NCBI GenBank assembly: GCA_949152475.1
Contig: OX424558.1
Span: 40,850,751-40,914,750 of the forward strand
Reading direction: 5' to 3'
From: Terebella lapidaria
Lineage: Eukaryota > Annelida > Polychaeta > Terebellida > Terebellidae
Length of the DNA: 64,000 nucleotides
Of this stretch, positions 1 through 64,000 are shown one piece after another; position 1 is the stretch's first letter; the number at the start of each line of letters is the position of its first letter. The notes below the pieces were generated by a model. The model saw only the letters and a list, made by a program, of their open reading frames with translations, was not told where the DNA came from and ran no database searches. The position numbers were made by a program, and so were the translations under genes.

Positions 1-790
1 GGTCACAAGACAAAATGACTAATATCTTGCTTATTATCGACTTTAAAGCTTAGGAATCAATTGTGAACATATAGGAAATGATATATTCTGAATATTGTCG
101 TGTTCTTGAATTTGACCTTTGACCTCATTTTAAGGTCACAGGACAAAATGGCTAATATCTTGCTTATTATCAACTTTACAGCTTAGGACTCGATTGTGAT
201 CATATAGGAAATGATATTTACAGATTATTCTCGTGACCTAGAATGTGATCTTTGACCTAAATTTCAAGATCACGAGACAGAATGAACAATATCTCGCTTA
301 TTATCGACTTTTCAGCTTAGCAATCAATTGTGAACATATAGAAAATGACATATGCTGAATATTGCCATGACCTTGAATTCGACCTTTGTCCTGACCTTCA
401 AGGTCAAAGGACAAATGGCTAATATTTTGCTCCTCTATTGACTTCATAACTTGGGAACCAATTGTGGACATATATAAATGATATACACTGAATATTTTGA
501 TGACCTTGAAGTTGACCATGACCTTATTTTCAAGGCCAGAGAACAAAATAACTAAATCTCACTTATTATCGACTTTACAGCTTAGGAATCAATTGCGAAC
601 ATAAAGGAAATGATATATGCTGAATATTTTCATGATCTTGAACTTGATCTTTGATCTCATTTTCAAGATCAGATAACAAAATGGATGATAGCTCACTTAT
701 TATCAATAATGGAATCAATATTGGACAAACTAGAAGTGATATGCTGAATACTGTGACCTTGAATTGACCAATGACCATATTTCCAAGGTC
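1..790. repeat. ~133-bp satellite-like tandem repeat, left array
   Basis: Six to seven diverged head-to-tail units. The anchor GGTCACAGGACAAAATGG and its variants recur at about 1, 134, 268, 402, 534, 667 and 787, giving steps of 132-134 bp with a shorter last step. Each unit holds an AATATCTTGCTTATTATCGA-like stretch, GGAATCAATTGTGAACATA, ATGATATATGCTGAATATT and a TGACCTTGAA...GACCTT segment. Short open frames on the minus strand only reflect the repeat and are not genes. The same family returns at 63,541-64,000. Confidence 0.9.
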
Positions 791-1150
791 AGGGGAAAAA
801 GGCTAAACAAAAGGCCTTTCTTAGCCCTTGGGCTATTTTTTTTTTGATTTGATTTATTTATATAATAATAACATTTAATATGTGTACATCGGGTGACTCG
901 TATAAACGTAAACTGTGTAAACGTATCAAATTGTCTTAAAATGTACAACCATCCAATTATCAGACTATTTGGAAATGAAAACACATCCGAATCATGATCC
1001 AGATCTGATCCAGACTTATATCACTGTGGAGATGATGAGGCAGTATCAACCAATAAATAATTGTGGATCACGTGTTGCATATCTGACATCTGTTTTGATA
1101 GAAAATATGTGATATCTTTATAGGCTCAGCCCATATATCTGAAAACATTA
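791..1150. repeat. Array segment, first copy (paralogue at 19,285-19,560)
   Basis: After the satellite comes a T-rich stretch, then from about 860 a segment matching 19,285-19,560: both share TTTAATATGTGTACATCG, GTAAACGTATCAAATTGTCT, ATCAGACTATTTGGA, TATATCACTGTGGAGATGAT and CTGACATCTGTTTTGA in the same order. No coding region is seen. In this copy the match stops at ~1150, where a LINE fragment is inserted, and resumes near 1575 (match to ~19,686). Confidence 0.75.
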
Positions 1151-1152
1151 TG

Positions 1153-1420
1153 TGTGGTTCCAAACGCGAAGATACACTTCACTATTTCTTGGAGTGCCCG
1201 TCGTAGGTCCGAGCCAGAAAAGACCTGCTCCGGTCGATCGACCCAATAGTCACTGATTTAGTACATGACCTAAACAATATTAATAACAAATGAACGAAAT
1301 TGTCACTCGTTGAAATCATGCTCAACGGTCACGAGACACTCAATCTTGAAGCAAATATCGAAATATTCCAACAAGTTCAGACCTACATCAAGCGAACTGG
1401 ATGCATGACCAGACTGCCTC
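1153..1420 (+). pseudogene. LINE reverse-transcriptase C-terminal fragment
   Basis: The plus strand reads CGSKREDTLHYFLECPS, then a TAG, then a same-frame continuation with ARKDLLRSIDP and, after a second stop, LNGHETLNLEANIEIFQQVQ. The pattern C-x-(S)-K-x-E-D-x-x-H-Y-F-L-x-C-P is the zinc-finger-like tail found at the end of CR1/L2-type LINE ORF2 proteins; the related stretch in this window's own LINE reads GYVKEDPDHYFLSCPLF. Only the last ~90 codons remain, with two in-frame stops, and the segment interrupts the array repeat (1150-1575), so it is a 5'-truncated, dead insertion. About 1421-1570 is probably its 3' UTR. Confidence 0.7.
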
Positions 1421-1574
1421 AGAGTTGTACCACGCTCAGTGTTCTTAGTTATCTTCTTTATGACAAAAATATGTGTGTGTTTTGGAATGCATGTTGAGGA
1501 GATACTTGAGTGCTATAAATGGCGATGTACATCATCGCGAAATGAATGATGTTTAAACAAAAAATAGAATCTAA

Positions 1575-2897
1575 TGTTTCATGCTTTTATGATGTACCAT
1601 TTATGGATTTCAAGGCATTGCTCATACCAAAATGAATATACAAGCCAAGTACTACACTTCAGTGATACGTACATTTTCTCTGATGTCAAAACATATTCTG
1701 TGAATCAGACAGTACATCATTCATAACATTGAGATCATATAGATATAGAAACTGAATTGTTTTCGTGCCAGGTCAAGAATTCGTGACGAAAATATTGAGT
1801 AAGGAAAATCTCATAAAGTGTGTGAAGATTGAGGTGTCCTGAGACTTGTGTGTGTGTCTGTATCCACCTTACAGGGGACTTTATTAGGGGGAGTAATCAG
1901 AAATACACCGGCGGCCGGGATATGAGCCCAGTGAGTCTCATAGATATTTATTGCCCTATTATCAAGCGTGAACCAGTCGCCGATTCAGACCAATACATGT
2001 TTGGTCTTGGACAATAAACATTCTCCATGATCAACGTACCACAATCGTACTGAGTGAATGGCTAGCCATGGAATTGACTTTGTACAAATGTGACACTGCC
2101 ATGGAAACAAATAAATGTGGAAAACTTGAAATATACCAGGTCTTATTGATAATTCGAACACGACCAGCTACAAGGCGACACAGACAAGTCTGAATCCGCA
2201 CACCAACCCTTGAGGTTCAATATCAGACAAAACCAGCTATATTTCAGAACAATTAGTTATTTTTGCATCTCCAAGGCATGTTCCAAAGTACACGATTTAC
2301 AACAATTTCCTGCAATTTACTCTTGTCTTTTTCGAATGAATACAACGCTGCAGTACAGTACTGTTTTTTCTTGCTTTGTGAGGATTTTTTTTGGTTGTTT
2401 ATCAGCCAGCAACAATTAGAACTAAATGATGATTCATGATATTTCGGTTCACATTTTTTTTGTTTTTCTTTTAGACCATATTTAATCTGAATGCAACTTG
2501 AACTGAAGAATAATTCGAGTATTAGACGTCATGTATAAAAAGTGTTTAATTACCCAAAGTCTGATTTTTACGTACAATGCTTCAGTATTTTACAGTATTG
2601 TCATGTCTTGTATTGTAAGGAGCTACTTCCTTTGCTACTTTTTTTTTCAATGAGTTATAATCCAAGTTTCTAGATTCACAAACATTTCCTGTAATACGAA
2701 TTACATAAAATACTTTTTTTTAACATTTTTATGTACAATGCTTCAGTATTGTACTGTAATGTCGTATCTTGTATTGTAAGGAGCTACTTCCTTTGCTACC
2801 TTTTTTATCAATGAGTTATAATCCAAGTTTCAAGATTCACAACAATTTCCAGTGATTTCATGAATTACATATAATATTCTTCTTTATTACCATGTTT
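1575..2897. repeat. Array unit 1, continued
   Basis: No gene seen. It holds the array core CCCAGTGAGTCTCATAGATA ... GTGAACCAG...CAGACCAATACA ... CGTACCACAATCGTACTGAG ... TGGCTAGCC (about 1895-2070) and two copies of a second core around TTGTATTGTAAGGAGCTACT (about 2577-2640 and 2737-2800). The same cores, in the same order, recur at 16,900-17,095, 20,010-20,225, 35,875-36,055, 37,600-37,730 and 38,795-38,975, and near 8396-8620, 16,190, 20,828-21,060 and 38,006. Confidence 0.8.
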
Positions 2898-2911
2898 ACA
2901 TGAAATGTTTC
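2898..2911. repeat. Left target-site duplication of the LINE insertion
   Basis: ACATGAAATGTTTC lies directly beside the LINE 3' tail, whose complement here starts TTTTTTTATATAAAC. The identical 14-mer is at 16,167-16,180 beside the LINE 5' end. Host sequence reads through: left of this copy it matches the array up to the 14-mer, and right of 16,180 the array continues (AGTACTGTACTGTAATGCAG). A third copy at 8712-8725 was made by the later tandem duplication. Confidence 0.85.
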
Positions 2912-3308
2912 TTTTTTTATATAAACTTTATTTAAGGATCCCCAAACAAGCAAAAGCTTATATTAATGGGTCTCAACACAACGAGAAAGACAGAAACACA
3001 CATACTATGTACACAAAGTGACACAATATAAAATTATCATTTCATTATCGTTCTATGACAAAAATATGAGCAAAATATGATCGCTGTCAGAAGCACAAAA
3101 GGTGACACCTGTATCAAGATATTAACGTACTCAATGATCGCTTCATGAGTTGAATCTGTTTAAAATTACCAATTATATTATGATATCCAGTTTTTTAGAT
3201 ATAAGGGACTCGCCACGCAACACCAAATCTTTTAGTCTGCCCAATAAAATCTAGAGCCGCGTCGATGATAAGTATATTCGAAGCGTAATCATAATATCTG
3301 CTTCCATG

Positions 3309-6300
3309 TCAGATGTCAGATGAACTGATTTGTATATTACCCAATCTATCGAATAGCATTTGTCTTTCATCATTGAAAAGTGGACATGATAAAAAATAAT
3401 GGTCTGGGTCTTCCTTCACATAGCCACATCGGCAAGCTGCGCTATCCGCCACATGTAAATTAGTATGTAAGTGATCATTCAAAAGACTGCAGCCAATTCT
3501 CATGCGGGCTAAATGAACATTTGCATAGCAATCACCCCTATAATACAGGGGGTTGCGCATAGTATCATTAGTGGAAAGATTGTGAGTGAAGATCCTTCTG
3601 TTAGTAGCATTACGCACGTCTATGGGCAATGCGTTCCAAGACGTAATCGTAGACGGAAAAAAGAGGATGACATATACTTATGTCGAGATGGTATAGCAGT
3701 GAAATTAGAGGATGATCGTAGAGCATAAGCTGATCTTTGGCCTACAGACTCCGGCAAGCATTCAATCAAATATTGTGGACAATGACCATTGACAATGTTA
3801 TAAAAAAGACATAGTCTATGACGTGTTCTTCTCTCGGAGAGAGGAATCCAATTTAATTCAGCCATTAACGCGGCTGAATTACAGCGGGCAGTGGCGCCTG
3901 TTTCTAGTCTAGCGGCTTCCTTTTGAACTTTGTCAAGTTTTGATAAATCAGTTAAATTGCCCCAGCCCAAACAACATCTGCATACTCCATAATAGGTCTA
4001 ATGCAGGAAATATATAAACGTTCCTAAGATAATCTGTCCATTTTAAATTTGAATGGCTTGATAACATTCAATACCTTAGTAGCTTTAGACGCAAGGTCTG
4101 ATATGTGGCTGCTCCAAGAAAGATCCCTAGTGAAAGTTACGCCAACATGTTTATGACTGGTAGTCTCCTCAATAATGGAGCCATTCAAAAATACAGGGGG
4201 ATGGTGCCCGAGATCACGTTTCTTGGATATAACGAGAGATTCGGATTTTGAAGCATTGAAAGTGACCAGCCACTTGTCAGCCCATGATGAAATCGCTTGT
4301 AGATCCTCATTGATCAAAATCGCCCCTTCCTCTCCATCATTTACTTCAATGAAAATAGATGTGTCATCTGCGAAGAGACGTATATTACAATTCTTAACAG
4401 CAAGCGTGATATCATTAATAAAGACAAGAAATAACAACGGCCCAATAACGGATCCCTGTGGCACACCCGCACTTACAGGTGACCAGCTTGACGATTGCCC
4501 ATTGATGACAACTCGTTGTGTGCGATTTTCTAGATAGTCAGTGAGCCATACATGCAAATCATTATGTATACCATATTTCTTTAGTTTGAACAATAAACCG
4601 CTATGCCACACTCTATCGAAAGCTTTGCTTATATCTGAAAATATAGCCCTGATTTCCCTCCCTCTCGACACAGTTTCACAAAAACTATTATACATTTCTA
4701 CGAGGTGTGTAACCGTAGATCTACCTGGTATAAATCCAGATTGCCATACTGACAGCAGAGAATTCTCCTCGAAAAATGACATCAAAGAGCTGAAAACCAA
4801 TCTTTCCATGGTTTTCCCAACTGCGCTCAAAAGGGACACGGGTCTATGGTTATTGGGCAAGGAACGGTCATGTTTCTTAAAGAGTGGAATTACATTTGCC
4901 TTTTTCCAATTCGTCGGAAATTTGCATAGCGTTAAAGAGAGTTTGAACAATTGACACAGGCTTCTGTGTATTGCAGGTGCTGTTTCTCTCAGAAGACGCG
5001 GGCTTATGCCGTCCAGACCGAACGCTTTGTTTGGATTGAGAGAAAGTAATTGTTTGGCAACATCAAGCTCACTAAATTGTATATTTGATAAACAAGCCTC
5101 TGTGAGTTGTGGATAATCATCGGGTAACACTGCATTGGAGTCATCAAGGAAAGAATTCAGCAAGAAGTGTTCATTAAATTTCTCAGCCTTTGACTCATCG
5201 CTGACTATCACCTCATCATTCGCACAAATAACTGGTATTGACATATTAGAAGTGCCTAGTATTTTTTTGGATTGTGCTCACCATTTTCGTGGGTTTGAAT
5301 GAACATTAGCAGCGGCGCTATGAAGAAATTTTTGTTCGTGTTCATTCCTACATCTTTTTATATACATTACGCGTAAATATACATTACGCGTACTACGAAA
5401 ATGTGTCCATGCTTCGGGAGTATTGTCGTATTTGGCTACTTTGTGTGCCCTGTCTTTGGCGCGTTTAAGGCGACGTGAATGCCCATTAAAAAATGGTTTG
5501 TCAGCAGGTCTGACAGTCACAACCTTATTAGGGATATATTCTCTGGCCGCTGTTAGAAGACATTCTGTCCATTTCCTTTCAGCAATATCAATATCATTGG
5601 TGTCAAAACAGACACTCCAGTCAGTGTTACACAGTCTATTTCTCAAACCAATAAAATCGGCTCTACTATAATCCCAGATATGACGAATAAAGCATTTGGT
5701 TTTCTGCACTTGGAAATTTAAAGTGGCAGCGACGGTGTGGTGATCATTATACGAAACAGGATCTACCACCTTGATATCTCTCACCAAACTTGGACAATTC
5801 GATAGAATTTGGTCGAGTTCAGAGGAACAGTCACCAACAATTCGAGTAGGTTGGTTGACATGCTTAGTTAAGCCATACGTGTAAACAAAATTTCGTAAGT
5901 TTTGGCCATGAGTTGTGTTTGGATCTGCGTTGAGATCACCAGTTATAATACAGTTACCGATATTAGTGGTAATCCCACGATTGTAACTTTCTTGTAATGT
6001 GTCCCAAAAGCTCTCCTGCTCGTCAGTGCGATAGGCGACGCAAAGCAAAAATTTATTGTTATTTGATCTAATTTCCAACCACATTTGTTCCACTTGATCA
6101 GAATATTCTAAGTCGTCTCTACGCTTCACGAACAATTTGTCAGACACCCACGCCAAAACACCCCCTCCCCGCTTACCCTCTCGGCATAGTGCTATGGGAT
6201 CATGATAACCATGAAGTTTATATGCGTTTCTAGAGTCATCCTCCAAATCACTGCTATTTAGCCAAGTTTCACTTAAAGTGATAATATCATACTCAGGGCA

Positions 6301-6633
6301 TAGTTCAGACCTTATATGGTCAATTTTGTCTCTGCACTGCTTGATACTTCTAATGTTGACATGGCACAAAGTCAGTTTTCGCAGATTATGTGAGGTAGAA
6401 CAATTGAATGAATTGAATTCGGGGCCGGGGTTCAACTCAATCCCGCCAATAAAGCTCAAAAGCATAAAGAGAAATAACAACACAGTTGCAGGACACGCAA
6501 GTATGTCACAACAGGTGCGCAACTGCTTGTATGGTCGTGCAGTCACCTGAGACCGACATGACGCTAGGAAGTGGCAAACACAAGCATGAAAGTTCCCAAT
6601 CGCAGCTCTGTACTGTTCAGTTGAAACCCCCAT
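3309..6633 (-). pseudogene. LINE ORF2 (endonuclease + reverse transcriptase), broken copy
   Basis: Same protein as the frame at 9123-12,442. It starts with MGVSTEQYRAAIG at 6633 and reads through the hydrophobic leader, the 2A-like motif and the APE endonuclease to a TGA at 5278-5280 where the sister copy has TGG. The same frame reopens at 5244 and carries the whole reverse transcriptase (FADDTSIF present) to a TAG at 4024-4026, which both copies share. A 1-nt deletion near 3961 and an A-run frameshift near 3663 break the C-terminal part (3309-3970), which ends with the CCHC-like tail. Near 5360-5390 a duplicated TATACATTACGCGTA replaces a different short segment without changing the frame. 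It cannot encode a complete ORF2. Confidence 0.88.
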
Positions 6634-7774
6634 ATCTTAAACAAGTTATTGATAAGTCAAAAATGCAAACAAAATTAATACCGGTGTCACCAATATACTA
6701 CTACAACACTATCGTATTCAAACAAACAAAAACAATGAAAACAAGTACCTGCTAGATATTATATATAGTTAGCTTGTGGCACTTAGATGTACACAACATG
6801 AGAGAAAATTAGCTACTCAGCGACTACATATAAATACTACAATGAAAGATATTCAAGGAATATGACAAAAAGAATCTTCATGGAAGTGTTAGTTGGAGCA
6901 AGCAAAAACATAGCTTAGTCTGTTAGTCCCTATGAAAATTTCAGAACTGTCAAGTAATACAGTACCTTACAATATAATCTACATAACATGCATTCAAATT
7001 GAGATAATATGCATTGCAACAGACATAAACTAGCCATCATATGCATGTGAATGATTCTTTCTAGCATTCACATAATAAAATGTTAGTAACTTATATACAA
7101 AACATGCAGTTTGACATGATATGTGGCATATCAATTATATACCACATGTGAAAGTTGCATGTCAGTACCATGCAATACATGAAGGTCATCCACAATAATA
7201 TAGAACTATACAGCAAAGTGGGCATGCAAAGATATGTACATATAAGAGCTGGCACCAGTGACACAACTGTCAGTTAAATTGATTTTTGATCTGATGACAG
7301 CCACAAAAGATGACAAACATCAAGTTTCAATCTGACAGCTTAGAAAACCATAAAGTACCAGTTCCTGTCAAAAATCTATTCAAGTACATGCACTCAGAAT
7401 CTGACATAATATAATTTTCATCAACATGTCAAATTTGTGTAATCAGAAGACTAAACCAACACTAGTCCAGAGTACTAGAAAATATCAGGTAAGTATAATA
7501 TATCACAGGGAGATTAGTTGTCTAGTTATGCTTTACAAAGCATATCAAAACATCCAGATTCACAGGAGAAATTGCATCAGAGATTCACACATATGTGACA
7601 ACACAAGCAAATTTTGTGATGCAATTGCATGACTTGAGACTGATAAGGAGATGCCAGAAGATCACCAACCATGAATCTGACACATTCAAAGTGCAAGTAC
7701 AAAGCAACTTATTGGCATAATAATAGATAATGATAGCATGGTCCAAAGATGCTCCAATCAAAGACATACTTGCA
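6634..7774. other. LINE inter-ORF spacer (duplicate copy)
   Basis: About 1.1 kb of AT-rich sequence between the ORF2 start and the minisatellite, equal to 12,443-13,583. It has many stop codons in all frames and no domain, RNA structure or splice signal that can be supported. TATATATAGTTAGC-type stretches near 6760-6780 could be promoter-like, but this is not supported further. Confidence 0.6.
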
Positions 7775-8263
7775 ACACAGGACAGAATTGTACATCTCAG
7801 GACATGCATCACAGGACAGGATTGTACATCACAGGACATGCATCACAGGACAGGATTGTACATCACAGGACATGCATCACAGGACAGAATTGTACTTCAC
7901 ATGACATGTAACACAGGACAGGATTGTACATCACAGGACATGCATCACAGGACAGGATTGTACTTCACATGACATGTAACACAGGACAGGATTGTACATC
8001 ACAGGACATGCATCACAGGACATGATTGTACATCACAGGACATGTAACACAGGACAGGATTGTACATCACAGGACATGCATCACAGGACAGAATTGTACA
8101 TCACAGGACATGCATCACAGGACAGAATTGTACATCTCAGGACATGCATCACAGGACAGGATTGTACATCACAGGACATGCATCACAGGACAGAATTGTA
8201 CATCTCAGGACATGCATCACAGGACAGGATTGTACATCACAGGACATGCATCACAGGACATGA
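7775..8263. repeat. 34-bp minisatellite, short array (~14 units)
   Basis: Head-to-tail units of 34 bp with consensus halves GGACAGGATTGTACATCACA and GGACATGCATCACA. Variant units carry AATTG for GATTG, CATCTC for CATCAC, or TTCACATGACATGTAACA. The plus strand has no stop in any frame, so overlapping frames translate to MYITGHASQDRIVHHRTC-like repeats. Because 34 is not a multiple of 3, all three frames show the same peptide cycle, which argues against coding. The array is cut off by the duplication joint. Confidence 0.95.
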
Positions 8264-8711
8264 TTTCGGTTCACATTTTTTTTTGTTTTTCTTTTAGACC
8301 ATATTTAATCTGAATGCAACTTGAACTGAAGAATAATTCGAGTATTAGACGTCATGTATAAAAAGTGTTTAATTACCCAAAGTCTGATTTTTACGTACAA
8401 TGCTTCAGTATTTTACAGTATTTTCATGTCTTGTATTGTAAGGAGCTACTTCCTTTGCTACTTTTTTTTTCAATGAGTTATAATCCAAGTTTCTAGATTC
8501 ACAAACATTTCCTGTAATACGAATTACATAAAATACTTTTTTAACATTTTTATGTACAATGCTTCAGTATTGTACTGTAATGTCGTATCTTGTATTGTAA
8601 GGAGCTACTTCCTTTGCTACCTTTTTTATCAATGAGTTATAATTCAAGATTCACAACAATTTCCAGTGATTTCATGAATTACATATAATATTCTTCTTTA
8701 TTACCATGTTT
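8264..8711. repeat. Array segment copied by the tandem duplication
   Basis: Duplicate of 2442-2897: the host array sequence left of the LINE, with two TTGTATTGTAAGGAGCTACT cores (about 8396-8462 and 8558-8620). It differs from the first copy by a few bases, for example a short deletion after TTATAATTCAAG. No gene. Confidence 0.85.
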
Positions 8712-8725
8712 ACATGAAATGTTTC

Positions 8726-9122
8726 TTTTTTTATATAAACTTTATTTAAGGATCCCCAAACAAGCAAAAGCTTATATTAATGGGTCTCAACACAACGAGA
8801 AAGACAGAAACACACATACTATGTACACAAAGTGACACAATATAAAATTATCATTTCATTATCGTTCTATGACAAAAATATGAGCAAAATATGATCGCTG
8901 TCAGAAGCACAAAAGGTGACACCTGTATCAAGATATTAACGTACTCAATGATCGCTTCATGAGTTGAATCTGTTTAAAATTACCAATTATATTATGATAT
9001 CCAGTTTTTTAGATATAAGGGACTCGCCACGCAACATCAAATCTTTTAGTCTGCCCAATAAAATCTAGAGCCGCGTCGATGATAAGTATATTCGAAGCGT
9101 AATCATAATATCTGCTTCCATG
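8726..9122 (-). other. LINE 3' UTR
   Basis: Non-coding stretch between the ORF2 end and the A tail, duplicated at 2912-3308. On the minus strand it ends ...AGTTTATATAAAAAAA. No stem-loop or microsatellite tail of the L2/CR1 kind could be confirmed by eye. Confidence 0.6.
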
Positions 9123-12100
9123 TCAGATGTCAGATGAACTGATTTGTATATTACCCAATCTATCGAATAGCATTTGTCTTTCATCATTGAAAAGTGGACA
9201 TGATAAAAAATAATGGTCTGGGTCTTCCTTCACATAGCCACATCGGCAAGCTGCGCTATCCGCCACATGTAAATTAGTATGTAAGTGATCATTCAAAAGA
9301 CTGCAGCCAGTTCTCATGCGGGCTAAATGAACATTTGCATAGCGATCACCCCTATAATACAGGGGGTTGCGCATAGTATCATTAGTGGAAAGATTGTGAG
9401 TGAAGATCCTTCTGTTAGTAGCATTACGCACGTCTATGGGCAATGCGTTCCAAGACGTAATCGTAGACGGAAAAAAGAGGATGACATATACTTATGTCGA
9501 GATGGTATAGCAGTGAAATTAGAGGATGATCGTAGAGCATAAGCTGATCTTTGGCCTACAGACTCCGGCAAGCATTCAATCAAATATTGTGGACAATGAC
9601 CATTGACAATGTTATAAAAAAGACATAGTCTATGACGTGTTCTTCTCTCGGAGAGAGGAATCCAATTTAATTCAGCCATTAACGCGGCTGAATTACAGCG
9701 GGCAGTGGCGCCTGTTTCTAGTCTAGCGGCTTCCTTTTGAACTTTGTCAAGTTTTGATAAATCAGTTAAATTGGCCCCAGCCCAAACAACATCTGCATAC
9801 TCCATAATAGGTCTAATGCAGGAAATATATAAACGTTCCTAAGATAATCTGTCCATTTTAAATTTGAATGGCTTGATAACATTCAATACCTTAGTAGCTT
9901 TAGACGCAAGGTCTGATATGTGGCTGCTCCAAGAAAGATCCCTAGTGAAAGTTACGCCAACATGTTTATGACTGGTAGTCTCCTCAATAATGGAGCCATT
10001 CAAAAATACAGGGGGATGGTGCCCGAGATCACGTTTCTTGGATATAACGAGAGATTCGGATTTTGAAGCATTGAAAGTGACCAGCCACTTGTCAGCCCAT
10101 GATGAAATCGCTTGTAGATCCTCATTGATCAAAATCGCCCCTTCCTCTCTATCATTTACTTCAATGAAAATAGATGTGTCATCTGCGAAGAGACGTATAT
10201 TACAATTCTTAACAGCAAGCGTGATATCATTAATAAAGACAAGAAATAACAACGGCCCAATAACGGATCCCTGTGGCACACCCGCACTTACAGGTGACCA
10301 GCTTGACGATTGCCCATTGATGACAACTCGTTGTGTGCGATTTTCTAGATAGTCAGTGAGCCATACATGCAAATCATTATGTATACCATATTTCTTTAGT
10401 TTGAACAATAAACCGCTATGCCACACTCTATCGAAAGCTTTGCTTATATCTGAAAATATAGCCCTGATTTCCCTCCCTCTCGACACAGTTTCACAAAAAC
10501 TATTATACATTTCTACGAGGTGTGTAACCGTAGATCTACCTGGTATAAATCCAGATTGCCATACTGACAGCAGAGAATTCTCCTCGAAAAATGACATCAA
10601 AGAGCTGAAAACCAATCTTTCCATGGTTTTCCCAACTGCGCTCAAAAGGGACACGGGTCTATGGTTATTGGGCAAGGAACGGTCATGTTTCTTAAAGAGT
10701 GGAATTACATTTGCCTTTTTCCAATTCGTCGGAAATTTGCATAGCGTTAAAGAGAGTTTGAACAATTGACACAGGCTTCTGTGTATTGCAGGTGCTGTTT
10801 CTCTCAGAAGACGCTGGCTTATGCCGTCCGGACCGAACGCTTTGTTTGGATTGAGAGAAAGTAATTGTTTGGCAACATCAAGCTCACTAAATTGTATATT
10901 TGATAAACAAGCCTCTGTGAGTTGTGGATAATCATCGGGTAACACTGCATTGGAGTCATCAAGGAAAGAATTCAGCAAGAAGTGTTCATTAAATTTCTCA
11001 GCCTTTGACTCATCGCTGACTATCACCTCATCATTCGCACAAATAACTGGTATTGACATATTAGAAGTGCCTAGTATTTTTTTGGATTGTGCCCACCATT
11101 TTCGTGGGTTTGAATGAACATTAGCAGCGGCGCTATGAAGAAATTTTTGTTCGTGTTCATTCCTACATCTTTTTATTTCGGCAAAATATACATTACGCGT
11201 ACTACGAAAATGTGTCCATGCTTCGGGAGTATTGTCGTATTTGGCTACTTTGTGTGCCCTGTCTTTGGCGCGTTTAAGGCGACGTGAATGCCCATTAAAA
11301 AATGGTTTGTCAGCAGGTCTGACAGTCACAACCTTATTAGGGATATATTCTCTGGCCGCTGTTAGAAGACATTCTGTCCATTTCCTTTCAGCAATATCAA
11401 TATCATTGGTGTCAAAACAGACACTCCAGTCAGTGTTACACAGTCTATTTCTCAAACCAATAAAATCGGCTCTACTATAATCCCAGATATGACGAATAAA
11501 GCATTTGGTTTTCTGCACTTGGAAATTTAAAGTGGCAGCGACGGTGTGGTGATCATTATACGAAACAGGATCTACCACCTTGATATCTCTCACCAAACTT
11601 GGACAATTCGATAGAATTTGGTCGAGTTCAGAGGAACAGTCACCAACAATTCGAGTAGGTTGGTTGACATGCTTAGTTAAGCCATACGTGTAAACAAAAT
11701 TTCGTAAGTTTTGGCCATGAGTTGTGTTTGGATCTGCGTTGAGATCACCAGTTATAATACAGTTACCGATATTAGTGGTAATCCCACGATTGTAACTTTC
11801 TTGTAATGTGTCCCAAAAGCTCTCCTGCTCGTCAGTGCGATAGGCGACGCAAAGCAAAAATTTATTGTTATTTGATCTAATTTCCAACCACATTTGTTCC
11901 ACTTGATCAGAATATTCTAAGTCGTCTCTACGCTTCACGAACAATTTGTCAGACACCCACGCCAAAACACCCCCTCCCCGCTTACCCTCTCGGCATAGTG
12001 CTATGGGATCATGATAACCATGAAGTTTATATGCGTTTCTAGAGTCATCCTCCAAATCACTGCTATTTAGCCAAGTTTCACTTAAAGTGATAATATCATA

Positions 12101-12442
12101 CTCAGGGCATAGTTCAGACCTTATATGGTCAATTTTGTCTCTGCACTGCTTGATACTTCTAATGTTGACATGGCACAAAGTCAGTTTTCGCAGATTATGT
12201 GAGGTAGAACAATTGAATGAATTGAATTCGGGGCCGGGGTTCAACTCAATCCCGCCAATAAAGCTCAAAAGCATAAAGAGAAATAACAACACAGTTGCAG
12301 GACACGCAAGTATGTCACAACAGGTGCGCAACTGCTTGTATGGTCGTGCAGTCACCTGAGACCGACATGACGCTAGGAAGTGGCAAACACAAGCATGAAA
12401 GTTCCCAATCGCAGCTCTGTACTGTTCAGTTGAAACCCCCAT
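9123..12442 (-). pseudogene. LINE ORF2: leader-2A, APE endonuclease, reverse transcriptase
   Basis: The ATG at 12,442 opens an 867-residue frame to a TAG at 9839-9841. Residues ~41-62 are strongly hydrophobic (VLLFLFMLLSFIG) and run straight into GGIELNPGP (63-71), a 2A-like ribosome-skipping motif. Residues ~85-305 hold APE endonuclease motifs: HVNIRS, SETWL, RGGGV, GDLNAD, LDQILSN and a final NDHHTV. Residues ~480-860 hold the reverse transcriptase: HRPVSLLSAVGK, QSGFIPGRST, SDISKAFDRVW, AGVPQGSVIGPLLF and the catalytic FADDTS. After the TAG the same frame continues (MEYADVVWAGANLTDLSKL), then shifts at an A-run near 9473-9478 into the C-terminal part with a CRCGY...HYFLSC zinc-like tail ending at 9123. 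It supplies nicking and target-primed reverse transcription. Two lesions make this copy probably inactive. Confidence 0.9.
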
Positions 12443-13583
12443 ATCTTAAACAAGTTATTGATAAGTCAAAAATGCAAACAAAATTAATACCGGTGTCACC
12501 AATATACTACTACAACACTATCGTATTCAAACAAACAAAAACAATGAAAACAAGTACCTGCTAGATATTATATATAGTTAGCTTGTGGCACTTAGATGTA
12601 CACAACATGAGAGAAAATTAGCTACTCAGCGACTACATATAAATACTACAATGAAAGATATTCAAGGAATATGACAAAAAGAATCTTCATGGAAGTGTTA
12701 GTTGGAGCAAGCAAAAACATAGCTTAGTCTGTTAGTCCCTATGAAAATTTCAGAACTGTCAAGTAATACAGTACCTTACAATATAATCTACATAACATGC
12801 ATTCAAATTGAGATAATATGCATTGCAACAGACATAAACTAGCCATCATATGCATGTGAATGATTCTTTCTAGCATTCACATAATAAAATGTTAGTAACT
12901 TATATACAAAACATGCAGTTTGACATGATATGTGGCATATCAATTATATACCACATGTGAAAGTTGCATGTCAGTACCATGCAATACATGAAGGTCATCC
13001 ACAATAATATAGAACTATACAGCAAAGTGGGCATGCAAAGATATGTACATATAAGAGCTGGCACCAGTGACACAACTGTCAGTTAAATTGATTTTTGATC
13101 TGATGACAGCCACAAAAGATGACAAACATCAAGTTTCAATCTGACAGCTTAGAAAACCATAAAGTACCAGTTCCTGTCAAAAATCTATTCAAGTACATGC
13201 ACTCAGAATCTGACATAATATAATTTTCATCAACATGTCAAATTTGTGTAATCAGAAGACTAAACCAACACTAGTCCAGAGTACTAGAAAATATCAGGTA
13301 AGTATAATATATCACAGGGAGATTAGTTGTCTAGTTATGCTTTACAAAGCATATCAAAACATCCAGATTCACAGGAGAAATTGCATCAGAGATTCACACA
13401 TATGTGACAACACAAGCAAATTTTGTGATGCAATTGCATGACTTGAGACTGATAAGGAGATGCCAGAAGATCACCAACCATGAATCTGACACATTCAAAG
13501 TGCAAGTACAAAGCAACTTATTGGCATAATAATAGATAATGATAGCATGGTCCAAAGATGCTCCAATCAAAGACATACTTGCA
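12443..13583. other. LINE inter-ORF spacer
   Basis: About 1.1 kb between ORF2 and the minisatellite, AT-rich, with no supported coding region, RNA gene or splice sites. It is identical, or nearly so, to 6634-7774. By position it would form the leader upstream of ORF2 in the element's RNA. Confidence 0.6.
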
Positions 13584-14601
13584 ACACAGGACAGAATTGT
13601 ACATCTCAGGACATGCATCACAGGACAGGATTGTACATCACAGGACATGCATCACAGGACAGGATTGTACATCACAGGACATGCATCACAGGACAGAATT
13701 GTACTTCACATGACATGTAACACAGGACAGGATTGTACATCACAGGACATGCATCACAGGACAGGATTGTACTTCACATGACATGTAACACAGGACAGGA
13801 TTGTACATCACAGGACATGCATCACAGGACATGATTGTACATCACAGGACATGTAACACAGGACAGGATTGTACATCACAGGACATGCATCACAGGACAG
13901 AATTGTACATCACAGGACATGCATCACAGGACAGAATTGTACATCTCAGGACATGCATCACAGGACAGGATTGTACATCACAGGACATGCATCACAGGAC
14001 AGAATTGTACATCTCAGGACATGCATCACAGGACAGGATTGTACATCACAGGACATGCATCACAGGACATGATTGTACATCACAGGACATGCATCACAGG
14101 ACATGATTGTACATCACAGGACATGCATCACAGGACAGAATTGTACATCTCAGGACATGCATCACAGGACAGGATTGTACATCACAGGACATGCATCACA
14201 GGACATGATTGTACATCACAGGACATGCATCACAGGACATGATTGTACATCACAGGACATGCATCACAGGATAGGAGTGTACAGCACAGGACATGTAACA
14301 CAGGACAGGAAATGCATCACAGGACAGGATTGTACATCACAGGACATGCATCACAGGACAGGATTGTACTTCACATGACATGTACCACAGGACAGGATTG
14401 TACATCACAGGACATGCATCACAGGACAGGATTGTACATCACAGGACATGCATCACAGGACAGAATTGTACATTACAGGACATGCATCACGGGACAGGAT
14501 TGTACATCACAGGACATGCATCACAGGACAGGATTGTACTTCACATGACATGCACCACAGATCAGGATTGCACATCACAGGACATGCATTACATGACAGG
14601 A
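13584..14601. repeat. 34-bp minisatellite, long array (~30 units)
   Basis: Same unit as 7775-8263, whose ~14 units correspond to the first half of this array; a further ~530 bp follow. The array lies between ORF1 and ORF2, so it would be transcribed within the element RNA. On the element's sense (minus) strand each unit carries two TGTGATG phrases. With a 34-bp period these place TGA stops in every frame, so no protein is made from it. There are no unique spacers, which rules out a CRISPR-type array. Confidence 0.95.
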
Positions 14602-14759
14602 TAAAAAGAGTCACAAAACACACAACACACTTATGTATGGTTGTTATACATCAGTATTACAGCTTATGTACATTATTGCAAACTTTAATACAGAAACTCA
14701 TGTGGACACAACTTGTGATCCAAACATGCACAAATCTAACATGCAAAAGCAGTTAATGC
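14602..14759. other. Short spacer between minisatellite and NADAR reading frame
   Basis: AT-rich sequence directly after the stop of the NADAR frame on the minus strand. No feature beyond a stray ATTACAGCTTATGTACATTA-like stretch; probably 3' flank of ORF1. Confidence 0.5.
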
Positions 14760-15491
14760 TCAACAACAGACATGACTACAGAGCTGTTTTCGAGTGTCTG
14801 ACAGTAGTTTACCCATCATGTTTTTGCCTGGCCAATTGTCTGGATCCATTATGTCTGGATCTGTTTGTCGGAGCCCCACACCCCAGTATCTGTCATGGGG
14901 ACTGGCCTCTACTAGTACCTTGTTCCCGGTTTTGCAAAGGATCGAAAGGAGCAATGGATTTTGTTGAAATTTGGCCAGCAGTGCGGTCTGGACAATATCA
15001 TGGGAATGTTTATGCCACGTTTTGCTCTGAAAGCCAGTGATGGATTTCCCTAGTGACTTTTGTTTCGCAGGGTCTGGTGTGTTCATGATTTTGGTTGCAG
15101 ATGCGTTGTCATTGAACAAAAGTGCTTTCTGGAACATGATGTACTGTTCTGCACAAGAGAGTGTTCGGTCGTCTAGTGTGAAAGTCGACTGGAAGTGGTT
15201 TGAAAAGGTGGAGAATTTTGACCAGAAGTAGACATGAGTGTCCGTTTCAGTCGTAGCCGTAGCCTGCGGTGTCATATGCGAGGGTATTTGGTCAATATTG
15301 TCCACTGTGTACACGGTACCGTCAATGGTAAGTGTGTCATTTTTGAAATGGATACGCAGTTTGGACCTATTATTCTCTGGAAGACTGTCCCGATATCTAA
15401 ACGCGGCGTTTGCGTAGGGCTGAAGAGCTGATCGATTTTTTTCTATCGCCGGGGCGTAAACTTTGGATAACCACTTGCCTGAATTTTCCAA
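14760..15491 (-). CDS. NADAR (YbiA-like) domain frame of the LINE ORF1
   Basis: Open frame of about 243 codons, in the -1 frame relative to the coiled-coil ORF1 (15,443-16,018), overlapping it by ~49 nt. Residues ~1-75 continue the L1-ORF1-like C-terminal region (SKVYAPAIEKNRSALQPYAN, then FRYRDSLPENNRSKLRIHF). Residues ~88-237 match the NADAR/YbiA family: FSNHF, CAEQYIMFQKALLF, SLGKSITGF, KTWHKHSHDIVQTALLAKF, LVEASPHDRYWGVGL and GKNMMGKLLSDTRKQL, in family order with the Glu, Trp and D-x-YWG residues kept. Known members hydrolyse N-glycosidic bonds of ADP-ribose-type or riboflavin-pathway compounds, and some reverse guanine ADP-ribosylation. The frame opens with TTG at 15,491, which is not a likely start. 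Expression would need frameshifting from ORF1 or the internal ATG at 15,275 (codon 73), just before the domain. A simple indel mutation is also possible. Confidence 0.82.
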   Translation of the reverse strand: MENSGKWLSKVYAPAIEKNRSALQPYANAAFRYRDSLPENNRSKLRIHFKNDTLTIDGTVYTVDNIDQIPSHMTPQATATTETDTHVYFWSKFSTFSNHFQSTFTLDDRTLSCAEQYIMFQKALLFNDNASATKIMNTPDPAKQKSLGKSITGFQSKTWHKHSHDIVQTALLAKFQQNPLLLSILCKTGNKVLVEASPHDRYWGVGLRQTDPDIMDPDNWPGKNMMGKLLSDTRKQLCSHVCC

Positions 15492-16018
15492 ACTAATTCG
15501 CGGGCAGAGAATACTCTTTCCAAGTCAGGGTAATAATGGAAGCGTGCGCGAATAGGTCTGGTTTTACCTTCGTGTTTCTTGCCGAGGCGATGAATGCGAG
15601 TGAATAATATTCCACGCGAGTTTAGGATGCCCATCGTGTCGAACAAGGACCACAAAAGTTCGCGACAGTCCTCCCCCTCGGTCTCGTCAATACCGTAGAA
15701 GTTTAACGTTTCCCGTCTGTTGTAGTTGTCCTGGTCTATGATATACTTTTTCAAGTCTCTCACCTCGGCTTTCAGCGAAGATAACTCCCCTTTTAGTGAC
15801 TCAACCTCCGATTCTAGCGTCACAGTTTTTGACTGGGCAACAGAAGCTGTTTCTACTGCGTTATTGATTTGTGATTTCATACCTGTGAGAGTTTCTTGAA
15901 TGGGGACCAGCTTTTGATCGAGCAATGCACCAATGGCGGCGAGCGTTAATGGGGGATCTGTGATTGGTGACAATTCCACCTCGGAATATGGCCTTTTTGT
16001 TGTGGCAGTCGACGACAT
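15443..16018 (-). CDS. LINE ORF1: coiled coil + L1-ORF1-like RNA-binding region
   Basis: Starts at the ATG at 16,018 (MSSTATTKRPYSEV); the three codons before it open with TTG and are not a better start. About 191 residues. Residues ~40-95 form a heptad-rich coiled coil (TLESEVESLKGELSSLKAEV). Residues ~96-180 resemble the RNA-recognition part of L1 ORF1 proteins: NYNRRETLNFYGI, GEDCRELLW, RIHRLGKKHEGKTRPIRARF, then DLERVFSARELVWKI. Such proteins trimerise and coat the element RNA as a chaperone. The frame stops at 15,443 inside the overlap with the NADAR frame, at a point where family homology shifts to the -1 frame near the TGGAAAATTC stretch. No standard X-XXY-YYZ slip site is seen there. 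Confidence 0.82.
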   Translation of the reverse strand: MSSTATTKRPYSEVELSPITDPPLTLAAIGALLDQKLVPIQETLTGMKSQINNAVETASVAQSKTVTLESEVESLKGELSSLKAEVRDLKKYIIDQDNYNRRETLNFYGIDETEGEDCRELLWSLFDTMGILNSRGILFTRIHRLGKKHEGKTRPIRARFHYYPDLERVFSARELVWKIQASGYPKFTPRR

Positions 16019-16143
16019 TATCACCAAATATTATTCCTAGAGTACTTGGAAATTGCACTGATAGTTTATGAGGTTCTCCTTGAACGGTAAACGTGGAAAA
16101 ATCAAAAATTTGCTGAGCAGCAAAATTTTTCACTACATATGTT

Positions 16144-16154
16144 CCGCCATCTTG
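16144..16154 (-). promoter_or_regulatory. YY1-like site at LINE 5' end
   Basis: The minus strand reads CAAGATGGCGG about 12 nt from the element's first base (16,166). AAGATGGCGG is the core of the YY1 consensus. In mammalian L1 a YY1 site at nearly the same distance from the 5' end fixes the transcription start. A similar role here is inference from position and sequence. Confidence 0.5.
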
Positions 16155-16166
16155 AATGTATTTTTG

Positions 16167-16180
16167 ACATGAAATGTTTC
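16167..16180. repeat. Right target-site duplication of the LINE insertion
   Basis: ACATGAAATGTTTC, identical to 2898-2911 and 8712-8725. The array core AGTACTGTACTGTAATGCAG follows at once, completing the interrupted host repeat. Confidence 0.85.
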
Positions 16181-17870
16181 AGTACTGTACTGTAATGCAG
16201 TGTCTTGTATTGTAAGGAGCTACTTCCTTTGCTACAGTTTTATCAATAAGTAATAAACAAAAATTAGAATCAAATTAGTATTCAGTGATATTTGGGTATA
16301 CAATGTTTGTTGTTTTTATTTTCTGGTAAACCATCTTCAGTCTATACTTCTCATAGAATTACTCACTATATGAGGCATCTTCTGTGATTGACAATTTGGT
16401 CATATTGTGTCTGGCGATTTGTCCACAGCTGCATGATTCAGACTAGAAAACACTTGCTTCGCATGCACAAAACAATACCATTACCAGACCATCACTTGAT
16501 TTTGTTCCAAAGTTGCTCAGCAAACTAACGCTGATAGCACTGAAAATAGAACTAATGATGAGAAGTTACATGTTCTGTCAAAATAAAATTTTTAATAAAA
16601 CAAGACAAAACAAGAAATTGAAAGCATTATTCATTCTATAATAGTTATTCAATCAAACCAGCCAGCCATCTTTTGTACGTTTTATATCAGTGATGTCCAC
16701 GGTATACTTTGTAAATATAACAATACAACATTATTGACTACAACATCACGCAGATTTTTGTTAGCGGTTGAAAAGCTGATTTGTTTTTCGTGCATTGTCG
16801 GGAATATGTGATGGAGATATTGAGTATCGCAAATCTCATGAATTGTGAAGATTGAGCTGACCTGAAACTTGCATGTCTACTTCCTTATCCACCTTACAGG
16901 GACTTTATTTGGCTGGAAAGATCAGATATACACCGGCGGCCGGGACATCAGCCCAGTGAGTCCTATAGATATTCATTGTCCTATTATCAAACGTGAACCA
17001 GGCGCCGGCTCAGACCAATACAGATTTGGTCCGGGACATTAACATTCTTCATGATCAACGTACCACAATCGTACTGAGTGAATGGCTAGCCGTGGAATTG
17101 GCCTCGCAAATGTGTCAGTGACATGAAAACAAACAATTGTGGAACCTAAATATGGAAAGATATATAATCCCAACACAACCAGCTGCAAGGTGATCCAGAC
17201 CAGTCCTAATCCGCACACCAACTATTGAGGTTCAATATCAGACATATAAACAACTATACATCAGTACGATTGTGTCTTTGAGAATATTCAAGATCTTGGA
17301 GCAAGTTTCTGCAACCTCGCGAAATAAATGATAATGTGAGCTCTCTTGTTGTTTATTCAATGTACGTCACCTTTAATATAAACTCGAATTTTCATAACCA
17401 CCTCAAGAAGTTGCAATTCGACAACTATATAAAGCATCTCTTGTGAATGGGAATTTGTTCATCACGTTGTGCCTGTAAATTTGTAGAGAGATTGCATGAT
17501 TCACACCAGTAACAGTTTGCCGCTGCAGATACAAAAAACAAATCATTACCCGGTCATCACTTGACTTCGTTCATTTGCCGAAAATTGCTCTTCAAACAAA
17601 CCCTGACAATACCAACGATAAAAAAAACGATGATGGGTTGTTACAAATTATGCCGGTAATAACCAGAACCTACAGGAAGAATGATGGTAGTAAACTAATA
17701 AAAATCTCTTTCCAACTATTACATCCAATAAATGTATCTGCTGTCTGAGTTAGCAAATATAACCTGACTCAGAGTTGGCTACAGGTAGGAACATTTAAAA
17801 CCATTGACAAGTGCCGAAATAAACCCTGTGCCATAATCGTCATCATTTTACAGTTGCTTTTCATCCTAGA
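16181..17870. repeat. Array unit 2
   Basis: No gene. Contains core 2 (TTGTATTGTAAGGAGCTACT near 16,206), a CATCACTTGATTTTGTTCC segment (~16,490), core 1 (16,900-17,095; CACCGGCGGCCGGGACAT, CGTACCACAATCGTACTGAG) and a second tail (TCATCACTTGACTTCGTTC, ~17,540). The parallel stretch is 38,006-39,720, with the same order and roughly 80-90% identity by eye. Short open frames here are chance. Confidence 0.8.
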
Positions 17871-18060
17871 ACTCTTGGTGGTTACTAGATAAGAAATATC
17901 CCTCCTGTGGATGGATTCAAATGATCCCTGAGGTGTGGGTTCGAGTCAGGTGTCTGCCAGCATACCTCTGGTACTGCCCTTCTCCTATATGAATACACTT
18001 GCTTGTTTAGTTAATATAATTACTAATTACTCCTAGAACTGCCTTAAGTTGATGTGTAAG
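17871..18060. repeat. Dispersed short repeat with tRNA B-box-like motif
   Basis: Contains GATCCCTGAGGTGTGGGTTC-type sequence; GGTTCGAGTCA is one base off the tRNA B-box GGTTCGANTCC. It is followed by AGGTGTCTGCCAGCATACCTCTGGT. Diverged copies lie near 37,470-37,590 and 39,890-40,010, sharing GTCTGCCAGCATG and the TTAATATAATTACT tail. A tRNA-derived SINE is possible, but no convincing A box is seen. Confidence 0.4.
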
Positions 18061-18599
18061 TTCTGTTTACTTTAGCCCTATGATTCACAGCGTTCACCTT
18101 GTAATCAGGTTTGATCAAACAACGAATCTACTGTTAATAAAGCACCTACACACACCTTTTATTTCCACAATTTGCTTCACGTGGACTCCATTCTTAGCTG
18201 GTTCCTGCAATGTGTGATTCATACAATATTACAACTGTGTGAAATCAAAGCATACTTGTGACTTGTTTTTTTCTTTGGGATTCACTGTAATGTATAATCT
18301 TCCCTTGTAAAATACGAATAGCTTTTGTCTGCTGATCTGTGAGTGAGGTTGGATGAATGGAATTAAAGTGTTATTTTCAAATGAAACTGGACTCTTTTTA
18401 CATTGCATGTCTGTTTTCCGATACTTTTTGCAATTTCAAGGAAAAAAATGTTGTCCTTTTTTTCGACTCCCCATCAATTTAACGTTAAAATTAACCAAAC
18501 CAGGTTCAATAATTAAGATGTTTGATAAATTAATAATCTTATTTCATACTCCATGAGGAATTATCCAGTTCATTCTATTTTTAAAATATAATACAATTT
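18061..18599. other. AT-rich stretch without supported gene
   Basis: Contains a short open frame at 18,353-18,556 (67 codons, Phe/Leu/Lys-rich) that looks like chance in AT-rich DNA. TTGTAATCAGGTTTGATCA near 18,100 recurs near 40,095, so this is also part of the diverged array. Confidence 0.5.
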
Positions 18600-19110
18600 A
18601 GTTTGTAAACACATCAAAACAGACCATGATATCCACACGCTCCTCTCACGTTTGTAGATGTGCATACAAACTAACGGGATATGACTATTAACTACAGTCT
18701 ATGATTACATGTTGTGATTATACTAGAGAGCAACAATCGGTGACGACGTGTAAAACTGCCTGATATCCCCCTGGTCTCCAAAGGCGACTTTCAATTTCCG
18801 CTCGTCAGCAACTTGACAACCAAGGATCCTTCCCTGTCTGAATATCAACACAAAACTAGTCTACGAAACCTAGTATATAACACTTTCATGACATGACATG
18901 CAGCTATGTATTATTTCCCTGATAAATGTAATTGAAATATTTACTCGTGCGCTGGCGTTATCAGTATCAAGTCGTGTTTGTCGAAGCCTAGTGTAAGTGA
19001 TAATGGTGTGTGTCTCTGGATCACTCTGAGTGTGTTGTCAGCTCTAACACATCACAAACCCGTATAGGGTAGTTAATGGCCATGTCGGGAATACTATGTG
19101 TATATTAATT
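18600..19110. repeat. ~500-bp duplicated segment (copy at 42,690-43,190)
   Basis: Shares AACTGCCTGATATCC, TTCAATTTCCGCTCGTCAGC, GAGGATCCTTCCCTGTCTGA-type sequence, GTGTGTCTCTGGAT and TGGCC.T.TC.GGAATA with 42,690-43,190 in the same order. Both copies keep a ~30-codon open stretch (KLPDI.LVS..DFQFPLVS), but most differences in it change the amino acid, so there is no sign of protein constraint. Confidence 0.65.
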
Positions 19111-19284
19111 GGTCGTCTTAATAATGGTAGTGTTGTCAGTTTTACATTTGTCGCTCATATCTATATTAGGCACAGCCTTACAACAATCTACATAACTAGG
19201 GCCAACCATCTGAAAGTATTATACACTATTGTCCTCCCTGTATTTGGTAAATTGATTCAAACCAATACACATATAACATGTACA

Positions 19285-21193
19285 CATATTTAATATGTGT
19301 ACATCGAATGACTCTGTGTAAACGTATCAAATTGTCTTGAAATGTACAACCAACAAGTTATCAGACTATTTGGAGACAAACACCAGCCGGATAATGATCC
19401 GGATCGGATCCAGATTTATATCACTGTGGAGATGATAAGGCGGTGTCAAAGGATAAATATTAGGGTGTCACATGGTGCATGTCTGACATCTGTTTTGACA
19501 GCTAATACGTGATATCTCTATAAGTTCAGCTCATACATCTGAAAAAATTATACATGAATGCTTATCTGACACCTCTATATAGATAAACCAATTCTATGAA
19601 TACTAAACACAGCACCTCTTTCTATATTACCTTTCAGCATGTACCTGGTTCAAAATCAACCCGCCACATTTATATCTGCCTTCCAAATCTAATGTTTCAT
19701 GCTTTTATAATGTACCATTTATGAATTTCAAGGCATTGCTCATACCAAAATAATTATAAAACTGAGCACTACCCTTTATTGATTTGTACTTTTTCACTGA
19801 TGTTGAAAAATATTCTGTAAATCAAACAATACATCATTCATGACAATAAGATCATATGTAGGTAAAGAAAGTGAATTGTTTTCGTACCATGTCAAGAATT
19901 CGTGATGAACATATTGAGTATCACAAATCTCATAAAGTGTGAAGATTGAGCTGACCTGAGACTTGCGTGCCTGCGTCCTTATCCACCTTGCAGGGGACTT
20001 TATATGGCTGGAGTAATCAGATATACCCCGGCGACCAGGACATGGGCCCAGTGAGCAATCAGACATACACCGGCGACCGGGACAGTTATTCCCGTAGATA
20101 TTTATTGCCCTATTACCAAGTGAGAACCAGGCGACGGATCAGACCAATGCAGATTTGGCCCCGGACATTAAACATTCTCCATGATAAACGTACCACAGTC
20201 GTACTGAGTGAATGGCTAGTCTTGGGCTTGCCTTAGTACAAATGTGACACTGACATGAAAACAAATAAGTGTGGAAAACTAAACATAGACCTATCGATAA
20301 TTCCAACACGACCAGCTACAAGGCGACCCAGACAAGTCTTAATCCGCACACCAACCCTTGAAGTTCAATATCGGACAAAACCAGCTATATTTCAGAACAA
20401 TGATTTCTTTTTGCATCTCCAAGTCATGTTCCAAAATTAATGATTTACAACAGTTTCCCGCAACTTACTCCTGTCTTTTTCGAAAAATACAATGCTGCAG
20501 TACAGTACTTTTTTTTCTTGCTTTGTGGGGAACTACTTTCTTTTGGTTGTTTATCAACCAGCAACAATTAGAACTAAGTGATGTTTCATTATATTTTGGT
20601 TCACATTTTGTTTTGTTTTTTCTTTTAGAACATATTTAATCTGAATGCAACTTGAACTGAAGAATGATTCTAATGTTAGACGTCAAGTATAAAATGGGTT
20701 TAATTAGCCAAAGTCTGTTTCGTCAGAACGGTTATGTCTCTTGTAATATCCAAAGTTTCGAGATTCACAGCATTTTTCTGCAATTTCATGAATTATATAA
20801 AAATGTTCTGCCTTCTTACCATTTTTGCCTATAACGCTTCAGAATTGTACTGCAATGTAGAGTCTTGTATTGTAAGGAGCTACTTCCTTTACTACCTTTT
20901 TGTCAATGAGTTATAACCCAAGTTTCGAGATTCACAACAATTTCCTGTAATTTCATGAATTACATATAATATTCTGCTTTCTTACCATTTTTACATAGAA
21001 TGCTTCAGTACTGTACTGTGATGCAGTGTCTTGCATTGTAAGGAGCTACATCCTTTGCTACATTTTTATCAATATGTAATAAATAGAATTAGAATCAAAT
21101 TAGTATTGAGTGATATTTTGGTATATAATGTTTGTTGTTTTTATTTTCTTGTACACCATCTTCAGTCTATACTTCTCATACAGTACTCATTAA
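19285..21193. repeat. Array unit 3, left part
   Basis: Repeats 860-1150 plus 1575-2897. Core 1 at 20,010-20,225 contains a local ~42-bp duplication (two ATCAGA.ATAC.CCGGCGACC phrases at ~20,018 and ~20,060). Core 2 appears twice (~20,828-20,898 and ~20,998-21,062). The unit is cut at 21,199 by the TIR element and continues at 35,174. No gene is supported. Confidence 0.8.
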
Positions 21194-21199
21194 ATGAAG
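21194..21199. repeat. Probable target duplication ATGAAG, left
   Basis: ATGAAG here and at 35,174-35,179 flank the TIR element. Undisturbed array copies read ...ATGAGGCATCTTCTGTGAT (16,369) at this point, so one copy is expected without the insertion. The duplication may be 6 to 8 bp (AAATGAAG versus ATATGAAG). Confidence 0.55.
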
Positions 21200-21204
21200 G
21201 ATTT

Positions 21205-21330
21205 CTAGTCAAAACGTACCCAAACCATAACGTACCTAACTGAAACGTACCCAACCAAAACGTACCCAAACCAAAAAGTACCCAATTTTACCAAAACCTA
21301 CCCAGTTTAATTGGTCAAAACGTACCCAGT
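21205..21330. repeat. Left terminal inverted repeat
   Basis: Reads GTCAAAACGTACCCAAACC, then repeated phrases AACGTACCCAACC and AGTACCCAATTTTACC, ending TTGGTCAAAACGTACCCAGT. The reverse complement of 35,049-35,166 gives the same order with few mismatches. Six or seven near-copies of the phrase ACGTACCCA make it a compound terminal repeat. Confidence 0.85.
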
Positions 21331-22014
21331 ATCTTTCTGGATCATTCATATTGGTCAGATCATTCCTCTTGCTCTCAACAAAACTCTGGTACCTAAATAT
21401 ACACGTTGAAATTATTTTGTAGTACTAAGTATTTGACAGATTTACTATTAGATTGCACAACTCTACAAATATATGAGCAATAATATACGAATGTACTCGT
21501 TTACAACCCAAAATATCGTAGACTATTATGGTTATGAAAATTTTAGATGAACCATCGCATTTGAAGGAGTAAATAAAATCGAGCATAGCTGCCAGTTAAC
21601 TGGCCGAGCACAACAATCAGGACTGATGCACAAAGTGCATGGGACCAGGTGTCGTGATGGGAAGCATCCCTTTCCTCGACGCTGATACCCGCCGGCAGCT
21701 GCCTCACACACGTGTCAAACTATTGGGCAAAAATGTAAATAAAACACAAGAAACTTTCGTGTATCATTTTCCTATCTTTAATATTGAGGTTGCGCCTGAT
21801 GCCTATCAATGCGTTCAACTTTCTTGACACCTTTGTGCACAAATTTTCCACATGCCTATTATATGGAATGTCAGTATATCGTCAATCGAAACTCCTAATA
21901 ACGTACTACTAGTCTATTCTGACTAGCTAAGTTTGTCAATTACTTGTCACATGCTAGCACATTACCAGAAAATAGAAGAAACCTTCACCAAATATATTAT
22001 TCACTGTATAACAA
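21331..22014. other. Interior of TIR element, left part
   Basis: No recognisable gene. A 62-codon open frame at 21,639-21,827 has no known motif and no supporting context. Confidence 0.5.
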
Positions 22015-22190
22015 CTTAATTCAATAGCTGGCGATAATCTCCCAGGACTTTAACTGACATTCCATATGCATATAAAGCTTACATATCAGCAGCTTGTGTG
22101 GCATACTGTCAAACGCACGAGACAGGTCTGCCAAAACTGCACCTAACTTACGTTTCTGCTGTTGTCGAGATTTTGTTTCCGTTAATTTCA
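22015..22190 (-). pseudogene. Fragment of a LINE reverse transcriptase
   Basis: The minus strand reads KLGAVLADLSRAFDSMPHKL, the LINE reverse-transcriptase motif D-L-S-K-A-F-D-x-x-x-H; homology then continues as LYAYGMSVK in a shifted frame. Only ~55 codons remain, with a frameshift. It lies within the TIR element as an old fragment and differs from the LINE at 8726-16,166 (SDISKAFDRVWHSGL). Confidence 0.65.
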
Positions 22191-22877
22191 ACAAAACTGA
22201 AAGATATAGACAGATCTCTGGCGCATTATCTATGTGTTTCATGACAGATGTAATGATGACCAGAGACCAGACTCCCGGTGCCTCCAGATGTACTTCCAGG
22301 ACCAGACAGTGTACACAGACACAACGACGACCGACAGATGATGCCCAGAGGATGACATCACTTCTCAGCATGGCGCCTTATCACCCAGAATCCAGGATAC
22401 GCCCGCTTTTGGTACAAGCTGCTCGTTAACACACGAGTAGAACCAACCAGGCCGACTACCTGCTTCCTATGGACAAACAAGTGAACTACATGTAGAGACC
22501 CTAATTAAATACACTCCGGATATACCTATTGATTGTGATCATTAATTGCACAGCGGGGATCATCTCCATGTACTGGGACGTCATTAATGTATTTGAATTT
22601 GCTATCCATTCCTATTGACTCGAGTGTATGAGCTATTTTATCTTATCTTGTTAGTATACTGTATGTGGGGGTTCGGCGTCAGTTGGGTCAGACTGTACGT
22701 TGACCAATGATTGGTGGTTCAATATTGTCTAGCACCGCCCTGTCAGGGCCGCCAGGGTTCTACGATTTGAATCACCCTGAGGCTGTCTATGGTCGCTCCT
22801 CCCCTAACTTGTGATCGAGTAAGCACTGCGTGCATCAAGTATCGATGCTGATTTGTTGACAGATATAATTTTCTATA
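22191..22877. other. Interior of TIR element before the Gypsy insertion
   Basis: No gene supported. Sequence just left of the LTR reads TTCTATAACTA, the last four bases being the Gypsy target duplication. Confidence 0.5.
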
Positions 22878-22881
22878 ACTA
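22878..22881. repeat. Gypsy target duplication ACTA, left
   Basis: ACTA directly before the TG of the 5' LTR; the same four bases follow the CA of the 3' LTR at 34,636-34,639. Four- to six-bp duplications are usual for Gypsy integrases. Confidence 0.7.
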
Positions 22882-23425
22882 TGTAGTAATTTTAGCGACT
22901 GTAACCCCCGTCCCTCCCGCGCATACATATTCCCACAACAAACATTCATTCTACATGACTTACATACAGGACAAGTACACACTATACGATCACAAGCATA
23001 AACTCCATGTAGTCATGGTTACAAACACAGGTCAGTTCACGCGCACTTTCGGCCCAGTATTCAGTACATGCGACCCAGTTAGTTTCGGCCTTGACCTTTA
23101 CAAGCACCTACTTCTAAACATGGCCGCAGCGAGCACAGACGTGTTGAAATATTGTTAGAAGTTGGCCGTGCTCGTATTGGACTATATCAGTTAACTGTGG
23201 ATTAAATATATGTGAATTGTAACAGAGAAGGACTATAGTTTTCGGATATCTTGTCGACAGGGAAATCACCGGACGTAGGTGTGTTTGCAGCCTCAGATGT
23301 GACTGTCTGAATCATTGGACATTGTCGCCCGAATAAATTATTGAACTGTAGCTGCCGGCCTTGTGATTTACACAACGATCACAGACATTCGGCCTAATAT
23401 CGGCCATCGAACGATATTTATCACA
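22882..23425 (+). repeat. Gypsy 5' LTR (544 bp)
   Basis: Begins TGTAGTAATTTTAGCGACTG and ends GATATTTATCACA (TG...CA). It shares with the 3' LTR the CCCCGTCCCTCCCGCGCATA start, GGCCCAGTATTCAGTACATG, TGGCCGCAGCGAGCACAGAC and GACATTGTCGCCCGAATAAA, which holds an AATAAA signal. It lacks a ~200-bp block present at ~33,797-33,997 of the 3' LTR and lacks that LTR's internal duplication. It has a short CATGGTTACAAACACAGGTC stretch the other lacks. Confidence 0.88.
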
Positions 23426-23426
23426 T

Positions 23427-23444
23427 TGGCGCCGTTCGACCAGG
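23427..23444 (+). promoter_or_regulatory. Gypsy primer-binding site
   Basis: TGGCGCCGTTCGACCAGG starts one base after the LTR end. TGGCGCC (complement of GGCGCCA) is a typical tRNA 3'-CCA pairing start. Which tRNA it pairs with could not be determined without the host tRNA set. Confidence 0.6.
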
Positions 23445-23587
23445 ATCTGAGCTAGTCTCGGATTACTAACCCAGAATTACCGGCAGTGATGGCATCGGCT
23501 TGAGGTAAGCCGCACGACCAGACAGATGAAGAGGTCACGTTCAACCCGAACCTGACCTTCCGACCTTCCGGCCCTCGCTCAGTTGCC

Positions 23588-25996
23588 ATGAGCGACACAG
23601 TACCGTTGTCACAGGAGCAACAACCGACCGGTCTTTTCGACTCCCTTGGCGACCATTCGACCCTGAGATCGGCTTCGCCGCCTGTCGACCTGATTGAGGA
23701 GTACCTCGGTGAAGACCCGCTAGCGCCCCTGCACACGGTTAGTGACATTATAAGTGCGCATGCAAGGGCGTATTCGTCCACGCCGGCTAGAGCAGCCGGG
23801 AAAAGTGACTTTATCGGCAGAGACTATACACGCTCACGTCAAAGAGCGAATGTGTATGATGGTGTCGACCCAGAATCCCCTACGGTGAATGTTCGGCCTG
23901 TAACCATAGAAACGTCCATGGTTACGCACCCGCCAAGTGACTCTCGGATACGGCAGTGGGTTTGTGACACTGACAATGTTACAGAACTGGTACTGCCGAG
24001 CGCATATTCGGCATCCTGACCTCCGGTACAATCGATATCGGCAAGACGGTACGACCCCGCGCCAGAGATGTACTCGCGCATACCGACCGAGCCAACGGTC
24101 GTAGAGTACGTTCGACCCAGCCAGACGAGATCGACCCCAAGGAGCGTTCCGGCGTCAGCTGCTGCCCCGACCGCGACATCTCCGCAACCGCGACAACCCA
24201 GCGACGCGGCAACGGAATCCCGCGACCACACGCGACCAGCGCGACCGCGACAATCACCGTCGACATCAAGTCGCCGACCTCACGACTCCGACATGCCGGC
24301 CTCCGACTCGCGCCCCCTCGCGCCGACCGCTTCCCGACCATCGCCGACCGACGGAGAACAGCCGCGCTTCGCCCCGCCGCAAGACCCAGTTGTGTCTGCT
24401 CCGGCAGAAAGTGTTGTGCCCATGATCGGACCTCCGATCTCTCAGCCAATCGGCTACACCACTGGATACGGTGTACCGCCAGTCGGATATTATCACCCCC
24501 ATGTTGGCTACGTGAATCCACCAACTGGATATGGTGGTATTCCGACAGATATCGGCTATCACGGTGCGCAAAGTGGAGTAGCGTACCATGGTGTGGCCCC
24601 GAACGGATCGGTATACCGATGTCCACCACCGGCCATCTTTCCACCCTCCACCGGAGTGCCGTGGGTGACGCCACCGTATGGTCAACCGGACCCAGCCACG
24701 CAAGCACCGTATGACTCTGGCTACGCTCCGGCACCACCCGCCGCTTCGCTCGCCGTCTCCGCGACGACCGCGCCGGTTGTCCCAGCGAGTGCGACTCCGC
24801 CAGTTCCGACCACTACGACTCCAACTGTTCCGGCCATCGCGACTTCAGCGGATCCGGCTACGACCACGCCGACTGTGGTGAGTGTTGATACGCCCACGCC
24901 TCAGAGACTCACGTCTGAGCCCCAAACGTTGGTTACGGCTAAAACGGCTCAATGGCGTGCGACCTTCAAGGAGGGCAATCTCACCCAATACATCCGGAGT
25001 TTCGAACAATTTACTGCGGCCTTCACATATTCCGACCTGAATAAAACAACGACCTTCCGGAATACGCTGCGCGGCCGCGCCGAAGCGTTAGCTCTGAACA
25101 TTCCGGTCGAAACTCCTTGGGAGGAGTTCCGTTGTCAGCTCTTGGAGGGCTGGGAACCTGCACCTCGTTGGCAGTCCAAAAGGGACGACTTTCCGTTTCT
25201 AAAAAGAGAGCGGAAAGAGAATGCGGAACATTACTTGGAACGGCTTCAAGCTCTGGCTGAGCAAGTGTTTGATGATGTGACGCCAGAGTCCCGGCAACGG
25301 ACAGTGATCTCTCAGTTCGTCAACGGCCAACCCGACCATATTGCCGACAGACTATGCGTGCTCACTTTCAATAGTTACAGTGAGGCACTTACGGCCGTCC
25401 TCAAAGCTGAAAGCCGTCAGCAACGGACAAACAGAGACCGTCATAAGGGCACGCGACGTGCCGACATCTCCGTGAACGGATACACGGATGATGATTGTGT
25501 CGACCAAGAACTGTCTTGTGCTATGGGACAGATCAATCAGGGAGAAACGCCGACCCCTGAACAAGTTGCAGCTTATTACGACCCTGCCGACAGTGACACG
25601 ACCGGCCTTCAAGGATGTGAAGAACATTCCGTGCCAGCCTGTTCACGCGAATGGGTGGCGGAAGCTTTCCAGAGCGTCCTCAGCGACGAGCATGGACTCT
25701 GTGAGGAGACAGCTATCTATTCCGTCCTACGAACTACGGCCCCGACTAAAGGTGATCGGCCTCCACAGCCCGGACGACCAGCCGTGTGCTTTTTCTGCAA
25801 GAAGCCCGGCCATCACTGGATGCGGTGTTTTCGGCTGAAAGACGTTTTAGTACGCAATGGCATGAAGCCACTGACTTTTCGACCTAAAAGTGCTGGTACT
25901 GACCGAAGGACAGATCAAGTATTGTCAGTACCAAACCAAACCGGCAACCAAACCAAGTCGGCCCCGACAGTGCCACCGGCTCAGTCGTTAAACTAG
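23588..25996 (+). pseudogene. Gypsy gag with one in-frame stop
   Basis: One frame of ~803 codons from the ATG at 23,588 (MSDTVPLSQEQQPTG) to the TAG at 25,994-25,996, interrupted only by a TGA at 24,017-24,019. The region 24,068-24,900 is rich in Pro, Thr, Ser and Tyr-Gly repeats and looks disordered. The conserved gag core follows (QWRATFKEGNLTQYIRSFEQ, LRGRAEALALNIPVE, FPFLKRERKENAEHYLERL). A CCHC zinc knuckle (CFFCKKPGHHWMRC, 25,787-25,828) sits near the end, as expected for nucleocapsid. Role: particle assembly and RNA packaging. The pol frame follows in the -1 frame at ~26,000. The stop makes this copy a pseudogene unless read through. Confidence 0.85.
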
Positions 25997-26010
25997 TAGA
26001 GGAAGGTGCT

Positions 26011-28998
26011 GTGGAGCAAGGGCCTTCCGGGCAACAGAACAGTATTACGTGCTCCACACCCGTGGCTGTCGAAACTACCAAACCGACAGTGCCACCAGTT
26101 ACGACTCAACAGCCGGCCCGGCCCGCACCTCAGCTCCTTGAAGGGGTGTGTACCAAGTGTCGAGCTTCGACCCCAAAGCCGGCTCTCTCTCATGAAGGGG
26201 TGTCCGCGCCACTTCCACAACGGCCTCCACGGGAAAACCGTCGTCCTGAAGGGGTGTCACCCCCGACCGCCAAAGGCACCGGAACAGATAGTATGTCCGA
26301 GGTGGAGTGGATCTCCGACGACGGAGGGTTCTACGCGTTCCCATACGGACCGGAATCCAAATTGCCGCCGCTGCACACACTCTTCAAGCCACCGCCAGAC
26401 GACCCCGCAGTTCCGGCCATCATAGACAATTCACGAGCGGCACACGGATGTTGGAAGTTGTCGGTACGTGTCGGAGACAAAACAATGAAAGCCGTACTCG
26501 ATTCCGGGGCACAGATCTCCCTGCTCAGACGGGATCAGCTATGACATGTCCCTGCCGACCAACGACAGTTATGACACACCTCGGCCACGATTCGTGATGT
26601 CAACGGACAGTCAAGCCCAATCGATGGATTGATCGACCTCCCAATCCAGGTCGGAACCAACCATATGATTGTGACATTTTGTGTAGCTGACATCCACGAC
26701 GGCATGATACTCGGCATGAACTTTTTCCGGCAAGCTCACGCTGTGGTGAACTACGGCGAAGGAACAATACAGGTACACAAAGAAATCCTGTTTGCGCACA
26801 AGGACATTGAAGCCAATGTTGTAAGAATGGCTGTGCGCCGAGCCGTCACCGTCCCCGCACGTAGCGAGGCGATCATAGAGCTAATCCCGACCTCCAGAGT
26901 TCGTGTTCGGCAGCATCCACGGATGATTCAACCACTGACGGCCTTTCCCGAGGACACTGACCTCATCATGGGAAGAACATTAACGACCTTGGACCGGCAA
27001 TGTGTAAAGGTGTCTGTAGTCAATACGGCAGATACCGGTATTACACTTACTCGATCCGACCCTGTCGCCATAGCCAGTCCGATCGAGAGTGTTGTCGGAG
27101 CTCTACCAAGACCCGGAGAGGAGCCCGACCTGTCCACGGCCGACGCCAGTCACTACCGCGACCTGCCGCCACATCTACAAGAGATGGTGGATCGCGCCGG
27201 ACTAGCGCCAGAACAACACCGGCGTTGCGCTAACCTGATCCATCAATATCAGGACACCTTCATGCACCCGGATGGACAGTTGGGACGGACCCAAGTCGTC
27301 CAACAAAAGATCGACACCGGCAATTCGGCCCCGATTCGGCAACGTCAACGACGCGTCCCTCAGGCGCAACAGAGCATCATAGATGAGGAGGTCGACAAGA
27401 TGCTTCGCTTGGGGTGCATTGAGCCGTCAGATTCGCCCTGGAGCGCACAGGTAGTGCTCGTGCGGAAGAAAAACGGCCAAGTACGATTCTGCGTCGATTA
27501 TCGGCTCCTGAATGATGTCACCCGCAAGGATTCATATCCGTTGCCCAACATTCAGGACACTCATGACGCCCTGGCGTGCGCTACATACTTTTCGGCCTTG
27601 GACTTGGCTTCCGGCTACTGGCAAGTCGAAGTCGACCCTACAGACAGACCGAAAACTGCCTTTGCGACAAGGAAAGGACTGTATCAGTTTAAGGTTATGC
27701 CATTCGGCCTCAGCAATGCACCGGCAACATTTGAACGGCTAATGGAAACCATACTCCGTGGGTACTTATGGGCACGGTGTATGTGTTACCTGGATGACGT
27801 CATCGCTTACGGCAGAACATTCGACCAGGCACTCGCAAACCTGGAGGCGGTCCTGGATCGGATTAGATCGGCAGGCCTGAAGCTTCAACCCAAGAAGTGC
27901 GAACTGTTCCAGAGGGAAATTCTGTACTTGGGGTTTATAGTGAGCGGCCAAGGAATTCGTGTCGACCCCAACAAGGTTAAAGCCATCAGAGAATGGCCGA
28001 CCCCGTGCGAGATCTCCGATGTCAGATCTTTCCTTGGTTTCGCCAATTACCACAGGCGATTCATCAAGGACTATGCTGAGATCGCCGAACCTCTCGTAGC
28101 ACTCACCCGAAGTGAATGTCATTTCACTTGGGGACCGGCTCAGCGACGCGCTTTTCGGCGGCTCCGCGACGCTCTCATCCAGGCGCCTAAGCTCGCGCAT
28201 CCGACCCAGAGTCCGGATGATTACTTCATCCTCGACACAGACGCTAGCGGCTATGCTGTGGGAGGCGCACTCTCACAGAGGGTCAACGGGAAAAAAATCC
28301 CCATCGGGTTTGCCAGCAAAACCCTATCCCGGACCCAACGGAACTATTGTACCACGTACCGAGAACTACTGGCAGTGGTAGAAATGGTTCAACATTATCG
28401 GCATTATCTTTGGGGTAGGAAGTTCCTCCTCCGGACCGACCACAGCTCCTTGAGGTGGCTCAAGAACTACAGCGACGCGGACGGCATGCTCGCCAGGTGG
28501 CTCGCTAAGTTGCAGCAATACGACTTCAAGATAGAGCATCGGCCCGGCAAACTTCACGGCAACGCAGACGGCTTGTCACGGTGTCACAGTTGCAAACACC
28601 AAGACTGTCCCGGACGACTCGTCACACCTCCAACCGACCCAGAGACAAGTTCCGGAGAACTTCCAGTTCGTCGGGTCACTGTTGTTCCGGCAAAGACAAG
28701 GGCAGACCTCCTGGACAGTGATTCCATAACATCACCGGTCTTACCCCAACTAGTTTCGGCACGCCAAGTTGTTCGAGTCCGTGCTTTGGACGCCACACTT
28801 GATGGGCAAAAGTGGCTTTCGGACTATTCGACTCAGGACATTGTCGCGGCACAGCAAGCCGACCCGAGCGTCGGGAAAGTGCGACAGTGGATGTTGATCA
28901 GGACTAAACCAGACTCTAAGGAGGTAGCGCGCCATGGGGAGGAGGTAAAAACACTTGTTTCCAGATGGAGCCTCCTGGCGCTACAAGACGGGTACTAG
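26011..28998 (+). pseudogene. Gypsy pol, part 1: protease, reverse transcriptase, RNase H
   Basis: Single frame from ~26,000 to the TAG at 28,996-28,998, broken by TGA codons at 26,542-26,544 and 26,572-26,574. Protease: KAVLDSGAQISLL with the DSG triad at 26,500. Reverse transcriptase: APIRQRQRRVPQAQQSIIDE, VLVRKKNGQVRFCVDYRLLN, FSALDLASGYWQV, MPFGLSNAPATFERLM and catalytic YLDDVIAYG (~27,787). The connection has FLGFANYHRRFIKDYAEIA. RNase H: FILDTDASGYAVGGALSQ, TTYRELLAVV, LRTDHSSLRWL, and a final HGNADGLSR. The motifs are the Gypsy set in normal spacing. Both stops fall between protease and reverse transcriptase. Confidence 0.9.
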
Positions 28999-30497
28999 TT
29001 CGGCACGTAAAACCCGACCCCGCTGGACGGCCTGTGGTGCAAACCGTGCTCTCCGTAGCACTCAGAACGCAGGTTTTGCACCAACTTCACCACCTGAAGA
29101 TTGTCGGACATCTCGGCATTCAGCGAACCATCGAGAGAGTCAGGCGCCGATTCTACTGGCCCGGCCTGGCACTGGATGTCGCCCGCTGGTGTGCCCGCTG
29201 CTCGCAATGTGTCACCCGCAAAGGAAAACCGGCCCCAAAACGATCGCCTCTGACACAGTTGCCGACAGGAGCGCCTTTCGACCGGATCGCGATGGACATT
29301 CTCGACACCCACAAAGTCACGGGAAGAGGCCATCGGTATATCCTTGTTGTGTCGGACTATTTCACGAAATATACGGACGCCTTCCCGCTGCGGCGACATA
29401 CCGCCAAAAATGTTGCCGACATCCTGGTAAACAGATGGATAGTTTATCATGGCGTCCCCAAGGCAATCCATAGCGACCAGGGCACCGAGTTCGAGTCGGC
29501 TCTATTTCGGCATGTCGTGCGTCTTCTGGGCGCTAAGAAGATCCGCACGGCCCCATATCGACCTCAGACATTGCTCAACATGCTGAGTGCATTTGTCAGC
29601 GATCGTGCGAACGACTGGGACGTGCACCTGCCATATGTGTTAATGGCCTATCGAACCTCTGTACACTCGTCCACGGGATGCACCCCGCACCTGATGGTGT
29701 ACGGGCACGAGTGTAACTTGCCAGTCGACCTCATGTTTCCGACCTACGACCCTGAGCCTCTACCCCCGTGCGGCCCGTAGTATGTGGAGTATTTGCGGCA
29801 AGCGATCAGGACGGCCCACGGTTTCGCTCAAGACCATCTTGAGAAAGCGGCAATTCGGCAGAAGATGGGTTATGACGCCCACGCCAAGCCTCGACCCCAG
29901 TTCCAACCAGGAGAACTGGTCCGATATTATTATTTGCCCCTCACGCAGAATAATAATTTCCCTCGGCCTTGGACTGGTCCCTGGAAGATCATCGACCGTG
30001 TGACCGAGGTGGACTATCGCATAGCCCTGGTCTCCAACCCTCGGAACACTCGTGTTGTTCATCTGGACGTACTCAAGCCGTACGAAGGTGACAACCAAGC
30101 GGCTCACATCTATTCCGACCCTGTACGACCTTCGACGTCGTCAAGTAAATCCGGCTCAGAGCAATCGGCCGACCCCCTGGGGCTCCTCAAGGAGTTTTAC
30201 TACCCCTGGGAGGTCACAGTGCAAGATCGGCATACAGATACAGACCAAACAGCTGAGTCTGACTCGTCAGCGGACCGAGATCGTAAATCGCGATCTCCAA
30301 CTTCATCCGGCTCAAGTCGTCATCGGCAACGGAAAAGATCACGCAGATCAAGTTCCGACACACCAAAACCGGCACGCAAGACACGCAGGCAAAAGCCTGT
30401 GATATCATCCGACCCCGAGACAAGCGAGGCTACGCCCCCGCCTGCACGACCAAGTCGACCCAAACGCAACGCACGCAGACCGGCCCGCTACAGATAA
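28965..30497 (+). pseudogene. Gypsy integrase, with deleted catalytic segment
   Basis: Continues pol after a frameshift at ~28,985 (frame change at ACGGGTACTAG). Zinc domain: HHLKIVGHLGIQRT...CARCSQC. Core: DRIAMDILDTHK (first Asp) and AIHSDQGTEFESALF (second Asp). After TAPYRPQT the text jumps to LLNMLSAFV: about a dozen residues usual here, including the catalytic Glu, are missing in frame (~29,570). A TAG at 29,778-29,780 splits the frame; the C-terminal part (29,784-30,497) has FQPGELVRYYYLP and the GPF/Y-like WTGPWKIIDRV, then VVHLDVLKPYEG and an Arg/Ser/Pro-rich tail. Without the Glu the strand-transfer site cannot form. Confidence 0.88.
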
Positions 30498-31878
30498 CCC
30501 CGGCCTTGTTATCTGACTGATGCCATTGATGATGAAATAATGCATGTCTAATGGACTATGATATCATGTCTTTCCCATAATAATATAATATATTACAATA
30601 ACAATATATGTATTTAATATGTACAAGATGTCAGTGAGGCGAATTCGATATATATACACTTGATATGATATTATAATTACGATATCGGTGAAAAATTGAT
30701 TGCATTATGATATGTGTTTCGACCCCGTATAATATATGCCATTGTTCCGCGTGTGTTACGCACTAACTAAAATTATCATGTCAGATTCAATCCATGTGCC
30801 AGCCGAAGAGGATATAATTCATGTCACACCGTGAGTAAGGCCACTTAGTTGTCGAAGAGGTGGTAGTGTGATTCGTTCCGGAGTATGCGTCGAAAGAGCC
30901 TCTACTCACTCCATGTAACATTCGGAGGAACGGCCCAGTGGTACGGGAACCAGTCACTAAATAGCTATCATACCAAGATGCGGTCTGTCATCAAATTCAT
31001 CATGTAAATACCCAAAGCGCCACGGTGTGACCGACCCAGCTCATTGCAATTTCGACCCCGACAATATTAGCGGCCCCGTTGTCTTGTGAACTGGCTGAAA
31101 ATGAATGGAACGAAGTCCGCCCCTGTGAGTGATTGACATTAATGTCTCAGCCTTTAATAACTGTGTGTCGTCTGCTAGACAGCAATTCGGCCGTTAGTTT
31201 ATTGTGCGCTAACTTATGGAGAAAAGGAACGATTAAAGTAACAGGTCACAAGGAACGCACGAGCGCAAATAAACATTTAAGCTGTTTACAGCACCCACAT
31301 GAAATCTCCCCTGATAAAGACAATAGTGAGTCGTCGGGCAAAAAGAGCCCAGTAATTTGAACAGTCGTTAGCACAGATAGACAATGTATCGGAACGTGTA
31401 ATCCAGGGGACGGCTGCTGGATATTCGGAAAAATGGACAGTGTGGGGACCCCCCTACTGTCGTAATGGACTGACCCGGATAGGTCAGAGAGAGATCGTAC
31501 TAGCGTTTCCCTGACGACGGCCCGCCTTGTTGCAGATACGCTTGGAACAATGATATATAGCGTAAAGACGTTTTTGTATATCGGCAGAGAGCGCCCCCCG
31601 GCCCGATTCGTGGAATTGAGATACAGATAAGCATCTCAGTGTACGGCAGTGGAAATTAACGGCAAGTAGGTCATTTGCGTCTGAGCTTCTGAAGCAGCAG
31701 GAGCTCGATTAGTACGGAGAAAAACTTTGTCTTGATTCGGAACACTTATCGGATACTTACGTGGCATTCAATGACATTGAACTGGTGAAGTTCGTGAATA
31801 GTTGTCGGATATTGAGGATAATAAAAATCACAGTCGGCCTAGTTGTTTTGAAGTGACATTTGTGTTACGGCTTCCGCC
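30498..31878 (+). other. Gypsy region between pol and the extra ORF
   Basis: About 1.4 kb, AT-rich at first (30,530-30,720) and then mixed. No reading frame with recognisable motifs; the 75-codon frame at 31,133-31,360 has no support. It lies where spliced env or extra-ORF leaders occur in some Gypsy elements, but no splice sites could be fixed. Confidence 0.5.
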
Positions 31879-33097
31879 ATGGCGGATAAGCCAAGTGATG
31901 GAAAAGACAGTGACGGCTCCGCTGATAATCGCCCCTGATCTATCAAATTTGACGGCACTAAATTGACGGTCGAGGTTGTTGAACGAGGTGACGAACAAGA
32001 CAACCCCATCGTGTTGACGGACGATGAAATGTCCGCTATCGGCCCCGAACCCAGTTCGGAACAGACAAGATCGGCTTCCGGCTGTAACAAACAGCCACGC
32101 TATGAAATCATGGCGAGATTAGCGCAACGCGGCGTCCGGCACACCCCGAGTCCGACCTCAGAGGACGACCCGAAACGTTGACGGCAGTATGGAGGTAACA
32201 CGGACAGTTATCACCAAAGATTCGGCCGCGGATCGGCCGCGACTTCAGTACGACCAGCCTGAGTCGCTAGAACCCCTCCACAGAGACGTGGATGAGCGAT
32301 TTCCGCTACACGGATCAGGAGAGTTTTCGGCCGATTTACAATTTGTTCGGCAGCATGGGACTCGGCTTCTAACCAGGATGTTACCCGGCCTACAAGCCCT
32401 CCCGGGGCAGAACCCGGACTTAGTTAACCCTCTTAGGAGTCGGGAGGCAAGCCAGCTTCCTCACAACCCCCGTCTTCATGAGGAGTATTGGACGTCCCAT
32501 ATCGGCCAGGCAGCCCACAACGCGGATCCACTGATCCTTCCGGCCCGGAAGAGCGACCATCTTCCCACTCTGTTCCTGGCCCGTGCCGACGACATGGCGA
32601 GCCAGCACTTCCGTGAGATCCGCCGGTATTATCTGGAGGCGATGGATCATCACATTCGGCAGGCAGAGTTTAACGGCCTCTCAGTCGGTTTTGGAATGGG
32701 TGTCCTCCACGAGCGGCATCTACCGACCTTCCCTGATCGGATTGAGGAAGAAACCAACCACCTGCGTCGGCGTTTACAGCGGCTGGAAACTGAAAACGGA
32801 GAATTGCGGCAGGAAACTGAGCGACTACGTGCTCGGGTAGCACAGTTGGAGCAGTCGGCCCCAACCTCGACCCCAACCGTTTCGGCCGCGACGCAGAGCG
32901 ACTCGGGTCCCACCATCCCGGGCGATCTGCTCGCCACTATTGTGTCGATCCTGCCCCGCTTGCCGCCGGATGAACAGCAGCAACTGATGCGGCAGGCGTC
33001 GCCGGCACCGCCACCTCCTCGAGTAAGAGATTTCGGCCGTGTGGTGGTAAGAGGGAACAACTGTCGGCCCTGGTTGTGTCGGCCTGTTAAGAAGTGA
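31879..33097 (+). pseudogene. Extra ORF behind Gypsy pol: coiled-coil protein of unknown function
   Basis: Starts MADKPSDGKDSDGSADNRP at 31,879, meets a TGA at 31,936-31,938, reads on in the same frame to 32,181, then continues one frame over as a 302-codon frame (32,189-33,097). The last part has a charged N-terminal half (HLPTLFLARADDMASQHFR), a strong coiled coil at residues ~184-222 (RLQRLETENGELRQETERL), a Ser/Thr/Pro linker and a basic Arg-rich end. There is no membrane span, signal peptide or glycosylation pattern, so it does not look like an envelope protein. Codon and base use match gag-pol, which supports membership of the element. Function unknown; RNA binding or self-association would fit the coiled coil and basic tail. 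Confidence 0.6.
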
Positions 33098-33552
33098 CTC
33101 GAAAAATCCTGGTCACGACGGCTTAGTGACATGTCGGCCCCTCATCATGTCGGCCATAAATTGTATATATTGTAAATAGTCATCCTAGTCACGGCATTAT
33201 ATTCATGTAATTTAGTTAAGATTAATCCAGAAATTCTTTTTCAGTTTATAGACTTTAAATAGTTCCGTTTCACTATGAAACGTCGAGGAGTTTTGTTCAT
33301 ACATTCCATTCATTATCATTCGTTGTTGTGCATGTATGTGTAAATGTATCATCGTAGCGACTATTGACGGACTGACTGATGACGTTTATTTTGACGGTTA
33401 GGAATTTTTATTGTATGCAGTGTTTTCACATTTTCGCGCGATGTGTGTGTGTGAATGTTGGGGTTTGACCTTTTAGGACTTTTAGCTTTTTATTGTTAGT
33501 TTTTGGCGACGGTAGGGTCCGGGTAGGGTAATTCCGAGAGCGTAGAATTAAT

Positions 33553-33564
33553 GAAGGGGTGTAA
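33553..33564 (+). promoter_or_regulatory. Gypsy polypurine tract region
   Basis: GAAGGGGTGTAA directly before the TG of the 3' LTR. The GAAGGGG core is purine-rich but short, and it is separated from the LTR by TGTAA, so the exact plus-strand primer is uncertain. Confidence 0.5.
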
Positions 33565-34635
33565 TGTAGTAATTTTAGCGACTGTAACCCCCGTCCCTCC
33601 CGCGCATACATATTCCCACAACAAACATTCATTCTACATGACTTACATACAGGACAAGTACACACTATACGATCACAAGCATAAACTCCATGTAAGCATA
33701 AACTCCATGTAAACTACAAGCATAAAGGCCCAGTATTCAGTACATGCGACCCAGTTAGTTTCGGCCTTGACCTTTACAAGCACCTACTTCTAAACATAGA
33801 ACATGACACACCCACCGCTCACATCACGTGCACATATACAAGCATAACAAGTCTTGACACGCGCCGGGGAAACCCACTTTCACGGTGACATCAGCTCATA
33901 CCACCACACATCTATCCAATCACAACACCGCATGCATTTGGCGGGAAAACCTACACCACATGTTGCCGGCCCTGCAGTATTTCTGGGAGTTGAGTAAATG
34001 GCCGCAGCGAGCACAGACGTGTTGAAATATTGTTAGAAGTTGGCCGTGCTCGTATTGGACTATATCAGTTAACTGTGGATTAAATATATGTGAATTGTAA
34101 CAGAGGACTATAGTTTTCGGATATCTTGTCGACAGGGAAATCACCGGACGTAGGTGTGTTTGCGGCCTTAGATGTGACTGTCTGAATCATTGGACATTGT
34201 CGCCCGAATAAATTTCCCGGTGACATCAGCTCATACCACCACACATCTATCCAATCACAACACCGCATGCATTTGGCGGGAAAACCTACACCACATGTTG
34301 CCGGCCCTGCAGTATTTCTGGGAGTTGAGTAAATGGCCGCAGCGAGCACAGACGTGTTGAAATATTGTTAGAAGTTGGCCGTGCTCGTATTGGACTATAT
34401 CAGTTAACTGTGGATTAAATATATGTGAATTGTAACAGAGGACTATAGTTTTCGGATATCTTGTCGACAGGGAAATCACCGGACGTAGGTGTGTTTGCGG
34501 CCTTAGATGTGACTGTCTGAATCATTGGACATTGTCGCCCGAATAAATTATTGAACTGTAGCTGCCGGCCTTGTGATTTACACAACGATCACAGACATTC
34601 GGCCTAATATCGGCCATCGAACGATATTTATCACA
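33565..34635 (+). repeat. Gypsy 3' LTR (1071 bp, internally duplicated)
   Basis: TG at 33,565 and CA at 34,634-34,635. It contains a 335-bp direct duplication: CGGTGACATCAGCTCATACC at 33,883 and again at 34,218, each running through TGGCCGCAGCGAGC to CGCCCGAATAAATT. Removing one unit leaves ~736 bp, still ~190 bp longer than the 5' LTR. ATAAACTCCATGTAA and AAGCATAAA phrases near 33,680-33,725 are also locally repeated. Confidence 0.85.
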
Positions 34636-34639
34636 ACTA
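34636..34639. repeat. Gypsy target duplication ACTA, right
   Basis: ACTA follows the terminal CA of the 3' LTR and matches 22,878-22,881; the TIR-element interior resumes as ACTATATAATTATG. Confidence 0.7.
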
Positions 34640-35048
34640 TATAATTATGTACGCATGCACATGTTTCAATCTGGTTAAATCTGAAAACATTCTATCCGAA
34701 ATAATAACTATGCAGCCCACGAAAGCAGACCGGAAGTCACTGAACATTGAACAACATCAAATAATTACACACGATTGAAAGTCCGCAAAACTTATCATAA
34801 TCGGACCAGTGAAAAAACGATCGATCATTAGATCAGGCTCTCGCGCACGTTTGTTTTGATATTACGATCGAGCGCTCGAATTTCCAAGCGCTCGACTTCA
34901 CACTAATACATGTAGAATACAATGGTTTGATTGAGATCGATATAACACGATATATATAATCGACAATCCTTACAAATGTTGGACCATTATGGGTATTTAT
35001 TGTAATATATTCAGAAGGAAATTTAGTCGAACAGTTTTATTGACAACC
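34640..35048. other. Interior of TIR element, right part
   Basis: AT-rich non-coding sequence between the Gypsy element and the right inverted repeat. It contains GATCGATCATTAGATCAGGC-like palindromic fragments and GAGCGCTCGAATTTCCAAGC (near-palindromic CGAGCGCTCG). No gene. Confidence 0.5.
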
Positions 35049-35166
35049 TTAAATAACCGGGTACGTTTTGACCAATCAAACTGGGTACGTTTCAGTAAAA
35101 ATGGTTACGTTTTGGTTTGGGTACGTTTCGGTTGGGTACGTTTTGACATGGGTACGTTTTGACCTG
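35049..35166. repeat. Right terminal inverted repeat
   Basis: AAATAACCGGGTACGTTTTG, then ACTGGGTACGTTTCAGT, GGTTACGTTTTGGTTTGGG and ATGGGTACGTTTTGACC; inverse of 21,205-21,330. Confidence 0.85.
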
Positions 35167-35173
35167 TTACCAT

Positions 35174-38100
35174 ATGAAGCATCTCCTGTGATTGACAATC
35201 TGGTCTTGATGTTGGGTCTGGCGATTTGTCTAGAGCTGCATGATTCACGCCAGTAAAAATTTGCTGCTACAAGCAGAAAACAGTATCATTACCGGACCTT
35301 CACTTGATTTTGTTCCGAAGTTGCTCAGCAAACTAACGCCGATAACACTGAAAGTAGAACTGGTGATGGGCAGTTACATATTCTGTCGTTAATAGGTATT
35401 ACCTGCAGAAAGTATGGTGGTTATAAACTAATAACAATTTCAATAAAACAAGACAGGGAGCTGCTCTTCCCGGCTGTCACTTCCAACAAGTGTCGCTGGT
35501 AATAGAGTTAGCAAATATTACCTGTCTGAAAGCTGGCTATAGGTATGAACCATACAGAATAAAGATAATCACTTAAGAAATTGAAAGAATTGTTCATTCT
35601 ATAAAAGTTATTCAAACCAATCGCCCAGCCATCTTTGTACATTTTATATCAATGATGTCCATGGTATACGCTGTGAAAATAACAATACAACATTCTTGAC
35701 TACAAAATCACGAAGATTTTTGTTAGTGGTTGAAAAGCTGATTTGTTTATGTGCAATGTCAAGAAATCGTGATGAAAATATCGAATATGGAAAATCTCAT
35801 AAATGTGAAGATTGAGCTGACCTGAGACTTGCGTGTCTATGTCTTTTCCACCTTACAGGGGACTTTATTTTGAGAGAGTAATCAGATATACACCGAAGGC
35901 CGAGACATGGGCCCAGTGAGTCCCATAGATATTTATTTTCCTATTATCAAACGTGAACCAGGCGCCGACACAGACGAATACAGGTTTGGTCCAGGACATT
36001 AAACATTCTCCATGATCAACGTACCACAGTCGTACTGAGTGATTGGCTAGCCATGGAATTGACGTTGTACAAATGCATCACTGACATGGAAACAAATAAA
36101 TGTGGAAAGCTAAACATAGAGCTATCGACAATTACGAAACGACAAGCTACAAGGCGATCCAGACAAGTCTAACTTCGTACACCAACCCTTGAGGTTCAAT
36201 ATCAGATATAATCAGCTATATTTCGGAACAATTGTTTCTTTTTGAAACTCCCTGTTACAAATTACTTGATTTACAAGAATGTTCTGCAACTTCGATTCAC
36301 GACTCAAATATAAGCTGTTTTACTCTTGTCTTTTTGGAATGAATACAACGCTGCAGTACAGTACAGTTTTTTCTTGTTTTTTGAGGAACTAATGTTGTTG
36401 GTTGATTATCAACAAGCAACAATTAGAACTAAATGATGTTCCATGATATTTCGGTTCACATTTTCTTTCCTTTTTTCTTTCTTTTAGACCATATTTAATC
36501 TGAATGCAACTTGAACTGAAGGATAATTCAAGTATAATATGGGTTTAATTAGCCAAAGTATGTTTTCTATGTATCAGAAATGATTGAGATATTTAATGTC
36601 ATAATAATTATAAAATATATTCATTCATATGATAAGTTCAATAAGTGTGTAGATTGTTTATTCTACACAGTGTTTGTTAGATTAGGAAACAGGATGAGTC
36701 TTGCTTTGTTATGTCATGATTTATCTGTTATGCTGGTGTTGTATGTTAATGTTGGATTAGGCCTAATAAAAATTATTTTTTTAAAAATAAAAAAAATCAA
36801 CTCAAGAAGTTCCGATCTGACATTTATATGAAGCATTTCCTGTGATAAAGGCAATTCGTTCTTCACGTCAAGTGTGGTAATTTGATGTATGTTGCAAGTT
36901 GCATGATTTACACTAGTAGTAGTTTTCAGCTACATCCACAAAACTATAGCATTACCAGACCTCCACTTGACTTCGTTCTTTCATCGGGAATTACTCGGCA
37001 GACACCGTTTTTATTACCAACAATAAACTTGATAATGAGCACTTTCATGTTCTGCATTAACGAACATTGCCTGTAGCAGGAATAATGGTTATAAACTAGT
37101 AAAGATTATAATTACAATGGGAGAGGGAGCAGCTCTTTCCTGCTGTCACCTTCAAAAAGGTATCCGATGCCTGGATTAGCAAATACTCCTGGACTGAGAG
37201 CTGGCCACATGATTGCAACATACACAGCAAGTTCAAGTGAGGATTCTTAAAAGATTATCCAGATTATAGTTTTAAAAAAAATAATGAAAGTCACATACTA
37301 TAGTTAATGGCTAATGAGAATGAATAAATTCATGATCTCGGGCGTTTCGTGATGTGAGCTTGCATCGTCACGACTCAAACTGTTGCTATTGTGAAACTGT
37401 TGTTAGGATTTTCCAATCCTAGAAAATGCGGTGGTTGATAGTTTGGAGACACCCATGTTGTGACTGAATCCCAATGAAGCATGAGGTATAGCCCAGCCAG
37501 ATGTCTGCCAGCATGTTTCTGACACCCCCTCTCTCCTGCGTGAATCCACATGTTGGTTCAATCATTTATTTAATAATTATTCCCAACTAATTACTAAGAA
37601 GTGAGGCCATAGATATTTATTGGCATATTATCAAGTACGAACCAGACTCAGACCATTACAAGTTTGGTCCGGGACATTTTTCTCCATTACTAACGTACCA
37701 CAATCGTACTTAGTGAATGGCTAGTCATAGAATTGGCTTTGTACAAATGTATGAATTACATAGAAACAAGTAATTGTGGAAAGTAAAACATAAAACGTCT
37801 GACTAACAACACGACCCGCTACAAGGCAATCCAGACAAGTTGACGTCCACACAACGACTCTGGACGTTCAATATCTGACATAATCAACTATTATCAAAAC
37901 CGTTGTGTCCCTTGTAATATCCAATGCTTGCTCCAGGTTTTGAAATTCACAACAATTTCATGCACATTCGTGAATTACATAAAATATAACCATTTTTACA
38001 TACAATGCTTCAGTATTGTATTGTAATGTAGTGTCTTGTATTGTAAGGAGCTACTTCCTTTGCTACTTTTTTTGTTATCAATGAGTAATAATTAGAATTA

Positions 38101-40140
38101 AAATCAAGTTAGTGTTCAGTGATATTTTGGTATACAATGTTTGGTGTTTTGATTTTCTTGTAGACCATCTTCAGTCTATACTTCTCATACAGCCACTCAT
38201 TATAGGAGGCATCTCCTTTGATTGAAAATTTGGTCTTCATGTTGTTTCTGGCCATTTGGCTGCATAATTCACACTAGTGAAAACCATATTATTATCATTA
38301 TCGGACCTTCATTTGAGTTTGTGCCAAAGCTTTTCAACTAACGCTGTTCTGTTAAAACAAAAACTAATAAACAAGACGGGAGCTGCTCTTCCCGGATGTC
38401 ACCTCCAATAAGTGTCGCTGGTGTTAGAGTTAGCAAATCTACCTGGCTGAGAGCTGGCTATAGGTATGACCCATACAGAATAAAGATAATGAAATTTAAA
38501 GCATTGTTTATTCTATAGTATAGTTATTCGAACCAATCACCCAGCTATCTTTTGTACATTTTATATCAATGATGTCCATGGTATACTCTGTGAAAATAAC
38601 AATACAACATTCTTGACTACAAGATCACGCAGATTTTTGTTAGTTGTTGAAAAGCTGATTTGTGTCTCGTGTAATGTCAAGAAATCGTGATAAAAGTATT
38701 GAGTATCGCAAATCTCATAAAGTGTGAAGATTGGGCTGACCTGAGACTTGCGTGTGTATGTCTTTATGAACCTTACAGGGGACTTTATTTAGCGGGAGTA
38801 GTCAGATATACGCCGGCGACCAGGACATGGGCCCAGTGAGTCCCATAGATATTGATTGTACTATTATCAAGCGTGAACCAGGCGCCGGCTCAGACCAATA
38901 CAGGTTTGGTCCGGGACATTAAACATTCTCCATGATCAACGTACCACAGTCGTACTGAGTGAATGGCTAGCCATGGAATTGACTTTGTACAAATGTATCA
39001 AGGACATGAAAACATGTAATCGTGGCAATACAGAGAGAGTCATTCACAGAGAAATTGTTACTGACATCATGACCAGCTATTAGGCGATCCGGACAGGTCC
39101 AAATCCGAACACCGATCCTTGAGATTCAATACCAATCCAATGAATGTGTTTTTTTGAATCTCAAAAACACGTTCCAAGTTTCAAGATTCTCATCAATTTC
39201 CTGCAACCTCAGGAAGTGTTTAATATACAGTTCTCTTTTCCGGTATCTTTCTAGATACAATGCTTCAGTGCAATACATTACATTGCAATATTGTCTTGTT
39301 TGTACTTTCTAAGGCAGTTTATCAACAATATTCGGTGATACTTCTGTATACAAAGTTCCTTGTTGAGTATTTGTTGTTCATCATCTCTAGTCTAAAGTTG
39401 ACTTTCCATAATCACCTCGAGACGTTGCAATTCAACATCTCCTGTGAATGAGCATTTGTTCGTCATGTTGTATCTGTCCATTTGTCGGAGGATGCATGAT
39501 TCACTAATAAAAGTTTGCAGGTGCAAAACCATATCTTCACCGGATCATCACTTGACTTCGTCCATTTGAGGAAAACTGCTCGGCAAACAAACCCTAACAA
39601 TGCCGACAATAAAAGCGATGATGGTTCGTTATAAATTGTGTCGCATTGTCTGCCACAAGTATGATGGTAATAAACTAATGAAATTTTCAATAAAACAGGA
39701 CAGGGAGCTGCTCTTTCCGGTTGTAAATGATTCAATAAATGATTCTGTCAAATGACGCGTTTCAAAGGTCAAATGTGTTGAGACACTTGAAACACCTTCA
39801 CCTTCCCGGAATCATCATGATTCAAACTACTGATTTTCATCCTAGAAATCTCGGTGGTTGCTAGATATAAGATAGCTATGTTGTGAATGAATACTGATGA
39901 TCCCTGAGGTGTAGCTTCAAGACAAGATGTCTGCCAGCATGCCTCTGGTAATCCCCTTTTTCTAGTTGAAGACGCCTGTTTGTTTCGTTAATATAATTAC
40001 TGATTACACCTATACCATTGTCTGCAGTAAAAAAAAACTGTTGATGTGTGAGTTCTGTTTACTTAAGCCCTCTGATTTACAGCGTTCACATTGTAATCAG
40101 GTTTGATCAGACAATAGATCATCTTCTGCTGATCTGTGAA
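35174..40140. repeat. Array units 3 (right part) to 5
   Basis: No gene. Core 1 copies at 35,875-36,055, 37,600-37,730 (left end missing) and 38,795-38,975; core 2 near 38,006-38,068; tail copies (CACTTGA.TT.GTTC) near 35,305, 36,965, 38,310 and 39,545. Short open frames such as 36,580-36,831 are AT-rich and lack motifs; the sequence around them (GGCCTAATAAAAATTATTTT) looks like the A-rich end of an old retroelement. Copies differ by ~10-20% and by indels. Confidence 0.75.
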
Positions 40141-40431
40141 TATGTTTAAGGATGCATTGTACGTATATGTTTAAAAAATAACAAAATCTTTTTTTGGCAA
40201 CAGAATTTAATATGGCGATCAATAGACATCTAGGATCACCAACCGAGACTTCGTTCTTGAATTAATATGATTATATGTCCGATAATTGTCATTTTCATAT
40301 ATCATTTTGTGACTTAATTCTCAAGAGACAAGATACACTCATAACATTCCCAGCGGAAGGATTAGTTTGTACTGCGAACAACTAGTACTGCTAGTAAAGC
40401 TTACTGGTGAGTTGCGCTCGGGTGCACCCAG
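40141..40431. other. Stretch before the TIR element at 40,434
   Basis: AT-rich, no gene or repeat core recognised. Confidence 0.5.
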
Positions 40432-40433
40432 TA

Positions 40434-41509
40434 CGGGGCGCCAAGTGTCAAGTAGGTGTTTGTGTCACAAAAATGGATTTAGTCCCTCAAAATTGAAATA
40501 ATAATTACAAAATCAGTTTTGTAATCACACAATTAATTTTGTATCATAAAATTGATAACTGGTACTTCAACTTCGATTTTGTTGGACAAAATCGAATTTT
40601 GTCATCACACATGTCAATTGATTGTGTATCGCTAAATTGAGAATTGGTACATCAACTCCGATTTTGTTGGACAAAATCGAACTTTGTCATCACACAATTG
40701 ATTTTGTATCACAAAATTGAGATTGGTAGATCTACATCAACTCCGATTTTGTTAGACAAATTTGAATTTTGTCATCACACGAAGTACACGTGTGTTCAAT
40801 CAGTATCATACAGTTTTCCCTAGTTGTAAAGACAACATTTTGTTCGCGTGCTTATTTACATCATAGAAATACAGCATAAGATCAACGATCCTCCATCGTT
40901 GATCGAAAGGGTGGTTTTCTTTTATGAAATGTCCAAGCTCGTGACTTGGTTGACGTTTACCGTTTGCATGACTCTATAGCAACGTTCATTGTATTGATTG
41001 TTTATGTGGCAAATGATGTTTTTATTTTACGTATACATGTCCACGTTTGATGTCTGGGTTGGATGACACGTCTAAAGAGGCTATCTTATGGGTTATGTCC
41101 ATTCTGTGATGTATTTCTATGATTTCAATGACCTTCTTAAAGTGACCATTGAGAGCAACTGTTACAATAGAAATGATCCCATATAAACTGGAGCATGCGC
41201 ATAGGCCACAAAATTGAAGTTTGATCTCAATTTCGTGATACAAAATCAATGGTGTGGTGACAAAATTCGATTTTGTTCAACAAAATCGAAGTTGATGTAC
41301 CAATTCTCAATTTTGTGATATAAAATCAATTGTGTGATGACAAAATTCGATTTTGTCCAACAAAATCGAAGTTGATTTACCAATCCTCAAGTTTGTAATA
41401 CAAAATCAATTGCGTGATTACAAAACTGATTTTGTAAATATTAGTTTCAATTTTGAGGGACAAAATCCATTTTTGTGACAAAAACACCTACTTTACACTT
41501 GGCGCCCCG
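40434..41509. mobile_element. ~1.1-kb TIR element (MITE-like) with internal palindromes
   Basis: The left end CGGGGCGCCAAGTGTCAAGT and the right end, read in reverse, CGGGGCGCCAAGTGTAAAGT are flanked by TA on both sides (40,432-40,433; 41,510-41,511). Homology between the arms runs ~300 bp inward (AAAAATGGATTT.GTCCCTCA). Each arm carries two or three copies of the hairpin CGATTTTGTTGGACAAAATC (9-bp stem, 3-nt loop) alternating with ATCACACAATTGATTTTGTA-type phrases. CACCCA/TGGGTG outside TA also mirror each other, so the true ends may lie a few bases further out. No transposase: the centre (40,800-41,220) has no coding frame of note. Confidence 0.8.
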
Positions 41510-41650
41510 TACATGGGTGTGTGAGCAAATAAAGTAAATCCGCTTATTGTATTCCTCTGACAGTTAGTACAGTCGTATATGCATCTATTATTATATGGTC
41601 ACACAACAAAATGTTCATACCAACAGCAGCTTGTTTGTCATGTTGACAAT

Positions 41651-42213
41651 ACACCCATTGCACTATTGGAATGTAAGTTTCAATATATTACCACCATTAC
41701 AGTCCGATTTTGATGATGCCAATAACAAAGGTAAAATACAAATAAAATCGGTATTATCGCCCTATCGTTTTTCCCCTATGGCCTTGACATTGCTCGAATT
41801 GCTGATTGTGAAGAGGACTCAAATAGGATCTTTAGCGCCTTAATTCTGCTCATGTAACGAGATTCTTATTAGTTGATTCGGCCCAAGTACCGTACACTGC
41901 TCCTTAATACTACTCGTCCACTGCAAACATACCATTTAATCCATCTCGCACCTGTTTAATCCTTATTCAATATAGAGGAAGACGTAGAATATGATACTTG
42001 GGCCGTTGATTCGCATTTTAAGCCATGTTGGATATAAAAGACTGAGTCGCACAACAAACGTCTTCCCGAAGTGAGCTAAGTGTTTGGTAAGTCAGTTTCG
42101 TTGAGTTGCTGAGATGAGTAGAAAGTGATTTCTATGCCACTTTGAGCAATGTCAAGGCCATAGGGGAAAACAATAGGGCGATAATACCGAATTTACAATA
42201 GTGCAATGGGTGT
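41651..42213. mobile_element. ~560-bp inverted-repeat element
   Basis: Three perfect paired blocks: ACACCCATTGCACTATT (41,651-41,667) with 42,197-42,213; CGGTATTATCGCCCTAT (41,749-41,765) with 42,173-42,189; and a 23-bp pair at 41,773-41,795 with 42,144-42,166 (CCCCTATGGCCTTGACAT...). The blocks sit 81 nt apart on the left but 7 nt apart on the right, so the left arm has gained ~74 bp or the right lost it. The loop (41,796-42,143) has no gene. It reads as a MITE or foldback element; target duplications are not clear. Confidence 0.65.
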
Positions 42214-42689
42214 ATATGAAGCTTTGTTTTGCTGACGATTGTAAAAGTGATATATTGTCATCGATTTGCACAGTGCTTGCTGCTTGGTGCACTTAGTGAT
42301 ACTGTTTATAGATCCATGTCTCGGTTCATCATCTATAGGCATACATATCTCTGTTGAGGAAATTTCTGGGAGGAGGGTTGCGTAGTCTTGCTAATATTGT
42401 TGACTTGGCGTTTACATTATAATAGAATGGGAGAGCTTCTCTCTGCACATCCGAAGTCCATTCTTAATTGGAGTTTGAAGGAATGGATTTAAAACTGGTA
42501 TAATGGAATGAAACTAATATGTTTTACATCCCTTATCGTCTCCAATTTCGATAAAAACACATATTTTGCATTTGGGTCAATATATTATCAACAAACCCAT
42601 AAAGGTGAATGAATGAGTTTCGATTTTCAAGATGCGCTCCATTTCAAAATATATCATTCAGTATACTAAAAGATATAATTGAATCAGGT
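42214..42689. other. No recognised feature
   Basis: AT-rich sequence between the inverted-repeat element and the duplicated segment; no gene, RNA or repeat seen. Confidence 0.5.
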
Positions 42690-43190
42690 ATGTAAATACA
42701 TCCAACACAGGCCACGATATCCAGAGGCCCCTCACAAGTATGTAGATGTGTCCATAAACATCAGTGGAATATGGTTATTGGCTACAGTCTATGATCGGTG
42801 GGTGTGGTAGTGATGACCAGCTGAAATGTCGGTGTATGGAGGTGAAACTGCCTGATATCCTCCTGGTGTCCACATGGGACTTCCAATTTCCGCTCGTCAG
42901 CCACTTAACAACTGAGGATCCTTCCCTGTCTGAATGTCAGCACACGGCATAAACTCTGCATCCTTGTCTACATCCTAACTGGCATGATCTGCTATTATGA
43001 CCTATTTCGCAGTGAATGTAAGTAAAATAAAAACACACGTCGTGTATGTCGAGGACGAGTGTGAGTGATAACGACACCTGGTGTGTCTCTGGATTACTCT
43101 AACTGAAGAGCTCCAAACACCATAATCCTGTATAAGGTTGTTCATGGCCTTATCAGGAATATTGTAACATTATATGATAGTATAATTTGT
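42690..43190. repeat. ~500-bp duplicated segment (copy at 18,600-19,110)
   Basis: Parallel to 18,600-19,110 in order and content. A 62-codon open frame (42,764-42,952) covers part of it, but the other copy differs mainly at replacement positions, so it is not treated as a gene. Confidence 0.6.
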
Positions 43191-45590
43191 GGAATTTAAA
43201 ATTTATCGCTTGTATTTACTTTAAACATTGAGAATGAATTTTATTATACGAGTTATCTTGTGTCTTTCTTGTTCAAGACTTGATCCGAAGACCTCTATGC
43301 TGTTGTAGAAGGTCACTAGGTATGTTGAGCGTTTTTTTTCCCCAGATTTTCTGGCCCAGAACATCAGCCTCCTGTCATACTGCTGTGTGTGGAGGCAATC
43401 GTCCAGAACCTCAGTCAATATGCACCAGGGCAAGATGTTACCGTGTCAACATCATCTCCTGGAACCCTAAATGACATGACAGCACTGGCCATGACATTTG
43501 TATGAAATACTGCTCAGTACGACTTCTAAGATTTCAATAATTTTTTGGAATTCAAAATAAGCTATCTATCCACTTTATCAACAATTATTCCACAATTGGT
43601 CCCTGAATTAGTCTTCCGGCGTCCCGTATACATGGTATACTGTGTATACATGTCGAGTTGGAGTACTTTATTATGGCCCGTGTATGGTGTCCACGAGACC
43701 TGTGCGGTTGGTGACATTTCTCTGTTGTGTCTGGTTTGCTCAGCCGTTTCCTCGCTATTGACTGAGTATTTGACAAGAGGCGGTCTGGCGCGTGCCGTAG
43801 TCTGATAATTCACGGCTCGCTTCACATCTAGCGACTTCACATATCAGCCAGGTGTCTCAACCTCGAGAGGGATATGACACCCCACACGACATACACATAG
43901 ACAGCACGTGTACACGGCTAGGGGTTATATGCTGAACTACTGTGATTTGTTCCATATCACTTTACTCTGTCACGGAATAAGTTTGTAATAATGTTTTATG
44001 ATTGTTTTTGTGTTTGATACACATGCAGCCACTGGTTACGGTATTTACCACGAACAATCAGGAAATATTATCAAAGAAAAAAATATATATTATCTTTCTG
44101 AACAAACAAGATAATCATTTACAATTTGCGGGATGTTTATGTGGAATTTTTTGACAGTCAAGTCAGGGTTAGCAGTGAATCTTGCAGTCCCACACACAAA
44201 CACCTGTCGTCTATTGTAAGGCGACCTGCCGCATGCCAATCACTCGTGTAATTGTTTCAGTGACAGTTTACTCGATTTGATCGAGTTGAAATCAATAAAC
44301 ACCAAATTGCTTGATATTCAGCTCTTATAAGCACAACACATACTTCATAATTCAAGTTTAATAACGATTGATTTAATGGCGTTGTCTTTTTTGACATGTG
44401 ACTTTAAAGAGGGGGTTGTCTGCCAACCTAAACAATGCTTTTTGAATAATTCATGTCCGAACTTAGAGTTCAGGTTACTCTTTAACAAATGCTTATAACA
44501 AAGTTCACTGTATTTATGTGTTGACTGAGCATAATTTCACAGGGACATCGATATAAGGTGCAGACATGGGTTATACAGTTGCAGTCCTCGTGGGCCCGGA
44601 ACAACGTGGACCAGGGGCCAAACTCTCAGTCATACCAGAAGCAGGCTACATGTACAGGTATGGAACATGATGGATGGTAATCTATAGACCCATGGGAGTA
44701 TAAATTGTAATGAATCGTTGTCCGAATGCCACAAACATGACTCCTAACTAAGATGTGATTGTGGGAGGCCTTTTCAAATATTCCAGATATCGTATAGTCG
44801 CCCGCCAGGTGGCGGTGTAGGCCTATATACCCCGGGCAATAAGCTGACAATACGGCCCGAGCAATAAGCTGACAGTACGGCCCGCTGTTTGAACAAACCC
44901 GTCGATAAAACCACCCTCAGCGTGTCACAAAGAATGGCAAAATGAAATAAAGAAAAAAAGCGCGAACAACTTACGATTTGGCGTACCACCTGTCTATGAG
45001 CGAAGCGTGCCCTGGTGTGAGCGACACGAACACATAGACGGGCGGAATTGCGTGTGGTGTCAAGGTGGATAAACTCAGAGTTACAATTCACTCTTTTCTC
45101 ATCAAACTGAACTTTGCATTCGCAGGAGATACGGTAGGTAGTGCTGATCTAACAACGGTATGCATGGTACCAGTAACCTTGCCGTGATGTGAGATGTACT
45201 TGATGAACAGCAATTATTGTACGCGTGTAGTCTCGAGTCGGAAACATTTCTTAATTTTTCGCCTCGGGGACAACATTCACACCAAACCTAATGCAAAACA
45301 AACATTGTCAAGAAGACTGTTTGGGGCACGCGATAGACACGTCTGGAGAATGGTGTGAGTTTGTTTGTGCGTGTGTGTGGTTAGTTTTTGTGTAGCTCGG
45401 TGAGACACACAGACATCACCTGACGTCCGAACGATACACGTGCACACGTGATCCGCGTGCCACTACACGCGCGTTTGACACCCCGTCTTCCGCCTCGCCC
45501 CGTTCTCGCTAATTGCGCTCAACCCCCAAGGTCAGAGGTAACTGAGGTGACAGGTCTCCATGAATAATTTACCACTCCAGCTCATCAACA
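43191..45590. other. Intergenic stretch without supported gene
   Basis: Open frames of 60-105 codons on both strands (for example 43,221-43,433 minus, 43,545-43,805 plus, 44,774-45,091 minus) show no recognised domain. A 25-bp tandem pair with the phrase GCAATAAGCTGACA.TACGG lies at 44,834-44,883. CACGTGCACACGTG (near 45,440) is a double E-box-like palindrome. Base composition rises in GC toward 45,500. Confidence 0.5.
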
Positions 45591-46800
45591 CTCGATAGAG
45601 CGATCATCGGCAGCGCGCGTCTGGAGGCATTCTGACAATGTGGAGACAATGTCTTCCTGAGAGCACTCTAGCTCTTGTCTCACCCCAAGTCCCGATGTTA
45701 CATGTAGTCGGTGTGTACGAAGTTTCCAACACTGCACGAATGTTTCACACATTGTGCTGTAGTTAGTAGCATGCTTTGCAATGTAGGAAGGATCTTGTCG
45801 GTTCCGACATTTGAAAGATGATGTTATATATTGAAGATTTCCTTGATATATTCCAGATGCCAGCCCGGTGGCGGAGTTGCTGATCGATGCCCTTACAATC
45901 TGGGATCTGACACGGCGGGAGTCTCTCCCTGAACTCACGGCCACCTGTAGCGAGCACGGCGGGTCCCGGCCTGGTCCCGGTCTGGTCACAGGGTGCCGAG
46001 GTCAGTGACGGATGGGCCGCCTGTCCCGGACCTCGGAGTCCCGCATGTCCCAGCCAGTGGCCAGCAGCATCGCTCAGGCTCCCCGCCAGCCCAGACCCCG
46101 GCAATAGCAGCTCTTCCAGCCCGCGGCTACACCAGACCCCGGACCCCGGCACGGCGGCGGGGGACCTGTCGGACACGGCCGCGGTAAAGTAGCCAAATCC
46201 CGGGCCGGGATAAACCACTTCTTCCTGACCCAATCAATGCCTCCCGCGGGAGCCGAGCCGCTCAGAAATCACGGGACTCGGAGATCGACTTGAGGAACAC
46301 GTGAGGCTCCGTGAGTAACTCATCCCTCACCCACACCACGGCAGCTGAAATATCGCCTCGTTTGTTCTGTCGAGTGATTTCCTGGATTGCTTTCATGGAG
46401 CATAATTGTTGCCAACAAACTTTGACTCGGGATAGCAGCGTGGGTGTATGAACGTACGCGGCATTACGGTAACGCACGTGCGTGAGATAGACATGTATGA
46501 TTCCAGGAGTCCGTGGAGGTATCGTGGAGCTCTCGGGATACTAGTAGCTGGGCCGAGCTGGGGTCTCGCCGGGTAATGAAGACAAAGTGGTGAGTGACGG
46601 ACTCCAGACGGCAGAGAACACCTCAGACCCGCCTCACGTAGCGGCTAATGACGTTAAGGAGGGAATGTTTGGGTTTTTAATTGACCCAAGTGATACCTGA
46701 CGGTCGGACCTTGTGCCGGAGACTTGTGACACTCGGCTGGTGACCCGTGCCTCGGCCACGCGTGACTGTGAGTGGACCTGTCAGGAATCCGCCACACGTC
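45591..46800. promoter_or_regulatory. GC-rich island upstream of the receptor gene
   Basis: Composition changes from AT-rich to strongly GC-rich at about 45,900-46,240 with many CpG steps, then stays GC-elevated to ~46,800. It lies 0.6-1.4 kb before the first coding exon at 47,342 and could hold the promoter and a non-coding first exon. Open frames here (45,763-46,233 and 46,262-46,477, minus) may be composition effects; the latter ends in GDISAAVVWVRDELLTEPHV, which looks more protein-like but is not recognised. Confidence 0.35.
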
Positions 46801-47341
46801 TCATTCGTAATATGAAGAGATCAATAGATTCTACCTGACCCCCTGATCGTCGTGATTTAGCATTCTTGTGAGATTTCTGGCGGATAGCGACTGAAGTCTG
46901 TGTGGTAAGCGTTTTCACGAACAGCGAGCACACACAAGCGATGTCGTTGTATTGCGAGCTAATTTACTGGCTCCTAAATAATCAGCTAATGAGATTATTT
47001 GACATGACATTATCTAGCCGGATTAAGTCCGTCACAAACGCTAATTGAAAAGGTTTGGCCTCAAGACAAGTTCGCACAAAAGGATGGCTACAAGGGAGGA
47101 CGGCCATTAATGAAAGACCAGCTCTATCAATGACATACGACCAAAACAGCCACGGAAAATTGCACCCATTAGAGAAATCTTAGACGTCATAACCTGAGGA
47201 ACCAGCATGTGGTGTGTTGGAAATCATCACTTATAACTTCAGATTAAACGTTCATCAACCAGCAATGACGGACATAGAGACACGAGTCCTGGACCAGGAT
47301 AATAGTCAGTGACATCTTTGGGATAGAACTTACAGGAGAAA
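46801..47341 (+). other. Probable 5' leader of the receptor gene
   Basis: No open frame of note. CTTACAG|GAGAA at 47,331-47,340 is an acceptable splice acceptor six bases before the ATG at 47,342, so the coding start may lie just inside the second exon of the transcript, with an untranslated exon further upstream. Confidence 0.35.
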
Positions 47342-47420
47342 ATGACTTTGGCGGGCTGCTCTCAGACCCACGGGGTTCTCTCCACCGTATGTGTCCTGGT
47401 CCTCGTCACTGAGCTAACAG
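47342..47420 (+). CDS. Exon 1: signal peptide
   Basis: Twenty-six codons plus one base. MTLAGCSQTHGVLSTVCVLV begins it; the hydrophobic core (VLSTVCVLVLV) is followed by TELT and a Gly completed by exon 2. The donor CTAACAG|GTGAGA is strong. The first ATG after the acceptor-like CTTACAG is used. Intron 1 is ~3.8 kb. Confidence 0.75.
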
Positions 47421-50400
47421 GTGAGACATGAGAGTGTGGGTAGTCTACACTTACCGTCACCGGTCAGCTACATGACACAGCCGTGTTCAGGAAATAAACC
47501 AGTAAATGATGCGCCACGACCGTATATCACTCACAGCAATCGCGCGCCATTCAAAGGCGGACATGTTTGAGGGGTTTCAGTTTAATTATAACATCAGTTT
47601 TTGTTTTAAAAATGTACATGTATACCAACCACCATAGTCGCGCTAAAATACATCTCAAGAATCATTGCAAACCACACTATCTAAAATTATGATACTGAAG
47701 TCTGCTCGCGTAATTCCAACACGTACATGTATGATAATGACATACATAAGCCTAGCAACGTCTTTTTATCTTGTAATTTTACCTATTTTACACTATAATG
47801 ATAAATGGTAAATATTTCACGAGCTGTATCTTGCAAGTAGTTTAAAGTCAATTAGGACTTGTTCTCACCAAGCCAGTATTGAGGACGAATTGCAGGTCTC
47901 GAAACGACAAACTCGAGTTCTGTCAGTGGCCATGCTATTACTACAGCACAAGCGTGACATAATTGGAAACGAAACAAGACTCTCAGTAAGCGACGATAAA
48001 GCGCGGTTTTTGGCGTAGAAATGAGTCGGTTGGGTTATTTGCGGAGTCCTCGAGCGCCGAGAACGTCCTGTCAGGGTTGATCACGCGAGACTTGGACGAG
48101 ATTCTCCTAGAGGCGTCCACGGTCCGAGAACTGACGTAAGACCGCGGGGCTAGAAGACAGCTAGATCTATCCGGACGTGATGGGGGCAATAAACGGCCTT
48201 TTCGAGGGTGAACTGGCGTGAAATAACTAAAAAGAACAGTATATGCAACAGTCGGATGCAATTTATTATTTTGATCATTTTTGAGGTTATTATTTGTGGC
48301 TTGTCGTATCGTTAGTTATTCTCTTGATGCTTTCGAACAATACACGTAATTCAACGCAATGAGGCCTAATAGTGATATTTTCATATCGATAAACACTTAA
48401 CTGAATCAGCAGGTGTCATCAACATGGGGTTGGTGATAATTTATTATTTGTTATCTGTGTTTCATTTTTTTTTCCAAAAAGCAGGTTTGGTTAATAATGA
48501 GGAGAGCAATACTGATGTGAAGACTTTATTTTAGATTTTTGTCATTATTGATCTTGCCGTCGGATCGAGCTTTCATAATGCGTAGTCAAGAAACACACAG
48601 ACCCTGCCACAATGTCGGTGGTGTGGATTGTTCATGTTGCTGTTATTCACGGTACAGCCATCGTATTTAGGCGAACAAAGGCTCCTACTCTCCTTGACAC
48701 GCGTGACAACCTAGAACTTGATAAGGCCCTCCGCCCAGCAGCGAGTTCACAAACTGAACACGGGCAGTAAAGCTGCCAGGGATAATACAGCGTTAAGATG
48801 ATTAGAAAGTCTATTTTCTTTAGTGGTCCGTCCCTTACATCCACTGGTGCCGCCGATGTGGCTAATTAAATTGATTTAGCTATATGGAGTCAAGTCCCGG
48901 GGAGGAGGCTAGATTGGCCCGCTAGGAAGGAGGGAGGGAGAGAGGGAGAGGGGAGGGGGTGCTAGACCGGGATTATCCCTTGTATACCTGAGTAAGGTCA
49001 CCCAGTATTGACGAAGCTTTGATTGCGGGAATACCCGCTAGTGATATGCTTCATCATATCATTGACCAAGTAATTAGTAGGTACCAATTAAAGCCTTGCG
49101 TCTACAAATCCCCTCGTACTCTCGTACTCAATGAGTGGGACAACTACATCGTTTGCCATATTTGGAGTTAAAGTTACATGAATGAAGTTACCCTTGTAAT
49201 AATGCAGATGAAAAGGATGAAGTGTTGTCAAATCAGGGGAATGGAGATAACAGTAACTGAGCTGGGTCACAGTGAGGCAGGCAATGACGCAGTTCTGGCA
49301 CACACGGTCTCAGGTATGTGTAGTTCAAGGTGACGAACTTGTCCTCAATCGACCTTCAAAAATCCACTGTTAATCCACTGTCTAAGGAGACATGCTAACC
49401 AAGTTGCTGTACGTTTTGAAAAAGCTTTGACTACTAATGCTATAATTTACACCTGATCAAAGTGTCTACCTGCAGACACGGACAGCTATAGAGAGAGTGT
49501 TCCATACACCGTGTGTGTTACTCTCATCAAGCTGTTCCAACAGGAGTTCATACCTGGGGATGTTATGTAGCGTGAAATATTCAGCTATATAGTGTTTCTG
49601 TGACCTGGTATCCCGCGGAGTATGGTATTACACCTAGCTACTGTAGGAAATATAATGCCCAGCTGAGATAACCTTTGCAGCAGTGAATCTCTGCAGACTG
49701 CCGGAGTTGTCTGAGATAAGGTGCGCTCCTCACTGATAGCACGCTACATACACCGGAATCTCCGGCTGATCTACAGCAGACAGGGATGATAGGGATATAA
49801 TAACATGTAAACAGGGAATAAACTGCATAGAACACTGCTGCATGTATGTGTATATAATTGTGTTAGATGGACTTGTGGTGGATCAACGTGTACTCACATC
49901 TAGAATCATCATACCACACTCAAACTTCCCAATCGGGACCAGAACAGATCACATCCCGCCTGCCCGGGGGACATCAGAACAACAATTATTGTCACAATTC
50001 ATTACATCACTAATTGACAATCTTGATCTTCGGATCACGCTGAAGTTCATAGAAATCAATTTAGCGCAATTACATGTATTTGGGGGGGGGGGGGGGGGGA
50101 GTTCAACTTGAAATCTAAATTTAGGATGTACATGTCATATTTATGGACGAACAAGCAAAAACTGCTGAAGATAATTACATTTCTTGTCAGCTCTGAACTT
50201 GGTGCAATGTGACATGTATTCATTCTCTTTTAATATGAGTCAGTGAAAACAGACAACATCAATGCACGGGTAATAAGCTTGAATATTTTCTCCTTTCATT
50301 GTCAAATAAAGACGGGGTAAATCAAAGGCTCCAAAAAAGCACGAAAACAGGCAATTTCGGGAAATGGTACAAAATATAAGAAGTCTCAATTATTCATCTT

Positions 50401-53400
50401 CTATGGTCTAGATCTCGACTAGATCGTATTCCATTTTCTGGGGAATAGTTTGGATGTTTCGTGCTGCTCAGTCCGATCTTGTGTTACCGGCGGGAGAACG
50501 CTAGTACCAAAGACTGGTGCATCACTCCTTATCTAGCAAGCTCTTGGAATGCCATCAGGCCGGATTGTGGGCCTCTATACACAAAACTACAGGAATACTC
50601 AATAAAAGTGGTTGTGAAACACTCACATTTATTTCGGGTAGCTACAAAGCGTAGAAATACGAGAAACACACAGTGGCTCGACAACAAGGCTATAAATTCG
50701 ATTCATATTTCAGCATAGCGGCGAGGGTTCTCTGTTTGTCGGGCGATGTCAGAATGTTCGATGGGGGCCAGATTTACGTTCCAACGCTCTCAGTTAAACG
50801 CTTGGACCCATCTGTTGGCGGCTGATTTTGCGCTGTTGCTATTTTGCCTGCGGACGATAAGGGACCTGAGATTGCTAAAAGCAAACCCTTAGAGAAATCA
50901 CTTAACGAGCCACAGAAACGTGTCACAAATGCTAAATACTTGCCAACTCTGATGTTCCGCGCACCATCAAATGGAAAACTTTCCAAGGGCTCTTCGAATG
51001 GCTAATTCAAAATTTCATATTTGACACCACTCAGATAGGCCTCGAAGTCATCAAAAATGTTATTATATCCCTACATGTACCATGCTATCACTTATGAAAT
51101 CTATACATGACATGAATAATATCATTTTCCAATTTGATTGCATTTGTACATATCATGTACCCCTTATCCTGCTTTAAAAGCTCATTTACTATCTTTCATG
51201 TGTTCGTTCTGTACCCAACAGGCGCCTTCTACCACCTCGCCTCCCCGTCTCACCCCTGTCACGTGACCGCGCAGGAGAACGACACTGTTGACGTCATCTG
51301 TCAGTACAAGGAGGGGTTCGTGACGTCATCACGGACGGGGAACTCCCTGGCGTGCGTGTCTCAGACGGCGGTGTGGCAGCGGACGGACTACCGGCTATTG
51401 ACGAACCTGTCCGACAGCGGCAAGTATGGCGTGTGGGAGGCCGCGCCGGGCTGGCGGATCGCCGAGAGACAGAGGATCTCCCTGCTGCGGGTCCGACGGC
51501 TCCAGCCCGAGGACCTGGGACTCTACCAGTGCCGCCTCCAGTGTCTGACCGAGGACAGAGTCCACATCAACCTACACATGGCCAGCCTCTGTCTGCAGCA
51601 GGCCCCCGGATATTGTGAGTATACAACAACCTACTATTATGTAATGTGTCACAATGTAGAATAGGGACATCTGATTTATTTACACATTCTTGGTGCCACG
51701 GGAGGGGTGAGAATGAATGCTTAATATGTTAAGAGAAAAATTGAAGCACTGCGACTTATCGCCAATTCTCCACGTACAATATTTCTGTAAGTCCTAATTT
51801 TGTTTATCAATAAAACTGCTTGCTGTTTGATGTAAAGGTGAGTCCCCCTGGAAATCAGCGCCACTGTGTGTTTGATTTATCACACAATGAGTCAGGATTC
51901 CCCATGAAATATTTTTCTTCATATCGGTGTAGGTTTGATGAAACATTGCGAATTATTTCCACTCCATTCCTCCCGGCCTGCCGCGCCAAAGGATCTGTAT
52001 TACATAACAAGCTGGGATACTTTGTGATCAAGAAAACTTTAACCAAATTATTTACATCTGTATGATTCAGGGACAAAATCAATAAAAGAGCCATCGATTA
52101 CATTAATCACTGTTCATGCACAAATAACTTTGCTCCAGTGATAAACTTTGTCAACTCACATAGTTCAACACAGTTCGATTGATTCGAACTAATAAACGGA
52201 CTGTAAATAATCTCCGACTTCATTTATCTTCAGTATACTGCCAAATCATCCGTTATTAATTCGGTTTTTGTATTTATTAGTGGGTCAAATATTAGCATAT
52301 ATTCCATGCTTGAGTTGAATGCACTCTAATAATTGATTTCGATTTCAAAAATATAATGGAATTACTCAAAAGCTTCACTTTTCTATGCGGCCCTTTATGA
52401 CGCTTTATCTCGGTATATTGACAGCGATCTGTGCGGCTGGAGCCAGTGACACGAAGTGCTCGTGGACGTTCGCGAACGGAATCTGTGACCGGGAGTGTGA
52501 CAATGAGGAAAATCTTTACGACGGCTTTGACTGCTCCCCGCCTGTGGCCGCCTGTCAGAGCGCCGCCGGCGCCGACAGCTGCCGCCTGGAGTTCGCTAAC
52601 GGCGTCTGTGACTCCGAGTGTGACTCCCGCGCATGTGTCTGGGATGGCGGGGACTGTATCGACAAGCCGCTGGTGTTTGCGGCGGACACGATCATGTTGA
52701 GTCTGGCGCCGTGGTACCAGAGGACAGGCAAGACCGTGGACGTCAAGGAGGTGGGCCGGGTGTTCTCCCGCCTTCTGCGGACCATTGTCAGAGTGATGCC
52801 GGAGGACTGGCCCGGCACCCGGTCCCGGGATAGGGACGTGTCGTGGCACAGACCGGATCGCCGGGGTTACGACTCGGTCCGGAGGATATATCTCAAGATA
52901 GACAACACCATGTGCCAGAGAAAGTGCTTTCACACCGCGGATAGCGCAGCCAAATTCATAGACTTGTCTCTAAAGAATAAATGGGACCCCGGGATACCGA
53001 TAACAGCCATTGGCAGTAAGTATACCACCTTTTTAAAAGTAGACTTCCTCAGTGCTAAATTCTCTCAAAGTAGCCTGTCTATGGAATATCTGTTTTTCAT
53101 ACATATGTGACTTTTCTGATCTGTGCAGTTTTGAGTCGGACTGTGAACCAGTGTGAGTTAGAGAACAATACGCTACTGCACATCGACCTGCCCACGTCGC
53201 CTCAGAAGGATCCCGTCCACAACATCTACAGCTACACGTATGCCGAGTCCTCGGAGTCCGGCCTACCGCCCACCTGGCTCCTCGTCACCGCCACCATCGG
53301 CGGCGTTGTCGTCCTCACCCTCGTCATCGTCATAATCGTCATCATCCTCCGCATCCGCAAGCTCAGCAAAGAGGAGCGCCACCGCGCCGTCGCCGACATC

Positions 53401-53445
53401 CACTTGATCCAGGACAAGGGGGCGCCACAGGGCACGGACGTCTGA
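47342..53445 (+). CDS. Ig-LNR-NOD type I membrane protein, Notch-like negative regulatory region (four exons)
   Basis: Joining 47,342-47,420, 51,222-51,614, 52,425-53,015 and 53,129-53,445 gives 459 codons; every junction is GT-AG and phase 1. Order: signal peptide (1-~27), V-type Ig domain (~36-150; C53, W78, D124-x-G-x-Y-x-C130), two LIN-12/Notch repeats (160-194, 201-235), NOD (~238-295), basic cleavage-like stretch (289-311, HRPDRR), NODP (~312-360, RIYLKIDNTMC then CFHTADSAAKFIDL), stalk, membrane span (~404-428) and a 31-residue tail ending GTDV. LNR-NOD-NODP is the Notch module that shields the ADAM cleavage site. Notch itself has three LNRs, many EGF repeats and RAM-ankyrin-PEST, none of which are here. 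Likely a cell-surface receptor or shed ectodomain; partner unknown. Sequons are at NDT, NLS and NNT. Confidence 0.85.
47421..51221 (+). other. Intron 1 (~3.8 kb)
   Basis: GTGAGA...CCAACAG. It holds no recognised gene; open frames at 47,983-48,261, 48,647-48,844 and 50,461-50,718 lack motifs. It contains a 36-nt all-purine run (48,924-48,959) and an 18-G run (50,082-50,099). Its length leaves room for an alternatively used or missed exon, such as another ligand-binding domain, but none could be recognised. Confidence 0.6.
51222..51614 (+). CDS. Exon 2: immunoglobulin V-type domain
   Basis: 393 nt, phase 1-1, so the domain is a symmetrical, shuffle-ready exon. Protein residues 28-157. Cysteines 39, 53, 71, 130, 134 and 150; C53-W78-C130 with DLGLYQC is the Ig core, and the extra cysteines suggest one or two added disulfides. 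Acceptor ACCCAACAG|GCGCC, donor GATATT|GTGAGT. GC-rich codons contrast with the flanking introns, as expected for coding sequence. Confidence 0.82.
52425..53015 (+). CDS. Exon 3: two LNRs, NOD and first part of NODP
   Basis: 591 nt, phase 1-1. LNR1 (C160, 169, 178, 182, 194; FANGICDREC...DGFDC) has five cysteines: the position usually paired with the first Cys is replaced within DNEENLYDG. LNR2 (C201, 210, 219, 223, 228, 235; FANGVCDSEC...WDGGDC) is complete. Both keep the Asn-Gly and Asp residues that bind calcium in this family. NOD follows (PLVFAADTIMLSLAPWYQ, FSRLLRTIVRVM) and then the NODP strand RIYLKIDNTMC. Acceptor ATATTGACAG|CG, donor TTGGCA|GTAAGT. An in-frame ATG at 52,385 lies in the intron and is not the start. 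Confidence 0.85.
53129..53445 (+). CDS. Exon 4: stalk, membrane span and short tail
   Basis: Residues 355 (split codon) to 459. LSRTVNQCELENNTLLHIDL finishes the NODP/stalk; TWLLVTATIGG plus VVVLTLVIVIIVIIL is the membrane span; RIRKLSKEERHRAVADIH begins the tail, positively charged next to the membrane (type I topology). The last residues G-T-D-V fit a class I PDZ ligand (S/T-x-hydrophobic). TGA at 53,443-53,445. Acceptor CTGTGCAG|TT. There is no RAM-like Trp motif, ankyrin repeat or nuclear signal. Confidence 0.82.
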
Positions 53446-53905
53446 CTGACACCAGGGGCGCCACAGGTCACGGACGTCTGACTGACACCAGGGGCGCCAC
53501 AGGGCACGGACGTGTGAGGGACACCAGGGGGCGCCACAGGGCACGGACGTGTGAGTGACGCCAGGGGGCGCCACAGGGCACGGACGTGTGAGGGACACCA
53601 GGGGGCGCCACAGGGCACGGACGTGTGAGGGACACCAGGGAGCGCCACAGGGCACCGATGTCTGACTGACACCAGGGGGCGCCACAGGGCACGGACGTGT
53701 GAGGGACACCAGGGGGCGCCACAGGGCACGGACGTGTGAGGAACACATGGGGGGCCACAGGGCACGGACGTGTGAGGGACACCAGGGAGCGCCACAGGGC
53801 ACGGACGTATGAGGGACACCAGGGGACGCTACATGGCATAGACATTTGATTGACACCAGGTAGGGGGGGGGGGGGGGGCACAGAGCACGGACGTCTGACC
53901 GATAC
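53422..53905 (+). repeat. 36-37-bp minisatellite starting inside the last codons
   Basis: About 13 units; GCGCCACAGGGCACGGACGT recurs at 53,422, 53,458, 53,494, 53,531, 53,568, 53,605, 53,642, 53,679, 53,716, ~53,753, 53,789, ~53,826 and ~53,878. The first unit encodes A-P-Q-G-T-D-V-stop of the receptor; the rest lie in the 3' UTR. A 16-G run (53,863-53,878) interrupts the last units. The opposite strand stays open in several frames because the repeat lacks stops; this is not a gene. Confidence 0.92.
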
Positions 53906-54240
53906 ATGGACGGGCCAGTGAACAATCTGTGGAGTTAATCTTTTCTGCTCCGCCGCTGTGCTACGCGCAAACTGACCTAGGTGCACAGACAGAACTATGC
54001 ATGCTGTTTAAACGCTTACTATTTATAAATGTGGGTGTATGCTCAGTTTGTGTTGTATTGAATGATGTATTGAATGATGCACAATGTTACTGATTTATAT
54101 ATTTTGTATGGAGTGCCTGTATGTAGGTGTTGAAGGGCATGTAAATGTCTGATGTTTTATGTGCACTGATGACACCAAACATTAAATATGATTATCCGTG
54201 CAAGAGGAAACAAGGGTGCAAAATAAATAAATTGTAATGA
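53906..54240 (+). terminator. 3' UTR and polyadenylation signals of the receptor gene
   Basis: AT-rich sequence after the minisatellite. AATAAATAAA starting at 54,222 gives overlapping AATAAA signals; an ATTAAA at ~54,181 is a weaker one. Cleavage shortly after ~54,240 is the simplest reading, giving a ~0.8-kb 3' UTR. Confidence 0.5.
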
Positions 54241-57200
54241 TAAATAATCGGATGTTATGTTTATAGCTTACCTTGCATTGAAAGGTCAAATTATTAAGTA
54301 TTAATTTCAAGGTCACCAAACATGCTACTTAAGTGACTCCCTATATGTCGCTCCATCTCAAGAGGCTATAGTATAGGCCATATTTGCTCATTTTAGACTG
54401 TTATATTTTCTTTTAAAAGTTAAAGACAATTGTAGAAAAGAAATCATAAAAGGGAATTAAACACAATAAAAATATTCCACTCAGGTCAGTTTGCGGAGAA
54501 TATTCCAAAATGATTAGGTTCAAAATAGTTTCATATAGATATATTCCAGTCGTTGTACTAAAATGCTCAGAAATAATGTTCAGACTCTGCGGCCTCCGAG
54601 TGACCAATACGGAGTGACTGAAAGGCTTGGTATTGTTGTTTGATAACCAGAGACAGATTTACTATTAATTTGAGGGAAAGTTACAGAGAGTGGGAATAAT
54701 AGAGAGGAAAAGTGGTAAATGAGTAATGCCAGAATCAAATTCACATCAAATATATGTCAATGTATCGGTTGATATAAAACCACAGCAGATGAGGAAGGTG
54801 ACTTTACTATGATGGGCCCAGTCACCTCAAGATTTACTCCAGTAATGGTTAGCGATATATAATAGTACATAAATCAAAACACTTGCACTTAAAATCTATT
54901 TCAAAACCACACCATAATTCCGAATAAGTTCTGGCTATGAACAATCAGCCAGCTCCTGGAACAGGTGATACTTAATACCCGGTCATGGTCAGAACAACAA
55001 GCACACACGAAAACATTTAATTATCCCAATCTTACGCAATTTGATTTGTTTGTGCAGCTGTGACGAATAAAATGGAGCCACAATACAGTATACTGCTATA
55101 TACCATTATTGTTGTATAATTCCACTTGTATACAAAGATTTGTTCATTTAAATAACAGTTATGTGTAACGTTAAGCCTCGTGAGGGATTGTCAAGCTATC
55201 ATGCACCAACACTATACCAGGCTAATGATGATACCGAGTTAATGATGACCATACAAAACATGTATGAAACAATACGATCGAATATTCACGTCCGAAGCGG
55301 TGTCTCCCGGGGCAGACAGTGTGTGCAAGGTAGTTTTTTTCTGCAGTTTACTTCAGCATACAACTGGAATGCATTCAGCGTAATTAAAATCAGCATACAA
55401 CTGCTCAAAAATTGAGTTGATCAAGTCAAAATTATGAAAAATGTGCCGGGTGTATAACAAATATATACACCCAATGACAAGCCGAAAGACTACTCGGGAC
55501 GTAATTATTCGCAGCCTGAAACACTGCTCTGATCTGCTTGTTTTATATTCATATTGGATTAATGGAATGAAATGATTTTCGACTTATAATATTTTGGCAA
55601 ATTATTTTAATATTATTAAAATTATTGGAATCATTGGCTATAAAATACTACTATGTTGTATCGATTAGTCTCCATGCTTAGATGAGGTACATGCGCTGTG
55701 TTGATGTATTGCTGTGAGCTTGGTTTATTTCCGGGAGTGGACTCGGTACAACATTCGGCGGTGTGAAACATGTTCCATCAGACAGAGTTCAGTAGTTTTT
55801 CCTCCTTTCCTTGAGTTCGAGGGAAGTCCAAAGTCAACAGCTTCGGTGTAAAGCAGTGGCTGAACGGGCAAAAACATAATTAAAATTCATAAGAAGTACC
55901 TATCGGTGAGAAATCATCGGCAGATCGGCCTTGAAGTCATTGAAATAATTAATGATAAACAATCAGGGAAGGTTGATCATTCAGATGAGTTGTCAGATTT
56001 CGCTAGGTTTTGTGTTCTGACAGAATGGGTTCACTTCACAACCATAGACCGATACGGGGGCAGAAAGTACTTTAACTAATAAACTATTGTGTTGTGGACC
56101 TAGACGATACGAACTTAAGTTGGCAATGTCACGAAAACTACTTCATTGAAGGTCAGCCAGGAATATATATGTTTGAAGAAATGAAAGCTAAATTGTTGAA
56201 GTAGTAAAGGTTTGATTGGGTAATATTGAGCACAATTCCTCCGAGCAATCTAATTGGATTGTTCAGGCAAAATACGATAATTATCATAATGAATTGTAAC
56301 AAAAATATTACGCGAACAAGTTAAACGTTGTATGAAGCTGTTCAGCCTGTCTTGTTTTCACAAGATTCGACGAGAGATAATATTTGGCAGACAGGTATTT
56401 GTGGGTTGTATCTTCAGATACCAAGGTGAAATTATGACGAGTAGTTTTTAGGATTGTAAACAAAGCGGTACAATTAGATAACAGTCAGACGTAGCAGGTC
56501 TAATTAGCGCTCCCAGCTGGCCGTGTGTACAGGTGAGAGCGACTGTTTTCACACACCGTCAGTCTGTAACAACCTCTAACACTCCAGACACAGAGGATTA
56601 CATCTGTTCATACTCGACCTTGTTTGTAAGTTTACTGAATTCAAACAACCCTTTCAACTTGATTGTTTGAAACGCTTGATGACATTCCGAGAAAACACCT
56701 GAGTGTCATTGATTTATATCAGTATTTCACTCTCTATTAGTTTTTAATGAAAAACTGTTCTTTCATAAAAAAAAGCTGCGCTATGTTGAAATGGCGAATT
56801 ATGCTTCAAATAGACAGCCTTATGCTTGAAACAGCCTTCACGACGGAGCCATTGATTGTTATATTTATTATCGATTAGGATATCACATATTTCTGATCAG
56901 TTCATTTGCTGAATACCCCTCCCCCATTCCGTCAGTTCACCACATCCACGAGCTAGCAGCGCTTGTTGGGAGCGAGAAGACTTTGCGAGCCTTTACCATC
57001 AGACACCAGTCGATCAATGGAAGAGTTTGGTTGATAACAGACACATCTGGAACAGCTCCATCCAAGCTGCTAACATAACCAAACACTTCACGGCCTGACA
57101 CCGGGGCTCAAATATTGGATATTCAAACAAAATAATGATGCTGTGTGGTTGGAAGTTTAACCTCCGATAGTTTGGTGAATTGTGTCTGTAGTCCGCGCAC

Positions 57201-60200
57201 GATCCGTCGACAAACTGTGGCAAGAATCCGCTTTAATCGTTTTCTTTGGGTCGCCTTGGCCACCGACAATGACGCCGCCATGGCCTCTGTGTTTGGCACA
57301 CACTCTCAATGAATCACACTTCATTTAATTACAAAGACCCCCACATGCCGGCTACAATGAACTTTGAGGGAGGAATTGTGCCAATTGGTGAGGCCATTGA
57401 GGGATGCGGTGATTCCAGTTGATTAAGTTCCTTACACCCTCTAAATGCGGCGGAGGCGTGGCTGGAACTCTCTCAAGAACTGTTTGACAATGTGGCGGCC
57501 AGACTGACTTCAATAGACACGGGGGGAGAAGCAGCGGCCCAATCCTTCCACAGCAAGCAATGGTCTGGTGTCTGCTCCCTGGCTGATCATCTTACCAGTC
57601 AGAAACAAGCATATTACAACACTTCACGTCAGTCAGTAAACAAGCGATCCTTTATTCTCCAGAAAATTGTCGTATTGGGAATATTGTGCTTTGGATTCAT
57701 GCATCTGAACTTCTTATTTATGCGAAACAGATATATTTTATTCTAATGACGGTACAAATAACGAAAAGGCGCAAGTAACATACATCTCTCTTCTATATGC
57801 ATGAGTAATTAATTGCAGCCACTAAATTGCGCGGACATGTCATGTTGTGGGTAAGAGCCGGCGGTGTGCTGACTGTGGTGGACATTGTACCACCGAGACA
57901 CTCTGGTCATTACCGCACTGACGTGACGGGGTACTGTAAACAGCTCCGTCTGTCTGTTTGTCCTGCCGTCTGCTCACCAATCATAAACAGTTGTGGCGGA
58001 CACGACAATTATCCGGGCTCTCCTGAGAGTGATAGATGGACGGAGAGCTCGAGTCATTACCTCCCAGGGCCGGGTGTCAGCTCGTCCCGTCCTGTCCCGG
58101 ATAGAGTGTGACAGGGCAGGTCAAATGTGACATGTGCTAACATGTAGACAATGTGCGTGTGCTTATTGTCCAGGGGATAAATTTGAGAAGGCAGAACTAC
58201 TTGGGCTCCTTTCCAAGTTAAACCAGTTCAGCAGTAATCAAGTTATACCACAGCCACAAACAACTCACAGAGAATGGCGATACTCTGAAGTTGCAAGTAA
58301 CATATTCTTAGATCCAAGCTTTACTTGCTCCACGTGGAACCCGAAATGTAAGTCCAGAGTGCCCAGGTGTTATCTTATCTTACCGGTAATAGACGATTTG
58401 TTGTTGCAGTATTCCCCTATGGACAATCTGGATGCAACATGACACAAAAACATAGACATCATATGTCTTATTGTAGTGCTTGTTCAGATTTTCCATCATT
58501 GTACAGAAATTACGAGTAGTTTAGCAATAGTTTCGGATCTTTTAATCCCAAACATTCATATTCAATCAAATGCATAGGAATTTGCGTGATCATAGATGAA
58601 GACATTGTCTTGTAGAGCAGCACGGGCCAGACTGGAGAGAAGCTGAGCCGACAATCCCCAGTTCGTGCTGAGAGCAGTTCTCATGGACAGCACAGAACAC
58701 AGCCAACTGACACGGGACTTCCCACCAATTTCCCGAGTTATATCTCTGATCCCAGCTCCAACATTACTCCATCTGTGATGTCTCAATCTCACTATTCCAT
58801 ACCCCTCAAACCTGCCAGCTTTACTGCTCTACAGAAGTCATGTCATCAATACGTGTTCCTAACAATCTATATGGAAAGAGGAATGTGGGAAGATCATTCA
58901 TACTGTTGAAAGGGCTATTTCGAATGAATTACTTGCTTCATGTATTCAAAAACATTTGAAATATCCAGTGGTTTTTATTTTTATTCTCAACGACTCATCA
59001 TGGCGAGTACTGAGAAACCAAAATTGATAAATATCAAGTATCTTATCAATCGAATAATAATGTTCAAAACTTGAACAATTTCGTGAGAATATGTAATAAT
59101 TGTTTCACACGGAGTTCAGTTAACAAAGTTTGTCTATAAGGCTAAGAAATCTACACCAAGAAGAAAATTCAAAACTTCAACATCACCAAATCAAAGAGAA
59201 TAATAAATATCTGCTATGTGGAGATAATGGGTGCGGTGGACACGATATTTGCACATTGCATTGCATTTTCCCAGAGATAGCACGGGATTGAAAATATTAT
59301 CAAATCGAGTATAACATGCAGCTTCATTCATTGCGGCAACATTCGGGTAGTACAAATATCAGCCGGTAGATTGTGTGAAGCTGGCTGAATGGTAAGAACC
59401 AATCGATATCGGAGAGTGGCTTCAAGGTTCCCCTACCTGTCTGGCACAAGCAAGTTATTTGCTGGTATTTAATTACCACCAAAACCTGGGTATATTGATT
59501 CCTAACCGTGAAATGAAATGGCATCAAATGATGTTATAAACCTCAAACCGATTCATATCAAACTGCAATAAAGCCTCAGTCGGGGGTTGAGTGAATTGCC
59601 CTTGTGGCCCTCCAAATATTGGTCTAATTGATTTTAATATCCCCGGACCTCGTCACGTCAACCAGCTCGATAACAAGCGACACATTATCACAGAAAGTCG
59701 CACAATCCACATCGAATACCTCCAGTAAACGAGTTTGGAGAACACACCACAATGCTGGGTATGTGATGAGGTGGAGTATGAAAGGTCGCATGTCTGAAAG
59801 ATCGCATGTATATATATAAAAACCGGTACACACATTTACCATTCAACACTTGTATACAATTGAAATTGGATGTGTTGCATCATAATAAAACATTCATATT
59901 ATATATCATATTGTGCTTTTGAAATTTCAATTGCTAAATTTATTTAGTATGTTGATGTCGAAAATGGTTGTACAGTGTAATTAAAGTGATATTGGCAGAC
60001 AGTATCAATCTAAGTATCAATCTAAGTATCAATCTATTACCACCAAAACAATAACATTCCAAAAAAAATGATTCCAATAACAAACGTAAAATACAACATT
60101 TTGCAGTAGAAACAAAGCCCAACCAAATACTTTATCAAATGACACACTGGCGTCATCAAGGGCAGACAGTGTGGTAAATGTAGTTGTTTCTACTGTACAC

Positions 60201-60540
60201 CTGATGGAATTAGTATACAACTGCCCAACAACCTGTGAAAATAATTTACAAATCCGAAACAAACCCCATGGAATAGATATATGACAAAGTTATGAATTTT
60301 GCCATACATTTCAGACCGAACGAAGAAAACATACTAGTTTAAAATATGCAATTGATTTTATGAACTGATGCCTCTTTCTCGTTGATTTCGTTATGAGTTT
60401 TCTGGTGGGGATTGTTGGAGTTTGATGGCATTACAGCAATTCTCGGTGCTTTGTATCCCTTGATGCAATACAATTCCACTCGCATATCGTTTACTCGCAT
60501 ATGTTCAAGTCAATCGAGCGTGAACTAGGTGAGGTCAGTA
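54241..60540. other. Long intergenic stretch without supported gene
   Basis: No domain, splice-paired exon set or RNA gene is recognised in 6.3 kb. Open frames of 60-100 codons (for example 55,161-55,415, 57,492-57,746, 58,134-58,442 plus; 58,562-58,792 minus) have no motif. ACAAC.GTAATTCCA-type short matches link 55,320-55,410 with 60,160-60,230 (GGCAGACAGTGTG...ATACAACTGC), a small old repeat. 60,003-60,038 has a ~13-bp triplicate (AAGTATCAATCT). Confidence 0.5.
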
Positions 60541-60595
60541 TGGTGTATGACGGCGGCCATTTTTGGATCTCGTGTTCTCGCCTCAAAAAGTAGGG

Positions 60596-60742
60596 CGAGA
60601 TCGTGAAAGTACGAAGCGAAAAGACGAATTTACGAAGCACAAACCCGAAAACACGAAGCGAAATCTTGGAACTTAATCTCGTCTTTTTTCTCCGTTTCGT
60701 CTTTTCGCTTCGTGATTTCGTGTTTTCGCTTCGTGATAGTCT
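60596..60742. repeat. Inverted repeat of ACGAAGCGAAAAGACGAA
   Basis: The 18-mer ACGAAGCGAAAAGACGAA (60,611-60,628) is matched perfectly in reverse complement at 60,696-60,713. Further ACGAAGC.AAA phrases on the left (60,632, 60,653) and TTTTCGCTTCGTGAT on the right (60,722-60,736) surround it, giving a compound foldback of ~140 bp. A frame is open on each strand across it (60,603-60,845 plus; 60,491-60,775 minus), as expected from the palindrome. GGCGGCCATTTTTGGATCTC just left may be the edge of an element. Confidence 0.75.
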
Positions 60743-61338
60743 GGGAATATTATCAGATTTCAAGCAAATCTGCAAACAAATTCCTTACCAAGAATTTTTT
60801 TCACGATTGTGTTTATGGAGGCATATACTAACATATATCAATTAGTATAAACGCAACTCCTGTAGCTAACTTTGTGAGGGTTTCCCAAAGTTGGGCTACC
60901 CGGAACCTCATCAATAAAAATTGAAAACGTAAAATTTTGATCCAAGTGTTTTGTGAATGATTGCATTTTTTTTGCAATATTCCCTGTCTATGAGGGGTGT
61001 TGCAGGGGTACTGGTAGACGGATTAAAATTAGATTATCTATGATTTTATAGGACGTCAAACATATTGGCCTGACATCAATGATTAGTGGCACGTGACAGC
61101 CGCTTATCATGAACGGAGGGACACTGAAATGTAATGTATAGTACCCTATAAAATCATGCATTTAATATAAATAATATCAATCAGGTCATTCTGTCTCAAA
61201 AGAAATAAAACAAATATGCTGTATTGCTATTATTAATAGTTGCGTTTCATTCAATGAAGACATTTCAGACATTTGTTCATTATTAGTCAGCCATGTCTGG
61301 TGGATAATCATTGCCGACTCGTCAAGCCAGATATACAG
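60743..61338. other. No recognised feature
   Basis: AT-rich sequence; no gene, repeat or RNA seen. Confidence 0.5.
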
Positions 61339-62340
61339 CTGTAACGGTTTTGGGGTGTTCCCAAAAGCTCCCCAAGGTAATTCGCGTATATTTTGTGATA
61401 TTACGGTTGAATAACGGTTTAATAAAGTGTATATGTGTTTAAAGGTTCATACGGTTGTGTATTCGTGATTTTAGAAAGGTGTTCCGCCTTGGAACTTAGA
61501 ATAATTCAATGTTGGTAAAGCCGGAAACGGAACCGGAGCCGGAACATTGGAGTACAAAAACGTAATGACGTTATTTCCGGAAGGTCATGTGATCAGCCTC
61601 GTTTTCGGTTTAAAAGGTGACATGTCGGCCACTGATTGGTTCTATCATGTTTTTGGAAATTCCGGAAAAATCAATGTTTTGGCGGACTATGACGTCACAA
61701 TAGGTTGGTCAGGTGATGTGGGTCTCAGGTGTATAGGAGCCCCCGCTTCAGAGCGGACGGCGGAGTTGGTGTCCTGACGTCGACCTGTTCAGACCCTTCT
61801 CCCTTAGCAGAGTACTCCCTTGTTCCGGCTTGAGTCATGCAGATGATTACAGTTTATGTCTTCCTACTGTACACTTAGAAAAATAAATCTGAAAACTTAT
61901 TCCGGATTGTTTTTCCGTGTTCGTTAGGGAACTTGGAAATTATGATAAAGTTAAAGTAAACGGAAAAAGAAAGTAATACGGAGAAGAAGGGAGACAAGTT
62001 AAAGGTCGGTTAAGACAAAGTTTGTGACGACGTCTGAGGGTGATCCAGAACCCAGATCACCGGAGAAGAAGGCGGAGACGGAGGTGGAAGCAGCGGACCC
62101 ACTGCGGAGGCGGTACCTGACGGAGCAGTTGCGGAGACAGGAGCAGTTGCAGTATCAGAGGCGGAGACGCTTCTAGGATTTCCATTTAAGGTGCAGTCAC
62201 GGTTGCAGTGGAGACAATACACTGTCCGGAATCCGTTTCGGCAGAGGATATTGGGAAACGATATTTTTCGGTTGGGAAACGATATGTTCGATTGGAAAAC
62301 GCCAAGCTGCAAGGGAGTATGTGTTGATTTCCTCATTAAA
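61339..62340. other. Possible old transposable-element remnant
   Basis: Shows repeated ACGGTT phrases (TGTAACGGTTTTGG, GTTGAATAACGGTTTAATAA, CATACGGTTGTG), an AATAAA, GGAAACGGAACCGGAGCCGG and a purine-rich GAGAAGAAGGCGGAGACGGA stretch. The mix resembles retroelement terminal sequence, but no paired repeat is present in the window and no coding motif is readable (the 108-codon minus frame at 62,010-62,336 is Pro/Ser-rich without motif). Confidence 0.3.
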
Positions 62341-62710
62341 GTATGGAAAAATATGTATAATCGTTAATCTGAAGAAAGAAGAACATGCGATAATGTTGTA
62401 TAAAGTCTTCAGTGTCGATCAAACCTACTATACTTGATGTAATATCGTTTTTGTGACGTGAAATGCGTTGATAATAACCTCGTTTTGAACAAATGAACAC
62501 TGATGAATAAATATGTGTCTTATGCACACACAAAGTAACAGGAGTCAAGAGAAATGTGTTTTACATGATCCCCAACAAAAGAAACATTTTACATCATCTC
62601 ATTAATAAATATTTGCTGATTTTCTGAACCATTGATGTTTCGGTGGGTAAACGATACGTATAGAGAAGGCGCCGGTTCGTAATCCATGCTGTTTCGATTG
62701 GGAAACGGAA
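62225..62710. repeat. Scattered TTCGRTTGGGAAACGATA-like motifs
   Basis: Near-copies at about 62,250 (ATTGGGAAACGATATT), 62,270 (TCGGTTGGGAAACGATAT), 62,288 (TTCGATTGGAAAACG), 62,638 (TTTCGGTGGGTAAACGATAC) and 62,693 (TTTCGATTGGGAAACGG). The spacing is irregular, so they are dispersed rather than a tandem array. Meaning unknown. Confidence 0.45.
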
Positions 62711-63170
62711 AATTTTATACATAATAATTATGAAATACGAGATCAACTGTTATACACGAGCAATACTTTGTGGTCTTTAGTGAAAGGTTACCTCGGGTGA
62801 ATTTTCAATTATATGACTGTATGCACAACATTTTGGGTGTGAAATAAGGTGAATCATGTGCCCGGGCGCGATATAATAGAAACAGTTTTGAGATTTTTGT
62901 TCTAAAACATGCTAATTTTTGTCGTTGATATTGTGTATGAAGATGGAGTGCCTTGAATTGAACGATAGGCCCAATATTTAGGCTAATAAGACCCAAAATT
63001 CAGTTTTTACCTGTTTTCTGAAAAACTGATCAGTTTTCAGATTTTCGAAGATTCCTCTTGTGCACCTTTCTGAAGTGTATAAGTTTCGATGCCTTTGAAT
63101 CGCCGGTCTGCATTTTCCTTCATAATGGGAGCTGTATGGAGTAAACTCATAGAACACTTCAAGATAGAGC
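62711..63170. other. No recognised feature
   Basis: AT-rich, short chance frames only. Confidence 0.5.
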
Positions 63171-63310
63171 TTAAATATTGGCACATTCAAATAGGAATTC
63201 ATATATTGTGGTTTCAGTGGTGACTATGAATTCGACCTTCAATGACCTTAAATACTGGCACATTCAAATAGGAATTCATATATTGTGGTTTCGGTGGTGA
63301 CCTTGAATTT
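63171..63310. repeat. 77-bp direct duplication
   Basis: TTAAATATTGGCACATTCAA at 63,171 and TTAAATACTGGCACATTCAA at 63,248 each continue AATAGGAATTCATATATTGT and GGTTTC.GTGGTGAC. Two units, the second incomplete. Confidence 0.85.
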
Positions 63311-63540
63311 AACTTTCAAAAACGCCTTTTTTTGTCAGAAAAACATTCAATTTTGGATTTTGGCGGCCATTTTCTCAAACACTGTTCAGACGGTTTTCAG
63401 ATTATCGTTTGAAAAGATCCCCCTTATGTACATGTATAAGTTTTTTGCCCTTCAGTCGCTCAAAATGGGCCCTTTTAGCCCAAACTTGGCCCAAATAGGA
63501 TTTTCCCATGTTAATTTCTCTTATGCTTTATAATGGGACA

Positions 63541-64000
63541 CACTATTGCTAATATCTCAGTTAATATCGAGATTAGGAATCAATTGTGGACATAAAGGAA
63601 ATGATATATGCTGAATATTCTCATGACCTTGAATTTCACATTCGACTTATTTTTTCAAGGTCACAGGACGAAATGGCTAATATCTCGCTTCTTATTGACT
63701 TTATAGCTTGGGAATCAATTGTGGACATAAAGTTAATGATAAACGTCGAATTTTATGATGACCTTGAATTTGACATTGATCCCGTTTTGAAGGTCATAGC
63801 AGAAAATGGCCAATATCTCGCTTATTATCGACTTCACAGCTGAGGAACTAATTGTGGACATATAGGGAATGATATATGCCGAATATTCTCATAAGCTTGA
63901 AGTTGACCTTTGAACTTATTTTCAAGGTCCAACTCAGGAATCAATTGAAAACATATAGAAAACAATGTTCAGCTTGGGCAGACATTGTTGAAAAATTACC
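63541..64000. repeat. ~133-bp satellite-like tandem repeat, right array
   Basis: Same family as 1-790: anchors GGTCACAGGACG at 63,659, GGTCATAGCAG at 63,792 and GGTCCAACTC at 63,926 (steps 133 and 134), with GGAATCAATTGTGGACATA and ATGATATATGCTGAATATTC. It runs off the window end. Its orientation is the same as the left array. Confidence 0.9.

Follow-up and report, generated by a model that had tools for sequence, protein, structure and literature searches.

In the excerpts of the literature on which we draw throughout, Notch is recognized by a diagnostic set of LNR, EGF and ANK domains (PMC2770060, Table 2), and NOD and NODP are treated as Notch domains (PMC2770060, PMC5356439, PMC6040629). 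By its criteria, a survey of Notch in annelids left out proteins that lack EGF repeats, three LNRs and ankyrin repeats (PMC5356439). In Notch1 the S2 site is plugged by LNR-A and the LNR-AB linker, and activation is favoured when LNR-A, the AB linker and LNR-B are all removed (PMC3145759). SEA-like juxtamembrane proteolytic switches include those of dystroglycan, PCDH15 and EpCAM, whose neighbouring domains are cadherin-like or thyroglobulin rather than LNRs; in synNotch, a binder of choice is placed ahead of the Notch switch (PMC6586460).

The gene described here lies in a 64,000-nucleotide window (C4:40850751-40914750) of a 761.6-Mb genome, probably an annelid's, and encodes what we call the Ig-NRR receptor. 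Where Notch receptors have EGF repeats and LNR-A, this protein has one Ig domain, and it has two LNRs, as in each of the four copies of the gene, instead of three. Unlike the SEA-like switches listed above, its module matches the Notch NRR itself: LNRs are followed by a SEA-like HD (NOD/NODP) domain, in sequence and in fold. Further departures from Notch are an LNR1 without cysteine 5, an added juxtamembrane cysteine, a long juxtamembrane segment, and a tail of PDZ type in place of RAM and ankyrin sequences, of which none was found. The layout is also that of synNotch, whose binders are often of Ig type, although the Ig-NRR receptor is natural, has two LNRs and contains no transcription factor. 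In its working it would come closest to synNotch, as a natural form of it minus the transcription factor.

Gene Structure

An earlier note on this DNA had proposed four exons spliced in frame. The gene model bears this out, with GT/AG borders, phases 1/1/1, 459 residues and 0 internal stops (Table 1); residue numbers in this paper refer to that model, exon 1 included. Hydropathy places a single membrane span at residues ~403–427, followed by a 31-residue tail (429–459), also as first described, and exon 4 rests in addition on four strong genome places and an alignment of 15 related exons. Exons 2–4 and their order are established by computation. The product is a predicted single-pass cell-surface receptor. 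The first unit of the minisatellite that overlaps the 3′ end supplies the last eight codons of the window gene (GAPQGTDV) and the stop.

Table 1. Coordinates of features within the window
Feature	Position	Strand	Content	Remarks
Exon 1 (earlier model)	47342..47420	+	start codon and signal-like peptide, residues 1-26 plus one base	uncertain
Exon 2	51222..51614	+	Ig domain with six cysteines and short linker to LNR1, up to residue 157	
Exon 3	52425..53015	+	two LNRs and HD (NOD/NODP) to S2 strand beta-5, residues 158-354	
Exon 4	53129..53445	+	remainder of S2 strand, juxtamembrane segment with Cys363, span, 31-residue tail ending in GTDV	
Minisatellite	53417..53860	+	37-bp unit, 12.1 units	Tandem Repeats Finder and sequence

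The 5′ end may be read in two ways. Exon 1 has an open frame, a GT donor in phase 1 and a strong hydrophobic stretch, and the hydropathy of the 459-residue model peaks from residue 11. Its peptide matched itself alone in the regions searched, and exon 1 was not found for copies 2 and 3, for which its last base was supplied by hand to set the reading frame. The frame of exon 2 in the window copy is open upstream to an in-frame ATG of its own, with a moderately hydrophobic stretch; an ATG and hydrophobic stretch directly precede the Ig domain in copies 3 and 4 as well, that of copy 4 looking clearly signal-like, and copy 2 has none. The start and signal peptide of the window gene may thus lie in exon 2, rivalling exon 1. 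Polypyrimidine tracts ahead of splice acceptors also translate as hydrophobic residues, and for this reason the pre-Ig stretches are no proof. The order Ig-NRR-TM is unaffected by the choice, because it does not depend on exon 1.

Domains and Fold

Both LNRs claimed for the protein are recognized by Pfam (61.8 bits, cut-off 21.2). The assignment of NOD and NODP stood by half: NODP lies just above threshold (26.8 bits, cut-off 25), and NOD falls below it. Neither NOD nor any Ig family, V-set included, matched the window protein at a Pfam limit of E 10, at which HMMER filters nevertheless discard most matches above 0.1. Among the relatives, P0022 scores 42.3 bits for NOD (cut-off 20), and the best V-set score seen is 23.2 bits, in P0019 (cut-off 26). 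The exon 2 domain had been described as a V-type Ig. The Ig part of that description holds in the predicted structure, which is a beta-sandwich with the core cysteines and Trp in place, and the 50 top fold matches shown are Ig domains by title; V-type is no more than plausible, for the best of these matches mix Ig types.

Compared with the sequences of solved structures, the protein matches the Notch1 NRR at E 2.8e-19, with the best stretch at residues 167–360. A structure prediction set against the Notch NRR, as the earlier note had advised, is a Notch-type NRR fold in which LNRs precede a SEA-like HD. The fold matches, but the placement of the LNRs, and with it their packing on the HD, is of low confidence (pLDDT 37–64). 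The model ends at the S2 strand. Structural alignment begins at residue 1469 of Notch2 and residue 1493 of Notch1, and the spacing of LNR1, C-x8-C-x8-C-x3-C, is that of LNR-B in the Notch protein of the same genome. On these two observations, LNR1 would correspond to LNR-B and LNR2 to LNR-C, and we infer that the Ig domain stands in place of the EGF repeats and LNR-A.

The reported absence of EGF, RAM and ankyrin domains was confirmed by Pfam over the window protein, whose tail ends at a stop; nor did Pfam find a signalling domain in the tail. Exons encoding EGF or ankyrin repeats to which the gene might be joined were looked for and none was found in a 184-kb region of C4, where queries from the genome's own Notch gave E ≥0.62 for EGF and, at best, 7.5 for ankyrin and 1.7 for RAM. 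The same queries recovered the Notch gene itself, as a positive control.

A Family of Ig-NRR Receptors

Five proteins with E no higher than 10 came out of a protein search in which all 6958 candidates were scored. The best relative, P0001 of Lamellibrachia satsuma (395 residues), matches 87% of the query with 36% identity (E 3.3e-61) and has the same order of Ig, both LNRs, NODP, span and short tail. P0001 has no signal peptide and misses ~30 HD residues; an error in its gene model seems to account for the missing residues (see P0003). A profile search, in which the 8000 best candidates were scored, gave at least 38 proteins with E no higher than 1. By alignment at least 33 of them read as family members; the other 5 read as LNR proteins of other kinds, two of which, P0037 and P0038, were judged only by their table entries. 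Single exons make up most of the family entries, and the organism-named matches, 2 of the at least 33, are from annelids, Lamellibrachia and Paralvinella. The Ig exon of Paralvinella palmiformis, annotated as an Ig-like protein, is 61% identical to that of the window. Masking the LNRs gave at least 28 proteins, four of them new, again from the 8000 best candidates scored. P0001 was not relisted, and because only the best candidates were scored, the profile and LNR-masked lists miss true members.

GNPTAB, the pappalysins and other LNR proteins share the LNRs with the family, as weak matches confined to that part. The earlier note knew of no named family with the order Ig-LNR-NOD-NODP, and none appeared among the protein matches and literature searched. 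No description of an Ig-LNR-HD protein was found among the literature matches listed, in a search outside which most subscription journals lie, nor is one given in the excerpts of PMC2770060, PMC6586460, PMC5356439, PMC3145759, PMC2726630, PMC6040629 and PMC7649014. That such a family exists is established by computation; it would be derived from Notch without being Notch.

Copies in the Genome

The genome contains 11 Pfam LNR matches. Four family genes, of which three lie within ~107 kb of each other on C4 and the fourth is on C13, account for eight of them with their LNR pairs; a canonical Notch gene, likewise on C13, has two, and the remaining one is in a C12 gene that we take to be GNPTAB, apart from the Ig-NRR family. 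The Ig exon as query finds four places, which are the same four genes, and the TM exon ten, four of them the family genes and six weak (E 0.018 or worse). All four copies contain exons 2–4 with matching borders, open frames, and the same order and strand. A chance arrangement of the exons is ruled out by these four matching loci and by the homologues.

That two adjacent genes, one for an Ig protein and one for an NRR-TM protein, have been wrongly fused is very improbable. The Paralvinella annotation does present a 162-residue protein that consists of nothing but the Ig exon; 12.9 kb, with frames resembling those of retroelements, separates the Ig exon of copy 2 from its NRR exon; and in the window an in-frame ATG and hydrophobic stretch precede the NRR exon also. 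Against a fusion, the Ig, NRR and TM exons keep their order and strand at four loci, the phases of the Ig/NRR and NRR/TM junctions are identical in all four copies, Ig and NRR are parts of one protein in Lamellibrachia, and no in-frame Met stands ahead of the NRR exon in copies 2 and 3, the one in copy 4 being only weakly hydrophobic. The frames in the copy 2 gap look Ty3/Gypsy-like by recognition, and the intron looks to have been swollen by insertion.

The coding sequence is under constraint. Between copies, dN/dS is 0.12–0.20 for the NRR exon and 0.27–0.45 for the Ig exon (4 of 6 pairs computable in each case) and 0.24–0.58 for the TM exon (5 of 6 pairs), the values being rough and dS high. 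Identity between copies is uneven along the exons. Between copies 1 and 2, in 20-codon windows, it climbs in the Ig exon from 0.50–0.72 in the first, divergent half of the domain to 0.87–1.00; in the NRR exon it is 0.90–0.98 in the LNR part and then drops to 0.40–0.78. The longest identical runs were compared with 2000 codon shuffles in each of 15 exon-pair tests, the pair 2–4 being left out. Not one of 2000 shuffles reached the runs that copies 1 and 2 share, 65 bases long in the Ig exon and 44 in the NRR exon; two runs between copies 2 and 3 were reached in 6 of 2000, and the other eleven, less unusual, in at least 45 of 2000. These patterns suggest gene conversion between copies.

Probable Origin from Notch

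In the genome's own Notch gene, with splice sites as read, an intron follows PVHSVK; the intron between exons 3 and 4 of the window gene follows PITAIG. Both fall at the same codon relative to a conserved proline, in the same phase, at the Notch S2 position. Together with the match in fold, this shared position argues for descent of the family from a Notch NRR. In an unrooted tree of 24 NRR rows, with only two from Notch and the human one a long branch, a split with 100/99 support sets 21 rows apart from P0022 and both Notch rows. P0022 has the LNR1 change common to the family, yet its NOD is still detectable by Pfam, and it looks intermediate.

A Notch-derived NRR and a shared intron position would also be expected of a truncated Notch paralogue that serves as a decoy for Delta or Jagged. 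Notch ligands, however, bind EGF repeats, and there is no EGF repeat in the protein and none was found in the 184-kb region of C4; this is the least probable of the readings that we have considered.

A Cysteine Swap

In the LNRs of Notch, cysteine 1 pairs with cysteine 5. Cysteine 5 of LNR1 is absent from the family, in 17 of the 17 rows with a letter at that position (20 aligned), and cysteine 1, Cys160 of the window protein, is kept in 13 of 13. In LNR2 of the relative P0008, cysteines 1 and 5 have been lost together, which fits their pairing. An additional cysteine, Cys363, is found on the stretch from S2 to the membrane, nine residues into exon 4; of 15 aligned tails, 14 have it, and P0034 cannot be aligned at this point. 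The corresponding stretch of the genome's Notch, SSNDPPPPTTNNVLL, contains no cysteine. After the signal peptide, the ectodomain of the window protein has 20 cysteines: six in the Ig domain, five in LNR1, six in LNR2, two in the HD and one in the juxtamembrane segment. Copy 2 has lost one Ig core cysteine, and its count is odd.

Because the orphaned cysteine 1 of LNR1 and the extra juxtamembrane cysteine would both be explained by one bond, the alignments suggest a Cys160–Cys363 disulfide that staples the switch. The putative staple would join the two sides of S2, so that cleavage alone would not free the ectodomain. Either cysteine could join two receptors instead, and such a dimer is the main alternative.

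Proposed Mechanism

The C-terminus of the window protein, TDV, has the form of a class I PDZ ligand, [ST]-x-hydrophobic. This ending is found in 13 of 16 family tails, where composition alone predicts ~0.03 per tail, the tails being related and not independent; three others (P0025, P0031 and P0033) read beyond an internal GTDV. The suggestion that the receptor acts through a PDZ partner thereby gains support, as predicted binding. The C-terminus of Delta is likewise a PDZ motif, ATEV (PMC5356439), and scaffold partners common to Delta and the Ig-NRR receptor are conceivable.

The explanation of the whole that we prefer, and for which there is in our judgement somewhat more to be said than against, is a stapled, PDZ-anchored Ig-NRR receptor whose shedding needs both a cut at S2 and loss of the staple. 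The Ig domain, occupying the place of LNR-A, would bind a partner on another cell or surface. LNR1 and LNR2 would pack on the HD and bury the cleavage strand at the Notch S2 position, and the Cys160–Cys363 disulfide would hold the module closed, bearing any pull on the Ig domain and so bypassing the HD. An ADAM protease would cut at S2, and the ectodomain would be shed once the staple was lost as well. Inside the cell, a PDZ protein would bind the T-x-V terminus and so anchor the receptor. As output, a PDZ-scaffolded complex for recognition or adhesion would be retained or released, and no nuclear fragment would be made.

Gating by force, as in Notch, does not necessarily hold for this module. 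It lacks LNR-A and the LNR-AB linker, or has the Ig domain and its linker in their stead, and the putative disulfide would carry load around the HD; both points complicate force gating. Since activation of Notch1 is favoured by loss of LNR-A, the AB linker and LNR-B, a module with two LNRs might also be leaky.

A more elaborate version, which we offer tentatively and regard as rather unlikely, is a redox-locked Notch switch with the Ig domain in place of EGF repeats and LNR-A, the Cys160–Cys363 bond as lock, and a cluster of sensor variants fed by gene conversion. Shedding would then occur only where force or protease coincided with reduction or isomerization of the bond, and the tandem cluster would swap Ig and LNR segments by conversion to give the variants.

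A force gate without a staple is unlikely in our view. Here a pull on the Ig domain would lift the LNRs, ADAM would cut S2, gamma-secretase would cut the span, and the short tail would be freed or degraded, with Cys160 and Cys363 dimerizing receptors or pairing elsewhere. The NRR fold is indeed kept under constraint, as are the S2 strand and the small last-helix residue Ala332 (invariant in 8 aligned rows), and covalent dimers are common among Ig receptors. On the other hand, cysteine 1 of LNR1 persists in every row despite loss of its partner, and a juxtamembrane cysteine has appeared, both of which one intramolecular bond explains; and the tail freed by such a gate has no signalling domain by Pfam.

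It is similarly doubtful that the NRR is a rigid, uncut stalk and the protein a plain Ig receptor for adhesion or recognition, PDZ-anchored and without regulated cleavage. By count, ~48 juxtamembrane residues separate the S2 position from the span, as against 12–13 in Notch (PMC2726630). A furin-like S1 motif appears by eye not to be constant across the family, and the possible disulfide staple would suit a stalk as well. A stalk, however, would hardly need LNRs and a whole SEA-like HD at the low dN/dS of the NRR exon (0.12–0.20 in 4 of 6 pairs).

The swapped cysteine enables a direct test of the path of force to the S2 strand. From a natural family that keeps only the switch and an Ig domain, and sends nothing to the nucleus, one would learn which of the switch's features are indispensable, and synthetic biology would gain an evolved Ig-NRR design with two LNRs. 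Ig-NRR receptors may reveal a role of Notch's switch outside Notch.

Possible gene conversion between family copies

Copies 1 (the window gene) and 2 of the receptor family, which lie in tandem on contig C4, share patches of near-identity in the Ig exon and the LNR part, with diverged stretches alongside. Identical runs reach 65 and 44 bases, and the N-terminal half of the Ig domain is still divergent. The pattern resembles gene conversion. The presumed intron 2 is 12.9 kb long in copy 2, as against 0.2–0.8 kb in the other copies, and holds Ty3/Gypsy-like reading frames. The frames between copies 2 and 3 are similar to those in the window, on the opposite strand.

Other elements and repeats

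The two non-LTR retrotransposons appear nearly identical when compared by eye; both carry, close to the start, the sequence GIELNPGP, which resembles a 2A-type ribosome-skipping motif. In the other tandem repeat, units such as HHRTELYISGHASQD recur across several hundred bases.

Features on contig C4 (W, window coordinates; C4, contig coordinates)
Feature	Position	Strand	Remarks
Non-LTR retrotransposon	W 3309-6636	-	Endonuclease-like and reverse-transcriptase-like frames
Non-LTR retrotransposon	W 9839-12445	-	Endonuclease-like and reverse-transcriptase-like frames
Tandem repeat	W 13835-14756	+	Open frame with repeated units
Ty3/Gypsy-like frames	W 24020-30497	+	
Open frame to in-frame ATG	W 51116-51221	+	Hydrophobic stretch; upstream of exon 2
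Open frame to in-frame ATG	W 52337-52424	+	Hydrophobic stretch; upstream of exon 3
37-bp minisatellite	W 53417-53860		Starts within coding end of window gene
Ty3/Gypsy-like frames	C4 40923371-40929132		Within presumed intron 2 of copy 2
Ty3/Gypsy-like frames	C4 about 40958637-40967788	-	Between copies 2 and 3

Ends of the coding region

The frames upstream of exons 2 and 3 have two readings: they are alternative starts, or they come from translating polypyrimidine tracts as if these were coding. At the other end of the gene, the minisatellite supplies both the PDZ motif and the stop codon. Because the related exon P0031 continues through several copies of the same GTDV motif, repeat change could alter the length of the tail.
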